Of a DNA stretch of 64,000 nucleotides, positions 1 to 64,000 are shown in pieces; the first letter of the stretch is position 1, and every line of letters starts with the position of its first letter. The DNA is from an uncultured Subdoligranulum sp. Its GTDB lineage: Bacteria > Bacillota > Clostridia > Oscillospirales > Ruminococcaceae. Where the stretch lies: NCBI GenBank assembly GCA_945830575.1, contig CALZZE010000003.1, forward strand, positions 1 through 64,000. Direction: 5' to 3'. Made by a program: the position numbers and the translations under genes. The notes under the pieces are model-generated. The model made no database searches and was not told the origin of the DNA. It saw only the letters and a list, made by a program, of their open reading frames with translations.

Positions 1-15
1 GTGTATAAGAGACAG
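1..15 (+). other. Tn5/Nextera mosaic-end adapter remnant
   Basis: The window opens with GTGTATAAGAGACAG, which is identical to the last 15 bases of the 19-bp Tn5 mosaic end used in Nextera libraries. The transporter stop codon begins four bases later. This is almost certainly untrimmed adapter at a contig edge rather than genomic sequence. Confidence 0.93.
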
Positions 16-18
16 CCC

Positions 19-1401
19 TTATTGAGAATGTTTTTCCGCCAGCCGTGCGGCGTTCTCCCGCACCTGCTTTCGGCCAAGGGGATACACCAGCCACAGCACG
101 GCGGCCACCGCCGCAAAGCCCATGGCGGGGGCCACACAGGCGATGGTGAAGATGCGCCCCGTCACTGCCGGGTCAAAGGCGGTGGCCTCGCTGTAGCCCG
201 CCAGCCCCAGCAGCGCGCCGGTCAGCCCGGAGGAAAACGCCTGCCCCAGCTTGCGGGAAAAGGAATACACCGCGTAGATGGTTCCGTCCGACCGGCGTCC
301 GGTGCGCAGCTCCGCGTCATCAATGACATCGGTGATCATGGCCCAGATAACGGTGTTGAAAAAGCCCACGCCCATCAGCGCCAGCGTGAAGAACACCACA
401 AACCCGTAGGCCCCGGCGGGGCGCACCCACCAGCAGGCCAGCAGCACCAGCGAGCTGCCCAGACAGGCCGCTGCCGACAGGCTGCGCTTGCCGAACCGTT
501 TGGACAGCGCCCCGGCGGTGGGCGCGCACACCGCCAGAATGGCGGCGTTTCCGGCCAGTGCCGCCGTGCTCTGGGCGGCCACGTTGCCGTAGTAGTTGGG
601 GAACACATAGTTGGCCATGCCGTTGAGCATCAGCATGGAAAGCAGCAGCAGAATGGCCGCCAGCAAAATGCCGATGAGCGCCCGGCTGGTGGCCAGTTCG
701 CCCAGCAGCTTCAGCGGACTGCCCCGCTCGCTGACGGGCAGCGTCACCCGTTCCCGTACCAGCGCGAAACAGGCCAGATAGCTTGCCACCGCCGCAATGC
801 TGAACACCCCGGCAATGACCGTCATCCGCGGACCGGACAGCACCTGCCGTCCGTTCACCGTCACGTAAGCCAGCAGCGGCGTGCCCGCGCCGATCACCAT
901 ACCCGCCAGCGTGCTGCCGATGGTACGCCAGGTGGACAGCTGGGTGCGCTGGGCCGGGTCATCGGTGATGGCGGAGGCCATGGAGCCGTAAGGAATGTTG
1001 ATGGCTGTGTAAAACACCGACCCCCACAACAGATAGGTGACGAACATCCACACCAGCCGCACCCCGTAGGGAGCCGCCGCCAGCCAGGACTGGTAAATGA
1101 GGAAGGAGGACACCGCCACCGGCCCGCAGATGCGCAGCAGCCATGGCCGGAACCGCCCGTGGCGGGTGGGGCGGACGGTGTCCACCCAGCGGCCCATGCC
1201 CACATCGGTGAAGGCGTCCACAAAGCGGGCCAGCATCATCAGCAGGCCCACGGTGCCGGGGGACACGCCCATCACATCGGTGTAAAATTTCATCATAAAG
1301 GTGGAGGACAGGATAAAGGTAAAATCGTTGCCCAGATCACCGAACATATAGCCCACCCGGTCGGCAAAGCCGAAGGGGCGCTGGGAGGAATTTGCAGCCA
1401 A
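19..1401 (-). CDS. MFS transporter, GPH (glycoside-pentoside-hexuronide:cation) family
   Basis: This 460-residue polytopic membrane protein is the usual length of GPH-family cation-coupled sugar symporters. The N-terminal region GYMFGDLGNDFTFILSS and the following FYTDVMGVSPGTVG resemble the family signature near TM1-TM2, and MGRWVDTVRPTRHGRFRPW resembles the loop 2-3 region with the D-x-x-x-R-P-type motif. About twelve hydrophobic segments follow. A probable role is uptake of a glycoside or uronide with H+ or Na+, but the substrate cannot be read from the sequence. The TAA stop lies just inside the adapter remnant, so the C-terminus could be affected by the contig edge, although the length looks complete. 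It lies outside the inferred element. Confidence 0.85.
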   Translation of the reverse strand: MAANSSQRPFGFADRVGYMFGDLGNDFTFILSSTFMMKFYTDVMGVSPGTVGLLMMLARFVDAFTDVGMGRWVDTVRPTRHGRFRPWLLRICGPVAVSSFLIYQSWLAAAPYGVRLVWMFVTYLLWGSVFYTAINIPYGSMASAITDDPAQRTQLSTWRTIGSTLAGMVIGAGTPLLAYVTVNGRQVLSGPRMTVIAGVFSIAAVASYLACFALVRERVTLPVSERGSPLKLLGELATSRALIGILLAAILLLLSMLMLNGMANYVFPNYYGNVAAQSTAALAGNAAILAVCAPTAGALSKRFGKRSLSAAACLGSSLVLLACWWVRPAGAYGFVVFFTLALMGVGFFNTVIWAMITDVIDDAELRTGRRSDGTIYAVYSFSRKLGQAFSSGLTGALLGLAGYSEATAFDPAVTGRIFTIACVAPAMGFAAVAAVLWLVYPLGRKQVRENAARLAEKHSQ

Positions 1402-1471
1402 AAGCGGGCATCTCCTTTCCGGGAAACCGTGTCCCGGAATGAGTATGCCCGCTGTGCAGTGCTCTCATGCA

Positions 1472-2185
1472 TTAGTTTATGTACAATTTGACCCCGCCGT
1501 TGGCGTGGAGCAGGTGGCTGGGCAGCGGGTCCTGCGCCGTGACGGTGCCATCCTGCGCGCCGCCCATCACCTCGGCGTGCAGCCCGGCCTGCAGCAGCTT
1601 GTCCTTGGCCTGCTGTACACTCAGCCCGATGACCCGCGGCACCGCCCGGAAGGGGTCTGCCTGGGGCCGCACCACCACCAGCCGCACCAGCTGCCCGGCG
1701 GTGAGCTGCGTGCCCGGCTCCGGGTCGCAGCGCACCACTGTGTAGGCGTCCACCGTGTTGTCGCTGATAAACTCCACCGTCACCGCCAGCCCCTCCTGCC
1801 GCAGCAGGTCGGTGGCCTCCCGCTGGGGCATCCGCCGCACCTCCGGCAGCGTGACAAGTTTAGGGCCTTCGCTCACCGTCAGGGTCAGCTGCTGGCCCTC
1901 CTTGACGGTGCGCCCCGCCCGGGGCGTCTGGGCACAGACGGTGCCCGCCGCCTCGTCGCCGCTGCGGTATTCCAGCACCACGGTCAGCCCGGCGTGCTCC
2001 ATCTCGGCGGCCGCCTCCGTTTCGCTGCGCCCCACCAGATTCGGGATGGTCACATCGGCGCGGGTGGAAAACAGCTCGTTGGTGCTCTGGGCCAACACCT
2101 GCCGGATGACCGCCGCCGCCCCCAGCACCGACAAAAGCGCCAGCACCGCCATGACCCGCAGCGGAGTGATCTTCCATTTTCGCAT
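1472..2185 (-). CDS. PASTA-domain membrane protein
   Basis: A 237-residue protein with a short basic N-terminus, one membrane segment (about residues 9-28) and three consecutive PASTA-like repeats. The repeats are marked by VTIPNLVGRSETEAAAEMEHAG, VTLPEVRRMPQREATDLLRQEG and PRVIGLSVQQAKDKLLQAG. PASTA domains bind peptidoglycan or muropeptides in the tails of Ser/Thr kinases and penicillin-binding proteins, but here no kinase or transpeptidase domain is attached. It is therefore a stand-alone anchored PASTA protein facing the wall. The ATG at 2185 is preferred over the longer ORF because GGTGAG lies upstream at good spacing and the membrane segment then starts normally. It is divergent from the BrkB-type gene. 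Confidence 0.8.
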   Translation of the reverse strand: MRKWKITPLRVMAVLALLSVLGAAAVIRQVLAQSTNELFSTRADVTIPNLVGRSETEAAAEMEHAGLTVVLEYRSGDEAAGTVCAQTPRAGRTVKEGQQLTLTVSEGPKLVTLPEVRRMPQREATDLLRQEGLAVTVEFISDNTVDAYTVVRCDPEPGTQLTAGQLVRLVVVRPQADPFRAVPRVIGLSVQQAKDKLLQAGLHAEVMGGAQDGTVTAQDPLPSHLLHANGGVKLYIN

Positions 2186-2288
2186 CTGCTCACCGCCTTT
2201 TCCATCAGTATACCCCCTGCGCCGCGGCAGAGCAATAGACATTTTGAAAATTTTGTGGTATCATGGTGTACCAAAGGAGGGGATTGCG

Positions 2289-3125
2289 TTGGGCAAACGG
2301 GAACGGGTCTTGCAGCTGCTGCTGTCGGAGATCAAAACGGTCAGCGATGACAAGGTCACGGTCTATGCGGCGCAGGCGTCCTTTTTCACCATCATTTCGG
2401 CGGTGCCGTTTCTGTCGCTGCTGCTGGCGGCCTTCTCGCTGGTTCTGCCGGATATCGCCTTCCGGGTTCTGCCGGACGCGCCCCTTTCCCCGGAACTGTT
2501 CAGCATCCTCGGCCCCATTTTAGAGGACCTGCAAAGCGCCCCGCGCATCTCGCTGCTTTCCTTCTCCGCCATTTTTACGCTGTGGAGTGCCTCCAAGGGC
2601 ACCTCGGCGCTGCGGGAGGGGCTGGAGATCATCTACCGGGCGGACGCGCCGGAGGGCTTTCTCTCCCAGCGTCTGCGGTCGCTGGGCAACACGCTGGCCT
2701 TTATTGCGCTCATTTTGTGCAGTGTGGTGCTGCTGCTGTTCGGGGATTTTCTGGACAATCTCATTCCGTTTTTCAGCATTTCCGGCTTTTTGCTGTACTG
2801 GCGAACGCCGTTTCTGGTGCTGTTCATGTGCGTGGTGTTCACCGCCATGTACACCGCCACCGCCAGCCGTATCCCCCGTCTGCGGGGCCTTCACCGGCAG
2901 GCGCTGCCCCACGTGCCGGGAGCGGTGTTCGCCGCCATGGGCTGGGTGGTGTTTTCCAAGGGGTATGCGCTGTATATCCGCTATTTCCCCAATGCCTCCG
3001 CCGTCTACGGCAGTCTGGGGGCGCTGTGCCTCATCATGCTGTGGCTGTATTTCTGCATGGTGATTCTGCTGCTGGGCGCCGAGGTGAACAAGCTGGTATA
3101 CGCCCTGCGCAGCTCCCGGCATTGA
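2289..3125 (+). CDS. YihY/BrkB family membrane protein (TTG start)
   Basis: A 278-residue polytopic protein of the YihY/virulence-factor BrkB family. Family features visible are the early VTVYAAQASFFTIISAVPFLSLLLA segment, the SASKGTSALREGLEIIYRADAP region and the C-terminal NASAVYGSLGALCLIMLWLYFCMVILLLGAEVNKL segment. The family is inner-membrane and of unresolved molecular function, and despite an old annotation it is not RNase BN. The track ORF is open far upstream, but AAAGGAGGGG lies six bases before a TTG at 2289, after which the family homology begins. It is followed by a hairpin and the split sleC-like gene. Confidence 0.88.
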   Translation: MGKRERVLQLLLSEIKTVSDDKVTVYAAQASFFTIISAVPFLSLLLAAFSLVLPDIAFRVLPDAPLSPELFSILGPILEDLQSAPRISLLSFSAIFTLWSASKGTSALREGLEIIYRADAPEGFLSQRLRSLGNTLAFIALILCSVVLLLFGDFLDNLIPFFSISGFLLYWRTPFLVLFMCVVFTAMYTATASRIPRLRGLHRQALPHVPGAVFAAMGWVVFSKGYALYIRYFPNASAVYGSLGALCLIMLWLYFCMVILLLGAEVNKLVYALRSSRH

Positions 3126-3139
3126 GCGTTTCCTGTCCG

Positions 3140-3184
3140 CACCTCCTGCTGTCACGGCGCATAGCCTGTTGCAGGAGGTGTTTT
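3140..3184 (+). terminator. Hairpin that terminates brkB and contains the sleC-like RBS
   Basis: CACCTCCTGC (3140-3149) pairs perfectly with GCAGGAGGTG (3171-3180) and is followed by TTTTG. It looks like an intrinsic terminator for the upstream gene. The 3' arm is also the ribosome-binding site of the sleC-like gene that starts at 3187, so transcripts reading through would have that site sequestered. Confidence 0.75.
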
Positions 3185-3186
3185 GT

Positions 3187-3792
3187 ATGCCCACGGGAAC
3201 CATTCAGATCTACACCTCGGTGGCGCAGCAGGCTGCGCCATTGCAGGGGGTACAGCTGACGATCTTTGACGAGGGCGGCGTGCCGCTGGCAAGCCTGCTC
3301 TCGGATGAAAGCGGCGCAGCGGGGCCGGTCTCGGCCTTTGCGCCGGACAAAAGCTACAGTCTTGACGTGAACAATTCCACGGTGCGGCCCTACGCGCTGT
3401 ACCGCATCACCGCCTCGCTGGACGGCTGGCAGACGCTGACGCTGTCCGGCGTGCAGGTCTTTGACGGGGAACAGACCATCGCCCGGCTGGAACTGCTGCC
3501 CGCCCAGCCCGCGCTGCTCCGCGCCGGCAGCGAGACCGCCGACCAGACCGTGACGCTGCCGCCCCATCCGCTGTTTGTGGGGGGCGGCGGCAGCGGCCCC
3601 GCGCCCACCGGCGGCTGTCCGGTGCCGTTCGTGCTCAACGAGGTGGTCATTCCCAAAAAAATCACGGTGCATCTGGGCAAGCCCAGCGCCAACGTGCGCA
3701 ACGTGACGGTGAGTTTTCAGGACTACATCGCCAACGTGGCCTCCGGTGAGATTTACCCCAGCTGGGGGCCGAAAAGTGGCAAACCACTTTGA
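3187..3792 (+). pseudogene. 5' part of interrupted SleC-like spore-cortex/peptidoglycan protein
   Basis: The first 193 codons, to the TGG at 3763-3765, look like the N-terminal half of a clostridial SleC-type protein. There is a transthyretin/carboxypeptidase-regulatory-like beta domain (TGTIQIYTSVAQQAAPLQGV ... GVQVFDGEQ), a Gly/Pro linker, then the start of a SpoIID-like domain (ITVHLGKP ... VTVSFQDYIANVASGEIYPSW). After W193 the frame runs into unrelated PKSGKPL and stops. The expected continuation, PEQAIRANILAQISLALNRV, begins at 63496. SleC-type enzymes degrade spore cortex during germination; whether this protein is catalytic cannot be told from the half gene. The start has a strong GCAGGAGGTG site that is buried in a hairpin. 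Confidence 0.85.
3763..3790. other. Left junction of element (att-like)
   Basis: Host coding sequence ends at CAGCTGG and is followed by element sequence GGGCCGAAAAGTGGC. A perfect inverted repeat, AAAGTGG-CAAA-CCACTTT (3773-3790), lies just inside. The only bases shared directly with the right junction are TGG, consistent with the very short crossover core of serine recombinases. The crossover position is inferred from the restored reading frame. Confidence 0.6.
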
Positions 3793-4103
3793 ATAATAAC
3801 GATATACCGTTATGTGACTCAAAAACCCGCAAATCCGTTTTCAACCCCTCGTCAGGAAATGGATGGAACGATGTGACAATTTATCCGAAAAACCGTCCCC
3901 GAAAAACAAGATGTGACGTTGTTGTCCGTCAAAAGCGGAAGGCGGTTCTTTTGGGTTATGAGGCCTTTGCGAGCGAACATCTCATGGATGCAAGCCTGCG
4001 AAAAAAATTTCGCTGGATACCGCATATGTATTGATAGAAGCGATTCCCGATGAGCGGCGGCCCGGAAAAAATCGTGAGCAAAACATACCGACAGTGTGTA
4101 AAT
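3793..4103. other. AT-richer gap at left end of element, no convincing gene
   Basis: This stretch is AT-richer than its neighbours. It holds only an 81-codon track ORF (3789-4034) with unconvincing composition, no clear ribosome site and no recognisable motif. I see no terminator or promoter here that I can support. Confidence 0.5.
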
Positions 4104-4424
4104 ATGGAACGCGAAGAAACAAAGAAAATCGCCGGTGGGATGGCCGAGCTGCCGGACGAGGAATTGGATCGGGTTGTCGGCGGAAAAGATACACATTACG
4201 TATTAATGGATCAAAAAATGGTTGGCCCCTTTGGTAAGTATCCGATCAATGTGATTAAAGTATATAAGTGGGAGACTGATGCTGCTTTTTATTATGCGGC
4301 AAAACGCAAAATGTTACAGAAATTTTCAAAAAATTCAGATTTTTCCCGCAACCGGAATGGATTGCTATTTCGCGGGTGCAATGCTATAATACCCTCAAAT
4401 GGAAAGGCAGGGAGGACACCATGA
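4104..4424 (+). CDS. Double-glycine leader peptide, putative exported/RiPP-type precursor
   Basis: From ATG 4104 the product starts MEREETKKIAGGMAELPDEE and continues LDRVVGG, which is the leader pattern of double-glycine secreted peptides (acidic ELPDEELDRV followed by GG). Cleavage after the GG would release a basic/aromatic core starting KDTHYVLMDQK. The stop overlaps the next gene's start (ATGA), suggesting translational coupling or read-in to the next gene's leader region. The 3' part of the ORF (about 4304-4350) coincides with the CTGTAAC-type motif read on the other strand, so the true C-terminus may be shorter or altered by a rearrangement. No C39-peptidase ABC exporter is present in the window. 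Related leaders occur at 42341-43026 and 50203. Confidence 0.6.
   Translation: MEREETKKIAGGMAELPDEELDRVVGGKDTHYVLMDQKMVGPFGKYPINVIKVYKWETDAAFYYAAKRKMLQKFSKNSDFSRNRNGLLFRGCNAIIPSNGKAGRTP
4291..4318 (-). promoter_or_regulatory. CTGTAAC-type (ECF-like) promoter facing left
   Basis: On the minus strand CTGTAAC is followed after 16 bp by CATAAT and preceded by an A/T-tract, matching the other members of the family. It points away from the secreted-protein gene and towards no recognisable minus-strand gene, so it may be a relic separated from its gene. Confidence 0.4.
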
Positions 4425-5173
4425 ACAAAACAAACCGTGCCGCCGTTATTCTTGCGCTGCTGGCGGGAATCTGTATCGGCGGCGCAGCCGCAGCGGTTTC
4501 TCATGCGATGCCGGGGAAGGCTTCCCCCACGGTGCAGTCCCTGTACCAGCAGGCGATTGAGGACGCCGTTGTGGCCGGGGAGGAGGAAATCTATCCGCTG
4601 GTGGAGATCACCGAGGACAGTGATTTGGTGACGTGGAATGAGAAAAAGGACAAGGTCCTGATGATGACCTTTCACGACACGCCGGACAGCTATCCGGCGG
4701 GAGAGAGCGTACCCGTTCAAGGATACTCTGTCTGGGTCTTTTCGGGAAAGGAGTTTCTCTCCCGATACCCTGCTTTGGGAAAAGCAGAGGACTGGAATTT
4801 GCGCATGAACCAGCTCATCGGCCTGCCTGCGGACAGCGGGATGACCCATGTCAGCGCCATGTGGGTATCCCCGGAGGATTTGATACGCCCGGCTTATGTG
4901 ACGGATGTGACCGGCCAGATGCGCAATTCTTTCTCTGAGGATACGCCGGAGGACCCGGACTATATTGCGTGGTTCAACGCCAACGCCGTGTATTCTTACT
5001 GCGAAAATACCTATCCCTGGACCAGACTTGGGTATACCTACGACTGGGCGGAGAACGGCGAGGAATATGGCCTTTCGGAATTCCTCCTCACCGATGGGGC
5101 CGAAGTGACCGTGGAATTCACCAGGACTCTGGAGGAGTTTCTCCGCTGGGCCGGGGAGGAAACCAAATCGTAA
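4421..5173 (+). CDS. Secreted protein of unknown function
   Basis: A 250-residue product with an N-terminal export signal (MNKTNRAAVILALLAGICIGGAAAA). The mature part is acidic and rich in Trp and Tyr, with no motif I recognise. The ATG at 4421 follows AGGGAGGACACC at normal spacing. A decayed copy of the signal region (MKRTKGISLLAALLAGVCLGGAAA) lies at 59660 near the other end of the element, also preceded by a CAAAATGTTACAG block, so the two share an ancestor. It overlaps the double-glycine peptide gene by four bases. Function unknown. Confidence 0.7.
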   Translation: MNKTNRAAVILALLAGICIGGAAAAVSHAMPGKASPTVQSLYQQAIEDAVVAGEEEIYPLVEITEDSDLVTWNEKKDKVLMMTFHDTPDSYPAGESVPVQGYSVWVFSGKEFLSRYPALGKAEDWNLRMNQLIGLPADSGMTHVSAMWVSPEDLIRPAYVTDVTGQMRNSFSEDTPEDPDYIAWFNANAVYSYCENTYPWTRLGYTYDWAENGEEYGLSEFLLTDGAEVTVEFTRTLEEFLRWAGEETKS

Positions 5174-5297
5174 AGGCAGCACGGCATACCGATGGCAAGG
5201 GTTCCCGTCATGATTGCCCTTTTCCGACAGGCCGGGCCGTCCTGCGGGATGTCCGCTTTTGTAAAATTTTGGCGAAATAGAGAAAATTCCGGGAAAG

Positions 5298-5331
5298 TGT
5301 CCCGGTCTTGTCCTATTTCTATTCGTATAAT
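5298..5331 (+). promoter_or_regulatory. Promoter with 11-bp-spaced TTGTCC direct repeat (site A)
   Basis: TGTCC boxes at 5298 and 5309 are exactly 11 bp apart. The second (TTGTCC, 5308-5313) is followed by 12 bp and then TATAAT (5326-5331). It drives the cyclic-nucleotide-fold gene pair. There is no TTGACA-like -35 at the standard distance. Confidence 0.6.
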
Positions 5332-5364
5332 AAGACAATAACCGTCAGAAAGGACAGATGAACC

Positions 5365-5769
5365 ATGCAGGAACAAAAAACTTCTTCTCTTCGGCTGAAC
5401 AAGGGCGATGTGGTGTACCAGCAGTGGGACACCGATGTGGAATGCATGTATGACATCCGCTGCGGCAGCATCGGCCTGTTTGAAAGCTACGGCACGCCGG
5501 ACCAGACGCTGCTGGCAGAGCTGGTCATGGAGGATTTTTTTGGCGAAATGGACATGATCGAAGGGACGCCCCGTTCCCACACTGCGGTGGCGCTGGAGGA
5601 TGGCACCGAGCTGATCCCCATCACGGCGGAAACCTTCCGGTCTTATTTTTCCACCCGTCCGGCCAAGGTGCTGCTGATTATGCAGAATCTCAGCCGCCGC
5701 ACCCGTGAACTGACCAAACGGTACATCGGCCTCTGCCGGAAAATCTACAACGACCATCAGAAACAGTGA
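5365..5769 (+). CDS. Cyclic nucleotide-binding-fold protein without DNA-binding domain
   Basis: A 134-residue protein consisting essentially of one cNMP-binding (CAP/Crp effector) beta-roll: KGDVVYQQWDTDVECMYDIRCGSIGLFESYG, then LLAELVMEDFFGEMDMIEG, then SHTAVALEDGTELIPITAETFRSYF and a C-terminal helix. The helix-turn-helix found in Crp/Fnr regulators is absent. GEMDMIEG occupies the phosphate-binding-cassette position, but the Arg-Thr/Ser pair expected for cAMP binding is not evident, so the ligand is uncertain. The next CNB gene starts 11 bp downstream, which suggests an operon and perhaps a heteromer. Promoter site A lies upstream. Confidence 0.78.
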   Translation: MQEQKTSSLRLNKGDVVYQQWDTDVECMYDIRCGSIGLFESYGTPDQTLLAELVMEDFFGEMDMIEGTPRSHTAVALEDGTELIPITAETFRSYFSTRPAKVLLIMQNLSRRTRELTKRYIGLCRKIYNDHQKQ

Positions 5770-5780
5770 GGGGCGGTTCT

Positions 5781-6290
5781 ATGAAAAGCGAAAACATCAT
5801 CACGCTGCACCGCGGGGAAGTGCTCTACCATCAGGGAGATTACCGCTCCACCATGTTCGAGTTGATTCAGGGACAGGTGAACATTGTTGTGGAGTACGGC
5901 AAGGGAAGTGAACTCCGCATTGCCACGCTGGAGGAGGGACAGTGCTTCGGCGTTTCCGGCGTGCTGGAGTGCTATCCCCGCATCGCCACGGCGGTGGCCG
6001 CGCAGGAGGAAACCGTGGTGAAGGAAATCACCGCAGAGGATTTTGCAGGCTATTTTCTGGAAAATCAGGACAAGGTGTACGACATCATGCGCCACATGGG
6101 TGCCCTGCTGCGCCAGATGGACAGTGATTACGCCCGTCTGTCCCGTGCGGAGGCGGAAAAACGTCTGGAGGAGATACCGCGTCCCGACCATGTCCGCGCC
6201 GCGCTGCTGCGTCTGGCGGCGGAGTGGGATGCCATCTGTGATGCCATGGCCCGCGCCGGCGCGATGGACATGGCGGGTAAAATCCGCTGA
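5781..6290 (+). CDS. Cyclic nucleotide-binding-fold protein with C-terminal helical tail
   Basis: A 169-residue product from ATG 5781, which has GAGGGGCGG upstream; the track's earlier start is not needed. A CNB fold (TLHRGEVLYHQGDYRSTMFELIQGQVNIVVEYG ... GQCFGVSGVLECYPRIATAVAAQEE) is followed by a helical segment, LENQDKVYDIMRHMGALLRQMDSDYARLSRAE, and a tail. There is no helix-turn-helix. It is strikingly similar to the gene at 40796-41308, with blocks such as GQCFGVSG, PRIATAVAA, IMRHMGALLRQMD, DYARLSRA and MAGKI shared, so they are paralogues. Likely a small cytoplasmic sensor or adaptor module; partner unknown. Confidence 0.8.
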   Translation: MKSENIITLHRGEVLYHQGDYRSTMFELIQGQVNIVVEYGKGSELRIATLEEGQCFGVSGVLECYPRIATAVAAQEETVVKEITAEDFAGYFLENQDKVYDIMRHMGALLRQMDSDYARLSRAEAEKRLEEIPRPDHVRAALLRLAAEWDAICDAMARAGAMDMAGKIR

Positions 6291-6321
6291 TTTCAATAGG
6301 GTGGATGCCCCGCAGGACTGC

Positions 6322-6354
6322 CAGACTGTCAAAAAAATCCAATCACAACGAGAA
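6322..6354. repeat. Dispersed repeat, copy 1 (CAGACTGTCAAAAAA family)
   Basis: CAGACTGTCAAAAAAATCC followed by AATCACAACGAGAA is shared with copies at about 35273 and 40428. The repeat sits at gene ends next to terminators. This copy carries only the first part of the unit. Confidence 0.7.
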
Positions 6355-6385
6355 GCCCTGCCGCAATGCGGCAGGGCCACTTTTT
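6355..6385. terminator. Bidirectional intrinsic terminator
   Basis: GCCCTGCCGCAATGCGGCAGGGC is a near-perfect hairpin followed on the plus strand by ACTTTTTATT. It separates the convergent CNB gene and the mechanosensitive channel gene. Confidence 0.85.
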
Positions 6386-9344
6386 ATTGCGCAGGCCGGG
6401 GCGGGGGGCCTTTCCTGGGGATGGCCACGCCCTCCCGGTCGCAGAGCAGCTTGATGTCCCGCAGCATCTCCCGCTGCAGGCGGATGCGGTTCTCCTCGCG
6501 GCACAGCGCGTCTACGCGCAATACGGTGCCCGCGCCGGACAGCTCCACCACATCGCAGTAATACGGCCCGCTGACGATTTCGGGGTGGGCCTTGCGGATG
6601 ACGGGGAACTCCGCCTGGAGCAGCTGCTCCACCCGGCTCAGGTCCTCGGCGGCATCCAGCGTGAAGGTGCAGCTGACGGTGGAGTATTCCTGCGTCATGT
6701 TGATGAGCTTTTTGATTTGGGAGTTGTTGATGATCTGGATGTCACCGGCCAGATTTTCCACCTTGGTGCTGCGCAGGCCAATCTCCAGCACCACGCCGCG
6801 CCAGCCGTCCACCGAGACCATGTCGCCCACCCGGAAGTCTCCCTCAAACACCAGGAACACACCGGCCAGAATATCCGCTGTCAGATTCTGCGCGCCGAAC
6901 ACCAGCATGGCGGACAGGAAGCCTGCCGACGCCACCAGCGTGCTGGCCTTGACGCCCATCAGGCTGAGAGCGTAAAACACCGTGATGATGAAGGAGATAT
7001 ACTTGATGGCGCTGCAAAGCTGGCGGGCCAGCGTTTCGCTGCGGGAGCCAAGGTTGCGGCCCACCATGAACACGACCTTGCGCACCACCCAGCTGAAACT
7101 GAACACCACAATGAACAGCAGCAGCCCGGCCGTGACCGCGAAGATATTGAAGGAGCGTTCCCACTGGCCGCTCAGCAGATAGGCCATCAGCGAATCGCCC
7201 TGAGACCCGGCATTGAGCACCAGCAGGGCGCTGAGCAGCACGGTACCGATGAACAGCGCGCCCACTGCGGTGGCGTACTTGTCCTCCGGGGTGCGGTCCT
7301 CCCAGCGGATGCTGCCGTCGCTGGTCTTGCGGCCCATCACCGGGCCGTTGACGCGATGCCCGTTGGCGGTGGTGGTGGCGGTGTCAAAGCGGATGCGGGG
7401 TGCCCGCAGCGCCTGCAACAGCGGCACGGTGGTTCGGGGACCCCGGTGCAGCGTGCAGGCCATCAGCATCAGCAAAAACAGCAGTACAGCGGAGAAAAGC
7501 AGCCTGCGCACCTGTGCGGCGCCCGCGTTGATTACCGATTCCATGGGAATGACGCTCACCAGCCACATGGAATCGCTGCGTTTCACGTTCATGTAGACTT
7601 TCTCGGCCAAAAGCGTCTGGGAGCCGGCGTAGCCGTCCCGCAGACAGCCTTCGCTCAACCCCAAATCCAGCGGGGAGGCACCGCTCAGCCCCTTCCAACC
7701 AAGTACGTCGTCCGAGAGGAGCGTGCCGGTCTCCACGTCAAAAGCCAGTGCAGAACCGCCGCCCAGATCGGCTTGCAGCAGCGTCGCGTCCAGTGACAGA
7801 CGGCTGCGCCGTTCCTGTAACATTTGCAGCGGGAAGGTGAGGCGCACGATGCCGGCGCCGTCCTGACGGCGTACCACAATGTAGCAGCTGTTGTCGTCCA
7901 CCTCGGTGGCCAGATGCACCTTGCTGCCGGACATCACATCCAGACAGGCGGCGCTGCTGGGGTCATCGGGGTCATCCTGTAACGTGTAGTCCCGGTAAGG
8001 GGTGCTGCTGGCCACGGCGGTGCCGTTGCCGTCAAAGATGTCAATGGCCAGACAGTGCAGCCGCTCGGCCAGCGCCTCCAGCCGCTCGCCCTCCAGCAGA
8101 GCGGGCTGCAGGGCCAGCGCCGCAGCCAGCATATCGCCGTCCGTGTAGCCGATGGAATAGAATTTCTCCGTCACGGTGTCGGACTGGGACTGGTTTTCCC
8201 CAAGCTGCAGCTCCACCGACTTCAGGCCGTTCTCCGCCTTCAGATTTTGCTGGGAGATGGAATTGAGCGTCTGGATGTAGGTCATGGAGCCGCCCAACAG
8301 CAGCAGCACGCCCAGGGCCAGAGCCGTAATCCGGGGGGCCAGCGTCATGTCCAGCGAAAAGCCTGCGGGGAGTCTGACAAAAAGATGGGGTGTGCGCACG
8401 GTGGTGCGGTCGGTGAGCAAAATCAGCGCGTAGAGCAGCACCGCCAGCATCGCCACAACAAGCGCCAGCAGGGACAGCTTCACGGCATTGAGCATGCGGA
8501 AAACCACATCCATCATATACATCGCGGCCACGACCCGTCCGCCGTCCTCCATGGTTCGCACGCGAACCAGATAGAATTCCTGCCCCAGAAGCACCAGATC
8601 CGAACTGCCGGACTCGATACTCAGCAGGCGGGAGGCCGACCGGCCATCCATCGAGCTGTCATCAAAGCCCTGATACCGGCCGTTGGTGTCCACCACAAAG
8701 ACAAAGCCGCTCTGGTTGATGGTGATGTCTCCCATCACGCTGCGCCAGTTGATGCTCTCCGCCAGACCAAGGCCTGCATCGCCGGTGTTGGAAAAGCCCA
8801 GCACCACCGAGCCGAACTGACAGGCGGCGGAATAATAGGAACCCTTGCTGGTGTGGACCACCGTTTCGGACTGGGCAAGCGTCTGCCGCTGGGCCAGTGT
8901 CACATCCGACGGCATGGCCTCGCCCACGGTCACGTTGCCGTCAGCGTCCAGCAGCCAGACCTGTTCGGTGCTGCTGGCCATATCGACCAGTTCTTTCGTG
9001 GTGGGGGGCGTCTGCGGGTCCACCCAGAAATCCAGCACCGCGCCAAGCGCCGAGGTGTGGGTCAGCCGGATGGATTCATCCAGCTGCTGCTCCTCGCTGT
9101 TTTTGCTGCGGGCGGTCTCATAGCGCAGCTGCCCCGCGTCCAGCGCAGCATCCATGTACAGGGAAAGCTCCTCGTACATCACGCTGATGTGATCCGTCAT
9201 GGGGCCGATGCTCACCAGCAGCAGAGCCAGCAGCGAGAGCCACACCGTCACCCGCGCCCGTCTGGGCAGCCGGCGCCGTTTCGGCTTTCGGTCGACTTTG
9301 GGAGGAGTAGCACCCTCCTGCTTTCCGAGAAAGAAAAACTTCAT
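6384..9344 (-). CDS. Large MscS-type mechanosensitive channel with extracytoplasmic sensor region
   Basis: A 986-residue protein, about three times the size of E. coli MscS. The C-terminal 300 residues are MscS-like: a pore-type helix with LVASAGFLSAMLVFGAQNLTADI, then the beta domain GVFLVFEGDFRVGDMVSVDGWRGVVLEIGLRSTKV and IINNSQI, and an alpha/beta tail. The N-terminal two thirds contain an early membrane segment, two large extracytoplasmic regions resembling double-Cache/sensor domains (for example VFVVDTNGRYQGFDDSS and IDIFDGNGTAVASSTPYRDY), and membrane segments between them. This suggests a channel gated or tuned by an external signal. ATG 9344 is chosen over 9353 because GGAGG sits nine bases before it. 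Confidence 0.85.
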   Translation of the reverse strand: MKFFFLGKQEGATPPKVDRKPKRRRLPRRARVTVWLSLLALLLVSIGPMTDHISVMYEELSLYMDAALDAGQLRYETARSKNSEEQQLDESIRLTHTSALGAVLDFWVDPQTPPTTKELVDMASSTEQVWLLDADGNVTVGEAMPSDVTLAQRQTLAQSETVVHTSKGSYYSAACQFGSVVLGFSNTGDAGLGLAESINWRSVMGDITINQSGFVFVVDTNGRYQGFDDSSMDGRSASRLLSIESGSSDLVLLGQEFYLVRVRTMEDGGRVVAAMYMMDVVFRMLNAVKLSLLALVVAMLAVLLYALILLTDRTTVRTPHLFVRLPAGFSLDMTLAPRITALALGVLLLLGGSMTYIQTLNSISQQNLKAENGLKSVELQLGENQSQSDTVTEKFYSIGYTDGDMLAAALALQPALLEGERLEALAERLHCLAIDIFDGNGTAVASSTPYRDYTLQDDPDDPSSAACLDVMSGSKVHLATEVDDNSCYIVVRRQDGAGIVRLTFPLQMLQERRSRLSLDATLLQADLGGGSALAFDVETGTLLSDDVLGWKGLSGASPLDLGLSEGCLRDGYAGSQTLLAEKVYMNVKRSDSMWLVSVIPMESVINAGAAQVRRLLFSAVLLFLLMLMACTLHRGPRTTVPLLQALRAPRIRFDTATTTANGHRVNGPVMGRKTSDGSIRWEDRTPEDKYATAVGALFIGTVLLSALLVLNAGSQGDSLMAYLLSGQWERSFNIFAVTAGLLLFIVVFSFSWVVRKVVFMVGRNLGSRSETLARQLCSAIKYISFIITVFYALSLMGVKASTLVASAGFLSAMLVFGAQNLTADILAGVFLVFEGDFRVGDMVSVDGWRGVVLEIGLRSTKVENLAGDIQIINNSQIKKLINMTQEYSTVSCTFTLDAAEDLSRVEQLLQAEFPVIRKAHPEIVSGPYYCDVVELSGAGTVLRVDALCREENRIRLQREMLRDIKLLCDREGVAIPRKGPPPRPAQ

Positions 9345-9376
9345 ATGACACATCCTCCGCTGATTGTATAGTATAG

Positions 9377-9405
9377 ATTATACATGGACAGGCAGAAAAC
9401 AGCAA
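9377..9405 (-). promoter_or_regulatory. Sigma-A-type promoter for the MscS-like gene
   Basis: On the minus strand TTGCTG is followed after 17 bp by TATAAT (9382-9377), about 33 bases before the MscS-like start codon. Confidence 0.6.
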
Positions 9406-9433
9406 CTCAGAAAAACCACAAAAACGTGAAAAT

Positions 9434-9468
9434 TTGTCTCAAAGTTGTACCAGTCACTTTGGTATCAT
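9434..9468 (+). promoter_or_regulatory. Promoter with 11-bp-spaced direct repeat (site B)
   Basis: TTGTCT (9434) and TTGTAC (9445) are 11 bp apart; 12 bp after the second comes TATCAT (9463-9468) with TTTGG before it. It directs transcription into the dUTPase-like gene. Confidence 0.5.
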
Positions 9469-9569
9469 GAGGATACAGCGCTCCCGTGCCGCAGGCCGGG
9501 GAAAAAGCCAACGCAGGGGCAACCGTAGGAATAACGGCGTATTTGCGCCGAAAAAAGGAGGAACTTTCC

Positions 9570-9989
9570 TTGGAATACATACTCAACTACAAAAAACTGA
9601 CCGAAACCGCCAAAGTGCCCACCCGCCGCTCCCCCTATGCGGTGGGGTACACGGTGTATGCCGACATCCCTGAGGAAACGGTGGAGATCCCCGCAAAGGG
9701 AATGCAGGCGGTGCACACCGGCATTGCGATGCGTCTGCCGCCCTACACCTTCGGAGGAATCTATGCCCTGCCGGAGCTGGCCTACCAGAAACGGCTGTAC
9801 CCCGGCAACTCGGTGGGAATTCTGGAGGAGGATTACAACGGGGAACTGTTCATCCTGCTGCGCAACGATTCCGACCAGCCGCAGACAGTGTCCCACGGCG
9901 AGGCCATCGCCCAGCTGGTGGTGCAGGGGTATGTTCCCACCCGCCTGAAAGAGGTGGACAGCTTCGTCTTTGTCGATGATGACGACTGA
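9570..9989 (+). CDS. Degenerate dUTPase-like protein (TTG start)
   Basis: A 139-residue protein with the trimeric dUTPase fold pattern: AVGYTVYADIPEETVEIPAKGMQAVHTGIAM, then YPGNSVGILEEDYNGELFILLRNDS and HGEAIAQLVVQGY. Compared with active dUTPases the motif-1 Asp (GYDL) is Thr (GYTV), the motif-2 PRSG is replaced by PELAY, the motif-3 catalytic Asp (VIDxDY) is Glu (ILEEDY), and the Gly-rich motif 5 is missing. It is therefore probably a non-canonical or inactive relative, perhaps a regulator or a different nucleotide-binding protein. AAAGGAGG lies eight bases before TTG 9570, which is where homology begins, so this start is preferred over the longer ORF. Confidence 0.7.
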   Translation: MEYILNYKKLTETAKVPTRRSPYAVGYTVYADIPEETVEIPAKGMQAVHTGIAMRLPPYTFGGIYALPELAYQKRLYPGNSVGILEEDYNGELFILLRNDSDQPQTVSHGEAIAQLVVQGYVPTRLKEVDSFVFVDDDD

Positions 9990-10013
9990 GCCGCCGCCGG
10001 AATCCGCCTGATT

Positions 10014-10051
10014 TCCCGGCCTGTCCCCAGGTGACCGGCCGGGACTTTTTT
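10014..10051 (+). terminator. Intrinsic terminator after the dUTPase-like gene
   Basis: TCCCGGCC pairs with GGCCGGGA across a 14-base loop, followed by CTTTTTTG. Confidence 0.75.
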
Positions 10052-10078
10052 GCGATTTTTTCCCAAAACGTGGCGTTT

Positions 10079-10113
10079 TTGTGCCTGTTTTGCCCCAGAA
10101 GGGCTGATATAAT
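10079..10113 (+). promoter_or_regulatory. Promoter with 11-bp-spaced direct repeat (site C)
   Basis: TTGTGC (10079) and TTGCCC (10090) are 11 bp apart; 12 bp later is TATAAT (10108-10113) preceded by CTGA. It drives the ECF sigma factor gene. Confidence 0.6.
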
Positions 10114-10145
10114 AGAGGCAAACAAGCGTCAGGAGGGCGGACAGA

Positions 10146-10655
10146 ATGGACGAGCAATGGGTGGAACGGCTGGTAGAGGAGAACCGAAGTGCCCTGCTGG
10201 CATACTTTAGGCGCCATGTGTCCGGTCGGGAGGACGCGGAGGACCTGCTGCAGGAGGTGTTTCTCTCCTGCTACCGTCACCGGGAAAGCTTTGACCCGGC
10301 CCGATGCAGCGAGAAAGCCTGGCTGTATGTTATCGCCAAAAACCGTCTGCGGCAGTATTACCGGGACACAAAACAGACCGTCAGTCTGGATGAAATGTCG
10401 GAAAATGGCGCCGAGCCGGCGGACAGCACCGCACAGGAGGCCGCCGGTCTGATGGAATGCCGTGACGCGGTGGCAAGGCTGCTGCTGACGCTGGACGAGC
10501 GCAGCCGAACCGTGCTGGTGCTGCGGTATTTCGAGGGACTGGATTCCCAGCAGGTGGCCGAGCGCATGGGGCTGTCACCGGTGAATGTCCGGGTCATCCA
10601 GAGCCGGGCGCTGAACGCCCTGCGGGAGCAGGCGGAACAGATGCATCTGCGCTGA
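10146..10655 (+). CDS. ECF-type RNA polymerase sigma factor
   Basis: A 169-residue sigma-70 family protein of extracytoplasmic-function size. Region 2 is visible as LLAYFRRHVSGREDAEDLLQEVFLSCYRH ... AWLYVIAKNRLRQYYRD, and region 4 as LDERSRTVLVLRYFEGLDSQQVAERMGLSPVNVRVIQSRALNALRE with a clear helix-turn-helix. The start ATG follows AGGAGGGCGGACAGA. No anti-sigma factor gene is adjacent: the next gene encodes an acyltransferase-like protein and the previous one a dUTPase-like protein. Since several CTGTAAC-N16/17-CATATAT promoters (a -35 typical of ECF sigma factors) lie within the same 60 kb, it is a natural candidate to read them, by inference only. Confidence 0.9.
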   Translation: MDEQWVERLVEENRSALLAYFRRHVSGREDAEDLLQEVFLSCYRHRESFDPARCSEKAWLYVIAKNRLRQYYRDTKQTVSLDEMSENGAEPADSTAQEAAGLMECRDAVARLLLTLDERSRTVLVLRYFEGLDSQQVAERMGLSPVNVRVIQSRALNALREQAEQMHLR

Positions 10656-10667
10656 ACAGGGAACACC

Positions 10668-10694
10668 AACAGCCGCACCGCTGCGGCTGTTTTC
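10668..10694 (+). terminator. Intrinsic terminator after sigma factor gene
   Basis: AACAGCCGCA pairs with TGCGGCTGTT around a CCGC loop, with TTTTCC following. Confidence 0.8.
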
Positions 10695-10703
10695 CTATGC
10701 CGC

Positions 10704-10732
10704 TTGACTTGTGCGTATAAAAGCGATACAAT
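10704..10732 (+). promoter_or_regulatory. Sigma-A-type promoter for the acyltransferase-like gene
   Basis: TTGACT (10704-10709), 17-bp spacer, TACAAT (10727-10732), 40 bases before the ATG at 10772. Confidence 0.7.
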
Positions 10733-10771
10733 AAAAATCACGATTTTCTGGCAGGAAGGAGCGTCTTTCTC

Positions 10772-12055
10772 ATGAGAGACATTATCTGCGAGTCAACGAT
10801 GTTTTACGGGGTGGACGAGCATCGAATCAACACCTACCGCATCCTGTTCCGCATGAAGGACGCCGTGAACGGCCGCCTGTTACAGCTGGCCGCCGCACAG
10901 ACGCTCAAGCGGTACCCTTACTATGCGGTGCGCTGCGTCAGCGACGGGAAGGAATATCTGCTGGAACCCAACAACGAGCCGTTTGCGGTGCGCCGCACCC
11001 CCGACCCGCTGCCGCTGGGCGGCGAGGAATCCGGCGGGTATCTGCTGGCAGTGACCTATTGGGAGGACAAAATCTGGCTCGACGGATTCCACGGTCTGAC
11101 GGACGGCACCGGCGCGCTGAATTTTGGCCGCACACTGCTGTACTATTACTGCCGGGAGGCCTATGACCCGAACCTGCCCTCCGATGGCGTGCGGGTCAAC
11201 GAGGATGGCCCCATCCCGGCGGAGGAGTGGGACAACCCCTACACCAGAATCATGAGCGGGGAGACCGTTCTGCCCGATGAAACGGACATTCTCATTCAAA
11301 CCAGGCCGGATACCTCCCGCAAGCCGCTGAGCTTCTTCGAGGACCCCCGCCTGACCTTCACCGAGCCCTATTATTATGACCTGCGCATCCCGGAGCGGGA
11401 GCTGATGCAGTATTGCCGGGCGCAGGACGGCACCCCCGGCGTGGTGCTGTCGCTGCTGATGGCCCGCGCCATCGACCGGCTGAATCCGGACAGCGACCGT
11501 CCCATCGTCACCGGCATGGCGATCAACCTGCGCCCTGCGCTGGGCGCGCCGCTGTACAAAGGCTCCACGCTGGGGCTGGCTCTGCTGCCCTATGCCGGAC
11601 GTATCAAGCAAAAGCCCTTTGACGTGCAGGCCACCATCTGCCGGGGGCGGCTGCTGCTGGCCTCCGACCATGAACGGCTGCAGGCTGGCGTGAAGGCTTC
11701 CACCCAGTTGTACCGGGCCATCGACGCCCAACCCACGCTGGAGAAAAAGAAGGAGCTGGTGCGTAATGTGGTGGCCCGCTACCACGGCAGCGCCACCTTC
11801 AATCTGAGTTATGTCGGCCCGGCCAAGCTGGCTGCCATGGACCCCTACGTGGAGGAGCTGCAAATGCAAAACGACAGCCCCGGCATTACGGTGGAGGTGG
11901 TGGCGGCACACGGCAGCTTCTTTTTGGAAATCGTGCAGGACTGGAAGGAGACCCTGTACGTGGATGCCTTCTGCGAGGAGCTGACCGCCCACGGCATCGG
12001 CTATGAACTGCTTTCCCATGGCGAGCATCACGTACCGGCCATTCAGCTGCCGTGA
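10772..12055 (+). CDS. Condensation-domain/alcohol-acetyltransferase-like protein
   Basis: A 427-residue cytoplasmic protein of the CoA-dependent acyltransferase (condensation/AATase-like) superfamily. The catalytic HxxxD appears as FHGLTDGTGAL near residue 108, and a DFGWG-like C-terminal region is represented by NLSYVGPAKLAAMDPYVEEL. No carrier domain is attached, so it is a free-standing acyltransferase; the substrates are unknown. The start has GCAGGAAGGAG upstream, and a sigma-A promoter and a terminator isolate it from the sigma gene, so it is probably monocistronic. It converges with the response regulator gene. Confidence 0.72.
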   Translation: MRDIICESTMFYGVDEHRINTYRILFRMKDAVNGRLLQLAAAQTLKRYPYYAVRCVSDGKEYLLEPNNEPFAVRRTPDPLPLGGEESGGYLLAVTYWEDKIWLDGFHGLTDGTGALNFGRTLLYYYCREAYDPNLPSDGVRVNEDGPIPAEEWDNPYTRIMSGETVLPDETDILIQTRPDTSRKPLSFFEDPRLTFTEPYYYDLRIPERELMQYCRAQDGTPGVVLSLLMARAIDRLNPDSDRPIVTGMAINLRPALGAPLYKGSTLGLALLPYAGRIKQKPFDVQATICRGRLLLASDHERLQAGVKASTQLYRAIDAQPTLEKKKELVRNVVARYHGSATFNLSYVGPAKLAAMDPYVEELQMQNDSPGITVEVVAAHGSFFLEIVQDWKETLYVDAFCEELTAHGIGYELLSHGEHHVPAIQLP

Positions 12056-12071
12056 ATAGGCGAATCACCGC

Positions 12072-12929
12072 TTATCTGCCGGTTTCCGGGGTCTGGCTCT
12101 TTTGCTGTACGAAGTTTTCCAGTGCGCCGGTTTCCCGCTCGGCCCAGGAATACTGGGTCATAAACTCCCCGTTGTAGCTCCGCATGGCCTCCGGGTCGGA
12201 TTTCATCAGGCGGTAATAGTCGCAGTCCAGAAGCTCGGTGTTCACCGCGATGTTGTTGTACCGCTTGGAGACGACCCCGTTGGCCCCGGCCTGCTGCAGT
12301 GCCTCCATCATGGAGGAAAGAATTTTTTGCATATACTGGCACTTTTTGGTGTCATACGGCTCGTCCTCAAACAGGACGGCCGCCAGCTCCCGCACGGTGC
12401 AGGCCGCACCGCTGCGGTACACCAGATAGGCAAAGGCCTCCTTGGCCTTGCTGCGGGAAAAATGCAGTGTCTGCCCGTTGGGCGCGAACACATCAAAGTT
12501 GCCAAGGCAGCGCACCCGCAGCAACGCCGGTACGCGGGGATAGCGCAGGTCTGACAGTTCCTTCTCGATTTTGGCCCTGTTCACCGGCTTGAGAATGTAG
12601 CCGCTGGCGTGCAGCGCCATGGCATCCCCGGTATACTGGTCGTACCCGGTGACGAAAATCAGGTTGACGGCAGGGTTTTGCGAGCGCAGCGCCTCCGCAA
12701 GCTCCACGCCGCTCAGCCCCCGCATCTGGATGTCCAGAAAGGCAACGTCCACCGGATTGTCCCGCACATAAGCCATCACCTTCTCCGGCTTGGCAAAGGC
12801 CATGATCTGGGCCTGGGGGCGGACGCTTTTGATGGTGCGTACCAGCAATTCAAGAGCCAGCGGCTCATCATCCACCGCGACAACGCGCAGCGGGGTGTTG
12901 TCCGTGGTGGCAGTATCAGGCAGATTCAT
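12072..12929 (-). CDS. Response regulator with SARP/OmpR-like winged-helix output domain
   Basis: A 285-residue two-component regulator. The receiver domain (about residues 14-130) has the acidic pair DDE, the phospho-acceptor Asp66 in VAFLDIQMRG and the Lys in YILKPV. A winged-helix domain follows (LLRVRCLGNFDVFAPNGQTLHFSRSKAKEAFAYLVYR ... ELAAVLF), the pattern of SARP/BTAD-type transcriptional activators (GNFDVxxxG and RSKAKEAFAYL). The start at 12929 has GGGAGGTATTCAG upstream. It is divergent from the histidine kinase gene with a 150-bp intergenic region, and the two almost certainly form a pair. SARP-type proteins bind 11-bp-spaced direct repeats, which is notable given the repeats described elsewhere in this window. 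Confidence 0.87.
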   Translation of the reverse strand: MNLPDTATTDNTPLRVVAVDDEPLALELLVRTIKSVRPQAQIMAFAKPEKVMAYVRDNPVDVAFLDIQMRGLSGVELAEALRSQNPAVNLIFVTGYDQYTGDAMALHASGYILKPVNRAKIEKELSDLRYPRVPALLRVRCLGNFDVFAPNGQTLHFSRSKAKEAFAYLVYRSGAACTVRELAAVLFEDEPYDTKKCQYMQKILSSMMEALQQAGANGVVSKRYNNIAVNTELLDCDYYRLMKSDPEAMRSYNGEFMTQYSWAERETGALENFVQQKSQTPETGR

Positions 12930-13079
12930 CTGAATACCTCCCGTTGATGTTTTGTATTTATTATAGCAGACAGAATAGTACAACATAGTGACAAAATGCG
13001 GGGGCTTGGGCGATTCCGGAAAAAATCTTTTTGCAGAGGTCCCAGTCTTGCTCACCATTCCATGCCGGAGGCGGTTGCC

Positions 13080-14891
13080 ATGAAACAGAAACTATTGTCC
13101 ATGCTGCCCGCAGCGGCGGTGGTTGCCCTGCTGGCCCTTGTGGTGGCCGTGCGCAGCGCGACCACCAGCCAGTCCATCCGCAGCTTTGTGGTCGGGCCGG
13201 ACTACTCCGCCGAGTACAGCACCGACGGGCAGCACTGGTACCCGCTGACCGCGGCGGACAGCGCCCCTGATGCCAATGATGACGTTCTGTATCTGCGGGG
13301 ACATTTTCTGCGGGATTGCCCGGAGGGCGTGCCGCTGAGCTTTTACCTTAACCACCTGTTTTTTACCATGGAGGTGAACGGCGAGATCGTCATTTCCTAC
13401 CTGCCGGACGGGGACGGCCCCTTCCCGGAGGGAGACCTGTGCGGTTCCCAGTGGTACAGCGTGCTTTCCCCCGGCATCACCACGGCGGATGAGGTGACCT
13501 TCACGCTGGTGGACACCCACAGCGTTGGCAGCCGGGTGGCCTACCGGGATTTTTTGAAGTATATGTTTGTCGGCAGGCTGGAGAATGTCAAGAGCTATCT
13601 GACGCCGATGTGGCAGGGCTGGCGGGTGATGGGCATTGTGCTCATTGCCAGCGGCGTGGCGCTGCTGGGTATGGCACTGGCGGCGATGTTTGCCAACCTG
13701 CCGCTGGACAGATGGCTGGGACGGCTGAGCATCGTGACGCTGTTCGCGGGAATCTGGCTGCTGTTTGACACCATCGATGTGCAGCTGTGGAGCGACCGCA
13801 TCGTGATGAACACGGCGCTGGTGCTGGTCAGCCGGATGGGCGTTGCCTTTGGGCTGGGGCTGTGCATCAATGTTTCGGTGGAGGCGGCATCCCTGCGATG
13901 GCAGAAAACCGCCCGGATCGCCTCCGGCGTTTTAGGGGCCGGCACCGGGCTGCTGGCGTTGCTGGTGGTCTGCAATGTGATGACGCTGTGCGGCGCGGAG
14001 CCCTGGTGGAGCGCGCTGTGGACGCTGTGCGGTCTGGTGATGATGGGCTGCCTGGCGGCGGCGCTGCGCCGGAAGGTGACGGTGGATGCCGTTGCCCTGT
14101 CGCTGCTGCTGCTGAGCTGGCTGGCGGACCTGCTCAATACGGTGTGGCTGTGGTGGCCGGACGGTGTGGCCGCCAAGGTGTGCATGGCGCTGGTTCTGCT
14201 GGTGGAGATGCTGGTGGGCATGCACGGCGTTTTCAAAAATTATGAGGCGGCCAGCCGGGCCATGGAGATGGAACGGGAGCTGCAAAGCAGCCGGATGCGC
14301 ATCACGCTCAGCCAGATTCAGCCGCATTTCCTGTACAACTCGCTGACGGTGATTCAGTCCCTCTGCGGCATCGACCCGGCGGCGGCAGAAAATGCCGTAA
14401 ACGAATTTGCGGAATATCTGCGGGGCAACATGAACTCGCTGACACAGGAAAAGCCCATCTCCTTTTCCAAAGAGCTGGACCACACCAGACACTATCTGGC
14501 GCTGGAGCAGCTGCGCTTTGGTGACCAGCTGCAGGTGGAATACGACCTTGGCCCCACCGGGTTCCAGCTGCCTGCACTCAGCCTGCAGCCTCTGGTGGAA
14601 AACGCCATCCGCCACGGTGTACGCGCCAAGACCGATGACGCAGGCACGGTGCGCATCGTCACACGGGAAACGCCGGTATTTTACGAGGCGGTGGTCATTG
14701 ATGATGGCCCCGGCTTTGACCCGTCCGCTGTGCCGCAGGACGGCACCCATGTGGGCATCACGAATGTGCGCCGCCGGATGCAGATGATGTGCGGCGGCGA
14801 GCTGGTGATCGAATCCGCGCCGGGCGCGGGCACGCAGGCGACGCTGCGCGTCCCCAAACAGGCCGCTATGCCGGAAGAATCTGCTATTTGA
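13080..14891 (+). CDS. LytS/His_kinase-type sensor histidine kinase
   Basis: A 603-residue membrane sensor kinase. After a signal anchor comes an extracytoplasmic beta-rich domain (about residues 30-175), then about seven to eight membrane segments (7TMR-DISM-like layout). The kinase part has the phospho-acceptor His416 in LSQIQPHFLYNSLTVIQSL (PF06580 type), the N box QPLVENAIRHGV, G1 VIDDGPGFD and G2 HVGITNVRRRMQ. It should phosphorylate the divergently encoded response regulator. The ATG at 13080 follows GGAGGCGGTTGCC; the longer track ORF adds an unlikely extension. Confidence 0.88.
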   Translation: MKQKLLSMLPAAAVVALLALVVAVRSATTSQSIRSFVVGPDYSAEYSTDGQHWYPLTAADSAPDANDDVLYLRGHFLRDCPEGVPLSFYLNHLFFTMEVNGEIVISYLPDGDGPFPEGDLCGSQWYSVLSPGITTADEVTFTLVDTHSVGSRVAYRDFLKYMFVGRLENVKSYLTPMWQGWRVMGIVLIASGVALLGMALAAMFANLPLDRWLGRLSIVTLFAGIWLLFDTIDVQLWSDRIVMNTALVLVSRMGVAFGLGLCINVSVEAASLRWQKTARIASGVLGAGTGLLALLVVCNVMTLCGAEPWWSALWTLCGLVMMGCLAAALRRKVTVDAVALSLLLLSWLADLLNTVWLWWPDGVAAKVCMALVLLVEMLVGMHGVFKNYEAASRAMEMERELQSSRMRITLSQIQPHFLYNSLTVIQSLCGIDPAAAENAVNEFAEYLRGNMNSLTQEKPISFSKELDHTRHYLALEQLRFGDQLQVEYDLGPTGFQLPALSLQPLVENAIRHGVRAKTDDAGTVRIVTRETPVFYEAVVIDDGPGFDPSAVPQDGTHVGITNVRRRMQMMCGGELVIESAPGAGTQATLRVPKQAAMPEESAI

Positions 14892-14910
14892 GAAATTTTT
14901 TGAAAAATTC

Positions 14911-14940
14911 TGTAACACATCCCCCTTCTGCTGCATATAT
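14911..14940 (+). promoter_or_regulatory. CTGTAAC-type (ECF-like) promoter
   Basis: TGTAAC (14911-14916), 17-bp spacer, CATATAT (14934-14940), preceded by the A-rich GAAAAATTC. It lies just after the kinase stop codon and 35 bases before the small peptide gene. Confidence 0.6.
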
Positions 14941-14974
14941 CTTTATAGAGAGACTTGAGGAAAAAGGTGATGGT

Positions 14975-15178
14975 ATGATGACAGAACGGGACGTGGAACG
15001 AATGCTGGAAACCGCTGCGGAAAGCAGCGGGATGCCGGGCTGGAATGACCGGCTGCAATGGCTGGTGGACGCCACGCTGGCGGGCTGCCGTGGGGGTCTG
15101 GCGCTGGAGGATGCGTTTCTGGACGAGGTCGCGGCGGGAAAGGGCATCCCCGACTTCCCAAAGGCCACGAAGCTATAA
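14975..15178 (+). CDS. Small acidic protein of unknown function
   Basis: A 67-residue product (MMTERDVERMLETAAESSG ... DFPKATKL) preceded by GAGG/AAGGTG and by an ECF-like promoter, and followed directly by a strong terminator, so it is a self-contained transcription unit. It has no signal peptide, no cysteine cluster and no double-glycine site, although LDEVAAGKG near the C-terminus loosely recalls the LDEVAGG leaders found elsewhere in the window. Function unknown. Confidence 0.6.
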   Translation: MMTERDVERMLETAAESSGMPGWNDRLQWLVDATLAGCRGGLALEDAFLDEVAAGKGIPDFPKATKL

Positions 15179-15196
15179 TATATAAAGCAAAAAGAA

Positions 15197-15228
15197 CCCC
15201 CTGCCGTGCATCTTTGCACGGCAGGGGG
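15197..15228. terminator. Bidirectional intrinsic terminator
   Basis: CCCCCTGCCGTGCA and TGCACGGCAGGGGG form a perfect 14-bp stem, with AATTTT on one side and A-rich sequence on the other, between convergent genes. Confidence 0.9.
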
Positions 15229-15246
15229 CAATTTTGTCAGGAGACG

Positions 15247-18200
15247 TTATTTGCGGCGGCGCTTGCGGATCACGAGGAGAACAAGGCCCGCCAGAGAAAT
15301 GCCCAGCAGCGTCACCCACAGCAGCAGGGGGCTGTCATCGCTGGTACGGGGGATGGCTCCAGTCGCCTTGGCTGTGGGGGTGTCGTCCACGCCCCAGGTG
15401 CCGTTGCGGATGGCCTCCCCGATTTCGGGATGCTCGCTGTGAGGGGCGGCGCTCCAGCCTGCCGCGAAGGGGGACAGGCTGCTCACCGTCACCTGCACCT
15501 CCCGCTCGGAAATCACCGTCACGGCGGGGAACTCAATGCTGCCCGCATCGCCCTCCATGCTGTCGATGGTGCGCATGTGCGCGACCACGATGGCCTGCTG
15601 CCGGGCGTTCACGCCCTCAGGCAGGGTCAGCGTCACCGTCACAGGCTCGGCCAGTTCGCCGTCCACGGGCTGCCACTGGCCGTTGTTCTGCCGCATTTGC
15701 AGCTGGACGCTGTACAGGGCGCTGCCCTCCAGCGCCAGACGGCCGGCCAGCGCGTCGTGCAGAGCGGTCTGTGCCTGCTGGACGGTCATGCCCTCCGGCA
15801 AATCGTCGTCACGCAGGCCGGACTGGGCCTGTACGCGGGAATCGCTGGTCTGGGCGGCGGTGACGTCCTCAAACACAGCGGTGAGAGTGCGGGAGGCGGT
15901 GAGGGTCAGCGTCAGCGGGGCATCGGCGCTCACGATCGCGCCGTTTTCCTGCCAGCCCACAAACCGCTTGCCTGCGGCGGGCGTGACCGAGAGGGTCAGC
16001 ACTGCGTCGTCCGGGGCGGTGGAAACCGTGCCGTCGCTGATGGTCTGCGTGTCGGAGACACCCTCCACCTGCACGGTGCCCTGTGCAGGGTCAGCGTTGA
16101 GGGTGAGCAGATGGCTGCCCGCGTCCTCAAACACCGCCGTGAAGGTGCGGTGGTCCTCCGCGCAGTCGGTGCACTGGATATGGAGGGGATTGTCGGTGGA
16201 AACGATGACACCGTTTTCCTGCCAGCCCGCAAAGCGGAAACCGTCTGCGGCGGTGGCGGTCAGGTCGGTGGAGGCTCCCTGAATCAGACCCTTATCTCCG
16301 GCAGTGGTGCCGGTGAGGGGACGGGCCACCTCGGTGCCGATGTGCTGGAAGGCCGGGTCCTTGTCCGGGTTTTCCAGCATCAGGGTGCCATGGGCTGTTA
16401 CGCTGTCGATGCCGCCATCCGCATCGGTGGTGAGGTACAGCAGCAGATAGCGGTGGTCTGCCATGGCTGCCGTCACATCCAGCGTGGTTGTGTATCTATG
16501 CTCGCTCCATTGATTGTCGCCCAGGTCGTTGCTGTCTGTCAGCTGCCTGTCGCTGCCCAGTGCGGAGAAATCCAGCACGAGCTGGGGTGTTTCGCTGGAA
16601 TCCGGTTCACCGTCCCCGTCATAGGCGATCTGCATCAGCTTGAGATCAGCGAACTTCACCGGTACTGTGGATTCATTGGTAATGGTCAGGTCCACCAGCC
16701 TGCGGTCTCCGTAGGAGAACAACTCGCCCGACAGGGTCAGCATCGGCTGATCCATCTGTACCTGAGCGCTGCCGTAGGGAACCGTGTCTTCATCCGCCAG
16801 TGCCGCCGGGAATGTTTCGTTATAGGACGCCTGCACATGGATGGTGTGTGCCCCGTTTGTCCAGCAATTCAAAGCGGTGAAGGTGGTCAGCGTGAGCCAC
16901 TGGCTTTCACCGGGAGCCAGCGCCGGGGACAAACCATAGGCCACCGTGCCGTATTGTCCGGATTCATTGTTCAGATGGATGAGATCCCCATGTTCATCCT
17001 GCGCCTTCAGCCATACCTGATCCTCGGTCTGGCCGCCGTTGTTGGTGATGAGAACCTGCAGCTCCACGCCTGTCTGACCGCGCTTGACCACCGCCATCGG
17101 CAGATATACCTCCTCGGCGGTCAGATCACGGTCAAGCTCCTTGTGCCACTGGCGCACATCACACTGGCTCACTGTGCCGGTGGCATCCGCCGTCACATCG
17201 GCGTTGTACACAAGGCTCAGTCCGCTCAGGCTGTTCAGATTGCTGCCCGGATGGGTCAGCACCGCGAACCCGCCCACCGTGCTGGTATCAGACAGCTGGT
17301 ATTCCTGCGCGGTGTGGATGGTGAAGGGCAGATTTTCCGTATCATAGAAGAACTGGTTTTTCACCACGTTGGCGGCGTTGCCCTGTTCATCCACGCGATG
17401 CACCAGCGTGATGAGATTGCCGCAGTGATTGGTGCTTTCCGGCAGTACCGACAGGGCATAGCTACCCTGCCCGGAGCCAATGTGCAGCTCGGTGCCATCG
17501 GTATTTTTGGCGGTTTCAGCGGTCAAAGTGCCATCCTCGTTCATTACCACCCGCACCAGCCGCCCGGCGCTGACCAGATACAGGCAGTTGCCGGAAACAT
17601 ACACATGCTCCAGCAGGTTCTGGCTTTCCGTTTCGCTGAGGATGCCGGTGTCGATGGGCAGTGCACACTCCATGCCCCGTACACCCTTGCCATTGCTGTC
17701 ATAGGCGCGCAGGCGCAGGCCGGTACCACTCCAGCTCACCCGCAGCAGACAGGGCTGGCCTTCGCCCACAAGCCCGGTGCTGAGCATGGAATTTTTGATG
17801 GTGCCGATGCGTGTGATGCCGGCCTCATCGCCGTTCCAGCGGCGCAGGGTGCCGGTATTGGCCTTGGAGGTGAAGGCTTTGCTTTCGATCCACATGGGAT
17901 TGCAGAGATTGCCCACACCCGCCGCCTGCGGGCTGTGGCAGTAGGTGCCGTCCGGTTCCCGCACCTGCTGGTCAAACAGGACCTCGCCGGTGCTCAGATT
18001 CAGTGTGATGCCCCGCACGCCGGTGGTGGCGGCGCGCTGCTCCAGCGTGTCGCCCTTGTCAAAATCGCCGGTGATGAGGGTGATGTACACATTGTCCTGG
18101 CTGGCGGCATCGGTGTTCTGGGTGGCATTGGCGGTCACGGCGTAGCTGAACACATCCGGGGTGTTCAGCACGTGCACATCGCCCTCCAAAGAGCCGTCTT

Positions 18201-20712
18201 TCGTGTCCATTTCCTGCCACACAAGGCGGGGCTTGCCGCCCACCGAGGCAAGCCGGAACACCGCCGCCTCGTTCGCGGTACGCACGATCTGCAGCTGGTT
18301 GTCTGCCAGCACATCCTCGGCTGCGGTGGAGGCACCGTTTGCATTGGCGCTCAGCAGCACCGGGCCGGCATCGGCGGTGTAGCTGCTGGTGCCCGGTGAA
18401 GCCTCCGAGAGGGCATCAAGGTCAAGACTGACCGTGCCGTCTTCGTTCTGAGGCAGGGCGGCCAGCGCAAAGGCGGCGCGGGACCGGCCCCAGCTGTCGT
18501 ACAGCGTGGTGTCCTTGGCAAGGTACCAGGTTTTGGATGCCGTAAAGAGCAGCGCCACGACCCGCACCGTTCCCGAAAGCGTGGCGCCCAGCCGCAGATG
18601 GGGATAGCTGTGGGTGGGATCCTCGTCCGCAGCGTACAAGGTGTTTGTCAGGTTCAGCGAGCCGTACAGTTCACCCTGCAGCGCGGCCACGCCTTTGATG
18701 CCGATGCCGGCGTAAAGGGACAGGGCCAGACCCACCGACAACGCCAGATCGCCGATGAAGCCGCGCTCCGGGGAGAACAGGATGGACATCTGATTGAACA
18801 GGTTTGCAAATTCTTCGGTCTGCTCGTATCCGGCGGGAACCTTGGTGGCAACGCCGAAGGAACCGTTCACCCCGCCGCTGGCACCCAGTTCAAAACCGGC
18901 ATACACCGGCATCAGCCCAAAGACCAGATACCCTGTCTGGTTGTATTTCCCGGAGAAGGAGAACGCGCCGGACAGCACACCCTCCAAACGGCCGGTGTCA
19001 CGGTTGTAGCCGCCCAGCACGCCCAGCATCCCCGAAAGTGTGCAGGATGCGCCGTGGCTGGACATCAGCTTGAAAAAGGAACCGTCCTTCATGCGGGCTC
19101 TGCCGTTGAGGTAGGCGTCCACCTTCTTGTTCCACAGCTTATTGACAGATTGCAGATAATTCTCCGCTTTCTTCTGCTGGTTGGGGTCCAGCGGTTTGGT
19201 ATCCACACCGAATTCTTCCGGCACATACAGGGTATCGCCGCCCAGACTGATGGCCAGAAAATAGGTGCCATTGGGCAGCATCATCAGGGTGGCGGGCACC
19301 TTGGGGAGGGTAGCGTTGATGGAGCTGTCATCCAAAAAGGTGCCGGTGTTCTTGATGGTCACGCTGGAGGTGGAGGTTCCGCCCGCTGCAACGCCACCGA
19401 ACAGAGTCAGCTGGAAATTCCGGGCGGTGGGCCTGCTCACGATGGCATTGCGCACCGACACCCGGCTCAGCGGTACGGTCAGCCCGGCAAAGCGCAGGCT
19501 CAGTTCATCGCCGCCCCGCAGCAGGCCGATGCCGCGCTGGTTCCACTTGGCGGTCTGGGTGTATAGGCGGGTGTTTTCATCCGGCCCGGCCAATTCGGCC
19601 AGGCCGTTGCCCACGCTGGAAACCACCCGCAGCTCGTCATCCCCAAGGGGAGAGCCGGACTCCTTCTTGTCGCCCTTGGCGGCCAGCGTCAGGGCGTCAG
19701 TGCCCGTTGGCCAGCTGGTCACATTGGGGTTGCGGGACAGCAGGATGGTCAGTTTGCTGTCGGCGCTGTCCTCCGCCTTGGGCACCAGATCAAGGGAAAC
19801 ATCACCCCGGATGATGTCGGCGCCGCTGAGGTCGGCGGAACGGATGTAATAAGGCTCGTCATCGCTGATGGGTTTCAGCTGGATGGTCATCATGCTTTTG
19901 GTTTCCAGCTGGATCTCCGGGTAGGTCTGGGTCTGGTAGCCGTCGGCCTGCACGTCCATTTTGCAGTAGGAGACATTTTGCAGGTTGTCAATGACGGCGA
20001 TGCCCTCAGCGCCGGAAATGCCCTGTGAGCCTTCGCCGGTTATGTGGGTGGAAATGATGCCGTTGTCGCGCTTCACCGTGACCGTTGCGCCGCGCAGCTG
20101 GCTGCCGTTTTCATCCAGCACCTGCACCACCATGCAGCTGTCATCCACCACCAACACGGTGCCCTCGGCGGAGACCGAATTGGTGCGGGCGCTGGCGGCG
20201 GGAGAGAGGAGCTCTACCTTGCTCCAGTCATTGGGGACCAGCGTCAGGGGCAGCTCCGGCGGCTCTGCATCTTCGGACAGAGTGGCCGGGGCGTTCCTCA
20301 GGGCGGAAATGGCCTGCGCCTGCTCGTCTGCCAGCTGCGCAAATTCCATCAGTTCATCGGGGGCTACCTTGCTGGGCTGCCGCATGATTTCTCCCAGCTC
20401 GCGCATCAGCTCGTTGATGTCCTCCATCCCCTCCACAGGGGCGTTGGGATTTTCCTCCACATAGGACATCCCTTCCGGCAGGGAGAACCCAACGGCATCC
20501 TCCTCATCTGGCAGAGAGAGAACAGCGGCAGAAACAGGATTCTCCTCCGGGATCGGTTCCGCAGGCTCCTTTGAAGGCGTTTCGCTTTCCTCTGTCTGGG
20601 CTGTTTCCGGCGTGGCAAATTCCTCCGCCAATGCCGCCAATCCGCCGGTGGACTGTATCAGCATCGCTGCGGCCAGCAGTGCGCTGACCCAGCGAAGAAA
20701 GGGGTTTTTCAT
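15247..20712 (-). CDS. Giant cell-wall-anchored surface protein with InlB-type repeats
   Basis: A 1,821-residue exported protein. It has a signal peptide (to about residue 32), a Glu/Pro-rich spacer, carboxypeptidase-regulatory-like beta domains (ATVTVKRDNG ... GIAVIDNLQ), a long beta-rich central part, and then InlB/Listeria-Bacteroides-type repeats with RFAGWQENGVIVS and RFVGWQENGAIVS plus TFTAVFED. The C-terminus is a sortase-type signal: IPRTSDD, a hydrophobic segment and RKRRRK. IPRTS differs from LPXTG by Ile and by Ser in place of Gly. Start 20712 (ATG) is preferred to GTG 20721 because GAGGTG lies eight bases before it. A decayed paralogue occupies 55518-59085. Probable adhesin or surface stalk; ligand unknown. 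Confidence 0.8.
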   Translation of the reverse strand: MKNPFLRWVSALLAAAMLIQSTGGLAALAEEFATPETAQTEESETPSKEPAEPIPEENPVSAAVLSLPDEEDAVGFSLPEGMSYVEENPNAPVEGMEDINELMRELGEIMRQPSKVAPDELMEFAQLADEQAQAISALRNAPATLSEDAEPPELPLTLVPNDWSKVELLSPAASARTNSVSAEGTVLVVDDSCMVVQVLDENGSQLRGATVTVKRDNGIISTHITGEGSQGISGAEGIAVIDNLQNVSYCKMDVQADGYQTQTYPEIQLETKSMMTIQLKPISDDEPYYIRSADLSGADIIRGDVSLDLVPKAEDSADSKLTILLSRNPNVTSWPTGTDALTLAAKGDKKESGSPLGDDELRVVSSVGNGLAELAGPDENTRLYTQTAKWNQRGIGLLRGGDELSLRFAGLTVPLSRVSVRNAIVSRPTARNFQLTLFGGVAAGGTSTSSVTIKNTGTFLDDSSINATLPKVPATLMMLPNGTYFLAISLGGDTLYVPEEFGVDTKPLDPNQQKKAENYLQSVNKLWNKKVDAYLNGRARMKDGSFFKLMSSHGASCTLSGMLGVLGGYNRDTGRLEGVLSGAFSFSGKYNQTGYLVFGLMPVYAGFELGASGGVNGSFGVATKVPAGYEQTEEFANLFNQMSILFSPERGFIGDLALSVGLALSLYAGIGIKGVAALQGELYGSLNLTNTLYAADEDPTHSYPHLRLGATLSGTVRVVALLFTASKTWYLAKDTTLYDSWGRSRAAFALAALPQNEDGTVSLDLDALSEASPGTSSYTADAGPVLLSANANGASTAAEDVLADNQLQIVRTANEAAVFRLASVGGKPRLVWQEMDTKDGSLEGDVHVLNTPDVFSYAVTANATQNTDAASQDNVYITLITGDFDKGDTLEQRAATTGVRGITLNLSTGEVLFDQQVREPDGTYCHSPQAAGVGNLCNPMWIESKAFTSKANTGTLRRWNGDEAGITRIGTIKNSMLSTGLVGEGQPCLLRVSWSGTGLRLRAYDSNGKGVRGMECALPIDTGILSETESQNLLEHVYVSGNCLYLVSAGRLVRVVMNEDGTLTAETAKNTDGTELHIGSGQGSYALSVLPESTNHCGNLITLVHRVDEQGNAANVVKNQFFYDTENLPFTIHTAQEYQLSDTSTVGGFAVLTHPGSNLNSLSGLSLVYNADVTADATGTVSQCDVRQWHKELDRDLTAEEVYLPMAVVKRGQTGVELQVLITNNGGQTEDQVWLKAQDEHGDLIHLNNESGQYGTVAYGLSPALAPGESQWLTLTTFTALNCWTNGAHTIHVQASYNETFPAALADEDTVPYGSAQVQMDQPMLTLSGELFSYGDRRLVDLTITNESTVPVKFADLKLMQIAYDGDGEPDSSETPQLVLDFSALGSDRQLTDSNDLGDNQWSEHRYTTTLDVTAAMADHRYLLLYLTTDADGGIDSVTAHGTLMLENPDKDPAFQHIGTEVARPLTGTTAGDKGLIQGASTDLTATAADGFRFAGWQENGVIVSTDNPLHIQCTDCAEDHRTFTAVFEDAGSHLLTLNADPAQGTVQVEGVSDTQTISDGTVSTAPDDAVLTLSVTPAAGKRFVGWQENGAIVSADAPLTLTLTASRTLTAVFEDVTAAQTSDSRVQAQSGLRDDDLPEGMTVQQAQTALHDALAGRLALEGSALYSVQLQMRQNNGQWQPVDGELAEPVTVTLTLPEGVNARQQAIVVAHMRTIDSMEGDAGSIEFPAVTVISEREVQVTVSSLSPFAAGWSAAPHSEHPEIGEAIRNGTWGVDDTPTAKATGAIPRTSDDSPLLLWVTLLGISLAGLVLLVIRKRRRK

Positions 20713-20744
20713 CCTGTTCACCTCATGATTCCAGATTCTTAATT

Positions 20745-20779
20745 AGCATACAACACTTCATGGGACAAAAGTGGGACAG
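20745..20779 (-). promoter_or_regulatory. Promoter with 11-bp-spaced direct repeat (site D)
   Basis: On the minus strand CTGTCC and TTGTCC are 11 bp apart, then 12 bp, then TATGCT (20750-20745). It is placed to drive the surface-protein gene. Confidence 0.5.
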
Positions 20780-20801
20780 AATTCGGCGTTTTTTGTCGCA
20801 A

Positions 20802-22913
20802 TCAGGAAATTTTTACTTCTTTCGCCTGAGATTCGGCGCTTTCCGGCAATGCATTCAGACCGACACACAGCATGGACAGGTCGTCAAACTGTTCCATCGG
20901 TCCGGCAAAACGGTCCACATCTTTCTTGACCGTTTCACAGAGTCTCTGAACATCCAGATCCGGATGCGCCGCCAGACAGGCCAGCAAACGGCCTTCACCG
21001 TACAGCTGCTGGTCGCTGTTATGGGCCTCCGTCACACCATCGGTGTACAGAAACAGCACATCCCCCGGCTCCAGAACCAGTTCATTGCAGCGGTAGCGAA
21101 TGCCGTCCATGCCGCCCAACACAAAACCCGGTTTTGTGCGCAGATAGGACAGCTCGCCATCTTTCCGGCGAAGCAGCGGCGGGTTATGCCCGGCGTTTGC
21201 GTAGCGCACCCGTCCGGTGGAGAGGTCCAGAACGCCCATCCAGGCGGTCACAAACATATCGGCCTCGTTGCCTTCACACAATCGGTGGTTGGCCTGCGTG
21301 AACACCTGCTCCACCGGCAGCCCGCTTTCAGCGCTGCTTTTCAGGAAGGCTTTGGCGGTCATCATGAACATGGCGGCGGGGATTCCCTTGCCGGACACAT
21401 CCGCAATGAGAAACGCCAGCCGGTTTTCCTCCAGCAAATAGAAATCGTAAAAATCGCCGCCCACCTCCCTGGCCGTATCCATGCTGGCATAGATGCTGAA
21501 CTCCGACCGGTGCGGGAAAGGCGGAAAGGTGGACGGCAGCGCCGCGTGCTGGATCTGGCGGGCAAGCTCCAGCTCCTGATCCACACGGGCGGCGGCCTCG
21601 GCGATGTAGTGCTTTAGGGTGTCCACCGTTTGGTTGATGTCATCGGACAGCTGCACAAATTCCAGACAGGTGCGGACATCCGCCTTCTCCTCCAGCTCAC
21701 CGGCGGTGATTTTTGCCAGAGAGGCGTTGAGTTTCCGCATGTTCTCCACCACGACCTTCCGGACAGTGACGGTGATCTGCGCAAACAGGAACGCATACAC
21801 CAGAATCTCCACAAAAATCAGCAGGCAGGAGCCCACATCCCTTGAGAACATGGCCTCGCTGTAGGGCAGAAGTGCCAGGATGAGGTACCCGTCCGCATGG
21901 GTGTAGGCCCAGTAGCAGTCCACGCCGTCAATTTCGCTGCGGTAGGTGGTGCTTTGCTGATACCTTCCCGCGTTGTCGGGGCGCAGCATCAGGAGATTTT
22001 CGCCGGTGTGTCCGCTCCCGCCGCTGACGATAGTGCCGTTCTCATCGCAGACGATGAAGTACCCCTCCTCCCAGATATGCCGGTTGCTGGCCGTGTCGGC
22101 AATGGCGGTGCGCCTGTCCTCCGCAGAGGCGGTCTGCGCCGCAGTCTCCGACACGGCGGTGCGCATGTCCTGAAGGTTGGTGAGCAGAAGATCATCCACG
22201 GCGCTCTGGGTGGCGGTGGTGAGCATGGTCCAGGTGAACCATTCTGTGATCAGCAGGGAGCTAAACACAATGACAAACAGCCAGAACTGAAAGGTCTCGT
22301 TGATGCTCCGCTGTTCTTTGGAGCGGATGGTCGGGCGGTACGGTCCGGGATGCCCGGCCAGTCGCACCAAAAGCTGTGTCAGCAGCATACTGCCGCAGCT
22401 CACGGGGAGTATCAGCGGCAGGCAACTGCGTACAAACTCAAAAACGTTGGCGTCGGCGGCGTTGGTAAAAAACACAAGGCTCAGATGCAGCACGGCCACC
22501 ACGTTCGGCACCAGCAGGGAATAGCCGGGGCCGGGGCGGCGGTCCTCCAACAGGCAGCGCCGTACCAAAGCCCCGATGACGCCGGAAAGAAGCAGCGTGA
22601 ACACCCCGGCCAGATGGGCGTACTCCGCCGGAACCAGACAATACAACAGAACTGAACCGAGACAACCGGCAATCAGCCCCGCAGGCGCGCCGAAAAACAG
22701 CCCTGCCGCCAGCGGGAGGGTTTCATGGGGCGTCAGCAATAACGCGGGGGTCAGCGAGGCTTCCAGCAGAACAAGGCTGCCGAAGGCCACGCCAATCACA
22801 CCCTGCCGCACCACATCCGGCAGGCGGGCAAAAGGAGATTTTTGTTCAGCAAGAACAAGGAGGACCGACGCCAGCGCGGGCAGCAGAACGGCAAGGAGCA
22901 GCTGAGGTATCAT
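20802..22913 (-). CDS. RsbU/SpoIIE-type PP2C phosphatase with membrane sensor
   Basis: A 703-residue membrane protein. The N-terminus has about six hydrophobic segments resembling the 5TM LytS/YhcK-type sensor. A second membrane-flanked extracytoplasmic sensor follows (with YWAYTHADGYLILALLPYSEAMF), then a HAMP-like stretch and a C-terminal PP2C-SIG domain: MDTAREVGGDFYDFYLLEENRLAFLIADVSGKGIPAAMFM and VLFLYTDGVTEAHN ... QFDDLSMLCVG. Such phosphatases dephosphorylate anti-anti-sigma factors in partner-switching systems, but no STAS or anti-sigma gene is next to it. ATG 22913 is chosen because GGAG precedes it by six bases; the ORF's first ATG (22925) has no ribosome site. Confidence 0.85.
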   Translation of the reverse strand: MIPQLLLAVLLPALASVLLVLAEQKSPFARLPDVVRQGVIGVAFGSLVLLEASLTPALLLTPHETLPLAAGLFFGAPAGLIAGCLGSVLLYCLVPAEYAHLAGVFTLLLSGVIGALVRRCLLEDRRPGPGYSLLVPNVVAVLHLSLVFFTNAADANVFEFVRSCLPLILPVSCGSMLLTQLLVRLAGHPGPYRPTIRSKEQRSINETFQFWLFVIVFSSLLITEWFTWTMLTTATQSAVDDLLLTNLQDMRTAVSETAAQTASAEDRRTAIADTASNRHIWEEGYFIVCDENGTIVSGGSGHTGENLLMLRPDNAGRYQQSTTYRSEIDGVDCYWAYTHADGYLILALLPYSEAMFSRDVGSCLLIFVEILVYAFLFAQITVTVRKVVVENMRKLNASLAKITAGELEEKADVRTCLEFVQLSDDINQTVDTLKHYIAEAAARVDQELELARQIQHAALPSTFPPFPHRSEFSIYASMDTAREVGGDFYDFYLLEENRLAFLIADVSGKGIPAAMFMMTAKAFLKSSAESGLPVEQVFTQANHRLCEGNEADMFVTAWMGVLDLSTGRVRYANAGHNPPLLRRKDGELSYLRTKPGFVLGGMDGIRYRCNELVLEPGDVLFLYTDGVTEAHNSDQQLYGEGRLLACLAAHPDLDVQRLCETVKKDVDRFAGPMEQFDDLSMLCVGLNALPESAESQAKEVKIS

Positions 22914-22970
22914 AGAATACTCCATTCTTCAGGATTCAGCAGCAGGAAAATATTTGCACGGTGGACATAA

Positions 22971-23142
22971 GGCAACACCGCACAATTCACGGCTTACGCC
23001 TTACGCACCGCTCCGACGAACGATGCGCACCATCTGCGTTGCAAAAATGCTCGATAATACACAAAGTATTATCTGCGCTTTTTGCTTAGCAGCTGGCACA
23101 CCTCGTCCGCCGTATCGGCACGTAGAATTATGCGGTGCCGCC
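22971..23142. mobile_element. MITE-like repeat, full copy 1 (172 bp)
   Basis: A 172-bp unit with terminal inverted repeats (GGCAACACCGCACAATTC and, inverted, GGCGGCACCGCATAATTC) and an internal hairpin GATAATAC-ACAAA-GTATTATC. The flanks show a possible ATAA duplication. A copy of identical length is at 45271 and a short derivative at 42190. It has no coding capacity. Confidence 0.85.
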
Positions 23143-23196
23143 ATAAAAAACAGCACAGCCCCGCAAAAGGCTGTGCTGCCGACGATGCAAGTCCTC

Positions 23197-23634
23197 TTAC
23201 AGGCTGGGACGCTGGCCCTCATACTCCGCGCTGCCAAAGCCCAGAACGGCCAGACAGATGGGGGCGAAGAAGTAGGTCAGCACACCGAACCCAGTGCCCT
23301 TGCCGAAGGCGTGGGCCAAACGGATGTACAGTTTCATGGTCAGCACGAGACTCACCACGGACATCACGATGACAACCAGGCTGAGGAAAAGCGGGGATTC
23401 CTCGTTGGTGGGGATGCTCACGCAGAACGAGGCAATCAGCTGCAGCCAGAAGAACTTGCTGTCCCACAGCAGGCCGTACAAATTGAAGCTGTTGTAGATG
23501 GGAACGAGGCCCTTCCAGCCAGGCATCCCCATTTTCTGGAAAATGCGGTACATGCCGATGAGGTTCAGCAGCGTGATCGCCACACGCAGAGCCACGGAAA
23601 AGACCGCCAGCCCCCCTGCAAGAATGAGTTCCAT
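23197..23634 (-). CDS. DUF5684-type small membrane protein
   Basis: A 145-residue protein with four to five membrane segments. MPGWKGLVPIYNSFNLYGLLWDSKFFW and the C-terminal ICLAVLGFGSAEYEGQ match the pattern of DUF5684 proteins, which are short membrane proteins often encoded beside signal-peptidase or secretion genes; function is not established. ATG 23634 has GGGAGG upstream and is preferred to the longer ORF. It is transcribed divergently from the M13 peptidase gene, and both promoters belong to the 11-bp direct-repeat family. A remnant of a second copy is at about 59182-59367. Confidence 0.7.
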   Translation of the reverse strand: MELILAGGLAVFSVALRVAITLLNLIGMYRIFQKMGMPGWKGLVPIYNSFNLYGLLWDSKFFWLQLIASFCVSIPTNEESPLFLSLVVIVMSVVSLVLTMKLYIRLAHAFGKGTGFGVLTYFFAPICLAVLGFGSAEYEGQRPSL

Positions 23635-23680
23635 AACAAAATACCTCCCTGTTTGACAGTGATTGAAAGATTTCCTGTCA

Positions 23681-23715
23681 AGTATACCACATGGAATGGG
23701 ACAACAGTGGTACAG
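23681..23715 (-). promoter_or_regulatory. Promoter with 11-bp-spaced direct repeat (site E)
   Basis: On the minus strand CTGTAC and TTGTCC are 11 bp apart, followed by 12 bp ending TGTGG and then TATACT (23686-23681). It drives the DUF5684-type gene. Confidence 0.6.
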
Positions 23716-23755
23716 AATCGACGTTTTTTTCAAAAAAATTCAAAAAATCTGCGTT

Positions 23756-23790
23756 TTGTGTCAATTTTGTCCGATTTTCTGTGGTATACT
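23756..23790 (+). promoter_or_regulatory. Promoter with 11-bp-spaced direct repeat (site F)
   Basis: TTGTGT (23756) and TTGTCC (23767) are 11 bp apart, then 12 bp ending CTGTGG, then TATACT (23785-23790). It drives the M13 peptidase gene. Confidence 0.6.
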
Positions 23791-23815
23791 TGGTAAAAAA
23801 CGAGGAGGCGGGACA

Positions 23816-26041
23816 ATGCGTTTCATCAACCGGGTCATTGCGTTGCTGCTGGCTTTGGGAATGGCGGTGTCGCTGGCGGGGTGCAGTAAAGAGGAAATGA
23901 TGGGTTCCCTTGCCGGTCTTATGGAAAAAGCGACCGGCCCCATTCAGCCGGACAAAACGCTGGACGGCAGCGCCTGGCGAAACTCGGACATCATCGGCGC
24001 GGTCACAGAGACCACGCAGGTCAGCTTAAAGGATGACTTCCACACCGCCGTCAACCGGGACTGGATGCTGACGGCGGACACCTCGGAGTACGGGCGGGCG
24101 TCCCGGTTTGTGGATGCGCAGGTGGCGTTGAATGAGCAGATGCTCAGCCTGTTCCAGCCGGGGGACAACACCTGTGATGAGGAAATCCTGCCCCAAAGCG
24201 AGGCCGACCATCTGAAAGACCTGCTGCTCACCATGACGGAGCTGGGCGGCGGCCATGCCGTCCGCAATCAGCAGGGCGTGGAACCGCTGCGCCGCTACCT
24301 GCAGGCGGTGGAGGACATCCAGACGCTGGACGGCCTGACCGCCTACCTGTGCGGGGAGGGCGGCCCCCGGCTGTTGCAGGAAACGCTGATGAATGGAAAG
24401 GTGGAGGCGCCTCTTGACAGCCGGGATGTGTACACCGTCCATCTGAACGCGATGAGCCATCTGGTGCTGGAGGACCCTGAGGAGTATCGTTCCATCACCT
24501 CCTTCGGGGAACGCCTGCTGGAGGTGCGCCAGAACGCGGTGCGCACCGTGCTGGGGCGGCTGGGGTATTCCGATGCGCAGGCCGGGGAATGGTTCCGGCG
24601 CTGCCTGTGGCTGGAGGTCAGCCTTGTGCGCTGCCTGCCCACCCAAAGCGAAACGAACAACAAAAACTACGAAACCCACATCAACAACCCGTACACGCGG
24701 GAGGAACTGGCGGCCCGGCAGGGGAGCTTCCCACTCACCACGCTGCTGGACGGCGCCGGTCTGGGCGGCTCGGACAGCTACCTTCTCTATGAGCCGCTGT
24801 ATCTGGACACCCTCGCGAAGCTGTATACCGACAGCCGGGTGGAGGACTTCAAGGCGTATTTCATCGTACATACCGTGCTGGAGGCGCTGCCTTTGCTGGA
24901 TGACGCCTGCGGTGAGCTGGAGGAAACCATCAGCGCGGTGATGAACGGAACTTCGCAGTCAAGGGAGCAGACCACCGGGGATGAGGAGGAGCCGCTGCCG
25001 CCGGTACCCACCGACACCCTGCCGGAGGAGCAGGATACACCGCTGGAGGAGACCGTGTCCGGGTACGTCACGCCCTATCTGCCGGGCGTGGTGCAGGAAT
25101 TGTATGTGGCGCGGTTCTGCACCGCCGAGGAAAAACGCCAGCTCACCGCCATGATCGATGACATTGTGGCCTGCTATGAGGAGATGCTGGCCGGGGAGGA
25201 CTGGCTTGGCGAGGAGACCCGGCAGCAGGCCATCGAAAAGCTGCGGGCCATCAAGGCGCGGGTGCTGTACCCGGATGAACTGACGGATTATTCCGGCCTG
25301 ACGCTGCGCAGCGCCGCCGAGGGCGGCAGCCTTCTGGACGCGGTGGCGGACATCCGGGCGTTTGAAACGCAGCACGCCGGGGACAAGGTGAACCGCCCCA
25401 TCGACCGGGCGGACTGGGATATGACCGAGATTCCCACCACCGCCGCAAACGCCTGCTATCTATTCAACAGCAACGTCATCAACATTCTGGCAGGTACGCT
25501 GGCAGGGAACGCGCTGTATGACCCGGAGGCGCCCGTGGAGCAGAACATGGCCATGCTGGGGGTCATTGTGGGGCATGAGATCAGCCACGGATTTGATATC
25601 AACGGTTACTATTTCGACAAGGACGGCCTGCCCAACAGCTGGTGGACCAGCGAGGATGAGCTGGCTTTCCGGGAACGGGCGGACCGGCTGGCCAACTATT
25701 ACAGCACACTGTCGGTGCTGCCCAATATGTCCGGTGGGTACAATGGCAAAAAGGTGCAGAGCGAGGCCATCGCGGACATGGGCGGCGTGAAGGCGATGCT
25801 GCTCATGGCGGAAAAAATGCCGGATTTTGACTATGAATTGTTTTTCACCAGCTACGCCTCGCTGTGGCGCAGCCAGTGCGACTATTTTTCGGAAATGCAG
25901 AATATGGACGATGAGCATCCCCTGGATTTCCTGCGCACCAACGTGACCCTACAGCAGTTTGAGGAATTTTACCAGACCTTTGACATCGGACCGGGGGACG
26001 GCATGTACCTTGCCCCGGAAAACCGCGTTGCGGTGTGGTAA
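23816..26041 (+). CDS. M13-family zinc metallopeptidase lipoprotein
   Basis: A 741-residue neprilysin-like peptidase. The N-terminus is a lipoprotein signal with lipobox LAGC at about residue 22. The M13 active site is present as VIVGHEISHGFD (HExxH) and SEAIADMGG (ExxxD, third zinc ligand), and the substrate-binding region as NACYLFNSNVINILAGTL. Family members are usually 630-750 residues and cleave oligopeptides outside the cytoplasm. An acidic Glu/Pro insertion (EEPLPPVPTDTLPEEQDTPL) is unusual. The start follows GAGGAGGCGGGACA. The ABC transporter genes begin 13 bp downstream, suggesting co-expression and possibly processing or export of peptides. Confidence 0.9.
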   Translation: MRFINRVIALLLALGMAVSLAGCSKEEMMGSLAGLMEKATGPIQPDKTLDGSAWRNSDIIGAVTETTQVSLKDDFHTAVNRDWMLTADTSEYGRASRFVDAQVALNEQMLSLFQPGDNTCDEEILPQSEADHLKDLLLTMTELGGGHAVRNQQGVEPLRRYLQAVEDIQTLDGLTAYLCGEGGPRLLQETLMNGKVEAPLDSRDVYTVHLNAMSHLVLEDPEEYRSITSFGERLLEVRQNAVRTVLGRLGYSDAQAGEWFRRCLWLEVSLVRCLPTQSETNNKNYETHINNPYTREELAARQGSFPLTTLLDGAGLGGSDSYLLYEPLYLDTLAKLYTDSRVEDFKAYFIVHTVLEALPLLDDACGELEETISAVMNGTSQSREQTTGDEEEPLPPVPTDTLPEEQDTPLEETVSGYVTPYLPGVVQELYVARFCTAEEKRQLTAMIDDIVACYEEMLAGEDWLGEETRQQAIEKLRAIKARVLYPDELTDYSGLTLRSAAEGGSLLDAVADIRAFETQHAGDKVNRPIDRADWDMTEIPTTAANACYLFNSNVINILAGTLAGNALYDPEAPVEQNMAMLGVIVGHEISHGFDINGYYFDKDGLPNSWWTSEDELAFRERADRLANYYSTLSVLPNMSGGYNGKKVQSEAIADMGGVKAMLLMAEKMPDFDYELFFTSYASLWRSQCDYFSEMQNMDDEHPLDFLRTNVTLQQFEEFYQTFDIGPGDGMYLAPENRVAVW

Positions 26042-26054
26042 GGAGGGAACCATC

Positions 26055-26864
26055 ATGAGCGAAACCATCATTTCCATGCAGGGCATCACCAAAAGCTACG
26101 GCAAGCATCAGGTGCTGCATGATGTCAATCTGGACATTCAGAAGGGCGATATTTTCGGCCTCATCGGCCGCAACGGCGCAGGCAAGACCACGCTGTTCAA
26201 GGTGATTCTGGGCCTGTCGGACTACAAGGGCAAGCTGACCATTGCGGGCAGCGGGAATCTGAGCGCCGGTCGGCGCAAGATCGGATTTCTGGTGGGCTCC
26301 AACTTTTTCGGGAGCATGACCGCCCGGGAAAATCTGGAATACTACCGGGTGATGAAGGGCCTGAAAGAAAAGCGGGAAATCGACCTCGTACTGAAAATCG
26401 TGGGGCTGGATAAGGCCAAAGGCCCCTACAGTCGGTTTTCCATGGGCATGAAGCAGCGTCTCGGCATCGCCAACGCCATGCTGGGCGGGCCAGAAATTCT
26501 GATTCTGGACGAACCCACCAACGGTCTGGACCCGCAGGGCATCGCGGATGTGCGGGCGCTCATCCAGCGTCTCAACGAGGAATTTGGCATGACGGTCATT
26601 GTGTCCTCCCACATTCTGGGGGAATTGCAAAACACCGCCCACAAGTTCGGCATCATCAACGAGGGCACGCTGGCGCGGGTCATCACACAGGAGGACCTGA
26701 TCTCCCAACAGCGGGCGGTGCGTCTGCGGGTGGATGATGTGGACAGGGCCAAGGCGGCGCTGGCCGCTGCCGGGGTGCAGGTGCTGGACGAGGTGACCGA
26801 GCAGCGCAGTCTGGAGGATTTCTATTTCAGCCTTGTGGGCGGTAAGGGGGGCAACGCGCAATGA
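26055..26864 (+). CDS. ABC transporter ATP-binding protein
   Basis: A 269-residue ATPase with Walker A GRNGAGKTT, signature FSMGMKQRLGIANA, Walker B ILILDEPTNGLD and the switch His in IVSSHILGEL. It resembles the ATPases of bacitracin/lantibiotic-immunity or Na+-type exporters (BcrA/NatA-like). AAGGAGGG precedes the ATG. It overlaps the permease gene by four bases, so the two are translationally coupled. With the upstream M13 peptidase it forms an apparent three-gene operon ended by a terminator at 27631. Confidence 0.9.
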   Translation: MSETIISMQGITKSYGKHQVLHDVNLDIQKGDIFGLIGRNGAGKTTLFKVILGLSDYKGKLTIAGSGNLSAGRRKIGFLVGSNFFGSMTARENLEYYRVMKGLKEKREIDLVLKIVGLDKAKGPYSRFSMGMKQRLGIANAMLGGPEILILDEPTNGLDPQGIADVRALIQRLNEEFGMTVIVSSHILGELQNTAHKFGIINEGTLARVITQEDLISQQRAVRLRVDDVDRAKAALAAAGVQVLDEVTEQRSLEDFYFSLVGGKGGNAQ

Positions 26865-27616
26865 AACAGTATTTTATGGCGGATTACCGCCGTGCCATGA
26901 CCTGCCGGTCCCATCTGGTGGAAATCGTGCTGATGGCGGTGGCTGTGATTCTGATGGCGGTGTGGGGCAGGTTTACCATCGACGGCAACTGGAACGCGGT
27001 GTCTTATCTGAGCGCCATCTCGTTTCCCCTGTCCTTTATGGCCATGTTCCTGGGCCTGTTTGACATTCTGGCGGTGTTCTCGGAGGATTTCAAGGCCAAG
27101 ACCATGCAGGTAGCCATCGGCCGGGGCGTCAGCCGGACACAGGTGGTCCTCACTAAGCTGCTGGATGTGGCGATGGTGCTGCTCACCGATTTGATGCTGT
27201 TTTTTGTGCTGACGGTGGGGCTGTCCTGGGTGATTGGCGCGCCGCTGACCGGCAGCCGTCTGGTCCAGCATGTCATTGATTTTCTGGTGCAGTGGTTGGA
27301 CGGCATCGGCTATACCGCTGTAGTGCTGTCGCTTTTGTTCCACCTGCAAAGCATGCTGGTGCCGATTCTGCTGTATCTGATTCTTTCGGGCCGGGCGGTG
27401 TACGCCATTCTGCGGCTGTTCACCTTCTGGGGGCCGGAGTGGCTGCAAAAGCTGCATCTGGACAATTACACGCTGGACGCATTTCTGGACACGCTGCGCA
27501 CCCATCTGGTGCTGGGGCAGTTGAATCCGGGGGCGCTCGTGGGCATTGCGGTGTATCTGGTGCTGGGCACAGTGGCGGCCGTGCTGGTGTTCCGCAAACA
27601 GGAACTGGAATTCTGA
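26861..27616 (+). CDS. ABC-2-type transporter permease
   Basis: A 251-residue protein with six hydrophobic segments (for example IVLMAVAVILMAVWG and LDVAMVLLTDLMLFFVLTVGLSWVIG) and a cytoplasmic segment AVIGRGVSRTQVVLTKLLD typical of ABC-2 permeases. It is encoded with the preceding ATPase and is presumably its membrane partner. Substrate unknown; efflux of a peptide or drug is the usual role for this pair type. Confidence 0.82.
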   Translation: MKQYFMADYRRAMTCRSHLVEIVLMAVAVILMAVWGRFTIDGNWNAVSYLSAISFPLSFMAMFLGLFDILAVFSEDFKAKTMQVAIGRGVSRTQVVLTKLLDVAMVLLTDLMLFFVLTVGLSWVIGAPLTGSRLVQHVIDFLVQWLDGIGYTAVVLSLLFHLQSMLVPILLYLILSGRAVYAILRLFTFWGPEWLQKLHLDNYTLDAFLDTLRTHLVLGQLNPGALVGIAVYLVLGTVAAVLVFRKQELEF

Positions 27617-27630
27617 ACCTTCAGATACAA

Positions 27631-27677
27631 AAAACACTGCGGAAAGAACCCCCATTCGGGTCCTTTCCGCAGTGTTT
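27631..27677. terminator. Strong bidirectional terminator
   Basis: AACACTGCGGAAAG and CTTTCCGCAGTGTT form a long stem, extended by ACCC/GGGT, flanked by A-rich and T-rich runs, between the convergent ABC operons. Confidence 0.92.
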
Positions 27678-27686
27678 TGTTAGCGG

Positions 27687-28994
27687 CTATTCGTAGCGCA
27701 GTGCCTCGATGGGGTCCATCTTGGCCGCTTTGTTGGCCGGATAGTAGCCGAAGAAGATGCCGATGGCCATGCTGAAACCCACCGCAATGAGGATGGCCGC
27801 CGGGTCGGGCCGGGCGGGAGCCTGCATCAGCTTGCTGAGGACCGCGCCAAGGGCGGTACCCAGCAGCATGCCGATGATGCCGCCGATGGAGCACAGAACG
27901 ATGGATTCCGTGATGAACTGCATCCGGATGGCGGAGTTGGGCGCGCCCAGCGCCTTGCGGGTGCCGATTTCGCGGGTGCGCTCGGTGACGGACACCAGCA
28001 TGATGTTCATGACGCCGATGCCGCCCACCAGCAGCGAGATGGCCGCGATGGCGGAGATGCCCAGCGAAACGGTGCTCATCATATTCTTGTATTCCTGGAT
28101 AAAGCTGGAAATGCTGCTGGTCGTCACCGTCCAGGTGTCGTTGTGGGTGTAGTAGGAGGAGAAATAGCTGCCCACGGTATCCAGAAATTTGGTCACATCC
28201 GTACCGGCGGAAGCCACCACGATAAAGCTGCTATAGCCTGCCGACGAACCGCTGATGGTCTGGGCCACGTCCATCGGCAGATAGATGTCGGTGGTGATGT
28301 CATCATCGCTGGTGCCGCCAAAGCCGCCATAGAAGTTGGTGTCGGTGTATTTCAGTACGCCCTCCACGTAAAAAGAGTACAGCGTCTCGTTGATTTCCAG
28401 CGTGATGCGCTGCCCCAGCGCCTCCAGAATGGAGCAGCCCATTGCCTGCTGGACGAATTTCTCCGACACCACGCAGACCATGCGGCCCTCGTCCCGGCTG
28501 TCATCCAGCCAGCGGCCCGCCAACAGCGGGGTGGTGCGGGAAAGCCCGCTGTAATAATCGCCGTTGGTTCCCTGCACGTTGGCTTTGATGGTCACGTTGG
28601 GGTTGCCGTACTTGGCGATGGTGCCGGTGCCAATCACCGTGCTAAGCTCCACATGGTCCACCTTGTCCGGAAAGGCGGCCTGAAATTCCCGGATCATCTG
28701 GTCGGTGATGAGATCGTCCTTGCCGGGGCGCGTCTCCATGAACTGCCGCAGGAACACGCCGTCCGCCGTACCGTCTGCGGAGTCGGCGGTTTTGTGGGTC
28801 AGCACCACATTGATGTTGTTGGTGCCCAGCCCGGAGAAGGAGTCCGTCATGTAGCCGGACATGGAGTTGCCCACCGTCTCGATGGCAATGACGGCGGCGA
28901 TGCCGATGATGATGCCCAGCATGGTGAGCAGACTGCGCATTTTGTTGCTGCGGATGCTGGCCCATGCCATCTGGAAATTCTCAATCAGTCCCAC
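27687..28994 (-). CDS. MacB/FtsX-type ABC transporter permease
   Basis: A 435-residue permease with the MacB arrangement: an N-terminal membrane segment ([22 protein letters not shown]), a large extracytoplasmic domain, and three C-terminal membrane segments carrying [31 protein letters not shown] 28994 is chosen because GAAAGGGGG lies before it and family homology starts there; it overlaps the end of the ATPase gene by 14 bases. It forms, with the ATPase and the adaptor protein, a MacAB-like tripartite export system, presumably without an outer-membrane channel in a Firmicute. Confidence 0.88.
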
Positions 28995-29889
28995 AGCAGC
29001 CCGCCCCCTTTCGCTCATCCACCACAAGGCCGTCCTTCAAGGTGATGACCCGCTGGCATTCCTCCGCCAGCGCCGGGTTGTGGGTGATGAGTACAATGGT
29101 TTTGTTGTATTTCTCGTGCATATCGTGGAAGATGTCCATGACAAGGCGGCTGGTCTCGCTGTCCAGTGCGCCGGTGGGCTCGTCCGCCAGAATCAGCGCC
29201 GGTTCGTTCACCATGGCGCGGGCGATGGCCACACGCTGCTTCTGGCCACCGGACAGCTCGTTGGGCTGGTGCTTGTACCGGTCGCCCATGCCCACCCGTT
29301 CCAGCCATTCCTTGGCGCGGCGGGTGCGCTCGGCAGGTTTGACGCCGGCGTACAGCATGGGGATCTCCACATTTTTGAGGGCGCTCTGCCGGGCAATCAG
29401 GTTGTAGGTCTGGAACACGAACCCGATTTTCTGGTTGCGGATGCGGGCCAGCTCGTCATCAGCGGCCTCGTGGACGTTTACCCCGTCCAGCAGGTAGCTG
29501 CCCTGGGTGGGGCGGTCCAGCACACCGATGATGTTCATGAGGGTGGATTTTCCGGAGCCGGACTCGCCCACCACCGCCACAAACTCGCCGGGGTAGACGT
29601 CCAAATCGATGCCGTGCAGAATTTCCAGCTCGTTGGGCTGACCAATGTAAAAGCTCTTACGGATGCCCCGCATGGAGATGAGCGGTTCCGCAGAGGGCTG
29701 CGGCTGGGTTTCGGCGGGAGCGGGCTGCTCCTGCGGCTCCGATTGGGCTTCGGCAGGCTCTGCCCGATGGACCTTTTCAAAATGCAGGGTGCGGCCGGTG
29801 GGCTGTTCCGGCTGGGAGGCCGGGTCGGGGGTGGTGGCCTCCCCGAACATGGCGGCCACGCTGGCGGCGATCTCTTGTTTCTTCTCCAT
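28981..29889 (-). CDS. MacB/LolD-type ABC transporter ATPase with Pro/Gln-rich N-terminal extension
   Basis: A 302-residue ATPase. Walker [11 protein letters not shown]-loop FQTYNL, signature [14 protein letters not shown], Walker [13 protein letters not shown] and His in LITHNP are all present, as in MacB/LolD exporters. The first about 70 residues form a low-complexity Pro/Glu/Gln-rich extension (PEQPTGRT ... [15 protein letters not shown]) not usual in this family. It is followed within 2 bp by the adaptor gene upstream and overlaps the permease gene downstream, so the three form one operon. Confidence 0.9.
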
Positions 29890-29891
29890 GC

Positions 29892-31778
29892 TTATTCTTC
29901 CTCGATGGTGAAGGCGATGGCCGCCTCCTGAGGCTCTCCGTTGCCGGAGCTGTTGGAGCTGCCCGGCATGGACAGAGCGCTGCTGCTCTCGATGCCCTCG
30001 TTCAGGTTGGCGCTGGAACGGATCACGTCCCCGACGTGCAGCCCCGCGCCGCTGATCTCCACATAGTAGTCGTTGGAATCGCCCACTGCCACAGGTACCT
30101 GCTCAAAGGTCATGGCGATGCCCTCGCCGCCGGTGCAGCGCAGCACATAGTAGCTGCCGTCATCGTTGATGTCCACCGCGTCCATCGGCACAGTGAACAC
30201 ATCGTTCTTTTCGCTGATGACGATCTCCACCTTGGCCTGTGTGCCGATGAGCAGCGCCGCATCGGAGGCATTCACCGACACGGTGGCGCCGAAGGTGCCC
30301 TTCTCGTTGGCTACGGGGTCGATGCGCACCAGCGTACCGTGGATGATCTCGCCGCTGGCGGCGTCGCTGGTGATGCGGCAGGCCATGCCCTCGCTCACGT
30401 TGGGCACGCTGTTGGCGGGGATGGTGACCTCCACGGTGAGCTGGTCGGTGTTCTGGATGGTAGCCACCGCTCCGCTGCACACCGAGCCGACGGTGGCATT
30501 CAGCGAGGTGATGGTGCCGTCCATGGTGGCGGTGAGGGTGCAGCTGTTCAGCGTGTCGCGCAGCGTCTCCAGCGTGCTGGGGGTGCGGGAGGACTGGCTC
30601 AGCCGGGTGGCAGCGTCCTCCACACTCTGGGCGCGGGTCTTGAGGGAGGAGTAGTTTTTCTCGTTGTCGTAGGCGTCGTGGGCGCTCTTGAGGGCCTTTT
30701 CGGCGCTCTCGGTGGTCTTTTTGGCGCTCTCAAGGGTGGTTTCCGCAGAGGTTAAAGCCACCTGAGCCGATTCGAGAGCGGATTTATAGGATGCAATTTT
30801 GCTTTCTGCGGTGTTATAAGCCGTTTCCACCGCGCTGTAACCTGTCAGTCCAAGCTCAGGAATCGCACAGGAATTCTGTGCCGTGGTCAAATCACTTTGT
30901 GCCGCACTCAAGGCGAGCTTTGCGGCGTCCAATTCACTTTCTGCCGTATCATACAGACCTTGTTTTTTCGTAAAGTTGGATAGTGCCTGAGAACGCACAG
31001 CCGAGTCTTCTAAATCCTCTACTGCCGTCAGGGCGGCGCTGGCAGTGTCCAATTCGATGCGGGCAGTATCCACCGCATTCTGGGCTTTGGTGACGGCATC
31101 AGTTTTCTCGTCAACCACTTTCTGTGCCTGCTGTACTTGTGCTGTGGCCGTGGGATAGTATTGGTCCAGTTTTGCCTTTGCAGAAGTGGCCTCATTATAG
31201 TCGTTCTGTGCATTGTCTCTGCTGGACTTTGCCGCGTTGTAATTATCCTGCGCCTTTTTCTGGTTTTCCTGCGCTTCGTACAGCTGCTTGTCGGCGGCGT
31301 CGATGTTGGCCTGCAAGTCAATGAGGGTATTCTCATGCTTGACTTGCTCCACCGTCAGATCGTCAGCGGCGCGGGCATAGCTGGTCTGGGCGGATTTCAG
31401 CGTGTCGCTGTAGCTCAGCTCCGCCTGCTCGATCTGCTTGAGCAGGTCGGTGGTGTCCAGCGTGGCGATCACATCGCCCTTTTTCACCTCATCGCCCACC
31501 TTCACGTTGACGGTGGCCACCTTGTACAGCTTGGCCGCGTCCGCCACCGTGACCGAGGCGTCCTGCCCGGCCTTGACGGTTCCGTTGACCGTCACGCTGT
31601 CGGTGAGGGTGGTCTTTTCCAGCGTAGTGGTGCGGACAAACGTGTATGCCAGCCCCTCCGCGCTTTTCATCACAATGCGCATCACAATAAATGCCGCAAC
31701 AGCAATGACCAACAGCACCACCAGCACAATGGATAGCACCTTGTGGCGCAAGAACCAGTTTTTGGACTTCGTTTGCAT
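29892..31778 (-). CDS. HlyD/MacA-type membrane fusion adaptor with very long coiled coil
   Basis: A 628-residue adaptor protein with one N-terminal membrane anchor (RHKVLSIVLVVLLVIAVAAFIVMRI), a split lipoyl/barrel-sandwich domain, and between the two halves a coiled-coil hairpin of about 300 residues (QAELSYSDTLKSAQTS ... AESELDAAKLALSAAQSDL), much longer than in MacA. The C-terminal beta domains contain VTIPANSVPNVSEGM and TQAKVEIVISEKNDVFTVPMDAV. ATG 31778 follows AAAAGGGGAAC. The part around 30780-31260 is visibly AT-richer than the rest of the gene. Upstream on the minus strand a TATAAT (31876-31871) has TTGTGA 12 bp before it, a partial match to the direct-repeat promoter family. Confidence 0.85.
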   Translation of the reverse strand: MQTKSKNWFLRHKVLSIVLVVLLVIAVAAFIVMRIVMKSAEGLAYTFVRTTTLEKTTLTDSVTVNGTVKAGQDASVTVADAAKLYKVATVNVKVGDEVKKGDVIATLDTTDLLKQIEQAELSYSDTLKSAQTSYARAADDLTVEQVKHENTLIDLQANIDAADKQLYEAQENQKKAQDNYNAAKSSRDNAQNDYNEATSAKAKLDQYYPTATAQVQQAQKVVDEKTDAVTKAQNAVDTARIELDTASAALTAVEDLEDSAVRSQALSNFTKKQGLYDTAESELDAAKLALSAAQSDLTTAQNSCAIPELGLTGYSAVETAYNTAESKIASYKSALESAQVALTSAETTLESAKKTTESAEKALKSAHDAYDNEKNYSSLKTRAQSVEDAATRLSQSSRTPSTLETLRDTLNSCTLTATMDGTITSLNATVGSVCSGAVATIQNTDQLTVEVTIPANSVPNVSEGMACRITSDAASGEIIHGTLVRIDPVANEKGTFGATVSVNASDAALLIGTQAKVEIVISEKNDVFTVPMDAVDINDDGSYYVLRCTGGEGIAMTFEQVPVAVGDSNDYYVEISGAGLHVGDVIRSSANLNEGIESSSALSMPGSSNSSGNGEPQEAAIAFTIEEE

Positions 31779-31908
31779 GGCAGAGTTCCCCTTTTTACCT
31801 GTAATTTTGACAGTATACCAGACAGATATGCCCAAAATGTGAAATTTCAGGAATCAACACATTCTATCCGATTATATCATAAGAACTGTCACAACACTGA
31901 CACAAAAA

Positions 31909-31940
31909 TGCGGGCTGCAACACGCAGCCCGCAAAATTTT
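31909..31940 (-). terminator. Intrinsic terminator for the subtilase gene
   Basis: TGCGGGCTGC and GCAGCCCGCA form a perfect stem with loop AACAC. On the minus strand, TTTTTGTG follows. It lies between the subtilase gene end and the adaptor promoter. Confidence 0.85.
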
Positions 31941-31990
31941 ACAATTTCATGCACCTTTCTTCCTGCAAAATGCCCCTCCGACGGCGCACG

Positions 31991-34900
31991 TTACTGAGAA
32001 GAAAGGACCGTGCTGCGCAGGCGCATCCGGCCGGATTCCCACGCGCAGGAGCCTGTCACATACAGGCGGTCGTTGCAGACCGCCGCAGACGGGTATTGCA
32101 GCGGCGCACGGCTGACCTGCCTGCCAAAGGCGGTAAAGCCTGTGTCGTTTAGCTGCCAGCAGTCGGCGGATTCGGTGATGGGCTTTGTGCTGTACTCGGC
32201 CACCTGATTCACGCCCACCAGCGTCAGCTTGCCGTTCAGCGCCACCATGGCAAAGGTGGTGGTACCGGCGGGCAGGGTACCCGTCAGGTCGGTCAAGACA
32301 GCGCCGCCCGTAAACTCAATTTTACACAGACAGGGCGTTTGCGACCCAGTCTCGCTGAAAATCTCCACGTTGTCAGGGGCCAGATACAGGGTGTTGCCAA
32401 TCGCCAGCAGCTGCAATTTTTCGGTCGGGAAGGCAGACTTCTCGGGCGGGGAAACCAGCGTGACCTGATCAGAATCCCACTGCCGCACGGACAGCGCGTT
32501 GGAGGGGACGCTCCCGGTGTTGTCCTTCCCGACCACCAGAATCTTTCCGTTCATGCGCACCAGACTGGCGTTTTCGGGCAGCTTGCTGGCCGGTGTCAGG
32601 GGTTCCCATGTATCGGACGCGGGATGGTAGCGGAGCAGGGAAACCCCGTCATCATTCGTGGCGCAGACCATCAGCGAATCGCCGTCCGCGGCGGCGGACA
32701 CATAGGTCATGCTCTGGGGCAGGCTGGCGCACGGAGACCAACCGTTGTTGACAGGGTCATAACACCACAGGTCCTGATAGGCGCAGGCGGCATCCCCGGC
32801 GGTGTCGGCGGTGTTCCAGCGGAGGTTGGTCTGGTCCTGCGGGAACAGGTACAGCTTGCCGTTCAATTCCACCATCGGGCCGGGCATGCTTTGCTTGTTC
32901 CATGCGGCGGGCAGTTCGTGGGAGGATTCAAACAGCGGCGTGTCGGTCTGGCCGGGAAGTTCCAGTTCCAACACGTTCTGCCCGGTCTTGCCGTTGCTGC
33001 CGGTCACCCGCACAGTGACCAGGCCGGAGGTGAGCCCGGACGGAATCGGAACGGTGATGGAGTTGGCGTGCCATGTGTCAGGTGCGACAGGCGTGACGTC
33101 AATGTCGTTCAGCGTGACCGTTCCCTTGTCGGTTCCGAACCACGCGCCGGTGATGATGATGCTATCTCCAGATTCGGATACGTTGGCGCACTCCACCACC
33201 GGGGTATACTGCGCCGTGTCGCCCAGCAGCGAAAGGTCCAGCATGCCGCCGCTGGTGCAGTGGGCCAGTGCTTCACTCTGGGTGGTGCAGCCTTTCAGGA
33301 TGCGCACCCGCTCCCGGGCAAGCTCGGCGTAATCGGTGCGTGTCATGTCCCGGTCGGTGCCTGCGGGCAGGCCCTGCGCTTTGGCAACCACCGCCGCCGC
33401 GCCGGTCACCATGGGGGCAGCCATACTGGTGCCGCTATTAATGCCGTAGCAGGCGGTGTTCTGTTCTTCGCCGTAGCCAAGACAGTCCAGATAGAGGGCG
33501 AGGTCATCATACGTCATGTAGGCGGGGAATTGGAGACGCAGATAGATCGATCCATCCGCTTCTGTCAAATCCGACAGAGGGAAGGAAAACGTGTTCCAGC
33601 AGCTGTCTTTCACGAAGTAGGAATTCATGTCGACGCAGCGGGCGTTAACCCAACTCCATTTGCCATCGGTTCCTTTTGCCGCACCAGAGACATCCAGCGT
33701 GGTATATTCGATGACGGACGGATTGCTGGTGACATAGTATCGAAAACTCATATGAGTGGTTTCGGTCAGGCCCTCCACAGGAATTTTCAGGTACACATTG
33801 TAGGAGGAAGATTCTTTGGGACCATCCACAGTCGGTATGGTGGTCACTTCCTTCTGAAAGATCTCAGCGCCGGTGAAGGCTTTCCCGTCACCGTCAAAAT
33901 CAATGTTCTGCTCCGTGGGGGAGAGGGTGGTGCCTGTCCCCGAAGGCGCGCCGCTGTCCAACAGCGTTTTGCCGTTGGGGATGCTCTGGACGGAGGCGGG
34001 ATACTGTGCATTTTTGTCAAAATCCGCCAGATACATGGTCCGGCCGCTTTCCTTCACGCCATCCTTGGACAGTGTGGACAGGATGTCCTGCCCGGGGGCG
34101 TACAGGTCGGTGGTGCCGTCACCCCAGTTGCTCATGGCGCTGGGGGTGCCGTCGCGGGCGGAGGAATTCACCACAATGGCGTAGGGGTTGCCCTTCAGGC
34201 CGGCGGCCAGCCGGGGCGTCTGGTCGGTGTCCCGGCTCGCATTGCCAGAGGAAAACACCGAAATAACGCCCTTTTCGCCCAGCTGCGTCACCAAATCGTC
34301 CAGCTCGCCGTACAGCTCCTGGTCGCCCCAGGAGTTGTTGATGGCCACCAGATTCAGCCCGTTGTCCACGGCGGCGGACAGATATTGATAGGCCTTGCGC
34401 ACATTGGCCAGCGTATCCAGACCCTGGGTGTCGCAGATGCGCACAGGCAGGATTTTCACGCCGTTGGCTACGCCGGAGGTGCCGAAGCCGTTCCACTCGG
34501 CGGCAATGATGCCGGACACATGGGTGCCATGGCCAAAGGTATCAAACATTTTGGTGACGTCCGTTTCCAGCGGATTGTAGCCGTTGGCGCCGCCGGCGGG
34601 GTTGTAGCGGTCGGCATTGGACAGGAGTACATCGTCCAGATCAGGGTTGGCAAGGTCCGCGCCGGTGTCCAGCACGGCCACCACGCCCACGGCGTTTTCG
34701 GTGTTCGGTTGGTTCCAATTCGGAGAATTGATTTGGAAACCGTTCTGGAAGGAAACGCCCTTGGGGAGGGTCTGGTCATTGTTGGTATGCTCCCACTGAT
34801 AACGGGTCAGGTCCTTGATAAAGCTGCCGGGCGCCGGGGCGGGTGTTGCCGTCGGTGCGGCCGTTGGCGCGGCGTCAGGCTCCGGCTCCGGGGTGGGGCT

Positions 34901-35191
34901 GGGCGTGACCAGCGGCGTGGCGGTAGGCCTTGGGGTGGCCGTGGGCGCACGGGTTGGACGCACCGTGGCCGTGGGCGCTGCGGTAGGGGTTGGCTCCGCT
35001 GTGGCGCTGGCGGTCGGGGTGGGCGCGGCGGTGGCCGCAGGCGCACTGTCCGTGGGCGCGGGGGTCTGCTGTGTGGTCGTGGGGGTCTCCGCTGCCCGGC
35101 CTGGCCGGGTCAGGAAAAACGCGCCCGCACCCACAATCACGGCGGTGGACAGCAGCGCAGCCAGCCATGCAATCAGAGGGGAGTGTTTCAT
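31991..35191 (-). CDS. Subtilisin-like S8 serine peptidase with IPT and kelch-like C-terminal domains
   Basis: A 1,066-residue exported protease. It has an N-terminal signal anchor, a Pro/Thr/Ala-rich spacer (about residues 35-120), and the S8 catalytic domain with Asp in VAVLDTGADLANP, His in GHGTHVSGIIAAEW and Ser in NSGTSMAAPMVTGAAA. Between His and Ser sits an inserted beta domain (about 33500-33900) that is AT-richer than its surroundings. After the protease comes an IPT/TIG-like domain (VSESGDSIIITGAWFGTDKGTVTLND) and a beta-propeller-like region with kelch-type repeats (DLWCYDPVNNGWSPCASLP, LLRYHPASDTWEPLTPAS). There is no C-terminal anchor signal. GAAGGAG precedes ATG 35191. Confidence 0.87.
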   Translation of the reverse strand: MKHSPLIAWLAALLSTAVIVGAGAFFLTRPGRAAETPTTTQQTPAPTDSAPAATAAPTPTASATAEPTPTAAPTATVRPTRAPTATPRPTATPLVTPSPTPEPEPDAAPTAAPTATPAPAPGSFIKDLTRYQWEHTNNDQTLPKGVSFQNGFQINSPNWNQPNTENAVGVVAVLDTGADLANPDLDDVLLSNADRYNPAGGANGYNPLETDVTKMFDTFGHGTHVSGIIAAEWNGFGTSGVANGVKILPVRICDTQGLDTLANVRKAYQYLSAAVDNGLNLVAINNSWGDQELYGELDDLVTQLGEKGVISVFSSGNASRDTDQTPRLAAGLKGNPYAIVVNSSARDGTPSAMSNWGDGTTDLYAPGQDILSTLSKDGVKESGRTMYLADFDKNAQYPASVQSIPNGKTLLDSGAPSGTGTTLSPTEQNIDFDGDGKAFTGAEIFQKEVTTIPTVDGPKESSSYNVYLKIPVEGLTETTHMSFRYYVTSNPSVIEYTTLDVSGAAKGTDGKWSWVNARCVDMNSYFVKDSCWNTFSFPLSDLTEADGSIYLRLQFPAYMTYDDLALYLDCLGYGEEQNTACYGINSGTSMAAPMVTGAAAVVAKAQGLPAGTDRDMTRTDYAELARERVRILKGCTTQSEALAHCTSGGMLDLSLLGDTAQYTPVVECANVSESGDSIIITGAWFGTDKGTVTLNDIDVTPVAPDTWHANSITVPIPSGLTSGLVTVRVTGSNGKTGQNVLELELPGQTDTPLFESSHELPAAWNKQSMPGPMVELNGKLYLFPQDQTNLRWNTADTAGDAACAYQDLWCYDPVNNGWSPCASLPQSMTYVSAAADGDSLMVCATNDDGVSLLRYHPASDTWEPLTPASKLPENASLVRMNGKILVVGKDNTGSVPSNALSVRQWDSDQVTLVSPPEKSAFPTEKLQLLAIGNTLYLAPDNVEIFSETGSQTPCLCKIEFTGGAVLTDLTGTLPAGTTTFAMVALNGKLTLVGVNQVAEYSTKPITESADCWQLNDTGFTAFGRQVSRAPLQYPSAAVCNDRLYVTGSCAWESGRMRLRSTVLSSQ

Positions 35192-35227
35192 GGGTGGTAC
35201 TCCTTCGACAGGGAATTTGTTTTTTCT

Positions 35228-35256
35228 ATTGTATCCTGTGTTTTCCGGATTGGCAA
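35228..35256 (-). promoter_or_regulatory. Sigma-A-type promoter for the subtilase gene
   Basis: On the minus strand TTGCCA, a 17-bp spacer and TACAAT lie 37 bases before the ATG. Confidence 0.6.
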
Positions 35257-35272
35257 GAGGAAATTTCTCTTG

Positions 35273-35372
35273 CAGACTGTCAAAAAAGTCCAATCACAAC
35301 GAGAAACCTTACCATCATTCGTAGGGGCGGGACATGCCCCGCCCGCGAAAGGCGGCCTTACAACTGGTAAAA
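35273..35372. repeat. Dispersed repeat, copy 2
   Basis: CAGACTGTCAAAAAAGTCC, then ACCATCATTCGTAGGGGCGG and a GC-rich inverted segment (GGGCGGGACATGCCCCGCCC). Closely matches the copy at 40428 and the start of the one at 6322. It forms a strong hairpin and lies immediately before the gutted GDPD gene. Confidence 0.75.
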
Positions 35373-35418
35373 TGATGGCACGATGCGGTTCCCGCAGACA
35401 GGAAGGATGTGATCGCCC

Positions 35419-36084
35419 GTGGCGCAGACAACGGACAGGACACTCGCCGCGCAAAAGAGGGCCGAGGCCCGGAGGGCCAGAAAGCTGGCCCGGATGGAAA
35501 ACCAGTGGGCGCAGGGCTCGCTGCTGGTGTTCACGGCGGTCATCATGCCCTTCACAAACTTTTTTGTCGTCTCCGATCTGGTGCGGCAGATCACCGTGCC
35601 GGAGTACATCATGGAGGTCATCGGGGATACGCCGCTGTATTTCGGGCTGTACCTGGCCGTCAGCGACCAGTGCATCCTCACCTCACTGCGGTACGATGCG
35701 CTGGAAAAGGTCAAGGCGCTGGACCCCACCCTGAAAACCGGCTACATCATGGCCATGGGCGTGGGCAATTACTACGACCTGGCCGCGGCGGACATTTTCA
35801 GCGTGGAGAGCACCTTTGTCACCACGGACATGGTCAACGCGCTGCATCTGCGGGGCAAGCAGGTTCATGCATGGACCATCGACGAACCGGCCAACGCGGA
35901 GCGGATGATCCGCCTCGGGGTGGACAACCTCATCACCGGCGACCCGGAAATGGTTCGTGAGGTCATTCAGAAGAGCGAACAGCTGGGGTGGTTCTCTTAC
36001 CTGAGCGATGAAAAATGGACGGAACTGGCCGAGGAAATGGGGGTGAATATGGAAGAGTACGCGTCCCTGCTGGATGCCGCGTAA
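35419..36084 (+). pseudogene. Internally deleted glycerophosphodiester phosphodiesterase
   Basis: The 221-codon ORF joins a basic N-terminus and one membrane segment (LLVFTAVIMPFTNFFVVSDLV ... LYFGLYLAV) to only the second half of a GDPD domain: LRYDALEKVKALDPTLKTGYIMAMGVGNYYDLAAADIFS, then HLRGKQVHAWTIDEPANAERMIRLGVDNLITGDPEMV. The N-terminal half of GDPD, with the catalytic HRG and EN motifs, is missing although the frame is kept, so a large in-frame deletion of a membrane-domain GDPD is likely. A product may be made but should not be an active phosphodiesterase. The likely start is GTG 35419. Confidence 0.72.
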
Positions 36085-36107
36085 AAAAATCACGAAACCG
36101 GGCGGTT

Positions 36108-36142
36108 TTGTACCTGTTTTGTCCCATAACGGGTGGTATAAT
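36108..36142 (+). promoter_or_regulatory. Promoter with 11-bp-spaced direct repeat (site G)
   Basis: TTGTAC (36108) and TTGTCC (36119) are 11 bp apart, then 12 bp ending GGTGG, then TATAAT (36137-36142). It drives the C1 peptidase gene. This is the cleanest member of the family. Confidence 0.65.
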
Positions 36143-36165
36143 GGGGGACACGGAGGAAATCTGCC

Positions 36166-39100
36166 ATGAATCACACCAAAACAACCACCCGTTTGCTGCC
36201 GCTGCTGCTGGCGCTGGCCCTGCTGCTGTGGGCGGCGCCCGCATCGGCGGAGGCTACCCCGGAGACCGCCGCGCAGACCACCTTTGAGGCGGCGCCGGAA
36301 TCCGACAGTGACCTGAATTATCTCAACGACGGCTGGGCGGCCCTGTCTGCCAGAGCGCGGACAGGCCTGCCCCCCTCCTTTGACCTGCGCCAGAGCGGCC
36401 GGGTGAGCGCCGTGCGCGACCAGAACCCCTTCGGCACCTGCTGGACCTTTGCGGTGATGGGCGCGATGGAATCCAACCTGCGCACCCAGGGCGTCACCGG
36501 GGTGGACCTGTCCGAGGCGCAGCTGGCGTATTTCTGCGGGGCCGGCCTGTACCGGCTGGAATCTCTGGAAAGCTATCTGGAGGATGAGCTGAACACCAAC
36601 GCCTTCGACCTGTTCAATGACCCCGCCGCCCGCCTGACCTTCGGCTTCACCGAGGGCGGCAACGATGACATCGCGGTGGGGGCGCTGTCCGCATGGGTGG
36701 GGCCGATCTCCGAGGAAAAAATGCCCTACGCCGATGTGCTGACCGTCTGCGGCGAGGACACCGACAGTGAACAGTTCAAAACCGGCGCGGCCACGCTGGT
36801 GGAATGGTGGGACAGCGACCCTTCGCTGGAATTCGGCGCGGAGTACCATTTGCAGGACGCGCTGTACTTCGGCAAGGGGATGCTCACCGATGGCGGGCGG
36901 GACACCGTCAAGCGGCTGTTACAGGAGTGCGGCGCGCTGTCCATCGGGTACAACAGCTACAACAGCGACGTCTGTGTCAACAACCTGACCGTCACCACCC
37001 AGAACCACGCCGTGCTGCTGGTGGGCTGGGACGATGATTTCGCCGTGGAAAATTTCCCGGAATACTGCCGCCCGACCCAACCCGGCGCGTGGCTGGTGCG
37101 CAACAACTACGGCACCCTCTGGGGGGACGCCGGGTATTTCTGGATCTCCTACGAGGACACTTCTTTAAGCATGGAGCCGGTGTATCTGATGCAGAGCGCC
37201 GACAACTACGACCACAACTACCAGTATGACCGCCTTGGCTGGAAGAGCAGCCTGTCCGCCGAGCTGAACGCCGGGGACGCCTCCGGCGCGGCGTACATGG
37301 CCAACATCTTTGAGACGGAGGGCGCTGACGAGGGCGAGCTGCTGGAGGCGGTGTCCTTCTACACCACCGATGTGAATGTGGAGTACACCATCTCGGTCTA
37401 CACCGGCGTGGAGGCGGGCCGCCCCACCGGCGGCACGCTGGCGGCCAGCCAGTCCGGCACCCAGCTCTATCCCGGCTACCACACCGTCCGGCTGGAACAG
37501 CCGGTCGCGCTGTCCCACGGGGAACGGTTCAGCGTGGTCGTCCGGGTCAGCAACCCGGCGGGCGGCTACGCCTATCCCATCGCGGTGGAGAGCGCCCGCT
37601 CCGAGGAAAAGCCCTACCTGCTGGGCATCACGCCCAGCGTCGGCTTTGTGAGCGCTGTGGACGAGAACGGGCTCCCCGCCGAGTGGTGCGAGGTGGTGGA
37701 GGCCCAGCAGGAACAGGGCGTCTGGCCCACCGCGGTGTGCATCAAGGCGTTCACCACTGACCGGTACGGCCCGGTGCGGTTCTCCTCGCTGAGCGATACC
37801 GTGGCGGAGGGCACCACCGTGACGCTGCATGCCGCCGGGGCGGATGCCATCCGCTACACGCTGGACGGCGCGGAGCAGACCATTTCCGGCAGCAGCGGCG
37901 AGGTCACGCTGCACTTTGGAGCGGATGACACCGTCACGCTGCTGGCGCAGGCGGTGTACGGCGGCACCCTCAGTGAGGAACTTGGGTACACCTACCACAA
38001 GGCCGCCGTGGATGTGGTGGATGTGTACGGCACCGTGGACGGCGGAAAGAGCCGGTACGCGGCGGAAAAAAAGACCGAAAACGGCGAAACCAGCTACCTT
38101 CTGTCCCTGCCTGTGGGAGCCACAATGGCGCAGCTGCAGGTGTGCGGCGGGGACACGGTGCGCATTGACGATACCACCACCCTGCCCGCCGGAACATGGT
38201 CGGGTGAGGTGACACTGGAAGCGGATGAGGACGGCTCACGCCACCGCCTGCTGACGGTGACTGTTTCCAAGGACGGGTACAACGATACGACGTTCGATGT
38301 GTTCCTGTACAGCCCCGGCCCGGAGGAATACGCGGCCTTTGACTGTAAGAACGAGACCATGACCGTCCGGGCCGGGTATCTTTTGGAATACGGCAAGACG
38401 GATTATTCATCGGATGTTGACGAGGAACCGTTTGCCGATGTAACCTACGACTCCTCCGACTTTGATGCAGAGGAGCTGGCCGGGGAGGCGCTGACGGTCT
38501 ACCGGTATCTCGGTATGGTGGACGGCAAACACAACTGGGAGCCGCTGGTGTACGAAAACGGCGAGCCCGTCACCGTCACGGTGCCGGAGCGCCGCACCCT
38601 GCCGATGCTCCAGCCGGACTACGCCGCGTGGGATGGGGAGCATCCCGTGGCCGTCACCGCCAAGATGGACGCCGACCAGTACGACCTGCGCTGGGCTGAG
38701 ACCGAGAGCGGCTGTACCGCCGCGTCGGGATACCACTACTTTGTCAGAACGCCGCCCACCGTCAAGCCGGGGGACGTGCTGTACCTGCATCTGCCCGCCA
38801 CGGCGGAGGAATTTGCCTCCCCCGTTGCCAGACTGGAACTGCCCGCCGCGCCGGGGACTGTCACCGTGACGGGCATTGGGGATGCCACCGGCGACAGCGT
38901 CATGCTGTATCTGGAGCTTCCTGAATGCGGCGAGGGGGAATGGCCTTGGGACACGGAGGTTCCCGACTACCAGGTGGAGTACACCACCGGCGATGGAAAC
39001 TGGTACAACGCCATGCTGTTTACCGAGGAGGGCACCGGCAAAACCTACACCCTCATCACCGGGCTGGAGCCGGAAACGACCTACCACGTGCAGCTGCGCA

Positions 39101-40368
39101 TCGCCGCGCAGACGGGCGAACCCGAAAGCCCCACCAGCCTGCAAACGGGGCGCTGGCCCGGCCCGGTCACGACAGTCGACGTCACCACCGGAAAGGGCTG
39201 CCGCCTGCCGTACTACTTCACCTACAACGGGTTCCGGGTGGACGAGCTGACCCAGTATTTCCTGCTCACCGAGGGGGAAACCCTCACGGTGGAGCCGGAC
39301 TGGGAAACGCTGGAGCAGAACTATGTGTTCCCGGCGGGGGACTACCCTGAGGCGGTGGAGGTCACGCTGGAAGGTGATGTGCCCAGCGTGGAGGAGCTGT
39401 CCTGCGAGATCACCTACCTCACCGGCCGCATGCCGGAGGAACTGACCTACAAGGTCAGCTATTACGATGAAAACGGCCGCTGGCTGGAGAATCTGCGGTT
39501 CACCTTCCTCACCTCCGGCGCAGTGACCTACGACATGCTGCCCACGCCGGAGGGTACCGTTCTGGACGTGGACCGCAACCGCGGCACCGACACGGCCACC
39601 CGGCTTGTCATTGACGAAAAAGGTCGTATGTACGCCGAAACGCCATGGGTCAAATGCCGGGTGAAGGCGGGCACATCCACCGGCTGGGGCAGCGTGGCGT
39701 TTCAGGGCCGCGGGCAGACGCTGTACAACAGCGACCTGACCACCGAGCTGCGCAGCGCGGGGGCTGCCTCGGTCACCGAGGTAGCCAATACCATGGGCGC
39801 CGTCCTGCAAACCCGCATGGGGGACACGCTGCAAACGGAAAATCTGCGTGTGTACGAGGGAATTGCCCAGTGCGTGCTGAACGGCAAGGTCTGCGTGGAT
39901 CTGCAGCAGCTGCCCGACGCCGCCGGAGAGGTCATCGTCACGCTGCGGCTCAAAGACGCGCAGGGCAAGCCCCTCAAGGTGGACTGGACGCAGTACACCC
40001 CGCTGGTGACCCACATGTACGCCAAGGACGAAAACGGCCACAAGGCCGGGGAGGTGGAGTTTCTGGAGGTGGTGAGCGCCAAAGACGATGTGGTGCAGGT
40101 CAAAACCAGCAGCCTGTCCCCGCTGGCGGTGACATGGACCAAAGCGCCGCTGCAGCCCGCCGCGCCCACCGCCGCGCCCCAGCCGGAAACGGAGCCTGCC
40201 CCCACCGCCGCGCCCCAGCCGGAAACGGAGCCTGCCCCCACCGCCGCGCCGGTGGTGAAGAAGGCCGCCATCCCCCGCACCGGCGATGCACAGACCCCGG
40301 CGGTGTGGGTCTGCCTGCTGGCTGTCAGCGCCGCCGGATTCGCCGCCCTGCGCCGCAAAAAACAGTAA
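36166..40368 (+). CDS. Wall-anchored C1 (papain-like) cysteine peptidase, multidomain
   Basis: A 1,400-residue exported protein. After a signal peptide ending near ASA-EA comes a C1 peptidase domain with the oxyanion Gln and catalytic Cys in AVRDQNPFGTCWTFAVMGAM, His in TTQNHAVLLVGWDD and Asn in LVRNNYGTLWGDAGYFWISYED. A lectin-like/beta region follows (EAVSFYTTDVNVEYTISVYTG), then several beta domains including an FN3-like one (ITGLEPETTYHVQLRI). The C-terminus has two copies of PTAAPQPETEPA and a sorting signal, IPRTGD plus hydrophobic stretch plus RRKKQ. It is probably a cell-surface peptidase acting on external proteins. GGAGG precedes the ATG. Confidence 0.88.
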   Translation: MNHTKTTTRLLPLLLALALLLWAAPASAEATPETAAQTTFEAAPESDSDLNYLNDGWAALSARARTGLPPSFDLRQSGRVSAVRDQNPFGTCWTFAVMGAMESNLRTQGVTGVDLSEAQLAYFCGAGLYRLESLESYLEDELNTNAFDLFNDPAARLTFGFTEGGNDDIAVGALSAWVGPISEEKMPYADVLTVCGEDTDSEQFKTGAATLVEWWDSDPSLEFGAEYHLQDALYFGKGMLTDGGRDTVKRLLQECGALSIGYNSYNSDVCVNNLTVTTQNHAVLLVGWDDDFAVENFPEYCRPTQPGAWLVRNNYGTLWGDAGYFWISYEDTSLSMEPVYLMQSADNYDHNYQYDRLGWKSSLSAELNAGDASGAAYMANIFETEGADEGELLEAVSFYTTDVNVEYTISVYTGVEAGRPTGGTLAASQSGTQLYPGYHTVRLEQPVALSHGERFSVVVRVSNPAGGYAYPIAVESARSEEKPYLLGITPSVGFVSAVDENGLPAEWCEVVEAQQEQGVWPTAVCIKAFTTDRYGPVRFSSLSDTVAEGTTVTLHAAGADAIRYTLDGAEQTISGSSGEVTLHFGADDTVTLLAQAVYGGTLSEELGYTYHKAAVDVVDVYGTVDGGKSRYAAEKKTENGETSYLLSLPVGATMAQLQVCGGDTVRIDDTTTLPAGTWSGEVTLEADEDGSRHRLLTVTVSKDGYNDTTFDVFLYSPGPEEYAAFDCKNETMTVRAGYLLEYGKTDYSSDVDEEPFADVTYDSSDFDAEELAGEALTVYRYLGMVDGKHNWEPLVYENGEPVTVTVPERRTLPMLQPDYAAWDGEHPVAVTAKMDADQYDLRWAETESGCTAASGYHYFVRTPPTVKPGDVLYLHLPATAEEFASPVARLELPAAPGTVTVTGIGDATGDSVMLYLELPECGEGEWPWDTEVPDYQVEYTTGDGNWYNAMLFTEEGTGKTYTLITGLEPETTYHVQLRIAAQTGEPESPTSLQTGRWPGPVTTVDVTTGKGCRLPYYFTYNGFRVDELTQYFLLTEGETLTVEPDWETLEQNYVFPAGDYPEAVEVTLEGDVPSVEELSCEITYLTGRMPEELTYKVSYYDENGRWLENLRFTFLTSGAVTYDMLPTPEGTVLDVDRNRGTDTATRLVIDEKGRMYAETPWVKCRVKAGTSTGWGSVAFQGRGQTLYNSDLTTELRSAGAASVTEVANTMGAVLQTRMGDTLQTENLRVYEGIAQCVLNGKVCVDLQQLPDAAGEVIVTLRLKDAQGKPLKVDWTQYTPLVTHMYAKDENGHKAGEVEFLEVVSAKDDVVQVKTSSLSPLAVTWTKAPLQPAAPTAAPQPETEPAPTAAPQPETEPAPTAAPVVKKAAIPRTGDAQTPAVWVCLLAVSAAGFAALRRKKQ

Positions 40369-40375
40369 ACGCCCG

Positions 40376-40410
40376 CCGCCCGCCCCTGTTCCGGGGCGGG
40401 CGGTATTTTT
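40376..40410 (+). terminator. Intrinsic terminator after the C1 peptidase gene
   Basis: CCGCCCGCCCC and GGGGCGGGCGG pair around TGTTCC and are followed by TATTTTT. Confidence 0.88.
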
Positions 40411-40427
40411 CAGCGGCTCAGCCGCTT

Positions 40428-40540
40428 CAGACTGTCAAAAAAGGTCAATCATCACGAAAAACGTTGCCATCATTCGTAGGGGCGGGACAGCCCGTAAGGG
40501 TGCCCTGCAGTCCCGCCCGAAAAAGGTGGCCTTACAACGA
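40428..40540. repeat. Dispersed repeat, copy 3
   Basis: CAGACTGTCAAAAAAGGTC, then GCCATCATTCGTAGGGGCGG and an inverted GC-rich segment, then GGCCTTACAACGATG, paralleling the copy at 35273. Confidence 0.75.
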
Positions 40541-40795
40541 TGTTTCTTGTTTGGCTGCCTACCACGGGGCGTTGCGGGTTTTGGCGCGTGGGGCCACATT
40601 TGAGCGTTAGCGAAAATGGGGAGCGCCAAATGCAGGCCGTGCGCGGCCTGCAACTGCACGAGCGTCCCGGCCTTGCCGGGTGGCGGGCATAAAGCCCGCC
40701 AAGCGGAGGACGCCGCCCCCTACAAACGCAAACTAAGGTTTTTCGACAAGCTGAACAGCCGCCGCGCGGCGGCTGTTTTTACACGATCCGAAGAG
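40541..40795. other. Non-coding GC-rich stretch with hairpins
   Basis: No gene is supported here. The stretch contains several inverted repeats, the clearest being CAGCCGCCGCGCGGCGGCTG followed by TTTTT near 40760-40782, and AAGGTTTTTCGACAAGCTG, which resembles the inverse of the CAGACTGTCAAAAAA repeat start. It may be a composite of degenerate repeat units. Confidence 0.5.
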
Positions 40796-41308
40796 TCAGT
40801 GGATCTTGCCGGCCATGTCCAGCGCGGTCTCCCGGCTCATGGCGTCACAGGCGGCGTCCCACTGGGCCGCCAGACGCAGCAGCGCCGCCCGCAGAGGGCT
40901 GGGACGCTTGACGGTGTCCAGCGCGTTTTGCTGCGCGGCGCGGGACAGCCGGGCATAGTCTTTGTCCATCTGCCGCAGCAGTGCGCCCATGTGGCGCATG
41001 ATCTGCAGCACCTTTTCCTGATTTTCCAAAAAGTAAAAGGCAAATTCCTCGGCGGAGATTTTCTGAACGACCACCACATCCTCGGCCGCCACGGCGGTGG
41101 CAATGCGCGGGGTGCATTCCAGAATGCCCGACACGCCAAAGCACTGTCCCTGCTCCATGGCGGCGATGCGGGTCTCGGTCTTTTTGCCCTCGTCCGCCAC
41201 AATGTCCAGACGGCCCTGTACCACCTCAAACATGGAGGAACCGTACTCCCCCTGCCGGAACAGCACCTCTCCCCGGTGCAGTGTGATGAGATTCTTTTGC
41301 TGTTTCAT
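40796..41308 (-). CDS. Cyclic nucleotide-binding-fold protein, paralogue of 5781-6290
   Basis: A 170-residue CNB protein with ITLHRGEVLFRQGEYGSSMFEVVQGRLDIVADEG, GQCFGVSGILECTPRIATAVAAEDV and the helical tail ENQEKVLQIMRHMGALLRQMDKDYARLSRA. It has no helix-turn-helix. Most of its length aligns with the product of 5781-6290, including the MAGKI C-terminus. ATG 41308 has GGAGGCGTACCG before it, and the longer track ORF is discarded. It sits alone on the minus strand, 40 bp downstream of a lipoprotein gene, with which it may be co-transcribed. Confidence 0.8.
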   Translation of the reverse strand: MKQQKNLITLHRGEVLFRQGEYGSSMFEVVQGRLDIVADEGKKTETRIAAMEQGQCFGVSGILECTPRIATAVAAEDVVVVQKISAEEFAFYFLENQEKVLQIMRHMGALLRQMDKDYARLSRAAQQNALDTVKRPSPLRAALLRLAAQWDAACDAMSRETALDMAGKIH

Positions 41309-41348
41309 CGGTACGCCTCCCTCACTGTGCCTTCTGGCTCTCCTTTCT

Positions 41349-42062
41349 TCAGGGAACATAGGAACGGACCAGCCCGACAACCTCACCGTTCTGGATGGTG
41401 ACGGTGGTGTTATTCGGCGTGAGGTCATCGGGAAGCTGCGCTTCGGGCTGGAGGAAATCGCCCACATACCAGGTCTCGGGTTCTTTCTCAAGGTCAGAGG
41501 CATCCAGATAGGTGAATTCTTCGCTGACCGGCAGGGTGACGGTGCCCAGCGCCCGCCAGGATTTGTAATCGTCAAAACCCGCAAGGTAATAGACCGTCTC
41601 ATCGTCGGTCGCCAGGTCATAGCCGCCCTGCTCCAGACCGCCGTTGAGAACTACCAGACCGGAGTCGGTGCACTCCACCGATTCCAGCAGCACATCCTCG
41701 CCGTTCAGTTCAATGACATCGCCCGGCGCCAGCACGGACACATCCACCATGTCATACAGGTCATATTCGTAGAGGGTGAGGGTCATCTGGGCCTTCCCAC
41801 TGTCGTCCAGAAAGATGCCGTCGGGCGCCACCGCAGCGCCCACCGTGCAGTCGCCAAGGTTGGCAATGTCCACAGACAGAGGCAACGGGCGAATGACCCG
41901 GCCCAGCTCCACCTTGCCGGTGCTTTGGCTGGACGCCTCGCTCTGGGTCACGGCGGGGGCAGAGCTGGCAGCGGCCTGTGAGCTGGCAGCGGCCCCGGAG
42001 CAGCCGGTCGCAGCAGCGGCCACCAGCAGAATTGCGGATAAATAGAGTAGGGTAAGTTTCAT
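41349..42062 (-). CDS. Lipoprotein of unknown function
   Basis: A 237-residue lipoprotein: signal with lipobox ATGC at about residue 21, a Ser/Ala/Gln-rich linker, and an acidic beta-rich body (LSVDIANLGDCTVGAAVAPDG ... NNTTVTIQNGEVVGLVRSYVP). No domain is recognised. It has an ECF-like CTGTAAC promoter 40-70 bases upstream, and GGAGAGAACATC precedes the ATG. The CNB gene 40 bp downstream may share the transcript. Confidence 0.72.
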   Translation of the reverse strand: MKLTLLYLSAILLVAAAATGCSGAAASSQAAASSAPAVTQSEASSQSTGKVELGRVIRPLPLSVDIANLGDCTVGAAVAPDGIFLDDSGKAQMTLTLYEYDLYDMVDVSVLAPGDVIELNGEDVLLESVECTDSGLVVLNGGLEQGGYDLATDDETVYYLAGFDDYKSWRALGTVTLPVSEEFTYLDASDLEKEPETWYVGDFLQPEAQLPDDLTPNNTTVTIQNGEVVGLVRSYVP

Positions 42063-42100
42063 GATGTTCTCTCCTTGTTGTAAAAGCTTGTTACGCCTTT

Positions 42101-42129
42101 ATATATGCACCAGCCGACGGTTTGTTACA
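42101..42129 (-). promoter_or_regulatory. CTGTAAC-type (ECF-like) promoter
   Basis: On the minus strand TGTAAC, 16-bp spacer, CATATAT, preceded by an A-rich tract (GAAAAATC). The spacer contains CCGTCGG, similar to the sites at 43060 and 45120. It drives the lipoprotein gene. Confidence 0.65.
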
Positions 42130-42189
42130 GATTTTTCTGTTTTTTTTCATCGGCCGCCTTTGGCTCCCGGTCCACGCCCCGATCGTAAA

Positions 42190-42267
42190 GGAAACACCGC
42201 ATAATTCCGCTTGCCATACGGCGAGCGAGGTGCGCCAGATGTTACCTGTGAATTGTGCGGTATTGCC
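42190..42267. mobile_element. MITE-like repeat, internally deleted copy (78 bp)
   Basis: It begins GGAAACACCGCATAATTC and ends GAATTGTGCGGTATTGCC, the same terminal inverted repeats as the 172-bp copies, but retains little of the interior. The ATAAG flank resembles the ATAA flank of copy 1. Confidence 0.75.
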
Positions 42268-42340
42268 ATAAGTACTTCAAAAAGGGAAAGCGCCACGCTC
42301 TCCCTTCAGGGGTGATCAAAGGTCAGTGTATTTGCGCCGT

Positions 42341-42706
42341 TCAGCGGACGAGGCCCGGATCACCTGGAACGCTGGTGTGTTCCCGAACGTATACCCAGCC
42401 TCCATTCGGGTTCATTTCCAGACTGCCTTCAAAGTACCAGCTTTCATCGCAGGGGTCGCAGTAGTAGCGTCCCCAGCTGCCCGTGTGCACAGGGCGGTGG
42501 CAAGTCGGGCACAGATATTTTTTGTTGTCGTCGGTGCCCTTCCACTCATAAACGGCATAGACGTGCCGGATGCCTCCCCATGTGACCTCCTTGCGAAGAA
42601 GAACGGAGTACTCCTTGAGGCCGCCTGTCACCTTGTCCATCTCTTCATCGGGCAGGGCCTGCGCTTCGGTGGCTTCGGCGGTGGGCAGCTTCTTTTCGTT
42701 TTCCAT
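42341..42706 (-). CDS. Double-glycine leader protein with zinc-ribbon-like cysteines
   Basis: A 121-residue product. The N-terminus MENEKKLPTAEATEAQALPD is followed by EEMDKVTGG, a double-glycine leader. The mature part LKEYSVLLRKEVTWGG ... carries two CxxC pairs (CPTCHRPVH and CDPCDES), spaced like a small zinc ribbon, and ends VREHTSVPGDPG. The start at 42706 follows GAAAGGAAC. It is downstream of a second double-glycine gene with a 32-bp gap, so the two form an operon under the CTGTAAC promoter at 43060. Either an exported peptide or a leader-bearing RiPP-like substrate; no modification enzyme is adjacent. Confidence 0.65.
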   Translation of the reverse strand: MENEKKLPTAEATEAQALPDEEMDKVTGGLKEYSVLLRKEVTWGGIRHVYAVYEWKGTDDNKKYLCPTCHRPVHTGSWGRYYCDPCDESWYFEGSLEMNPNGGWVYVREHTSVPGDPGLVR

Positions 42707-42738
42707 AGTTATGTTCCTTTCCTTCAGAATCATTTCAC

Positions 42739-43026
42739 TCACGCAATGGGGAAGATCAGCATCTCTCCAACGATGTCACCATTGTTTTTTTGTGTGACAG
42801 CATACATATTTGTGGGTATCTCTGCATTGATCATATGAAAGCGATGATTGATTTTCCAGACGCCCTCGCCCAGAACCGGAACCAGGACAAGCTGCCCGAT
42901 CTCGTACTTGTACGGCAGCTTGATGTCCCAATCCTCATCGGAGACTCCGCCGGTTACGTCCTTCAGAAGGGACTCGTCCAGTTCCTGCGGGCCGTCAGGG
43001 GTCAAAAACAGCTTTTTGTTTTCCAT
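42739..43026 (-). CDS. Double-glycine leader protein
   Basis: A 95-residue product: MENKKLFLTPDGPQELDESL followed by LKDVTGG, a double-glycine leader, then a 68-residue core (VSDEDWDIKLPYKYEIGQLV ... GEMLIFPIA) with no cysteine. It has GGAGACAACACC before the ATG and an ECF-like promoter upstream. It shares the MEN(E)KKL start and leader layout with the gene downstream. Function unknown; a bacteriocin-like or signalling peptide is possible. Confidence 0.65.
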   Translation of the reverse strand: MENKKLFLTPDGPQELDESLLKDVTGGVSDEDWDIKLPYKYEIGQLVLVPVLGEGVWKINHRFHMINAEIPTNMYAVTQKNNGDIVGEMLIFPIA

Positions 43027-43059
43027 GGTGTTGTCTCCTTTCCTGACCGTTCTATCTGT

Positions 43060-43088
43060 ATATATGCGCCAAACGACAGGATGTTACA
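43060..43088 (-). promoter_or_regulatory. CTGTAAC-type (ECF-like) promoter
   Basis: On the minus strand TGTAAC, 16-bp spacer containing CTGTCG, then CATATATA. It is located 35-60 bases before the double-glycine peptide operon. Confidence 0.65.
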
Positions 43089-43119
43089 GGTTTTGAAAAA
43101 ATTTTCTCACAGGCGGCAT

Positions 43120-43680
43120 TTACGCCTGCGGGTTTCCCCCGCCGTTCTGTGCGGCGCGCCGGGCGGCCAGCCAGTCGCAGAGCCTGTTCAGAGCCCAAAC
43201 CGTCAGCACCGCCAGCGCCGCGCCCAGCACTGCGCCGAACAGCACATCGGTGGGGAAGTGCACAAACAGATACATTCTGCTGAAGCCAATCAGCGCCGCC
43301 ACCGCCAGCAGCACCGCGCCGGGCTTTTTGAAGTACATCCACACCGAAGCTGCCGCCGCGAAGGCCCATGCGGTGTGGGTGGAGGGGCAGGAGTAGCTGG
43401 AGGGGCGCTTGACGAGCAGCTCCACCGTCTGGTCCAGATGGCAGGGCCGGGGCCGGGCAATCAGGTCCTTGAGAACGTACTGCCCCACCAGAAATACCAG
43501 CCCGTAGGACAGCAGCACCGCCACACCGCAGCGCCGGGTTTTGGGGAACAGGCACAGCGCCACGCCCACCACCAGCCAGATCTGGCCGTAGCTGCCCATG
43601 ATGTTGGTCAGTCCCAGAATCAGCGCGTCCATCACCGGGCCGCGCAGGGTCTGAATGGCGTACAAAATTGAGAAATCCAT
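43120..43680 (-). CDS. PAP2-family membrane phosphatase
   Basis: A 186-residue membrane protein with the three PAP2 motifs: KDLIARPRPC, SCPSTHTAWAF and SRMYLFVHFPTDVLFGA. Five to six membrane segments are present. Members dephosphorylate phosphatidic acid, undecaprenyl pyrophosphate or phosphatidylglycerophosphate at the outer face of the membrane; which applies here is not clear. GGAGAGAGTACC precedes ATG 43680. The PSD-like lipoprotein gene lies 82 bp upstream in the same direction, so the two may be linked functionally in phospholipid turnover. Confidence 0.88.
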   Translation of the reverse strand: MDFSILYAIQTLRGPVMDALILGLTNIMGSYGQIWLVVGVALCLFPKTRRCGVAVLLSYGLVFLVGQYVLKDLIARPRPCHLDQTVELLVKRPSSYSCPSTHTAWAFAAAASVWMYFKKPGAVLLAVAALIGFSRMYLFVHFPTDVLFGAVLGAALAVLTVWALNRLCDWLAARRAAQNGGGNPQA

Positions 43681-43762
43681 GGTACTCTCTCCTTATCAAA
43701 TAGGTTTGCCGGAATAACACAGGCAGAGAGCGCCCCATCGGGCGGTTCCCCGTCCGTTCCTT

Positions 43763-45070
43763 TCACATCAGGGAAAGCTCTGCATAGGCCTCGCCCATCA
43801 GGCGGTGCTGCAAGCCGCCTGCGCCGTCCTCCGGCACCAGCAGGTCAAATTCCACCTGCCGCTGGAACACCATCACGATGTCGCTGCCGCCGAACAGGAA
43901 GTAGCCCATGGGGTCGCCGCGTTTGACCTTGGCACCCACCTGCACGGACTCCTCCCAGTTGCAGGAGCAGATCTGCGACATGCCGATGGGCAGAATGGCC
44001 ACCAGACCGTATTCCGTGTCCAGAATTACACAGTCGCGGGTTTCGATCATCTGCCAGCCGGGAATGGTATCCTCCAGCACATAGCGGCCGATGTCGGCGT
44101 CCCACACCGTCACACCGCCTGCGGCGTTGGTGCCGGGAATCTTGCGCACCTCCACCACCGTGCCGTCAATGGGGAAGTGGTAGCGGTGGTAGTCGTTCAC
44201 ATCCAAAAAGGTATGGGTCAGCGTGCCGCCCGCGAAGGCGTCCGCGTAGGCGCTGTCCTCGCCAATCAGCTGACGGATGGAGGTGAAATTGGCGGACTTG
44301 ATCTGCACGCCCTCCCGCTGGACCAGATCGCCGTTTTCATCAATGTTCCAGACGCCCTGCGGCTTGGAATCTGCGGGGGCCACCAGCGCGCAGTCCGCAA
44401 TGGGACGCACGGTGGGGTCGGACAGGCGGCGGGCAAAGAAATCGTTGAAGCTGTGCCACTGCCCGGCATCCTCATACCATCCGGCATCCAGACCAAAGCT
44501 CTCGTCCTGCCGGAACAGTTCCAGATATTCCTCCGACCAGCTTTCCGGCGTGGACAGGTAGCTGCCCCAGCTTTCAGCGTAGGTACGGCACCAGCTGGCA
44601 ATCGGCTCGTGGTATTGCAGGGACGGATAGTAGTATCCCCGCCCCTCCAGCTCCTCCAGCGGCTGGTCCACCAGAAACCAGAAATAGTCCACCGACTGGT
44701 CGATATGGTCGTACAGGGTGGGGTAGTCCCCGTCCTTCAGCACATTCCACGGCATACAGGTGGCCGCCCAATCCAGAAAATCATACAGCTGGTCGATGCT
44801 CTGCGCCGGGTTGGTGTCGGGATCCGGGTTGATTGCCGCCGCTGCGGCCAGCGATTTTTCCATCAGGGCCATCAGTTCCGGGTCTGCGTCCAGCAGGGCC
44901 TTCAGCTCCTCGGTCATGGCCGCGTGGGCCGGCGTTTGCTGCTGAACGGTCTGACTGGCGGCGGAGGACACCGCCTCGCCGGCCGGTGCGCCGCAGGCGG
45001 TGAACAACAGCATCGCCGCCGTTAAAAGGGTGATGCATGCAATGGGCACACGGCGGTTCGTTATTTTCAT
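43763..45070 (-). CDS. Exported lipoprotein with phosphatidylserine decarboxylase-like domain
   Basis: A 435-residue lipoprotein: lipobox FTAC near residue 22, then an about 130-residue helical region, then a PSD-like domain with FNDFFARRLSDPTVRPI, ANFTSIRQLIGED, LDVNDYHRYHFPIDG, SQICSCNWEE and GDPMGYFLFGGSDIVMVFQ. Classical PSDs self-cleave at the LGST motif to form the pyruvoyl group; here the site reads FGGSDIV, so the Gly-Ser pair is kept. Cytoplasmic-membrane PSDs are not normally lipoproteins exposed outside, so an extracytoplasmic role is unusual. ATG 45070 fits the signal peptide. An ECF-like promoter lies upstream. Confidence 0.8.
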   Translation of the reverse strand: MKITNRRVPIACITLLTAAMLLFTACGAPAGEAVSSAASQTVQQQTPAHAAMTEELKALLDADPELMALMEKSLAAAAAINPDPDTNPAQSIDQLYDFLDWAATCMPWNVLKDGDYPTLYDHIDQSVDYFWFLVDQPLEELEGRGYYYPSLQYHEPIASWCRTYAESWGSYLSTPESWSEEYLELFRQDESFGLDAGWYEDAGQWHSFNDFFARRLSDPTVRPIADCALVAPADSKPQGVWNIDENGDLVQREGVQIKSANFTSIRQLIGEDSAYADAFAGGTLTHTFLDVNDYHRYHFPIDGTVVEVRKIPGTNAAGGVTVWDADIGRYVLEDTIPGWQMIETRDCVILDTEYGLVAILPIGMSQICSCNWEESVQVGAKVKRGDPMGYFLFGGSDIVMVFQRQVEFDLLVPEDGAGGLQHRLMGEAYAELSLM

Positions 45071-45119
45071 AGATGGTTTTCCTCGTCTTTCTGTCTGTTG
45101 GAATAATCTGCCTAAATAC

Positions 45120-45148
45120 AAATATGCGGCACACGACAGTTTGTTACA
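45120..45148 (-). promoter_or_regulatory. CTGTAAC-type (ECF-like) promoter
   Basis: On the minus strand TGTAAC, 16-bp spacer containing CTGTCG, then CATATTT, preceded by GAAAAAATC. It drives the PSD-like lipoprotein gene. Confidence 0.65.
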
Positions 45149-45227
45149 GATTTTTTCACTTTTTTACAAATCAGAACCATTTTAACGATACCGCATAACA
45201 AATAAAATGTCAATCCGGTTTGCCAGC

Positions 45228-45256
45228 TTGAAAAAAAGAAAGCAATGATTTATAAT
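45228..45256 (+). promoter_or_regulatory. Sigma-A-type promoter upstream of MITE and prephenate dehydratase-like gene
   Basis: TTGAAA, 17-bp A-rich spacer, TATAAT. The MITE at 45271 lies between this promoter and the next gene, so its hairpin would be part of the leader RNA. Confidence 0.6.
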
Positions 45257-45270
45257 GGGCTGAAAGCTAA

Positions 45271-45442
45271 GGCAATACCGCACAATTCACGGCTAACGCC
45301 TTACGCACCGCTCCGACGGCTGCGGCGCGCCATCCGCGTCGCAAAAATGCTCGATAATACACAAAGTATTATCTGCGCTTTTTGCTTAGCATCTGGCACA
45401 CCTCGCTCGACGTATCGGCACGTAGAATTATGCGGTGTTGCC
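45271..45442. mobile_element. MITE-like repeat, full copy 2 (172 bp)
   Basis: The same length and internal hairpin as the copy at 22971, with terminal inverted repeats GGCAATACCGCACAATTC and, inverted, GGCAACACCGCATAATTC. Most differences between the copies fall around the SacII-like GCGGCGCG region and in the TIRs. Confidence 0.87.
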
Positions 45443-45474
45443 CTGAAATGATTGTAAGGAAAGGCAGTTTGCGT

Positions 45475-46449
45475 ATGAAAACATTGAGGATTCCCTCCGG
45501 CGTCACCGCCGTAAAGTTCTCCTGGAGCCGTATTCTCCCGATGATCCTGCTGGCGGCGCTGCTGTCCGGGTGCGGGGCGCAGGCGCAGCCGGCGGAGCCT
45601 TCCCCGCAGCCGGTGCAGGAGCTGCCAGCCGATGCGGTGGTCAGCTATCTGGGGCCGGCCGGCACCTACACGGAGCAGGCGGCGGAGCTTCTGTTTTCTC
45701 AAAGCGCGCAGCTGCAGCCCCGCGCAACGGTGGCGGAGACCCTGGACGATGTGATGGAGGGCCGCGCCGATTACGCGGTGATCCCGCAGGAAAACACCAT
45801 CGGCGGCCCGGTCTATGACTATCTGGACGAGGTGCTGAACAGGGAGGGCCTGTCTGTGCACGGAGAGGTGGAGCTTCCCATCCGGCAGGCGCTGCTGGCG
45901 CCGGAGGGCACCGCCCTTGCGGACATCCGCACCGTCTATTCCCACAAGCAGGGCATCGCGCAGGGCAGCGCGTGGCTGAAGGAGCACCTGCCCGATGCGG
46001 AGGTGGTGGAGGTTTCCAGCACGGCGGAGGGCGCCCGCCTTGCGGCGGAAGAGGCCGACGGCTCGGCAGCGGCCGTTGCCTCCACGCAGGCCGCCAAGGT
46101 GTACGGGCTGTCGGTGCTGGCCGAGAGCATCCAGCAGAACGACAACAATGTGACCCGCTTTTATCTGGTCTCCACCCGGCCGGGCGCCGACACGGGGGAC
46201 AGAATGGTGTTTTCCGCTGCGGGGCCTGCCGACGCTCTGCCCGGCCTGCTGCAGTCCATGGAGGAACACGGCCTGACGCTGGTGGCCCTGCATGACCGCA
46301 CCGCCAAAACCACACTGGGCAGCTACGTATGGCTGGTGGAATGCAGCGGCGGCGGAAAAGCGGAATTTGCGCAGCTGGAAACCGAAACCCCCGGCCTGAC
46401 GCTGCGGTATCTTGGCGCGTTTCAGAAAAAAATGTTGGAGACCTCTTGA
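45475..46449 (+). CDS. Exported lipoprotein with prephenate dehydratase-like domain
   Basis: A 324-residue protein. A lipoprotein signal (LPMILLAALLSGC, lipobox LSGC) is followed by a prephenate dehydratase domain: VSYLGPAGTYTEQAA, YAVIPQENTIGGPVYDYLD, VYSHKQGIAQ and the catalytic TRF in NNVTRFYLVS. An ACT-like region follows (ADALPGLLQSMEEHGLTLVALHDRT), in which the GALV and ESRP motifs that bind phenylalanine are not preserved. Prephenate dehydratase is normally cytoplasmic, making phenylpyruvate for Phe synthesis. An extracytoplasmic version may use prephenate/arogenate outside, or the fold may be a binding protein. The promoter at 45228 lies upstream. Confidence 0.78.
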   Translation: MKTLRIPSGVTAVKFSWSRILPMILLAALLSGCGAQAQPAEPSPQPVQELPADAVVSYLGPAGTYTEQAAELLFSQSAQLQPRATVAETLDDVMEGRADYAVIPQENTIGGPVYDYLDEVLNREGLSVHGEVELPIRQALLAPEGTALADIRTVYSHKQGIAQGSAWLKEHLPDAEVVEVSSTAEGARLAAEEADGSAAAVASTQAAKVYGLSVLAESIQQNDNNVTRFYLVSTRPGADTGDRMVFSAAGPADALPGLLQSMEEHGLTLVALHDRTAKTTLGSYVWLVECSGGGKAEFAQLETETPGLTLRYLGAFQKKMLETS

Positions 46450-46474
46450 CTTTATCGATTTAACGCGCTAAACT
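46446..46474 (+). promoter_or_regulatory. Sigma-A-type promoter of the T-box leader
   Basis: TTGACT, 17-bp spacer, TAAACT. It overlaps the stop codon of the preceding gene and places the start of transcription just before the T-box stem I. Confidence 0.65.
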
Positions 46475-46757
46475 GCAACTACACCGATGAGGAAGAGTGA
46501 GTAAGCGCCGCACCCAACGGCACAGAGAGCCGCGGCAGGTGGAAAGCGGTACGCAGGGCAGCGCTTAATGGACTTCCGAGGGCGACCCGAACGCCAGCGC
46601 CAGTAGGGGAGACGGAGCGGCACTCCGTTACCAAATGTCAGCGTATGTTTGTACGCGTTGAGTGGGCGCAGTCCGCGCCAAGCCGGGTGGTACCGCAGAA
46701 GTGAATTTTCGCTCCTGTCCCAGCAACGAACCGTTGCAGGACGGGAGTTTTTTGTGC
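46475..46757 (+). ncRNA. T-box riboswitch, tryptophan-type
   Basis: Stem I begins with GATGAGGAAGAGTGAGTAAG. The specifier region reads AATGGACTTCCGAGGGCGA, putting codon TGG (Trp, about 46569-46571) in the specifier position. The T-box itself is GGGTGGTACCGC at 46685-46696. The terminator is CTCCTGTCC ... GGACGGGAG followed by TTTTTT (46712-46757). It should sense uncharged tRNA-Trp and allow readthrough into the trpB gene, which is however gutted. Confidence 0.9.
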
Positions 46758-46790
46758 CCCTTTCCCGCGCACACAAGAAAGGAGCCTACC

Positions 46791-47312
46791 ATGAGCCAGC
46801 ACGAAATCCCCTACAAAATCTACCTGCAGGAATCCGAAATGCCCACCCGGTGGTACAATCTGCGCGCCGACATGAAGAACAAGCCCGCGCCGCTGCTCAA
46901 CCCGGCGACCCTCCAGCCCTGCAAGCCGGAGGAACTGGAGGCGGTGTTCTGCGCGGACCTCGTCCGGCAGGAACTGGACGACACCACGCTGTTTTTTGAC
47001 ATCCCGCAGGAGGTGCGGGAGTATTACCGCACCTACCGGCCCAGCCCGCTGGTGCGCGCCTACAATCTGGAGAAAAAGCTGGGCACCCCCGCAAAAATCT
47101 ACTACAAGTTTGAGGGCAACAATACCTCCGGCAGCCACAAGCTGAACAGCGCCATCGCGCAGGCCTACTACGCCAAAAAGCAGGGCCTGACCGGCACCAG
47201 CTACTTCGATATGGTGGCCTACGAGAAATTCCACAACGGCGAGATGAGCGACTACTTCCCCACCGACGCCGACCTGCAGACCGGCTTTGACGGTCTGCCC
47301 GCACAGCCGTAA
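46791..47312 (+). pseudogene. trpB: Tryptophan synthase beta chain (TrpB2 type) with large internal deletion
   Basis: The 173-codon ORF encodes the first about 130 residues of a TrpB2-type beta chain (YLQESEMPTRWYNLRADM, RPSPLVRAYNLEKKLGTPAKIYYKFEGNNTSGSHKLNSAIAQ, which includes the PLP-lysine region HKLNSA) fused in frame to its C-terminal tail (YFDMVAYEKFHNGEMSDYFPTDAD). TrpB2 proteins are about 450 residues, so about 280 residues, including the glycine-rich phosphate loop, are absent. It should be inactive as tryptophan synthase. GAAAGGAGCC precedes the ATG, and the intact Trp T-box is still in front. Confidence 0.87.
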
Positions 47313-47319
47313 ATACAGG

Positions 47320-47345
47320 AACCCCCCGGCGCGCGCCGGGGGGTT
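47320..47345 (+). terminator. Intrinsic terminator after trpB
   Basis: AACCCCCCGGCG and CGCCGGGGGGTT form a nearly perfect palindrome between convergent genes. Confidence 0.85.
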
Positions 47346-47353
47346 CCGCTGTC

Positions 47354-48442
47354 TTATGGATGACTCTCCTGCCGGCTGTCGTTTGTCCGGGATTTCAGCG
47401 TCTTTTCGTTCAGGAAAAGAGAGAGGATATACAGAATCGTAATGGAGAAGGAGGACAGAAACAGCAAAACCCTTCTGAGACTGTAGACCGAAGCGGCAAC
47501 CATCAGCAGCAGGCCAATGACGACGACCATACAGTAGGCATATCCCTTGGAAAAAGCCGTGAACAGGTTTCTTCTTCCCCAGAACAGGTAAAATCCGCCC
47601 AACCCGCTCACTATCTGGCACAAAGAAAACAACAGCAGAACCACCTGCAGGACGGGCAGATACGTCTGATCATCGGGACTGACCGTGGAGACCAGCTGTA
47701 CCTGCTGGAGCAGACTGTTAAATCCGGTCACAAAGAAACCGCAGCTGGACAGAAGAAGCCCGGTGCGGGCAAGCCGGTTCAGCTTGTGGGTCCTGTCCAT
47801 GCGCTGGAACAGCTGGTCGTGGGTGACGCTGAGCAGGGGTGTCCCGTCCGCGTTCACGATAGACAGCGCGGCAATTCGGCCGCGGATTCCCGGATCGGAA
47901 ACGGACTGCTCAGAGCTTTCCAAAAACAGCATCGTGGCAGCTTCCCAGAGAAATACCGTTCCCACAATGTCCACCGCTTCCTCGAACAGCGCGGCGGTAA
48001 ACCCGGACCCGAACCAGCCCTGCTCATTGGCCAGCGCCATGACGCCAAGGATAAAAAATCCAATCAAAACAAACAGCGCGGAAAGGAACAGCACCCGTCT
48101 GGTAAGCAGCCGTTTGGAGATTTGCTTCATTTCCACGGAATCCTTGAAGGAATGGACCAGCTCGGCAGGGGAATGACCCTGAAGGTCATTGATTGCAAGC
48201 TCTATGTGAAAACGATACGGGACGGGAAATTTTGCAATGGTTTCCTGCAACGCATCAAACAAATCCGGCTTGAACGGCGCGTGGAAGCCTTCTGCGGCGG
48301 GAGCCTCCACAAGCTCATCAGCGGTTTCGTAATGAAACCGAACAGAAACCAGATGGTTTTCCCTGTCAATGGGATAGTATCGTTCCAGCACGCGGATGTC
48401 CTGCTGGTTGATGTCATATTTCTTTGGATGGGAATGCTTCAT
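47354..48442 (-). CDS. Membrane protein of unknown function
   Basis: A 362-residue protein with a cytoplasmic N-terminal domain of about 120 residues (IDRENHLVSVRFHYETADELVEAP ... PYRFHIELAINDLQGHSPAEL). About six membrane segments follow, in two groups (LFLSALFVLIGFFILGVMALANEQ; QVVLLLFSLCQIVSGLGGFYLFWG; YCMVVVIGLLLMVAASVYSL; LSSFSITILYILSLFL). No family is recognised. ATG 48442 has GGAGAGTACCG before it. It appears intact in a neighbourhood of broken genes. Confidence 0.65.
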   Translation of the reverse strand: MKHSHPKKYDINQQDIRVLERYYPIDRENHLVSVRFHYETADELVEAPAAEGFHAPFKPDLFDALQETIAKFPVPYRFHIELAINDLQGHSPAELVHSFKDSVEMKQISKRLLTRRVLFLSALFVLIGFFILGVMALANEQGWFGSGFTAALFEEAVDIVGTVFLWEAATMLFLESSEQSVSDPGIRGRIAALSIVNADGTPLLSVTHDQLFQRMDRTHKLNRLARTGLLLSSCGFFVTGFNSLLQQVQLVSTVSPDDQTYLPVLQVVLLLFSLCQIVSGLGGFYLFWGRRNLFTAFSKGYAYCMVVVIGLLLMVAASVYSLRRVLLFLSSFSITILYILSLFLNEKTLKSRTNDSRQESHP

Positions 48443-48518
48443 CGGTACTCTCCTGAACACTGGCGGCTGTCGGGAACCGCTCCTCTTTCGTACAGTATAC
48501 AGGAAAATGTGTGTCAGG

Positions 48519-48905
48519 TCAAATTTTCATAGTTACATCACTCTGAGAATCCCGGCGGTACTGGGAGGGCGTGATGCCCTCGGATTTTTTGAACACCTTG
48601 GTGAACACCCGGTAATCCCCATAGCCGGACTGCTCCGCCACCTCCGCAACGGACAAAGAGGTGGAGAGCAGTAATTTTTTTGCCTTTTCCATGCGGATGC
48701 TGGTCAGGTAGGCCAGAAAATTCACCCCGATCTCGCTTTTGAACAGCTGGCTGATGTACTGGGGATTCAGATGGAACTGCTCCGCCAGCACCGACAGGCT
48801 GAGTTCCTCCGCCAGATGCTCCTGCAAATACCGGGTGATGCCGGTGATGGTCCGCTCCTCCTGTTTTCCGGCTCCGCCGAGACGGAAAAAACAGATTTTC
48901 CAGCG
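48519..48905 (-). pseudogene. Truncated AraC-family regulator (DNA-binding domain only)
   Basis: The ORF holds a complete AraC-type double helix-turn-helix: LSVLAEQFHLNPQYISQLFKSEIGVNFLAYLTSIRMEKAKKLL and VAEVAEQSGYGDYRVFTKVFKKSEGITPSQYRRD. Upstream, residues LGGAGKQEERTITGITRYLQEHL continue the homology, but a stop (TAA) interrupts at a TTTTTT run. The adjacent frame (YDLCGVTLENLFF) would join it with a one-base shift. The receiver or sensor domain expected before it is absent. It is probably the 3' part of a response-regulator/AraC gene, broken by frameshift and deletion. Confidence 0.72.
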
Positions 48906-48919
48906 TTACACCGCACAAA

Positions 48920-49075
48920 TCATAGGTCCACCGATTCCGCACCGGGGGCCGGCTCAAAATGCGGGCGGCCCTCCCGCAGGCAGGTCAGGATGCGGGCGAT
49001 GGGGACCTGCGTGGGGCAGGCGGCCTCGCAGGGGGCGGCGCAGTCGGCGCAAACATCGGCCTGGGGCAGGCGAAG
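48920..49075 (-). pseudogene. C-terminal fragment of a [4Fe-4S] oxidoreductase
   Basis: In this frame the sequence reads LRLPQADVCADCAAPCEAACPTQVPIARILTCLREG and ends AESVDL-stop. CxxCxxxCxxxCP followed by VPIARIL is the pattern of C-terminal ferredoxin-like domains, as in iron-sulfur aldo/keto reductases. Homology stops abruptly near 49076, exactly where the LanM-like fragment begins on the other strand, so this is a deletion/fusion junction. Confidence 0.45.
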
Positions 49076-49081
49076 GGCGGC

Positions 49082-50155
49082 ATTGCGGCGTTTGCGGCGG
49101 AATACGCGCAGGCCACGCAGGACCCGCGGGCGGTGCAGATTTTGCAGGATTACCGAAAGAAAATCCGCCGCGCCCAACACAACATCGAGACGGGCGGCGG
49201 CGCCGCGCAGTTGGGAGGTCTGGTGGGCTTCACCGGACTGACCGGCGGCGTCAAAACGCTGCTGATGGCCGGACGCACCCTGAACGAAGAAGCGTTTGTC
49301 AGCACAGCGCTGTCCCTTGCGGAGCTGCTTTGCAGCGTCCCGGTGGACAGCATCACGGCGTGTGATTTTTACGGCGGTGCGGCGGGGCTTTTGTATCTGT
49401 TGTGTACCGCGCCGAAACTGCGGGCCATGCCGAACCACCCGCAGCGAACCGAAGCACTTTGCCAGCGGCTGCTGGCCCTGCAAACGCTGGACACCAAACA
49501 GGGCATCCGCACGTGGGACACCCTTGGCAAACAGCGCCCCATCAGCGGGCTGGGCCACGGCATTGCGGGCGTTGGGCTGGCACTGGCCGCCGCATGGCGA
49601 CTGTATCCGTCGGAGGAACTGTACGCGGCCATGCGGGACGCCTTCCTGCTGGAGGGGCAGCTGTACCATGACGCCATGGGGACCTGGCCGGATTTCCGGG
49701 ATTCCTCGGTGCCGTCCGGCGCCATGAACGGTTACTGTTCCGGCGCGCCGGGCATGGGCGCGGTCTATCTGAGGCTGCATCAGCTGGGCATCACCGAATT
49801 TGACGGTGACATGGAAAAGGCCATCCGGTCAGTGACCGCAGCGCCGCTGATGTCCCGCGACCACTGCTGCTGCGGCAACGGCGCAACGGTGGAATTTCTG
49901 CTGGACGCGGGCCGGGCGCTGAACCGTCCTGAACTGACCGAAACCGCGAAGGAGCGCCTGACCGCCATGGTACAGCGCAAAGCCGCCAAGGGGCAGTTCA
50001 CCTTCCTGCCCGCCGATTATGAAAACTACAGCCCCTTCGGACTGCTGAACGGAATCGGCGGTCTGGGTCATCTGCTGCTGAAAGCGCAGGGCCTTGCGGC
50101 GGGAAGCCTGTTTTTTGAAAAAAGCTGTAACAAAATGGCGAGTTGTGTGTATTAG
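49082..50155 (+). pseudogene. C-terminal cyclase domain of a class II lanthipeptide synthetase (LanM), N-terminus missing
   Basis: About 357 residues matching the LanC-like cyclase half of LanM. Landmarks are ETGGGAAQLGGLVGFTGLTGGVKTLL, FYGGAAGLLYLL, SGLGHGIAGVGLALAAAW, the first zinc-ligand region GYCSGAPGMGAVYLRL, and DHCCCGNGATVEFLLDAG, where the usual CHG ligand motif is CCG as in ProcM-type, substrate-tolerant enzymes. The about 600-residue N-terminal dehydratase is absent. Without it, the protein could not phosphorylate and eliminate Ser/Thr. It directly precedes Nif11-type precursor genes, the normal partners of CCG-type LanM enzymes. Confidence 0.8.
50126..50154 (+). promoter_or_regulatory. 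CTGTAAC-type (ECF-like) promoter, weaker -10
   Basis: TGTAAC (50126-50131), 16 bp, TGTATTA, preceded by TTTTTTGAAAAAAG as in the other sites. It lies inside the last codons of the LanM fragment and 50-75 bases before the first Nif11-type gene. Confidence 0.5.
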
Positions 50156-50202
50156 ATTATAGAACCCGACACAAACACACAAACAACAGGGAGGTATCCG
50201 AT

Positions 50203-50457
50203 ATGAAAACCTTACAGGAGCTGTACAACGAAGTGATGAACAGCGATGCGCTGAAAACCGAGTTTCTGACGCTGACGACGCCGGAGCAGGTCGTGGCCTT
50301 TGCCGAAAAGAACGGCTGCCCCGCTACGCTGGAGGAAATCAAGAGCTTTTTTGAGGAACAGTCTGCCGCAGCGGGGGAACTGTCCGATGAAAAATTGGCC
50401 ATGGTAGCTGGCGGCGCCGTGTTTACACCTGAATTTTACACTCCGATACAGGCCTGA
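50203..50457 (+). CDS. Nif11-type double-glycine precursor peptide
   Basis: An 84-residue precursor with a long Nif11-like leader (LQELYNEVMNSDALKTEFLT, then TPEQVVAFAEKNGCPATLEEIKSFF) ending SDEKLAMVAGG. The core is only AVFTPEFYTPIQA: two Thr and no Cys, so lanthionine rings cannot form in it. GGGAGG precedes the ATG. A second copy follows 40 bp later. It belongs with the LanM fragment upstream and the ligase/ACP/GNAT genes downstream. Confidence 0.85.
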   Translation: MKTLQELYNEVMNSDALKTEFLTLTTPEQVVAFAEKNGCPATLEEIKSFFEEQSAAAGELSDEKLAMVAGGAVFTPEFYTPIQA

Positions 50458-50497
50458 GCCGATGCACCCGGAACAATCCAAAGGGAGGGAACCAAAC

Positions 50498-50893
50498 ATG
50501 AAAACCTTACAGGAGCTGTAGACCGAGGTCATGAACAGCGACGCGCTGAAAACCGAGTTTCTGGCGCTGGCGACGCCGGAGCAGGTCGTGGCCTTTGCCG
50601 AAAAGAACGGCTGCATCGCCACGGTGGAGGAAATCAAGACCTTTTTGGAGTAAAAGTCTGCCGCAGCCGGGGAGCTGTCCGATGAGGAGCTGGCTCAGGT
50701 GGCTGGCGGCAAGAGCGCTACAAAGCAAGAAGCAATCCTCTCCGCCTGCACGCTGGGAGCGTACTGCTTATACAGGGCCCAATTCAGCTATATGAATGGA
50801 AAATGCGGCACAGACATCCAGGGCGAAGGCATGCTGTGCGAGCTGGAAAAAAAGGAAGAGAAAAAGGCAGAGGCCGGAGAGGTCCGCTGGTAA
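50498..50893 (+). pseudogene. Second Nif11-type precursor gene with two in-frame stops
   Basis: The leader is nearly identical to the first copy (MKTLQEL*TEVMNSDALK ... EKNGCIATVEEIKTFLE*KSAAAGELSDEELAQVAGG). Codon 8 (TAC in copy 1) is TAG at 50519-50521 and another sense codon (CAG in copy 1) is TAA at 50651-50653. After the GG a longer, different core remains open: KSATKQEAILSACTLGAYCLY ... CGTDIQGEGMLCELEKKEEK, with four cysteines. AAGGGAGGG precedes the ATG. Internal restart at GTG 50699 could still give the core only. Best read as a nonsense-inactivated precursor. Confidence 0.82.
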
Positions 50894-50948
50894 TATACGG
50901 GGAACGATTGATTTTCTCTCCATGGGCAAAAAGAGGGTCGGGGACACG

Positions 50949-52194
50949 ATGAACTATTACAACAAGATGGTATCCGGTGGGGAACTGGAAGGACTGGATT
51001 ATCTGCCCACCCTGCCGCAGCTGCTGCGGTTTGCGGGCAGCCGCTACGCGGAGGAGGCGGCCATCGGCAGCCGGGAAAGTACCTATACTTATGCACAGCT
51101 GGTTTCCCGCGTAAAGCGCCGCGTGGCCTGGCTGAACACGCTGGGCCTTGCCCCCGGCGCACACATTGCGGTGCTGGCTCCCAACGACCTCAACGCCATG
51201 GAGCTGTTTCTGACCATTCCGTCGGCGGGCTTCACCGTCATGATGCTGCCCGCCTCCCTTGGCGGGGCGGCGCTGACCGGTATCGTGCAGCGGTATGACG
51301 TTGCCTGCCTGCTTGCCGCCGACGGTGCGGAGACCGCCGGTGTGCCCTGCCCGGTGTACGGCACCGGCGCCCTTGCCCCCGCCGAGGCCGACTTTGCCCC
51401 GGTACGCAAGGAAACCCCGCGGCCATCTTTCTCACCGGCGGCACCTCCGGGCGGCCCAAGGGCGCGGTGCTTTCCCACGGGGCTCTGCTGCTGGGCATCG
51501 CACGGCTCAGGGGCAAAGCGTTCCTGGGCAATCTGCGCCTGATCATCAGCGGTGCCGCGCCGGTGCCGCCCCGCCTGATGCAGGCCTGCTGGGAGTATGC
51601 CATTCAGGTCTGCCCCGGCTACGGCCTGACCGAGTGCGCCAACCTGACCGCAGGCAACGCCGATGCCGCTGAGTTTCCTGAGGCTGTCGGCCCGGCCTAT
51701 CCCGGGCAGCAGGTCAGGGTGGTGGACGGCGAGCTGTGCATCAAGGGCGATAACGTGATGCTGGGCTACTACGGCGAGCCGGAGCTGACCGCCAAGGTGC
51801 TGGTGGACGGCTGGTTCCACACCGGCGACCTCGCGGAACTGAGGGAATACAAGGGCGAACCATTCCTCGTCATCACGGGGCGGGTCGACAACCTGATTTT
51901 GCTGGGCAACGGCGAAAATGTCTCGCCGGAGGCGCTGGAGGCCCGATTCTATCAGGAGCCGCTGGTCAAGGACTGTCTGGTGAAACCTATGATCGTCAAC
52001 GGCAACGAGGTGCTCGGCATTGAAATTCTGCCGTTTGCCCCGGCGCTGGCGGGCTGCTCTGAGGAGGAAACCCGGCAGAAATTGCAGGAGGTGGTGGACA
52101 GAATCAACCGGACGCTGCCCACCTGCCAGCAAATCGCAAAGCTAATGGGGATTTCAAGCGCTCCCCCGCCATGAAAATTCTGCGGAACCAGTAA
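50949..52194 (+). pseudogene. Acyl-CoA/acyl-ACP ligase (AMP-binding), frameshifted and internally deleted
   Basis: An ANL-family adenylating enzyme in pieces. Frame 1 (50949-about 51415) has the N-terminal domain (YTYAQLVSRVKRRVAWLNTLGLAPGAHIAVLAPNDLNAMELFL). After a frameshift near 51415 comes the P-loop AIFLTGGTSGRPKGAVLSHGALL, then a deletion of roughly 100 residues joins it to FLGNLRLIISGAAPVPPRLM, YGLTECANLTAG, WFHTGDLAEL and GRVDNLILLGNGENVSPE. A second frameshift near 52150 is needed to reach the catalytic-lysine tail DFKRSPAMKILRNQ. With two frameshifts and a deletion it should be inactive. It was followed by the ACP gene, so its original role was probably to load an acyl chain on that carrier. 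Confidence 0.85.
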
Positions 52195-52204
52195 AGGAGA
52201 AACG

Positions 52205-52438
52205 ATGGAAACCTTTGAGCAACTGAAAACCGTCTTTGCGCAGGTCATGCCCCAGACGGACATTTCCCATGTTACGCCGGAAAGCTCCATCACCGGGGAC
52301 CTTGGCGTGGACTCCCTGCACATGGTTCTGCTGGCCATTGCGCTGGAGGACGCGTTCAAGGTACGGTTTGAGGGAATCCCGCCGTTCAAAACGGTGGGGG
52401 ACATCGTGGCCTTTCTGGACAAAAACCGCACCGTATGA
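52205..52438 (+). CDS. Acyl carrier protein
   Basis: A 77-residue four-helix carrier protein: FEQLKTVFAQVMPQTDISHVTPESSITGDLGVDSLHMVLLAIALEDAFKV. The phosphopantetheine serine is in GVDSLHM. It is intact, starts 10 bp after the ligase remnant with AAAGGAG in front, and is followed by the GNAT gene. In such a gene order it should carry an activated acyl group for transfer; a fatty-acid-synthesis ACP is unlikely from context. Confidence 0.9.
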   Translation: METFEQLKTVFAQVMPQTDISHVTPESSITGDLGVDSLHMVLLAIALEDAFKVRFEGIPPFKTVGDIVAFLDKNRTV

Positions 52439-52451
52439 GGAGCCGGACGCC

Positions 52452-53120
52452 ATGCTGCAAATGGAAGAACTGATTTTTCTGCAATACATGCTGCTGCCCG
52501 CCGAATGGCACTGCCCGCTGTCCGATTATTTTATGCGGATGGTACAGGCTGGAGCGGGCCGGGCGTACCGCCTGTGCGCGGACGGAGCCCCGGTCAGCTA
52601 TGCGGTGGTTCTGCGGGAGGGCGTGGGCTGGCGGATGCCCTATCTCTTTACCCACCCGGAGCAGCGGCGCAAGGGCTATGCCCGGCAGATGATTCGACAG
52701 CTGGCGGAACAGCTGGACGGCTATCTGCGGGCGCATATCATCCAGACACACCCGTATTATGACGCCATGATGGCCTGTCTGCAATCGCTGGGGTTTGTGG
52801 TGAACGATGCAAGCTGTGTGTACAGTGTGGAGGTGGACGGGCGTTTCTGGGCGCGCATGGAGGAGCTGAACCTTGTGCGTGTGAAGGAGTTCCTGCTGCG
52901 CGGCGGTCTGACCTGCATGCCGCTGTGCGCTACACTGGAGGCCATGCGGAAGGACCCGCAGATTCACAAAATGAAGCTGACCATCAGCGACGGAAACCAG
53001 CGTTCGTATCAGTTTGTCATGGAGATTCTGAAAGGCCTTTCCATCGAAGAAACGAGAAATGTCAGTCTCGCCGTCACGGCGGCGATGCTCAAACAGACCG
53101 GCGGGGAAATGAAACGATAG
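52452..53120 (+). CDS. GNAT-family acetyl/acyltransferase
   Basis: A 222-residue product from ATG 52452. The GNAT core is visible: AYRLCADGAPVSYAVVLREG, MPYLFTHPEQRRKGYARQMIRQLAEQL (motif A, RxxGYA) and PYYDAMMACLQSLGFVV. The last about 80 residues (LRGGLTCMPLCATLEAMRK ...) are an extra helical domain. Together with a carrier protein and an AMP-ligase, it fits a module that transfers an acyl chain from ACP to an amine, as in GNAT-type maturases of fatty-acylated RiPPs. The start overlaps no other gene, and a terminator follows at 53186. Confidence 0.78.
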   Translation: MLQMEELIFLQYMLLPAEWHCPLSDYFMRMVQAGAGRAYRLCADGAPVSYAVVLREGVGWRMPYLFTHPEQRRKGYARQMIRQLAEQLDGYLRAHIIQTHPYYDAMMACLQSLGFVVNDASCVYSVEVDGRFWARMEELNLVRVKEFLLRGGLTCMPLCATLEAMRKDPQIHKMKLTISDGNQRSYQFVMEILKGLSIEETRNVSLAVTAAMLKQTGGEMKR

Positions 53121-53185
53121 CGGCCGGAACTGGCATACGCAAACCGGGCTCCGCTTCCTGATGAAATAAAATAGAGAATAAAGCA

Positions 53186-53217
53186 ACCTGCCGACAAAGG
53201 AAGTCGGCAGGCTTTTT
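53186..53217 (+). terminator. Intrinsic terminator after the GNAT gene
   Basis: CCTGCCGAC and GTCGGCAGG pair around AAAGGAA, followed by CTTTTTTG. Confidence 0.9.
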
Positions 53218-53224
53218 TGGGCCG

Positions 53225-53412
53225 TTATGCGTCCAGACAGGATTGCGCCATCAGCGCCACGGCGATTTTCAGGCCGGTGGTCAGGCTGCGCAGGTCCACC
53301 CATTCCTGCCGGGTGTGGGCCAGACCGCCGGATACCGTGCCGATGGTGTTGGCCGGGATGCCCAGAGAAAGCGGAATGTTGCTGTCGGCGGAATTGGGGG
53401 TGTGATCCGGCT
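53225..53412 (-). pseudogene. C-terminal remnant of an M20-family peptidase
   Basis: Minus-strand translation reads TPNSADSNIPLSLGIPANTIGTVSGGLAHTRQEWVDLRSLTTGLKI and then AVALMAQSCLDA-stop. S-x-D-x-N-IPLSLGIPA and the AHTRxEWVDL block with the last zinc-ligand His are typical of the C-terminus of PepT-like/M20 tripeptidases. Only about 62 residues remain; homology breaks near 53412. Confidence 0.75.
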
Positions 53413-53657
53413 CAAATTGCAGTATGGTCTGAACACAGAGGCATAGTCCCTCATCAAATCAAGTTCCCCCATGCCGATTTTCTCATTCCGATCGTTACAC
53501 GAACCAATGAGATAGTCCATAAAGGATGATGCACTCAAATTTTCCGCCCATCGGGTGATCTGTGGACATTTTCAAATCCGTTATTTTCCACAAAGAGCCG
53601 GACTTGAATTTGTGGAATGCCACAAGGAAACGCCCCGACACGGGAATTCAACGCAGA
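53413..53657. other. AT-richer gap, no gene seen
   Basis: Between the M20 remnant and promoter site H there is AT-richer sequence with only short, unconvincing ORFs. It may be residue of deleted genes. Confidence 0.5.
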
Positions 53658-53692
53658 GTGTCTCAATTTTGTGCCTATCGCTGTAGTATACT
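53658..53692 (+). promoter_or_regulatory. Promoter with 11-bp-spaced direct repeat (site H)
   Basis: GTGTCT (53658) and TTGTGC (53669) are 11 bp apart, then 12 bp ending TGTAG, then TATACT (53687-53692). It drives the SH3-domain lipoprotein gene. Confidence 0.5.
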
Positions 53693-53770
53693 ATAAATTG
53701 GAAATGAATGGCCAATGCATCACCTGCACCAACGAATTCGTCCGCGAAACAAAGGAAAGAAGGAAGAACC

Positions 53771-55108
53771 ATGAAAAAAGTAATAGCGTTGTTTCTGGCA
53801 GCGGTTCTGATGCTGTCCAGCACAGCCTGTTCCGCAAAGCCGGAATCCACCGAGACGGCGCCCTCAAGCGCCTCCGCAACGGCCGAGCCTGTGCCCACCA
53901 CTCCAACAGAAAATGCGGGGGAGACAACGTCGGAGGAAAAACCGGAGATCGACGAGGCCGAACTGCCTTACGAGTACCAGACAGCCGATGGCCTTCTGCG
54001 TATCACCCTGCCGAATCATCGTTGGGGGCAGCTGTATTCCGATGAACATGATGTGCTGTTCTCCGATGGCAGCTGCGCTATTGCGGTTGATCTCTACAGG
54101 GCGAAGGATACACTGCCGCCCATTCCGTCAGCCGACAATACGCACAAACTGATTTTTACCTCCGCAATCAGCGCCGACGAGTATGTGCTGTATCTGATCG
54201 GGTATGCCACGGAGGAAACAGATTTCCCGGATCTTGCAGCTGCCATCAACTCCATCACGGTGGATAAAACGCGCATCACAAAGGTTTGGCCGGAGGAGGC
54301 GCCTCCCGCACCGGCCTACAGCGTCCGCGACACCAACTACACCGCCTGGGTCAGTGCCAACATCCTGAATGTCCGCACCGGTTCTGGAACGGACAGTTCG
54401 TTGATCTGCCAAGTTCCTCTGGATACAAAACTCACGGTCACCGGGGAGGTTCTGAAAGGGAATGACTATATTGGCTGGTCCCGTGTCCGCCTGTCAAACG
54501 GTACGGTGGGGTATGTGTCCTCGCAGTTCCTGACCACCACGCAGCCTGCGCCGAAACCAACCAGAACCGGAAACTCCAAGACGCTTTACAGCAGCCACGG
54601 CACGGTTTACACGGTGTATGAGTATTCCGACTATTATTGGAGAACAGAATCCGGCACGGCCTTCTGGCCGGCCACCTTCAGCACCTGGGAGAGTGCGTCC
54701 GGGCAGGTTCTCTACGATTACGACCCCACCGAGCCCGAACAAGAGGAGATTCGGCTCACGAACGATTCGATGCGGCTGTACAACGCAGATGGCTCCTTTG
54801 CTCAGACGGTCTATTTTGCCACCGACGGCGAGTGGTACAATTCCAGCTGGGTGAAATTTTACCCGTCACGCGACGGCACATGGTACTGCGGCGGCGCAGT
54901 GTTTTACGATTACGACCCCTCCCCGGCCGTCATGCCTCCGGTGGACTGGCAAGAAAACTTCGAGGCTTCTCTGTGGGGTCATGATGCCATGATCGCGGTG
55001 GACTATACGCTGCTGTATGAAGGTACCTACGAAGTGCTTTGCAAAGACCCGGTATCCGGCGCAACGAAAACGGTGATTGTGGATTCTTACACCGGTAGTT
55101 GGGAATAA
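53771..55108 (+). CDS. Lipoprotein with bacterial SH3 domain
   Basis: A 445-residue lipoprotein: lipobox STAC near residue 20, a Ser/Thr/Glu/Pro-rich linker, a beta region (PYEYQTADGLLRITLPNHRWGQLYSDEH), and a bacterial SH3-type domain (VSANILNVRTGSGTDSSLICQVPLDTKLTVTGEVLK ... VRLSNGTVGYVSSQFL). A Tyr/Trp-rich C-terminal half follows (YSDYYWRTESGTAFW) without a recognised domain. SH3_3 domains bind cell-wall peptides, so wall association is likely. AAAGGAAAGAAGG precedes ATG 53771. It is one of the few intact genes in the decayed region. Confidence 0.82.
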   Translation: MKKVIALFLAAVLMLSSTACSAKPESTETAPSSASATAEPVPTTPTENAGETTSEEKPEIDEAELPYEYQTADGLLRITLPNHRWGQLYSDEHDVLFSDGSCAIAVDLYRAKDTLPPIPSADNTHKLIFTSAISADEYVLYLIGYATEETDFPDLAAAINSITVDKTRITKVWPEEAPPAPAYSVRDTNYTAWVSANILNVRTGSGTDSSLICQVPLDTKLTVTGEVLKGNDYIGWSRVRLSNGTVGYVSSQFLTTTQPAPKPTRTGNSKTLYSSHGTVYTVYEYSDYYWRTESGTAFWPATFSTWESASGQVLYDYDPTEPEQEEIRLTNDSMRLYNADGSFAQTVYFATDGEWYNSSWVKFYPSRDGTWYCGGAVFYDYDPSPAVMPPVDWQENFEASLWGHDAMIAVDYTLLYEGTYEVLCKDPVSGATKTVIVDSYTGSWE

Positions 55109-55185
55109 AGGTGGCACCGCATCCTTCTGCGTACCGAAACTGAATCACTGTGCCCTGAGAGGGATCCCTCAGGGCGCTTTTTTCA
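55107..55185 (+). ncRNA. T-box 3' remnant and terminator
   Basis: AAAGGTGGCACCGC (55107-55120) matches the T-box core sequence. It is followed by a terminator (GCCCTGAG-AGGGAT-CCCTCAGGGC, then TTTTTT at 55178-55183). The stem I and specifier region are absent, because coding sequence of the lipoprotein gene runs right up to the box. Probably a T-box leader whose 5' part was deleted; it now serves as terminator of the lipoprotein gene. Confidence 0.5.
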
Positions 55186-55262
55186 TTATTTTGACCGGCA
55201 GGGACTCAAAATCCAATTTATGGGACGGCCTGCCGACCTGGTCCTGAGAGGTGGTTTTTCCA

Positions 55263-55327
55263 GCAAAATCAAAAGAAAAAGGACAAGAGGCCCTCACACC
55301 CCGAAAAATGGGGCGTGAGGGCCTCTT
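55263..55327 (-). terminator. Intrinsic terminator (minus strand)
   Basis: AAGAGGCCCTCAC and GTGAGGGCCTCTT form a 13-bp stem extended by CCCC/GGGG, followed on the minus strand by TTTTTCTTTTGATTTT. Confidence 0.88.
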
Positions 55328-55478
55328 GCTGCAAGTGGACCACTTCATAGTTCAGCCGGGTGCCCTGCCGGTCGCCCCGGTAGGTGACGCCGCCGCTGAG
55401 AACCAGCTGGGGGGCCGCGTTGACGCTGGCGTCAACGCGCATGTGGGTGATATCGTTGCGGACAATTTGAATGGGCAT
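55269..55478 (-). pseudogene. Macro-domain N-terminal fragment
   Basis: The ORF starts MPIQIVRNDITHMRVDASVN followed by AA, the typical first strand and ADP-ribose-binding start of macro-domain proteins (usually about 250-350 residues). Homology is lost after about 22 residues, and the rest runs through GGVTYRGDRQGTRLNYEVV into the terminator. It is a short remnant, possibly fused to the tail of another gene. Confidence 0.5.
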
Positions 55479-55517
55479 AGGCTCCCTACCTGCGTGCGCG
55501 GCCGGGTTTGATCCTCT

Positions 55518-58500
55518 TTACCATAGGACGAAGCTGCGGCGGCTGTTGATGCCGTTTTGCAGCAGGGTCATGGCCTGCTCCAAGGTGGCGCAGCCCGCAT
55601 CCTGCAGGGCAAAGCTCAGGCAGGTGTCGTCAGGGGTTTCCTGCGTGGCCTCGGTCTCGGAAACGGTCTTTCCGGGGGAGAGGGGCGCAAACCGGGCCTC
55701 CAGCGTGCGGCTGGCGGTGAGGGTCAGCGTCAGGGTGGGCTCGGTGCCCAGCAGGGTGTTGTTTTCGTACCAGCCGGAGAACTGGAAGCCGTCGTATGGC
55801 TCCGCGGACAGGGTCAGTTCTGTGCCGTCCAGCGCGGAGGCCTGCAGCGTTCCGCCGGTGCGGTCGATGGACAGCAGGGAGCCGTCCACCGTCACGGCAC
55901 CGTCGTCCTGGGGGATGGATTCGCCCTCGACGGTGGATTCTGTAGGCTCCACGGTCAGGGTATGTGCGGTGTCGTCCTCAAACACAGCGGTGTACACCAC
56001 GTGGTCACCGGGGGCGGGATCGGGCCGGAAAGTCCAGTTGGCGGCGGTGGAAACCTCCTTGCCGCTGCTGTCCACCCAGCGGACAAAGCGGTACCCTTCG
56101 TTGGCGGTGGCTTTTAAGGTGATTTCTCCGCCCTCATTGGCCACATAGCCCTTGTCACCCTCGGTGGTGCCGGTGAGCTGACGCTCCACGGCGGTGCCCA
56201 CATGGGTGTACACGTCCGGGGTGGGGGTTTCCAGAATGACTTTGGTGCGCTGGATCAGCGAGGCCTTCTGTGCATCAGTGAGTGTGGTGCTGGTCAGATA
56301 CAGGGCAATGTAATCCGCGTCTCCCCACTGGCCGGTCAAATCCACCGACAGATTGTAGCTGTGGTTCAGCCACACGCCGCCCGTCTGGCTGGCATCGGTC
56401 ACCGACCCACTCAAACCGGAAAAATCCTTCAGAACAAAAGGATTATTTTTGCCGTTTTGCACGACCAGCTGCAGCCCCTCAAAGGAGGCCGGATTCATGG
56501 ACAGGTTGGTGATGGTCACATGACCGGTGATTTTCTGCTGGCCATTTGCATCAACGGGATAGCTCAAATCCACGTCCATGGTCAGGGCGGGGTCGCTGGC
56601 TACCGAGAGGGTGGTCAGCGGCACCCAGTCATTCTCGTTGGTACGGCTGTTGGTGTTGTTATTCACGCAGGCACTCAGCGTGATGGTGTGGGCGCCCTGC
56701 TCCCATTCGTTTGGAATGCGCAGCCAGAACCCCAGAGTCGAGGCCATGCCGGGGGCAATGACGTGGTCTACAGCATATACTTCGGGAAGTACCCCGCCGC
56801 CTTCGGGGAGGAAGAGAATCGAACGGTTTTGCTCGTCCTTGGCACTCAGAAGCAGATGCTCCACGTTGCGGCCGCTGGTGGTGTTGCGCACCGTCGCCTC
56901 AACGTAGAAATAGGAGTCATTTTTCGAAATCAAGTCCTTGCGCGGCGAGATGCTCTCCACCTGAACGCCGTCGGTCAGCGTATGCGTCCAGGAATAGACG
57001 TCACAGCTGCGCACGTTGGACTGGGAATCCGCGTTGGGAACGGTGTACAGAAGCTGGACGGATTCCACAGCATTTTTGCTGCCGTTATAGTGGGCCGTGG
57101 CGCAGAACGAGCTGATGGGCTTGACGGTTTCATTGGAATTGGGATCCACCAGCTGATAGGTTTCCGGCTCGGTCACCCGCAGGCGGCCGGTGGATTTGGT
57201 GAAGAAGAAGTTGGAAACGGTGTAGCCGGTCAGTGTCTGGACATAATCGACGGTATTGTTTTCGCCGGTGACGGTCTCCAGCTTCGTGTCGGGGGTCAGC
57301 TGAATCAGGCAGCCGTAGGTATCGTCGTTGCTTCCGGGGGCAATGACCAGCTGGCAGGCTTCGCTGCCGCCGATGCCGTCAAAAACGTCGCCCTCCAGAT
57401 ACTGGCCGCTTTCACTCAGCCAGTGGGCTTCGCTGATGGAGCCATTGTAAGTGCTGTACATGAAGAAGTGGCTGCCGATGATAAAGTAGACAAATCCCTC
57501 GCTGACGCAGGAGGCGGAAATCATGGGGCCGGTCCAGGTCAGGGGTGTGCTCAGCGGGAGGGTGATGTTTTCCTGCGTGGCTTTGCCGTAGCAGTCAAAG
57601 CCGCGCAGCATCAGGGAGCTTCCGTTGGCGCGGACAAGGAAATACATGGCCTTGCCCGGCTCCACCTTGCCGGTCAGCAGCAAATTGCCGCTGTTGGCGC
57701 TGGTGCGGTATTGCTCCTTCGTTTGGTTGTTGTACCAGCAAAGGCCCAGACCTTTCTGGTACCACACAGGCACACAGTGGCCGTCGGTGCCGGTCACCAT
57801 GGGATTCTGAATCTCGTTTTCCTTTTCCTTGGGAACCAGGAAACTCTCTGTGGATTTGTGGCCGGATACGTCCCAGGTCAGGCCGAACATGCGGGTGGAG
57901 TTGGCGCGGGCCGTGTACTCGGTGGTGCCGTCATAGTCGGCAGTGACCAGCGCGATGTACACACAATTGACGTCCTCTTCGTCCACCATGACGGCATAAC
58001 GCACGACGTCGAGAGGGGCGCCCTGCGCAGACTTCGGCGAGACGATGTGAATGTCGTTGACGTTGTTGCTGCCGACCTCCTGATACACCAGACGGGGCTT
58101 GCCGCCCACCGAGGCGATGCGGAACAGATACTCGGTGTTATTTACGTTGACCAGCTGCATTTGCGTGTCGCCCTGCACATCGTCCAGAATCAGGCTGCTG
58201 CCCGCCATGCGGCTGGCCAACAGCGGACTGGCATTGGAGGCGTAGGAGCCTTCGGTCGTATCCGTTTCCGACACGGCGCTCAAATCCATCGATACAGGGG
58301 TGGGGGAGTTCGATTGCGGCTGGGAGGAGGGGCGCAGCGGTTCCCACACATTGTAGGGCCACTTGCCCCCAATCGTGTAGGAGACGGAGAAGAACAGGGC
58401 GGTGGCCGATAGAGTCAACCCGGCCTGGAAAGCGCCTGTGACATGGGGGAAGTCTCTTCCCGGGGGCGGCGGCAAGGGCGGCGTCCAGCGCTTCGCGGGT

Positions 58501-59085
58501 ATCGTCTGCCGTGAGGAGCAGCGCGTCCAAATCGACGCTGCTTACCCCGGTTTCGTAGGTCAGGGCCTGGCCCAAATCGTCCCAGCCTTGCTCATACTCG
58601 CTCATGTCCAGTTGTTCGGCGTCCTTGTTGGGGGTAAGCGGCAGGATCTCAATGCCGTCCTCCTGCTCGCTGCCGCCCTCCAGATTGAAGGTGACGGCAG
58701 GGCTGCCGCTCTCGTCCTGAGTAATGGTATAGCTGCCTTGCTCCCCGGGCAAAAGCTCGCCAAGGTCGTGGGTTTCGCCGTCGGCGGCTGCGCTGCCGGT
58801 TTCGGAATCGGCAGGCTCCTCCCTGTCTGTACCCGGCTCGGAGGAGGGGGTTTCCGGTTCCTCAGAAGGGGGCGTTTCCGGCTCGGGGGAGGGAGGTATT
58901 ACCGGCTCCTCGGAGGTAGATTCGGCGGGCGGAGTGGCGGACGGTTCCGGGTCAGGGGGTTCCCTGCTTTCCATGGAGATGGCGTCAGTGACACCCTCCG
59001 CGCACACGGCCAGCGAGCTGCCGGGGCCGCACAGCATGACGGCAGCCAGTACACCGGCAGCCCACCGTTTGAGCGTAGCTTTCAT
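55518..59085 (-). pseudogene. Decayed paralogue of the giant surface protein (frameshift and C-terminal loss)
   Basis: The two track ORFs 58138-59085 and 55518-58475 are one gene. The 5' part has a signal peptide (LKRWAAGVLAAVMLCGPGSSLAVCAEG), a Pro/Glu-rich spacer and DALLLTADDTREALDAALAAAPG. One extra base in the CCCCC run at 58462-58466 (GGGGG on the plus strand) breaks the frame, after which RDFPHVTGAFQAGLTLSAT continues. The body is homologous to the 15247-20712 protein (FRIASVGGKPRLVYQE, YRFVRWVDSSGKEVS, TYTAVFED-like repeats). It ends INSRRSFVLW, about 150 residues before where the paralogue carries its IPRTS anchor. The anchor is therefore lost. Confidence 0.82.
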
Positions 59086-59155
59086 AGTCAGGTTCCTTCT
59101 TTTTGCGGGAATTTGTCCCGGTCTTGTGCATAATTAACGTATTGATGTTGAAAAA

Positions 59156-59185
59156 ATTATACGGGAAGGGGACGCAATCTGTCAA
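59156..59185 (-). promoter_or_regulatory. Sigma-A-type promoter of the decayed surface-protein gene
   Basis: On the minus strand TTGACA (59185-59180), 18-bp spacer, TATAAT (59161-59156): both hexamers match consensus perfectly. It lies 70 bases before the start codon. Confidence 0.75.
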
Positions 59186-59367
59186 GAAAATTGTAACACT
59201 TGAGACGGATTTTGCGCACGGGCACAAAAAACCGGCCGCCTCCTGCCGGAGACAGCCGCGCGGCCGAAGCCGAGAACGGCCAGGCAGAAGAGTTTGCTTT
59301 CCCACACTCCATTTACTTTCCAACGTTTCGGGAGGCGTTTTTCTGTCAGATTTGACAAATCCGGCAC
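59182..59367 (-). pseudogene. Remnant of a second DUF5684-type gene
   Basis: Within this minus-strand ORF, ESKLFCLAVLGFGRAAVSG closely resembles the C-terminal ICLAVLGFGSAEYEG of the DUF5684-type protein at 23197-23634. The upstream membrane segments are missing. Promoter site I lies just upstream, mirroring site E in front of the intact gene. Confidence 0.45.
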
Positions 59368-59399
59368 AAAATGCGCCGGGTCCGGATACTGACGGGGTC

Positions 59400-59434
59400 A
59401 TTATATCATAGGGATAGGGACAAAATATTGACAA
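59400..59434 (-). promoter_or_regulatory. Promoter with 11-bp-spaced direct repeat (site I)
   Basis: On the minus strand TTGTCA and TTGTCC are 11 bp apart, then 12 bp, then TATAAT (59405-59400). It points into the DUF5684-type remnant. Confidence 0.55.
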
Positions 59435-59659
59435 AACTCGTCATCTTTTGGGGACGGGGCGCGTTTCAGGGACCCTCCTGCACCGGGCGGCAAAATGTTA
59501 CAGCATTTTCCAGGAATTTTTCACTTTCTCCGAAAATGTTCAAAAATCGACCGTACAGCGGGCATGTTCTGTGTCCTGCAAGGGGGTGGAGAGTTCCCAA
59601 TCCGCCCGGTTTGTGCCATACTGTACAAAGCAGGAAGGCACAAAGGGGGGGAAAACGCG

Positions 59660-59740
59660 ATGAAACGAACGAAGGGGATTTCCCTGTTGGCCGCGCTGCT
59701 GGCTGGGGTGTGTCTCGGCGGCGCGGCAGCTGACCCGGTG
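59660..59740 (+). pseudogene. Signal-peptide remnant of a secreted-protein gene (paralogue of 4421-5173)
   Basis: MKRTKGISLLAALLAGVCLG followed by GAAADP parallels the signal region of the 4421 gene. A CAAAATGTTACAG block also lies about 165 bases upstream (59491-59503), as it does before 4421. After about 25 codons the frame runs into unrelated antisense sequence and ends. Only the start of the gene survives. Confidence 0.6.
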
Positions 59741-59741
59741 G

Positions 59742-59827
59742 CGCACGGATCCCACCAGCAGCTCCCGCTGCTCCTGCTGATGTTCGTCGGCAAAGCGCTC
59801 CGCTGCGTTTGGGATTTGTTCGTTCAT
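59742..59827 (-). pseudogene. 5' fragment of an unidentified gene
   Basis: From ATG 59827, preceded by AAAAAGGAGTGGGGATCC, the sequence reads MNEQIPNAAERFADEHQQEQ then RELL before losing coding character. It looks like a genuine start followed by a deletion junction with the secreted-protein remnant on the other strand. No function can be given. Confidence 0.35.
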
Positions 59828-59870
59828 GGATCCCCACTCCTTTTTCTGTCTGACATCGCTATACCACAAA

Positions 59871-59901
59871 CGCCGCAGACGTTCCAGCCTGCGGCGCTGT
59901 T
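59871..59901. terminator. Putative terminator hairpin
   Basis: CGCCGCAG and CTGCGGCG pair around ACGTTCCAGC, followed on the plus strand by CTGTTTTGTT. Confidence 0.55.
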
Positions 59902-60135
59902 TTGTTCCGCTTCCTGCTGGCAAAAGGGAACTCGATGTTATTTATGAAGCAGAACCTTGAAAACAGAACGATCTTCCTTCCCCGGCAGGATACAGCGGGG
60001 CTGACAATACGCGGCGTGACAGGCGCAGGAACCAACCGGGAAGGGAGCAAAGCGACGGAATCTCCAATGGACAGGCAAAAAGATGCCCGAAACTCATATA
60101 CTGTGTTGTACCATATCACGCCGGGAGGAGGCTCT
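59902..60135. other. Non-coding stretch before the recombinase operon
   Basis: The track ORF that starts at 59902 has no ribosome site and is not convincing before the ATG at 60136. I see no motif I can name here; the recombinase operon promoter may lie within. Confidence 0.4.
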
Positions 60136-60261
60136 ATGAACACGACATCTTTTGAAGTCACTGAAAAATTTCAGTCGGAAAGCGAAAAAGAACGGAAAGA
60201 AAATTTTTGTCGAATCATCGAACAATATATTAGCGAAAAATTGGAACACCCCACGGATTGA
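60136..60261 (+). CDS. Small protein upstream of the serine recombinases
   Basis: A 41-residue acidic/basic helical product (MNTTSFEVTEKFQSESEKER, KENFCRIIEQYISEKLEHPT) with a strong GGGAGGAGGCTCT ribosome site. It lies 83 bp before the first recombinase gene in the same direction. Serine integrase systems often use a small, unrelated recombination directionality factor, and this is a candidate by position only. No helix-turn-helix is visible. Confidence 0.55.
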   Translation: MNTTSFEVTEKFQSESEKERKENFCRIIEQYISEKLEHPTD

Positions 60262-60286
60262 CCTGCTCCATTTCCTGACATTGTAA
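60258..60286 (+). promoter_or_regulatory. Possible promoter of recombinase genes
   Basis: TTGACC, 17-bp spacer, TTGTAA, about 60 bases before the first recombinase start and overlapping the end of the small gene. The -10 is weak. Confidence 0.3.
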
Positions 60287-60344
60287 AATGTTGGCACGAA
60301 GCGTATGATTGATTTGAGCGATTGGAGCAGAAGAAAGGAGCGAT

Positions 60345-61910
60345 ATGAGAGCTGCAATTTATTGCCGTTTAAGCAAGGAAGACCGGGTGACAAACGGCGA
60401 ATCAGAGAGCATTCAGAATCAAAAATCCATGTTGATTCAATACGCGATTGAGAAAGGACTGGATATTTATCAGATTTATTCCGACGAGGATTATTCCGGT
60501 GTGGACCGTTCCCGTCCGGCCTTCAACGCCATGATCCAGGATGCCAGCGAACATAAATTTGATGTGGTCATTGCCAAAACCCAGTCCCGGTTTACCCGCG
60601 ATATGGAACTGGTGGAGCGTTACCTGCACGGCAAATTCCCGGAGTGGGGCATTCGTTTCATTGCGGTGGTGGACCACGCAGACACGGCTGACCAGTATAA
60701 CAAAAAGGCACGGCAGATCAACGGCCTGATCAACGAATGGTATCTGGAGGATCTGTCTGAAAACGTTCGTTCCGTGATGCGGCACAAGCAGCTTACCGGG
60801 CAGTTTATCGGGTCTTTCGCGCCCTACGGGTATGCCAAGGACCCGAACGATCACAATCATCTGGTGATCGACCCGGAGGCCGCCGTTGTGGTCAGACGGA
60901 TTTTTCAGATGGCGATACAGGGCCATGGCTACCGGTCCATCGTCTCGACTCTGAATTCGGAAGGCGTGCCGAATCCGACCATGTACAAAAGAATGCATGG
61001 TGACAACATTTTCAGCCCTCATGATAAAGGGCAGACGCAGGGCTTGTGGAGTGTGGGAACCATCTATCTGATCCTGCACAGGGAAATTTATATCGGCAAT
61101 CTTGTGCAGGGCAAGCAGCACCGGATCAGTTACAAATCCAAAAAAATCAAAGTTCTGCCAAAGTCGCAGTGGATCGTGGTGCCCGATACCCATGAGCCGA
61201 TCATTTCCAAAGAGGATTTCGAGATGGTGCAGATGATGCGGTCCTCCGGTCATGCGAGTCAGCTTGGAACCATGACCAGACCGCTGTGCGGGTTGGTCCG
61301 CTGTGCCTGCTGCGGCAGTGTGATGAGCCTCAATGGAAGGGCCAGAGAAACCAAGGAGGGCGGCCCCTTCCGGGAATTCCGCTGTCCCCTGCACATCCGG
61401 GCGCCCCATCTTTGCAGATCAAACTGCATCTCGATGCTCGCGGTGGAAAAAATGGTCCAGGAAAAAGTGCAGGAGCTGGTCAGGGAAAATCTGGAACCGG
61501 ATTCTCCCGCCATGAGGCAAATTGAAGAGCAATGGATGGAACACCGGGGAAACGGGCGGGAGGAACTGGAAAGGGTCCAGGAGGAGATCCGCCAAAGGGA
61601 AAACATTCTGAAAAACCTGTACCAGGACCGCTGCAACGGTGTGCTGGATCAGTCTCAGTTCAAGGAGCTGCAGTGGGCCTATACGAATGAGAAAAATGCG
61701 TTGGAACAGCGTTTACAGAAACTGGAAAGGGCGCTTGCGGATACGAGATCCCAGGAGGAGCACCGCAAGGCTTTTCAGGAGAAGGTGCGCTCCATTGGTC
61801 AGGTGGAGACGATGTCACGGGAACTGGCGTTTCAGCTGATGGAAGCTGTCCGCGTATGGCCCAAGGAAAAAAAGAAGCCGCGCAAGGTGGAGATCATTTG
61901 GAGGTTTTAA
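60345..61910 (+). CDS. Large serine recombinase 1
   Basis: A 521-residue site-specific recombinase. The resolvase-type catalytic domain has the nucleophile Ser10 in IYCRLSKED, then SIQNQKSML, YSDEDYSGVDRSRPAFNAM and KTQSRFTRDMELVERYL. A recombinase domain follows (PYGYAKDPNDHNHLVIDPEAAVVVRRIFQMA ... GVPNPTMYKR). A zinc ribbon (CACCGSVM ... CPLHIR ... CRSNC) and a long coiled coil (ELERVQEEIRQRENILKNL) complete the large serine recombinase plan. Complete length; GAAAGGAGCGAT precedes the ATG. The next recombinase starts one base after its stop codon, so the two are expressed together, as in CcrA/CcrB-type pairs. Confidence 0.93.
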   Translation: MRAAIYCRLSKEDRVTNGESESIQNQKSMLIQYAIEKGLDIYQIYSDEDYSGVDRSRPAFNAMIQDASEHKFDVVIAKTQSRFTRDMELVERYLHGKFPEWGIRFIAVVDHADTADQYNKKARQINGLINEWYLEDLSENVRSVMRHKQLTGQFIGSFAPYGYAKDPNDHNHLVIDPEAAVVVRRIFQMAIQGHGYRSIVSTLNSEGVPNPTMYKRMHGDNIFSPHDKGQTQGLWSVGTIYLILHREIYIGNLVQGKQHRISYKSKKIKVLPKSQWIVVPDTHEPIISKEDFEMVQMMRSSGHASQLGTMTRPLCGLVRCACCGSVMSLNGRARETKEGGPFREFRCPLHIRAPHLCRSNCISMLAVEKMVQEKVQELVRENLEPDSPAMRQIEEQWMEHRGNGREELERVQEEIRQRENILKNLYQDRCNGVLDQSQFKELQWAYTNEKNALEQRLQKLERALADTRSQEEHRKAFQEKVRSIGQVETMSRELAFQLMEAVRVWPKEKKKPRKVEIIWRF

Positions 61911-61911
61911 G

Positions 61912-63450
61912 ATGAAAGCAGCCATTTATTGCCGCCTGAGCGATGAAGATGAACGGATCGTCGATGAATCGGAGAGCATCCAGAACCAGAAAGCCATGCT
62001 GCTGCACTTTGCACTGGAGCAGGGCTATGACGTGGTGGGCATTTATGTGGACGAAAACTGGTCCGGTGCGGACCGTAACCGTCCGGCCTTCAACCAGATG
62101 CTGCGTGCGGCGGAAAAGCGGGAGTTTGAAATTCTGCTGGTGAAAACGCAGGCACGGTTCTCGCGGGACGCAGAGCTGACCGAGCTTTGCCTGCACCGGA
62201 AATTCCCGGAATGGGGCATCCGGTTCCTCTCCCTTGTGGACCATGCGGACACAGACAACGCCGCCAACAAAAAAACACGCCAGATCAACGCGCTGGTGGA
62301 TGAGTGGTATCTGGAGGACATATCCCGCAATGTGAGGGCCTCTCTGGAAACCATGCGGCAGCAGGGCAAAAATGTGGCCTCGCTGGCGCTGTACGGGTAT
62401 CTCAAGGATCCGCAGGACCGGCATCACCTGATTCCTGACCCGGCAGCATCACAGGTGGTACGGGCCATTTTTCACATGGCCAGCAAGGGGATGGGGGCTT
62501 CCAACATCGCATTGATTTTGAACACCCAGAACATTCCCTGCCCCAGTCAATACCGGCAGTTCCGGGACGACAAGCTGCATACCATGGAAAAACGGATGTG
62601 GAATGACGTTTCGGTGACCAACATCCTGAAAAATCCTACCTATACAGGAGATATGGTGCAGGGGCGCATCCGCAGCAGCGGTTACAAGACGCAAAAGCGG
62701 GTCCGTGTCCCGAAAGAAGAATGGGCCGTGGTACCCAACACCCATGAGGCGTTGGTGGAGAAAGAGGTGTTCGAGAAAATCCAGCAGCAGATGGCAGAGC
62801 GCCGGGTCCAGTCCCAGCGCCCTCCCAAAATACGGCCGCTTTCCGGGCTGGTCAAATGCGGCGTTTGCGGCGGCAACATGATTTTTTCCGGCAATGACCG
62901 GGTCTGCGCGGCGGATGGCTACCCCGGCGGCATCATGCGTTGCAGCCGCAACCGGAGCAACCCGATGGAATGTCAGCCCAACAAAATCCGGCTGTACCTG
63001 CTGGAGGAGGAGGTACAAAAGCGGATCCGCGGCTTTCTCAAGCATTACTATCTTCCAAGCGAAGTACCTCCTTTGCCGAGGGGGAAGGAGAACGAGACCA
63101 TCGGGAAGAAACGGCGTCAGCTGGAAACGGAACTGCAGCGGTGCACAACGCTGGCAAAGCAGTTGTATCTGGAAAAGTGTCAGGGCCGTTTGAGTACCGA
63201 GGCCTTCATGCAGAAGAATGCCGAGCTGAGCCGGCAACAGGCAGCTGCCCAGATGGAGCTGAATCAGCTGCCCCGCGACTGCTCCGTCCGCCTGATGAAC
63301 AACGAGGAAAAACAGCAGAAATTGCTGCGTATGAGGGTGCTGAAGGATTCCCTGATCCTGGACAGGGAACTGTGCCGTTCTGTGATCCGTGAGATTATTG
63401 TCCATCCGGCGCCGCCCACCGGCAAAATCGAGATACATTGGAAATTCTGA
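61912..63450 (+). CDS. Large serine recombinase 2
   Basis: A 512-residue large serine recombinase, clearly related to the first but diverged. The nucleophile is Ser10 in IYCRLSDED; SIQNQKAML, YVDENWSGADRNRPAFNQM and KTQARFSRDAELTELCL follow. The recombinase domain has YGYLKDPQDRHHLIPDPAASQVVRAIFHMA. The zinc ribbon is CGVCGGNM ... CSRNRSNPMEC, and a coiled coil closes the protein (KNAELSRQQAAAQMELNQL). It ends 45 bp before the right junction of the element, the expected place for an integrase acting at that site. GGTTTTAAG gives only a weak ribosome site, so translation is probably coupled to the first gene. Confidence 0.93.
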   Translation: MKAAIYCRLSDEDERIVDESESIQNQKAMLLHFALEQGYDVVGIYVDENWSGADRNRPAFNQMLRAAEKREFEILLVKTQARFSRDAELTELCLHRKFPEWGIRFLSLVDHADTDNAANKKTRQINALVDEWYLEDISRNVRASLETMRQQGKNVASLALYGYLKDPQDRHHLIPDPAASQVVRAIFHMASKGMGASNIALILNTQNIPCPSQYRQFRDDKLHTMEKRMWNDVSVTNILKNPTYTGDMVQGRIRSSGYKTQKRVRVPKEEWAVVPNTHEALVEKEVFEKIQQQMAERRVQSQRPPKIRPLSGLVKCGVCGGNMIFSGNDRVCAADGYPGGIMRCSRNRSNPMECQPNKIRLYLLEEEVQKRIRGFLKHYYLPSEVPPLPRGKENETIGKKRRQLETELQRCTTLAKQLYLEKCQGRLSTEAFMQKNAELSRQQAAAQMELNQLPRDCSVRLMNNEEKQQKLLRMRVLKDSLILDRELCRSVIREIIVHPAPPTGKIEIHWKF

Positions 63451-63463
63451 AGGGGAGTGAAAA

Positions 63464-63498
63464 CACCTCAAACAGGTGCCGTCTGTATTCACGGGTGG
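63464..63498. other. Right junction of element (att-like)
   Basis: Element sequence ends CCGTCTGTATTCACGGG and host coding sequence resumes with TGGCCGGAACAGGCC. A small inverted repeat CACCT-CAAAC-AGGTG (63464-63478) lies just inside the boundary. TGG is shared with the left junction. Confidence 0.6.
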
Positions 63499-64000
63499 CC
63501 GGAACAGGCCATCCGTGCCAACATTCTGGCGCAGATTTCTCTGGCGCTCAACCGGGTGTGGACCGAGTGGTACCCCAGCCGGGGATACAGCTTCAACATC
63601 AGCGGCAGCCCCGGCTATGACCAGATCTACACCAGCGGCCGCACCGTGTTTGCCGTGATGGAGCGCATCACCGCCGAGCTGTTCTCCACCTACGTGCGCC
63701 GCACCGGCGACGCGGAGCCGTATTTCACCGAATACTGCGACGGCAAGACGGTGACCTGCCCCGGCATGAAACAGTGGGGCACCGTGGACCGGGCCAACGA
63801 GGGCATGAACGCCCTGCAAATTCTGCGGTACTACTACGGCAGCCGGGTGCAGCTGGTCACCACCAACAAAATCGCCGCCATCCCGGAAAGCTACCCCGGC
63901 AGCCCGCTGCGGCGGGGCTCCACCGGCACGGCGGTGAACACGCTGCAAAAGCAGTTGGCCCGCATCGCCAAGGATTATCCCAGCTTTGGCAAGCCGGACG
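63496..64000 (+). pseudogene. 3' part of interrupted SleC-like protein (runs off window)
   Basis: Open frame from the junction: WPEQAIRANILAQISLALNR, TEWYPSRGYSFNISGSPGYDQ, TYVRRTGDAEPYFTEYCDGK, CPGMKQWGTVDRANEGMNAL and ILRYYYGSRVQLV, the rest of the SpoIID-like domain of SleC-type proteins. The start of a peptidoglycan-binding PG_binding_1 domain follows (SPLRRGSTGTAVNTLQKQLARIAKDYP), and the sequence runs past the window edge. It has no start codon or ribosome site of its own in a sensible place, so it should be expressed only after the element is removed. It is the continuation of the fragment at 3187-3765. Confidence 0.85.

Follow-up and report, generated by a model that had tools for sequence, protein, structure and literature searches.

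A decayed class II lanthipeptide locus with ligase, acyl carrier protein and GNAT genes in an uncultured Subdoligranulum

Gene content and decay of the locus

Our analysis of a 64,000-nt stretch of DNA from an uncultured Subdoligranulum sp. (the window) indicates that one of its loci is probably what is left of a selidamide-like class II lanthipeptide cluster, now non-functional, that made a peptide with an acylated side chain. The locus spans positions 49049-53217 of the plus strand and comprises, in this order, the C-terminal part of a LanM gene, the genes for Nif11 precursors 1 and 2, an AMP-forming ligase, an acyl carrier protein (ACP) and a GNAT, and a terminator-like hairpin. The linkage of these genes goes beyond chance: among 396 family genomes, the LanM of this locus and a strong match to its GNAT are found in the same two, and the order LanM-Nif11-ligase-GNAT recurs in another genus. 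Domain searches and a hairpin at 53187-53211 bear out the gene names, order, coordinates, single strand and closing terminator of an initial annotation made from the letters alone; the decay reaches further than that annotation held, and affects four of the six genes (LanM, precursor 2, ligase and GNAT).

The LanM part (49049-50155, plus strand; LANC_like E 4.9e-32, TIGR03897 E 1.3e-48) shares 54% identity across 328 aa with residues 564-891 of a LanM from G362 (CALZUA01), a metagenome assembly of an uncultured Clostridia bacterium from a genus other than that of the window. The N-terminal ~563 residues are absent, leaving the cyclase part alone and no dehydratase. Both proteins carry the zinc-site motifs NGYCSG and CCG, the second of which reads CHG in 10 of 12 control LanM ORFs, the remaining two being partial. 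Judged by these motifs, the window LanM would be of the CCG type (ProcM clade) with three Cys zinc ligands; a three-Cys zinc site is also described for NpuM (PMC13060382). It scores 165.5 bits with the LanM model versus 22.0 with LanKC, and does not appear to be a class III LanKC synthetase of the kind that marks lipolanthines and goadvionins.

Precursor 1 (50203-50457, plus strand) is an open frame of 84 aa. Its leader matches TIGR03798 (E 7.3e-7) and PF07862 (E 2.1e-4) at 29.4 and 22 bits, below the curated cut-offs of 32.3 and 23.8, respectively, and ends with an AGG site. The core comprises the 13 residues after Gly-Gly, AVFTPEFYTPIQA, with Ala at +1 and with neither Cys nor Lys. Thus, the initial description of this gene as intact holds for the reading frame and fails for the core, and precursor 1 has probably lost its function although its frame is open. 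The leader DNA of precursors 1 and 2 matches at 188 of 213 positions, indicating that the two are duplicates. Precursor 2 (50498-50893, plus strand) is a pseudogene with two in-frame stops in the leader (50519-50521 and 50651-50653). Its core, in which Lys directly follows Gly-Gly, contains KCGTDIQGEGMLC plus a tail at the end and, in contrast to that of precursor 1, has Cys as well as Ser/Thr.

The ligase gene (50949-52194, plus strand) is likewise a pseudogene, with two frame changes and ~75 residues fewer than its relative in G362. The AMP-binding domain is found in two ORFs of the broken gene (E 1e-12 and 5.1e-15), and AMP-binding_C_3 is recognized as well (E 4.6e-9). For LanM, precursor 2 and the ligase, the lesions agree with the initial annotation. 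The following ACP gene (52205-52438, plus strand; PP-binding E 1.7e-6) encodes 77 aa with the DSL attachment motif in an open frame, as had been noted, and is the only gene of the locus that looks intact. We considered its integrity as a sign of selection and rejected this, since a 231-bp gene escapes seven lesions spread evenly over 4072 bp with a probability of 0.66.

The GNAT gene (52452-53120, plus strand; Acetyltransf_1 E 5.6e-6) had been taken as intact. Its frame of 222 aa is open, but compared with the full-length forms an in-frame deletion has removed ~84 residues from the second GNAT domain (positions 158-241 in G362 numbering). All three G362 copies and the GNAT of a third genome, G269, retain this segment, and we therefore rejected 222 aa as the ancestral length. 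In a model predicted for the G362 GNAT (mean pLDDT 66), it covers three strands of the second domain together with the beginning of one of its helices. The model matches tandem GNATs along its whole length, including 2wpx (Z 17.6, rmsd 6.1, 273 aligned) and VipF (7wx7; Z 14.1, rmsd 5.1, 251 aligned). A GNAT profile gave no sequence match at E<=1 among PDB chains. An R-R-x-G-Y-A stretch lies in the first half; NpuN, likened here through its published description and not its sequence, is also a tandem GNAT with the P-loop in the first half (PMC13060382).

With LanM, precursor 2, ligase and GNAT broken and precursor 1 devoid of likely acceptors, no product is expected from the locus. Since precursor 1, the ACP and the shortened GNAT all have open frames, they could in principle make a simpler acyl peptide. 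However, the second domain of the GNAT has lost strands and part of a helix, the core of precursor 1 has no Lys, and an intact short ACP is what the escape probability leads one to expect, so that a partly working locus is highly improbable. For the same reasons, namely the internal deletion and the missing acceptor, the acyl transfer onto the Nif11 peptides that the initial annotation proposed to assay is expected to fail with the window's own parts.

Relatives in other genera

G362 has three copies of the locus. The one on contig C3 consists of an intact LanM of 918 aa (463 bits, above the cut-off of 304 for TIGR03897) together with four Nif11 precursors and a GNAT of 300 aa. No ligase or ACP gene is found between precursors and GNAT, nor beside this locus. 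Beyond the GNAT, the opposite strand carries RsbW-like and phosphatase-like genes as well as two NHLM exporter genes, and further along the contig there are ten more Nif11-like ORFs, which are of other kinds.

The other two G362 copies are decayed. On contig C1, a decayed LanM is followed by a Nif11 leader that runs into a ligase, which in turn runs into a start-less GNAT; apart from deletions at the joints, this LanM-Nif11-ligase-GNAT order is that of the window. Contig C41 harbors LanM pieces and an internally deleted GNAT. C1 and C41 share 95% identity along 1.7 kb, indicating that they are duplicates, and C3 is ~73% identical to both. The next-best ligase matches in G362 are far weaker (27-39% identity), which identifies the C1 and window ligases as counterparts. 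The search for relatives with the same order, as suggested at the outset, thus yielded an intact LanM on C3 and the order itself on C1, and no locus with all five parts (LanM, Nif11, ligase, ACP and GNAT) intact was found in the genomes searched.

The only ACP match in G362 shows 40% identity and is encoded on a contig other than those of the LanM loci; the other ACP match of the window genome, on its contig C7, shows 37%. A consistent separation of ligase, ACP and GNAT from LanM and Nif11 genes, named in the initial annotation as speaking against its reading, is therefore not what we see for the ligase and the GNAT, while between the window and G362 a LanM-linked ACP occurs in the window only.

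A third genus of the same family contributes a more distant locus (L042 in G269). Its full-length GNAT is 25-26% identical; immediately after this gene come an ACP gene and two ketosynthase-like genes, and slightly further on a Nif11 precursor that has Lys at +1, along with two radical SAM genes. The locus thus resembles the window in its related GNAT, adjoining ACP and Nif11 precursor, and differs in that two radical SAM genes replace LanM and two ketosynthase-like genes replace the ligase.

These relatives bear on the view that ligase, ACP and GNAT form an unrelated lipid operon beside a dead lanthipeptide locus. In the window alone the genes are merely neighbors, and the lack of an intact five-gene locus among the searched genomes would fit this view. 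In G362, however, the GNAT follows LanM and Nif11 on C3 and Nif11, ligase and GNAT follow LanM on C1, a linkage that refutes it for GNAT and ligase, and in G269 a Nif11 locus includes both a GNAT and an ACP. As a control, LanM was found in 10 of 361 class genomes including that of the window. Among the 14 matches, one is the window itself and a fragment (G918:C19) was left out of the other 13; the ten LanM stretches of 16-20 kb from the nine other genomes contain no GNAT, ACP, ligase or Nif11 gene. We thus regard the unrelated operon as improbable.

Precursor cores and the putative acceptor lysine

The core of precursor 2 has been conserved in G362. It is identical at 23 of 51 positions to the core of the fourth C3 precursor, and both start with Lys and share KCGTxIxGxGMLC. 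The local alignment score of 87 was not reached in any of 5000 shuffles (maximum 48). The cores of the other three C3 precursors begin with K, GK and K; the second has GGGK at the junction of leader and core, which makes its cleavage site uncertain. Ser/Thr and Cys are present in three of the four C3 cores, the third having no Ser, Thr or Cys.

Lys at +1 is found in five of seven GNAT-linked precursors (two from the window, four from C3 and one from G269) versus 2 of 16 other Nif11 precursors of G362 (p 0.011), a count that serves as a hint and not as a test because the precursor genes are related to each other. Identical Nif11 genes on contigs C27 and C29 of G362 entered the count once, and the L040 Nif11 fragment running into the ligase was excluded as it has no core. 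A Nif11 gene with Lys at +1 at L040:12626-13018, ~1.1 kb past a decayed GNAT, was scored as not linked; without it, Lys at +1 is found in 1 of 15 unlinked precursors (p 0.004).

Gene content, the conserved core and published precedent together make ring formation and acylation of Lys1 the best reading of the ancestor. Its CCG-type LanM would have bound the Nif11 leader and formed (methyl)lanthionine rings in the core, the tandem GNAT would have transferred an acyl group to Lys at core position 1, and a C39-type NHLM exporter may have cleaved after Gly-Gly and exported the peptide. The idea of an ancestral acylated lanthipeptide, already put forward in the initial annotation, draws support from the gene order in a second genus, the intact LanM-Nif11-GNAT locus, the Lys-first core and the npu cluster of Nostoc punctiforme.

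Origin of the acyl group

From the gene order we infer that the ligase fed the GNAT by way of the ACP: the ligase would have charged the dedicated ACP with a carboxylic acid that it had activated. That a Clostridia branch of side-chain acylated lanthipeptides carried such a supply of its own, in which a ligase charges a dedicated ACP and the tandem GNAT moves the chain from the ACP to Lys1, is a proposal we advance tentatively. The position of the ligase between Nif11 and GNAT in two genera favors it, as does the ACP gene directly behind the GNAT gene in G269, and the only intact LanM-GNAT locus, on C3, counts against it, having neither ligase nor ACP.

Alternatively, the GNAT may use ordinary cellular acyl-CoA or acyl-ACP, with ligase and ACP as dispensable accessories that are being lost. 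C3, which retains LanM, precursors and GNAT, fits this scenario, as does NpuN, which accepts acyl-CoA in vitro and in whose report the main text mentions neither a ligase nor an ACP (PMC13060382). It explains less readily why the ligase keeps its place in two genera and why the related GNAT gene of G269 directly precedes an ACP and ketosynthase-like genes. We consider it possible, at somewhat less than even chances.

The nature of the acyl group has to be weighed as well. The best solved relatives of the ligase include feruloyl-CoA, coumarate-CoA and fatty-acyl-CoA ligases with similar scores, so that homology does not fix the acid, and the best fold matches of the GNAT model include acetyltransferases. 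Both would agree with a product that is not a lipopeptide, in which the GNAT transfers only a small moiety, for instance acetyl, or the acid activated by the ligase is of the aryl type. On the other hand, NpuN, a tandem GNAT with Nif11 and LanM partners, attaches C16 chains on expression in Escherichia coli (PMC13060382), and a dedicated ACP points to carrier-bound chains; a short or aryl group therefore seems unlikely.

If the cluster did have its own supply, the tail would be chosen by the cluster and not by the acyl-CoA pool of the cell, and G269 would represent a second arrangement, with the chain assembled on the ACP itself. The remnant suggests that acyl-loading enzymes were part of some such clusters, in which case the tail could be selected by feeding acids. 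It also points to a Clostridia genome with an intact LanM-Nif11-GNAT locus, which could be expressed in E. coli and makes the idea testable.

Comparison with known lipidated lanthipeptides

Few lipidated RiPPs are known. The nearest is nostolysamide, whose npuA/npuM/npuN cluster shares with our locus the Nif11 leader, the three-Cys LanM, the tandem GNAT and, as in precursor 2, a Lys directly after the leader (PMC13060382). NpuN acylates Lys1, for which Lys3 and Lys24 are no substitute, and the role of the lipid is described as unclear (PMC13060382). The npu cluster has one precursor and comes from a cyanobacterium (PMC13060382), whereas the window has two precursors together with ligase and ACP, all in decay. 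Phaeornamide and other selidamides also combine a class II LanM with a GNAT that fatty-acylates a side chain; in contrast to our locus, they have an NHLP leader, an arginase and a hydroxylase that yield hydroxyornithine, and a fatty acid from primary metabolism (PMC9505594, PMC10373908). No such arginase or hydroxylase genes were seen adjoining the window locus. In lipolanthines (such as microvionin) and goadvionins, the acyl chain is made separately and then coupled to a lanthipeptide by a GNAT; these systems have a class III synthetase, N-terminal acylation and chains of polyketide or fatty-acid type (PMC13060382, PMC10373908, PMC9505594); the window differs in its class II LanM and Nif11 leader and in having no PKS gene. 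We thus rate the combination of LanM, Nif11 and GNAT as already known from npu, and ligase and ACP as the new elements. The open-licence literature, a scope outside which the original selidamide survey falls, yielded no report of ligase and ACP genes within a LanM/Nif11/GNAT cluster.

Distribution and genomic context

Searches with the window GNAT matched 17 of 396 family genomes at E<=0.001, with the window's own genome, G362 (2.2e-57) and G269 (3.2e-11) set apart from 14 further genomes with E values of 2.3e-5 to 9.6e-4, which we take to be general GNATs. The G362 LanM as query reached E<=1e-15 in G362 and the window genome only. At the order level (394 genomes, E<=1e-8) the GNAT was found only in the window's own genome, and a wider profile applied at the class level (361 genomes) added one weak match (G806, 1.2e-8). 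The window GNAT alone had no match among assembled genome contigs, where an alignment-based search recovered three loci, all in G362. No relatives were detected in 72,556 plasmid records, in 50,697 phage records or in viral contigs. A LanM- and precursor-linked GNAT gene is seen in the window and on C3, C1 and C41, and such clusters have decayed repeatedly, in two genera.

Within the genus, the GNAT is present in 1 of 35 genomes, that of the window, a sporadic spread that is compatible with an old transfer as well as with repeated loss. The G/C content of the cluster (0.609) is close to that of the window (0.600) and far from that of the C3 cluster (0.457), so that the sequence shows no sign of having recently arrived from a donor resembling G362. 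Downstream of the GNAT, the terminator-like hairpin (53187-53217 with its T run, plus strand) has nine pairs and six T; the surrounding 5-kb region contains 11 sites of this kind versus 5.8 expected. Just upstream of the LanM part, a truncated AraC gene and a 4Fe-4S remnant are located on the opposite strand.

DNA surrounding the lanthipeptide locus

The lanthipeptide locus is set in a stretch with several broken genes. Upstream of the LanM fragment, the gene for a TrpB-like PLP enzyme (window positions 46662-47312) looks truncated or internally deleted, with residues 1 to ~125 of its product aligning to a family of 440 residues and the remainder without a match. Immediately before the LanM fragment, on the minus strand (48519-49078), lie an AraC-type HTH part whose N-terminal part is absent and, adjoining it, a ~50-residue 4Fe-4S remnant recognized by a weak, Fer4_20-like match.

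Judged by DNA similarity, the region downstream of the locus (53217-53550) looks like a gene remnant beside a repeated element. Four other genomes of the genus contain DNA with 75-81% similarity to positions 53249-53413; positions 53414-53548 are 90-97% similar to contig C17 of the same genome as the window. A minus-strand gene at 55518-58475 encodes a 985-aa protein that carries InlB B-repeat-like (Flg_new_2) repeats close to its C-terminal end and is probably a surface protein.

Exporter genes and Nif11 precursors elsewhere

The genome of the window harbors an NHLM exporter gene pair on a different contig (C4:27350-31258), where it adjoins glycosyltransferase genes; no Nif11 match was found in the surrounding stretch (L090).

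A RiPP-like locus in a third genus of the family (G269 contig C211, about 5604-18109; stretch L042) has the two genes of the NHLM exporter alongside a full-length GNAT, an ACP, two ketosynthase-like genes and two radical SAM genes. Its Nif11 precursor has a Gly-Gly followed directly by Lys. The product may be a Nif11 peptide bearing an acyl chain that is built on the ACP.

On contig C3 of G362, an uncultured Clostridia bacterium with an intact LanM-GNAT locus, ten consecutive Nif11-like ORFs (119000-132000; stretch L089) are located close by, past the exporter genes of that locus. Their short cores are varied, and the majority lack Cys.
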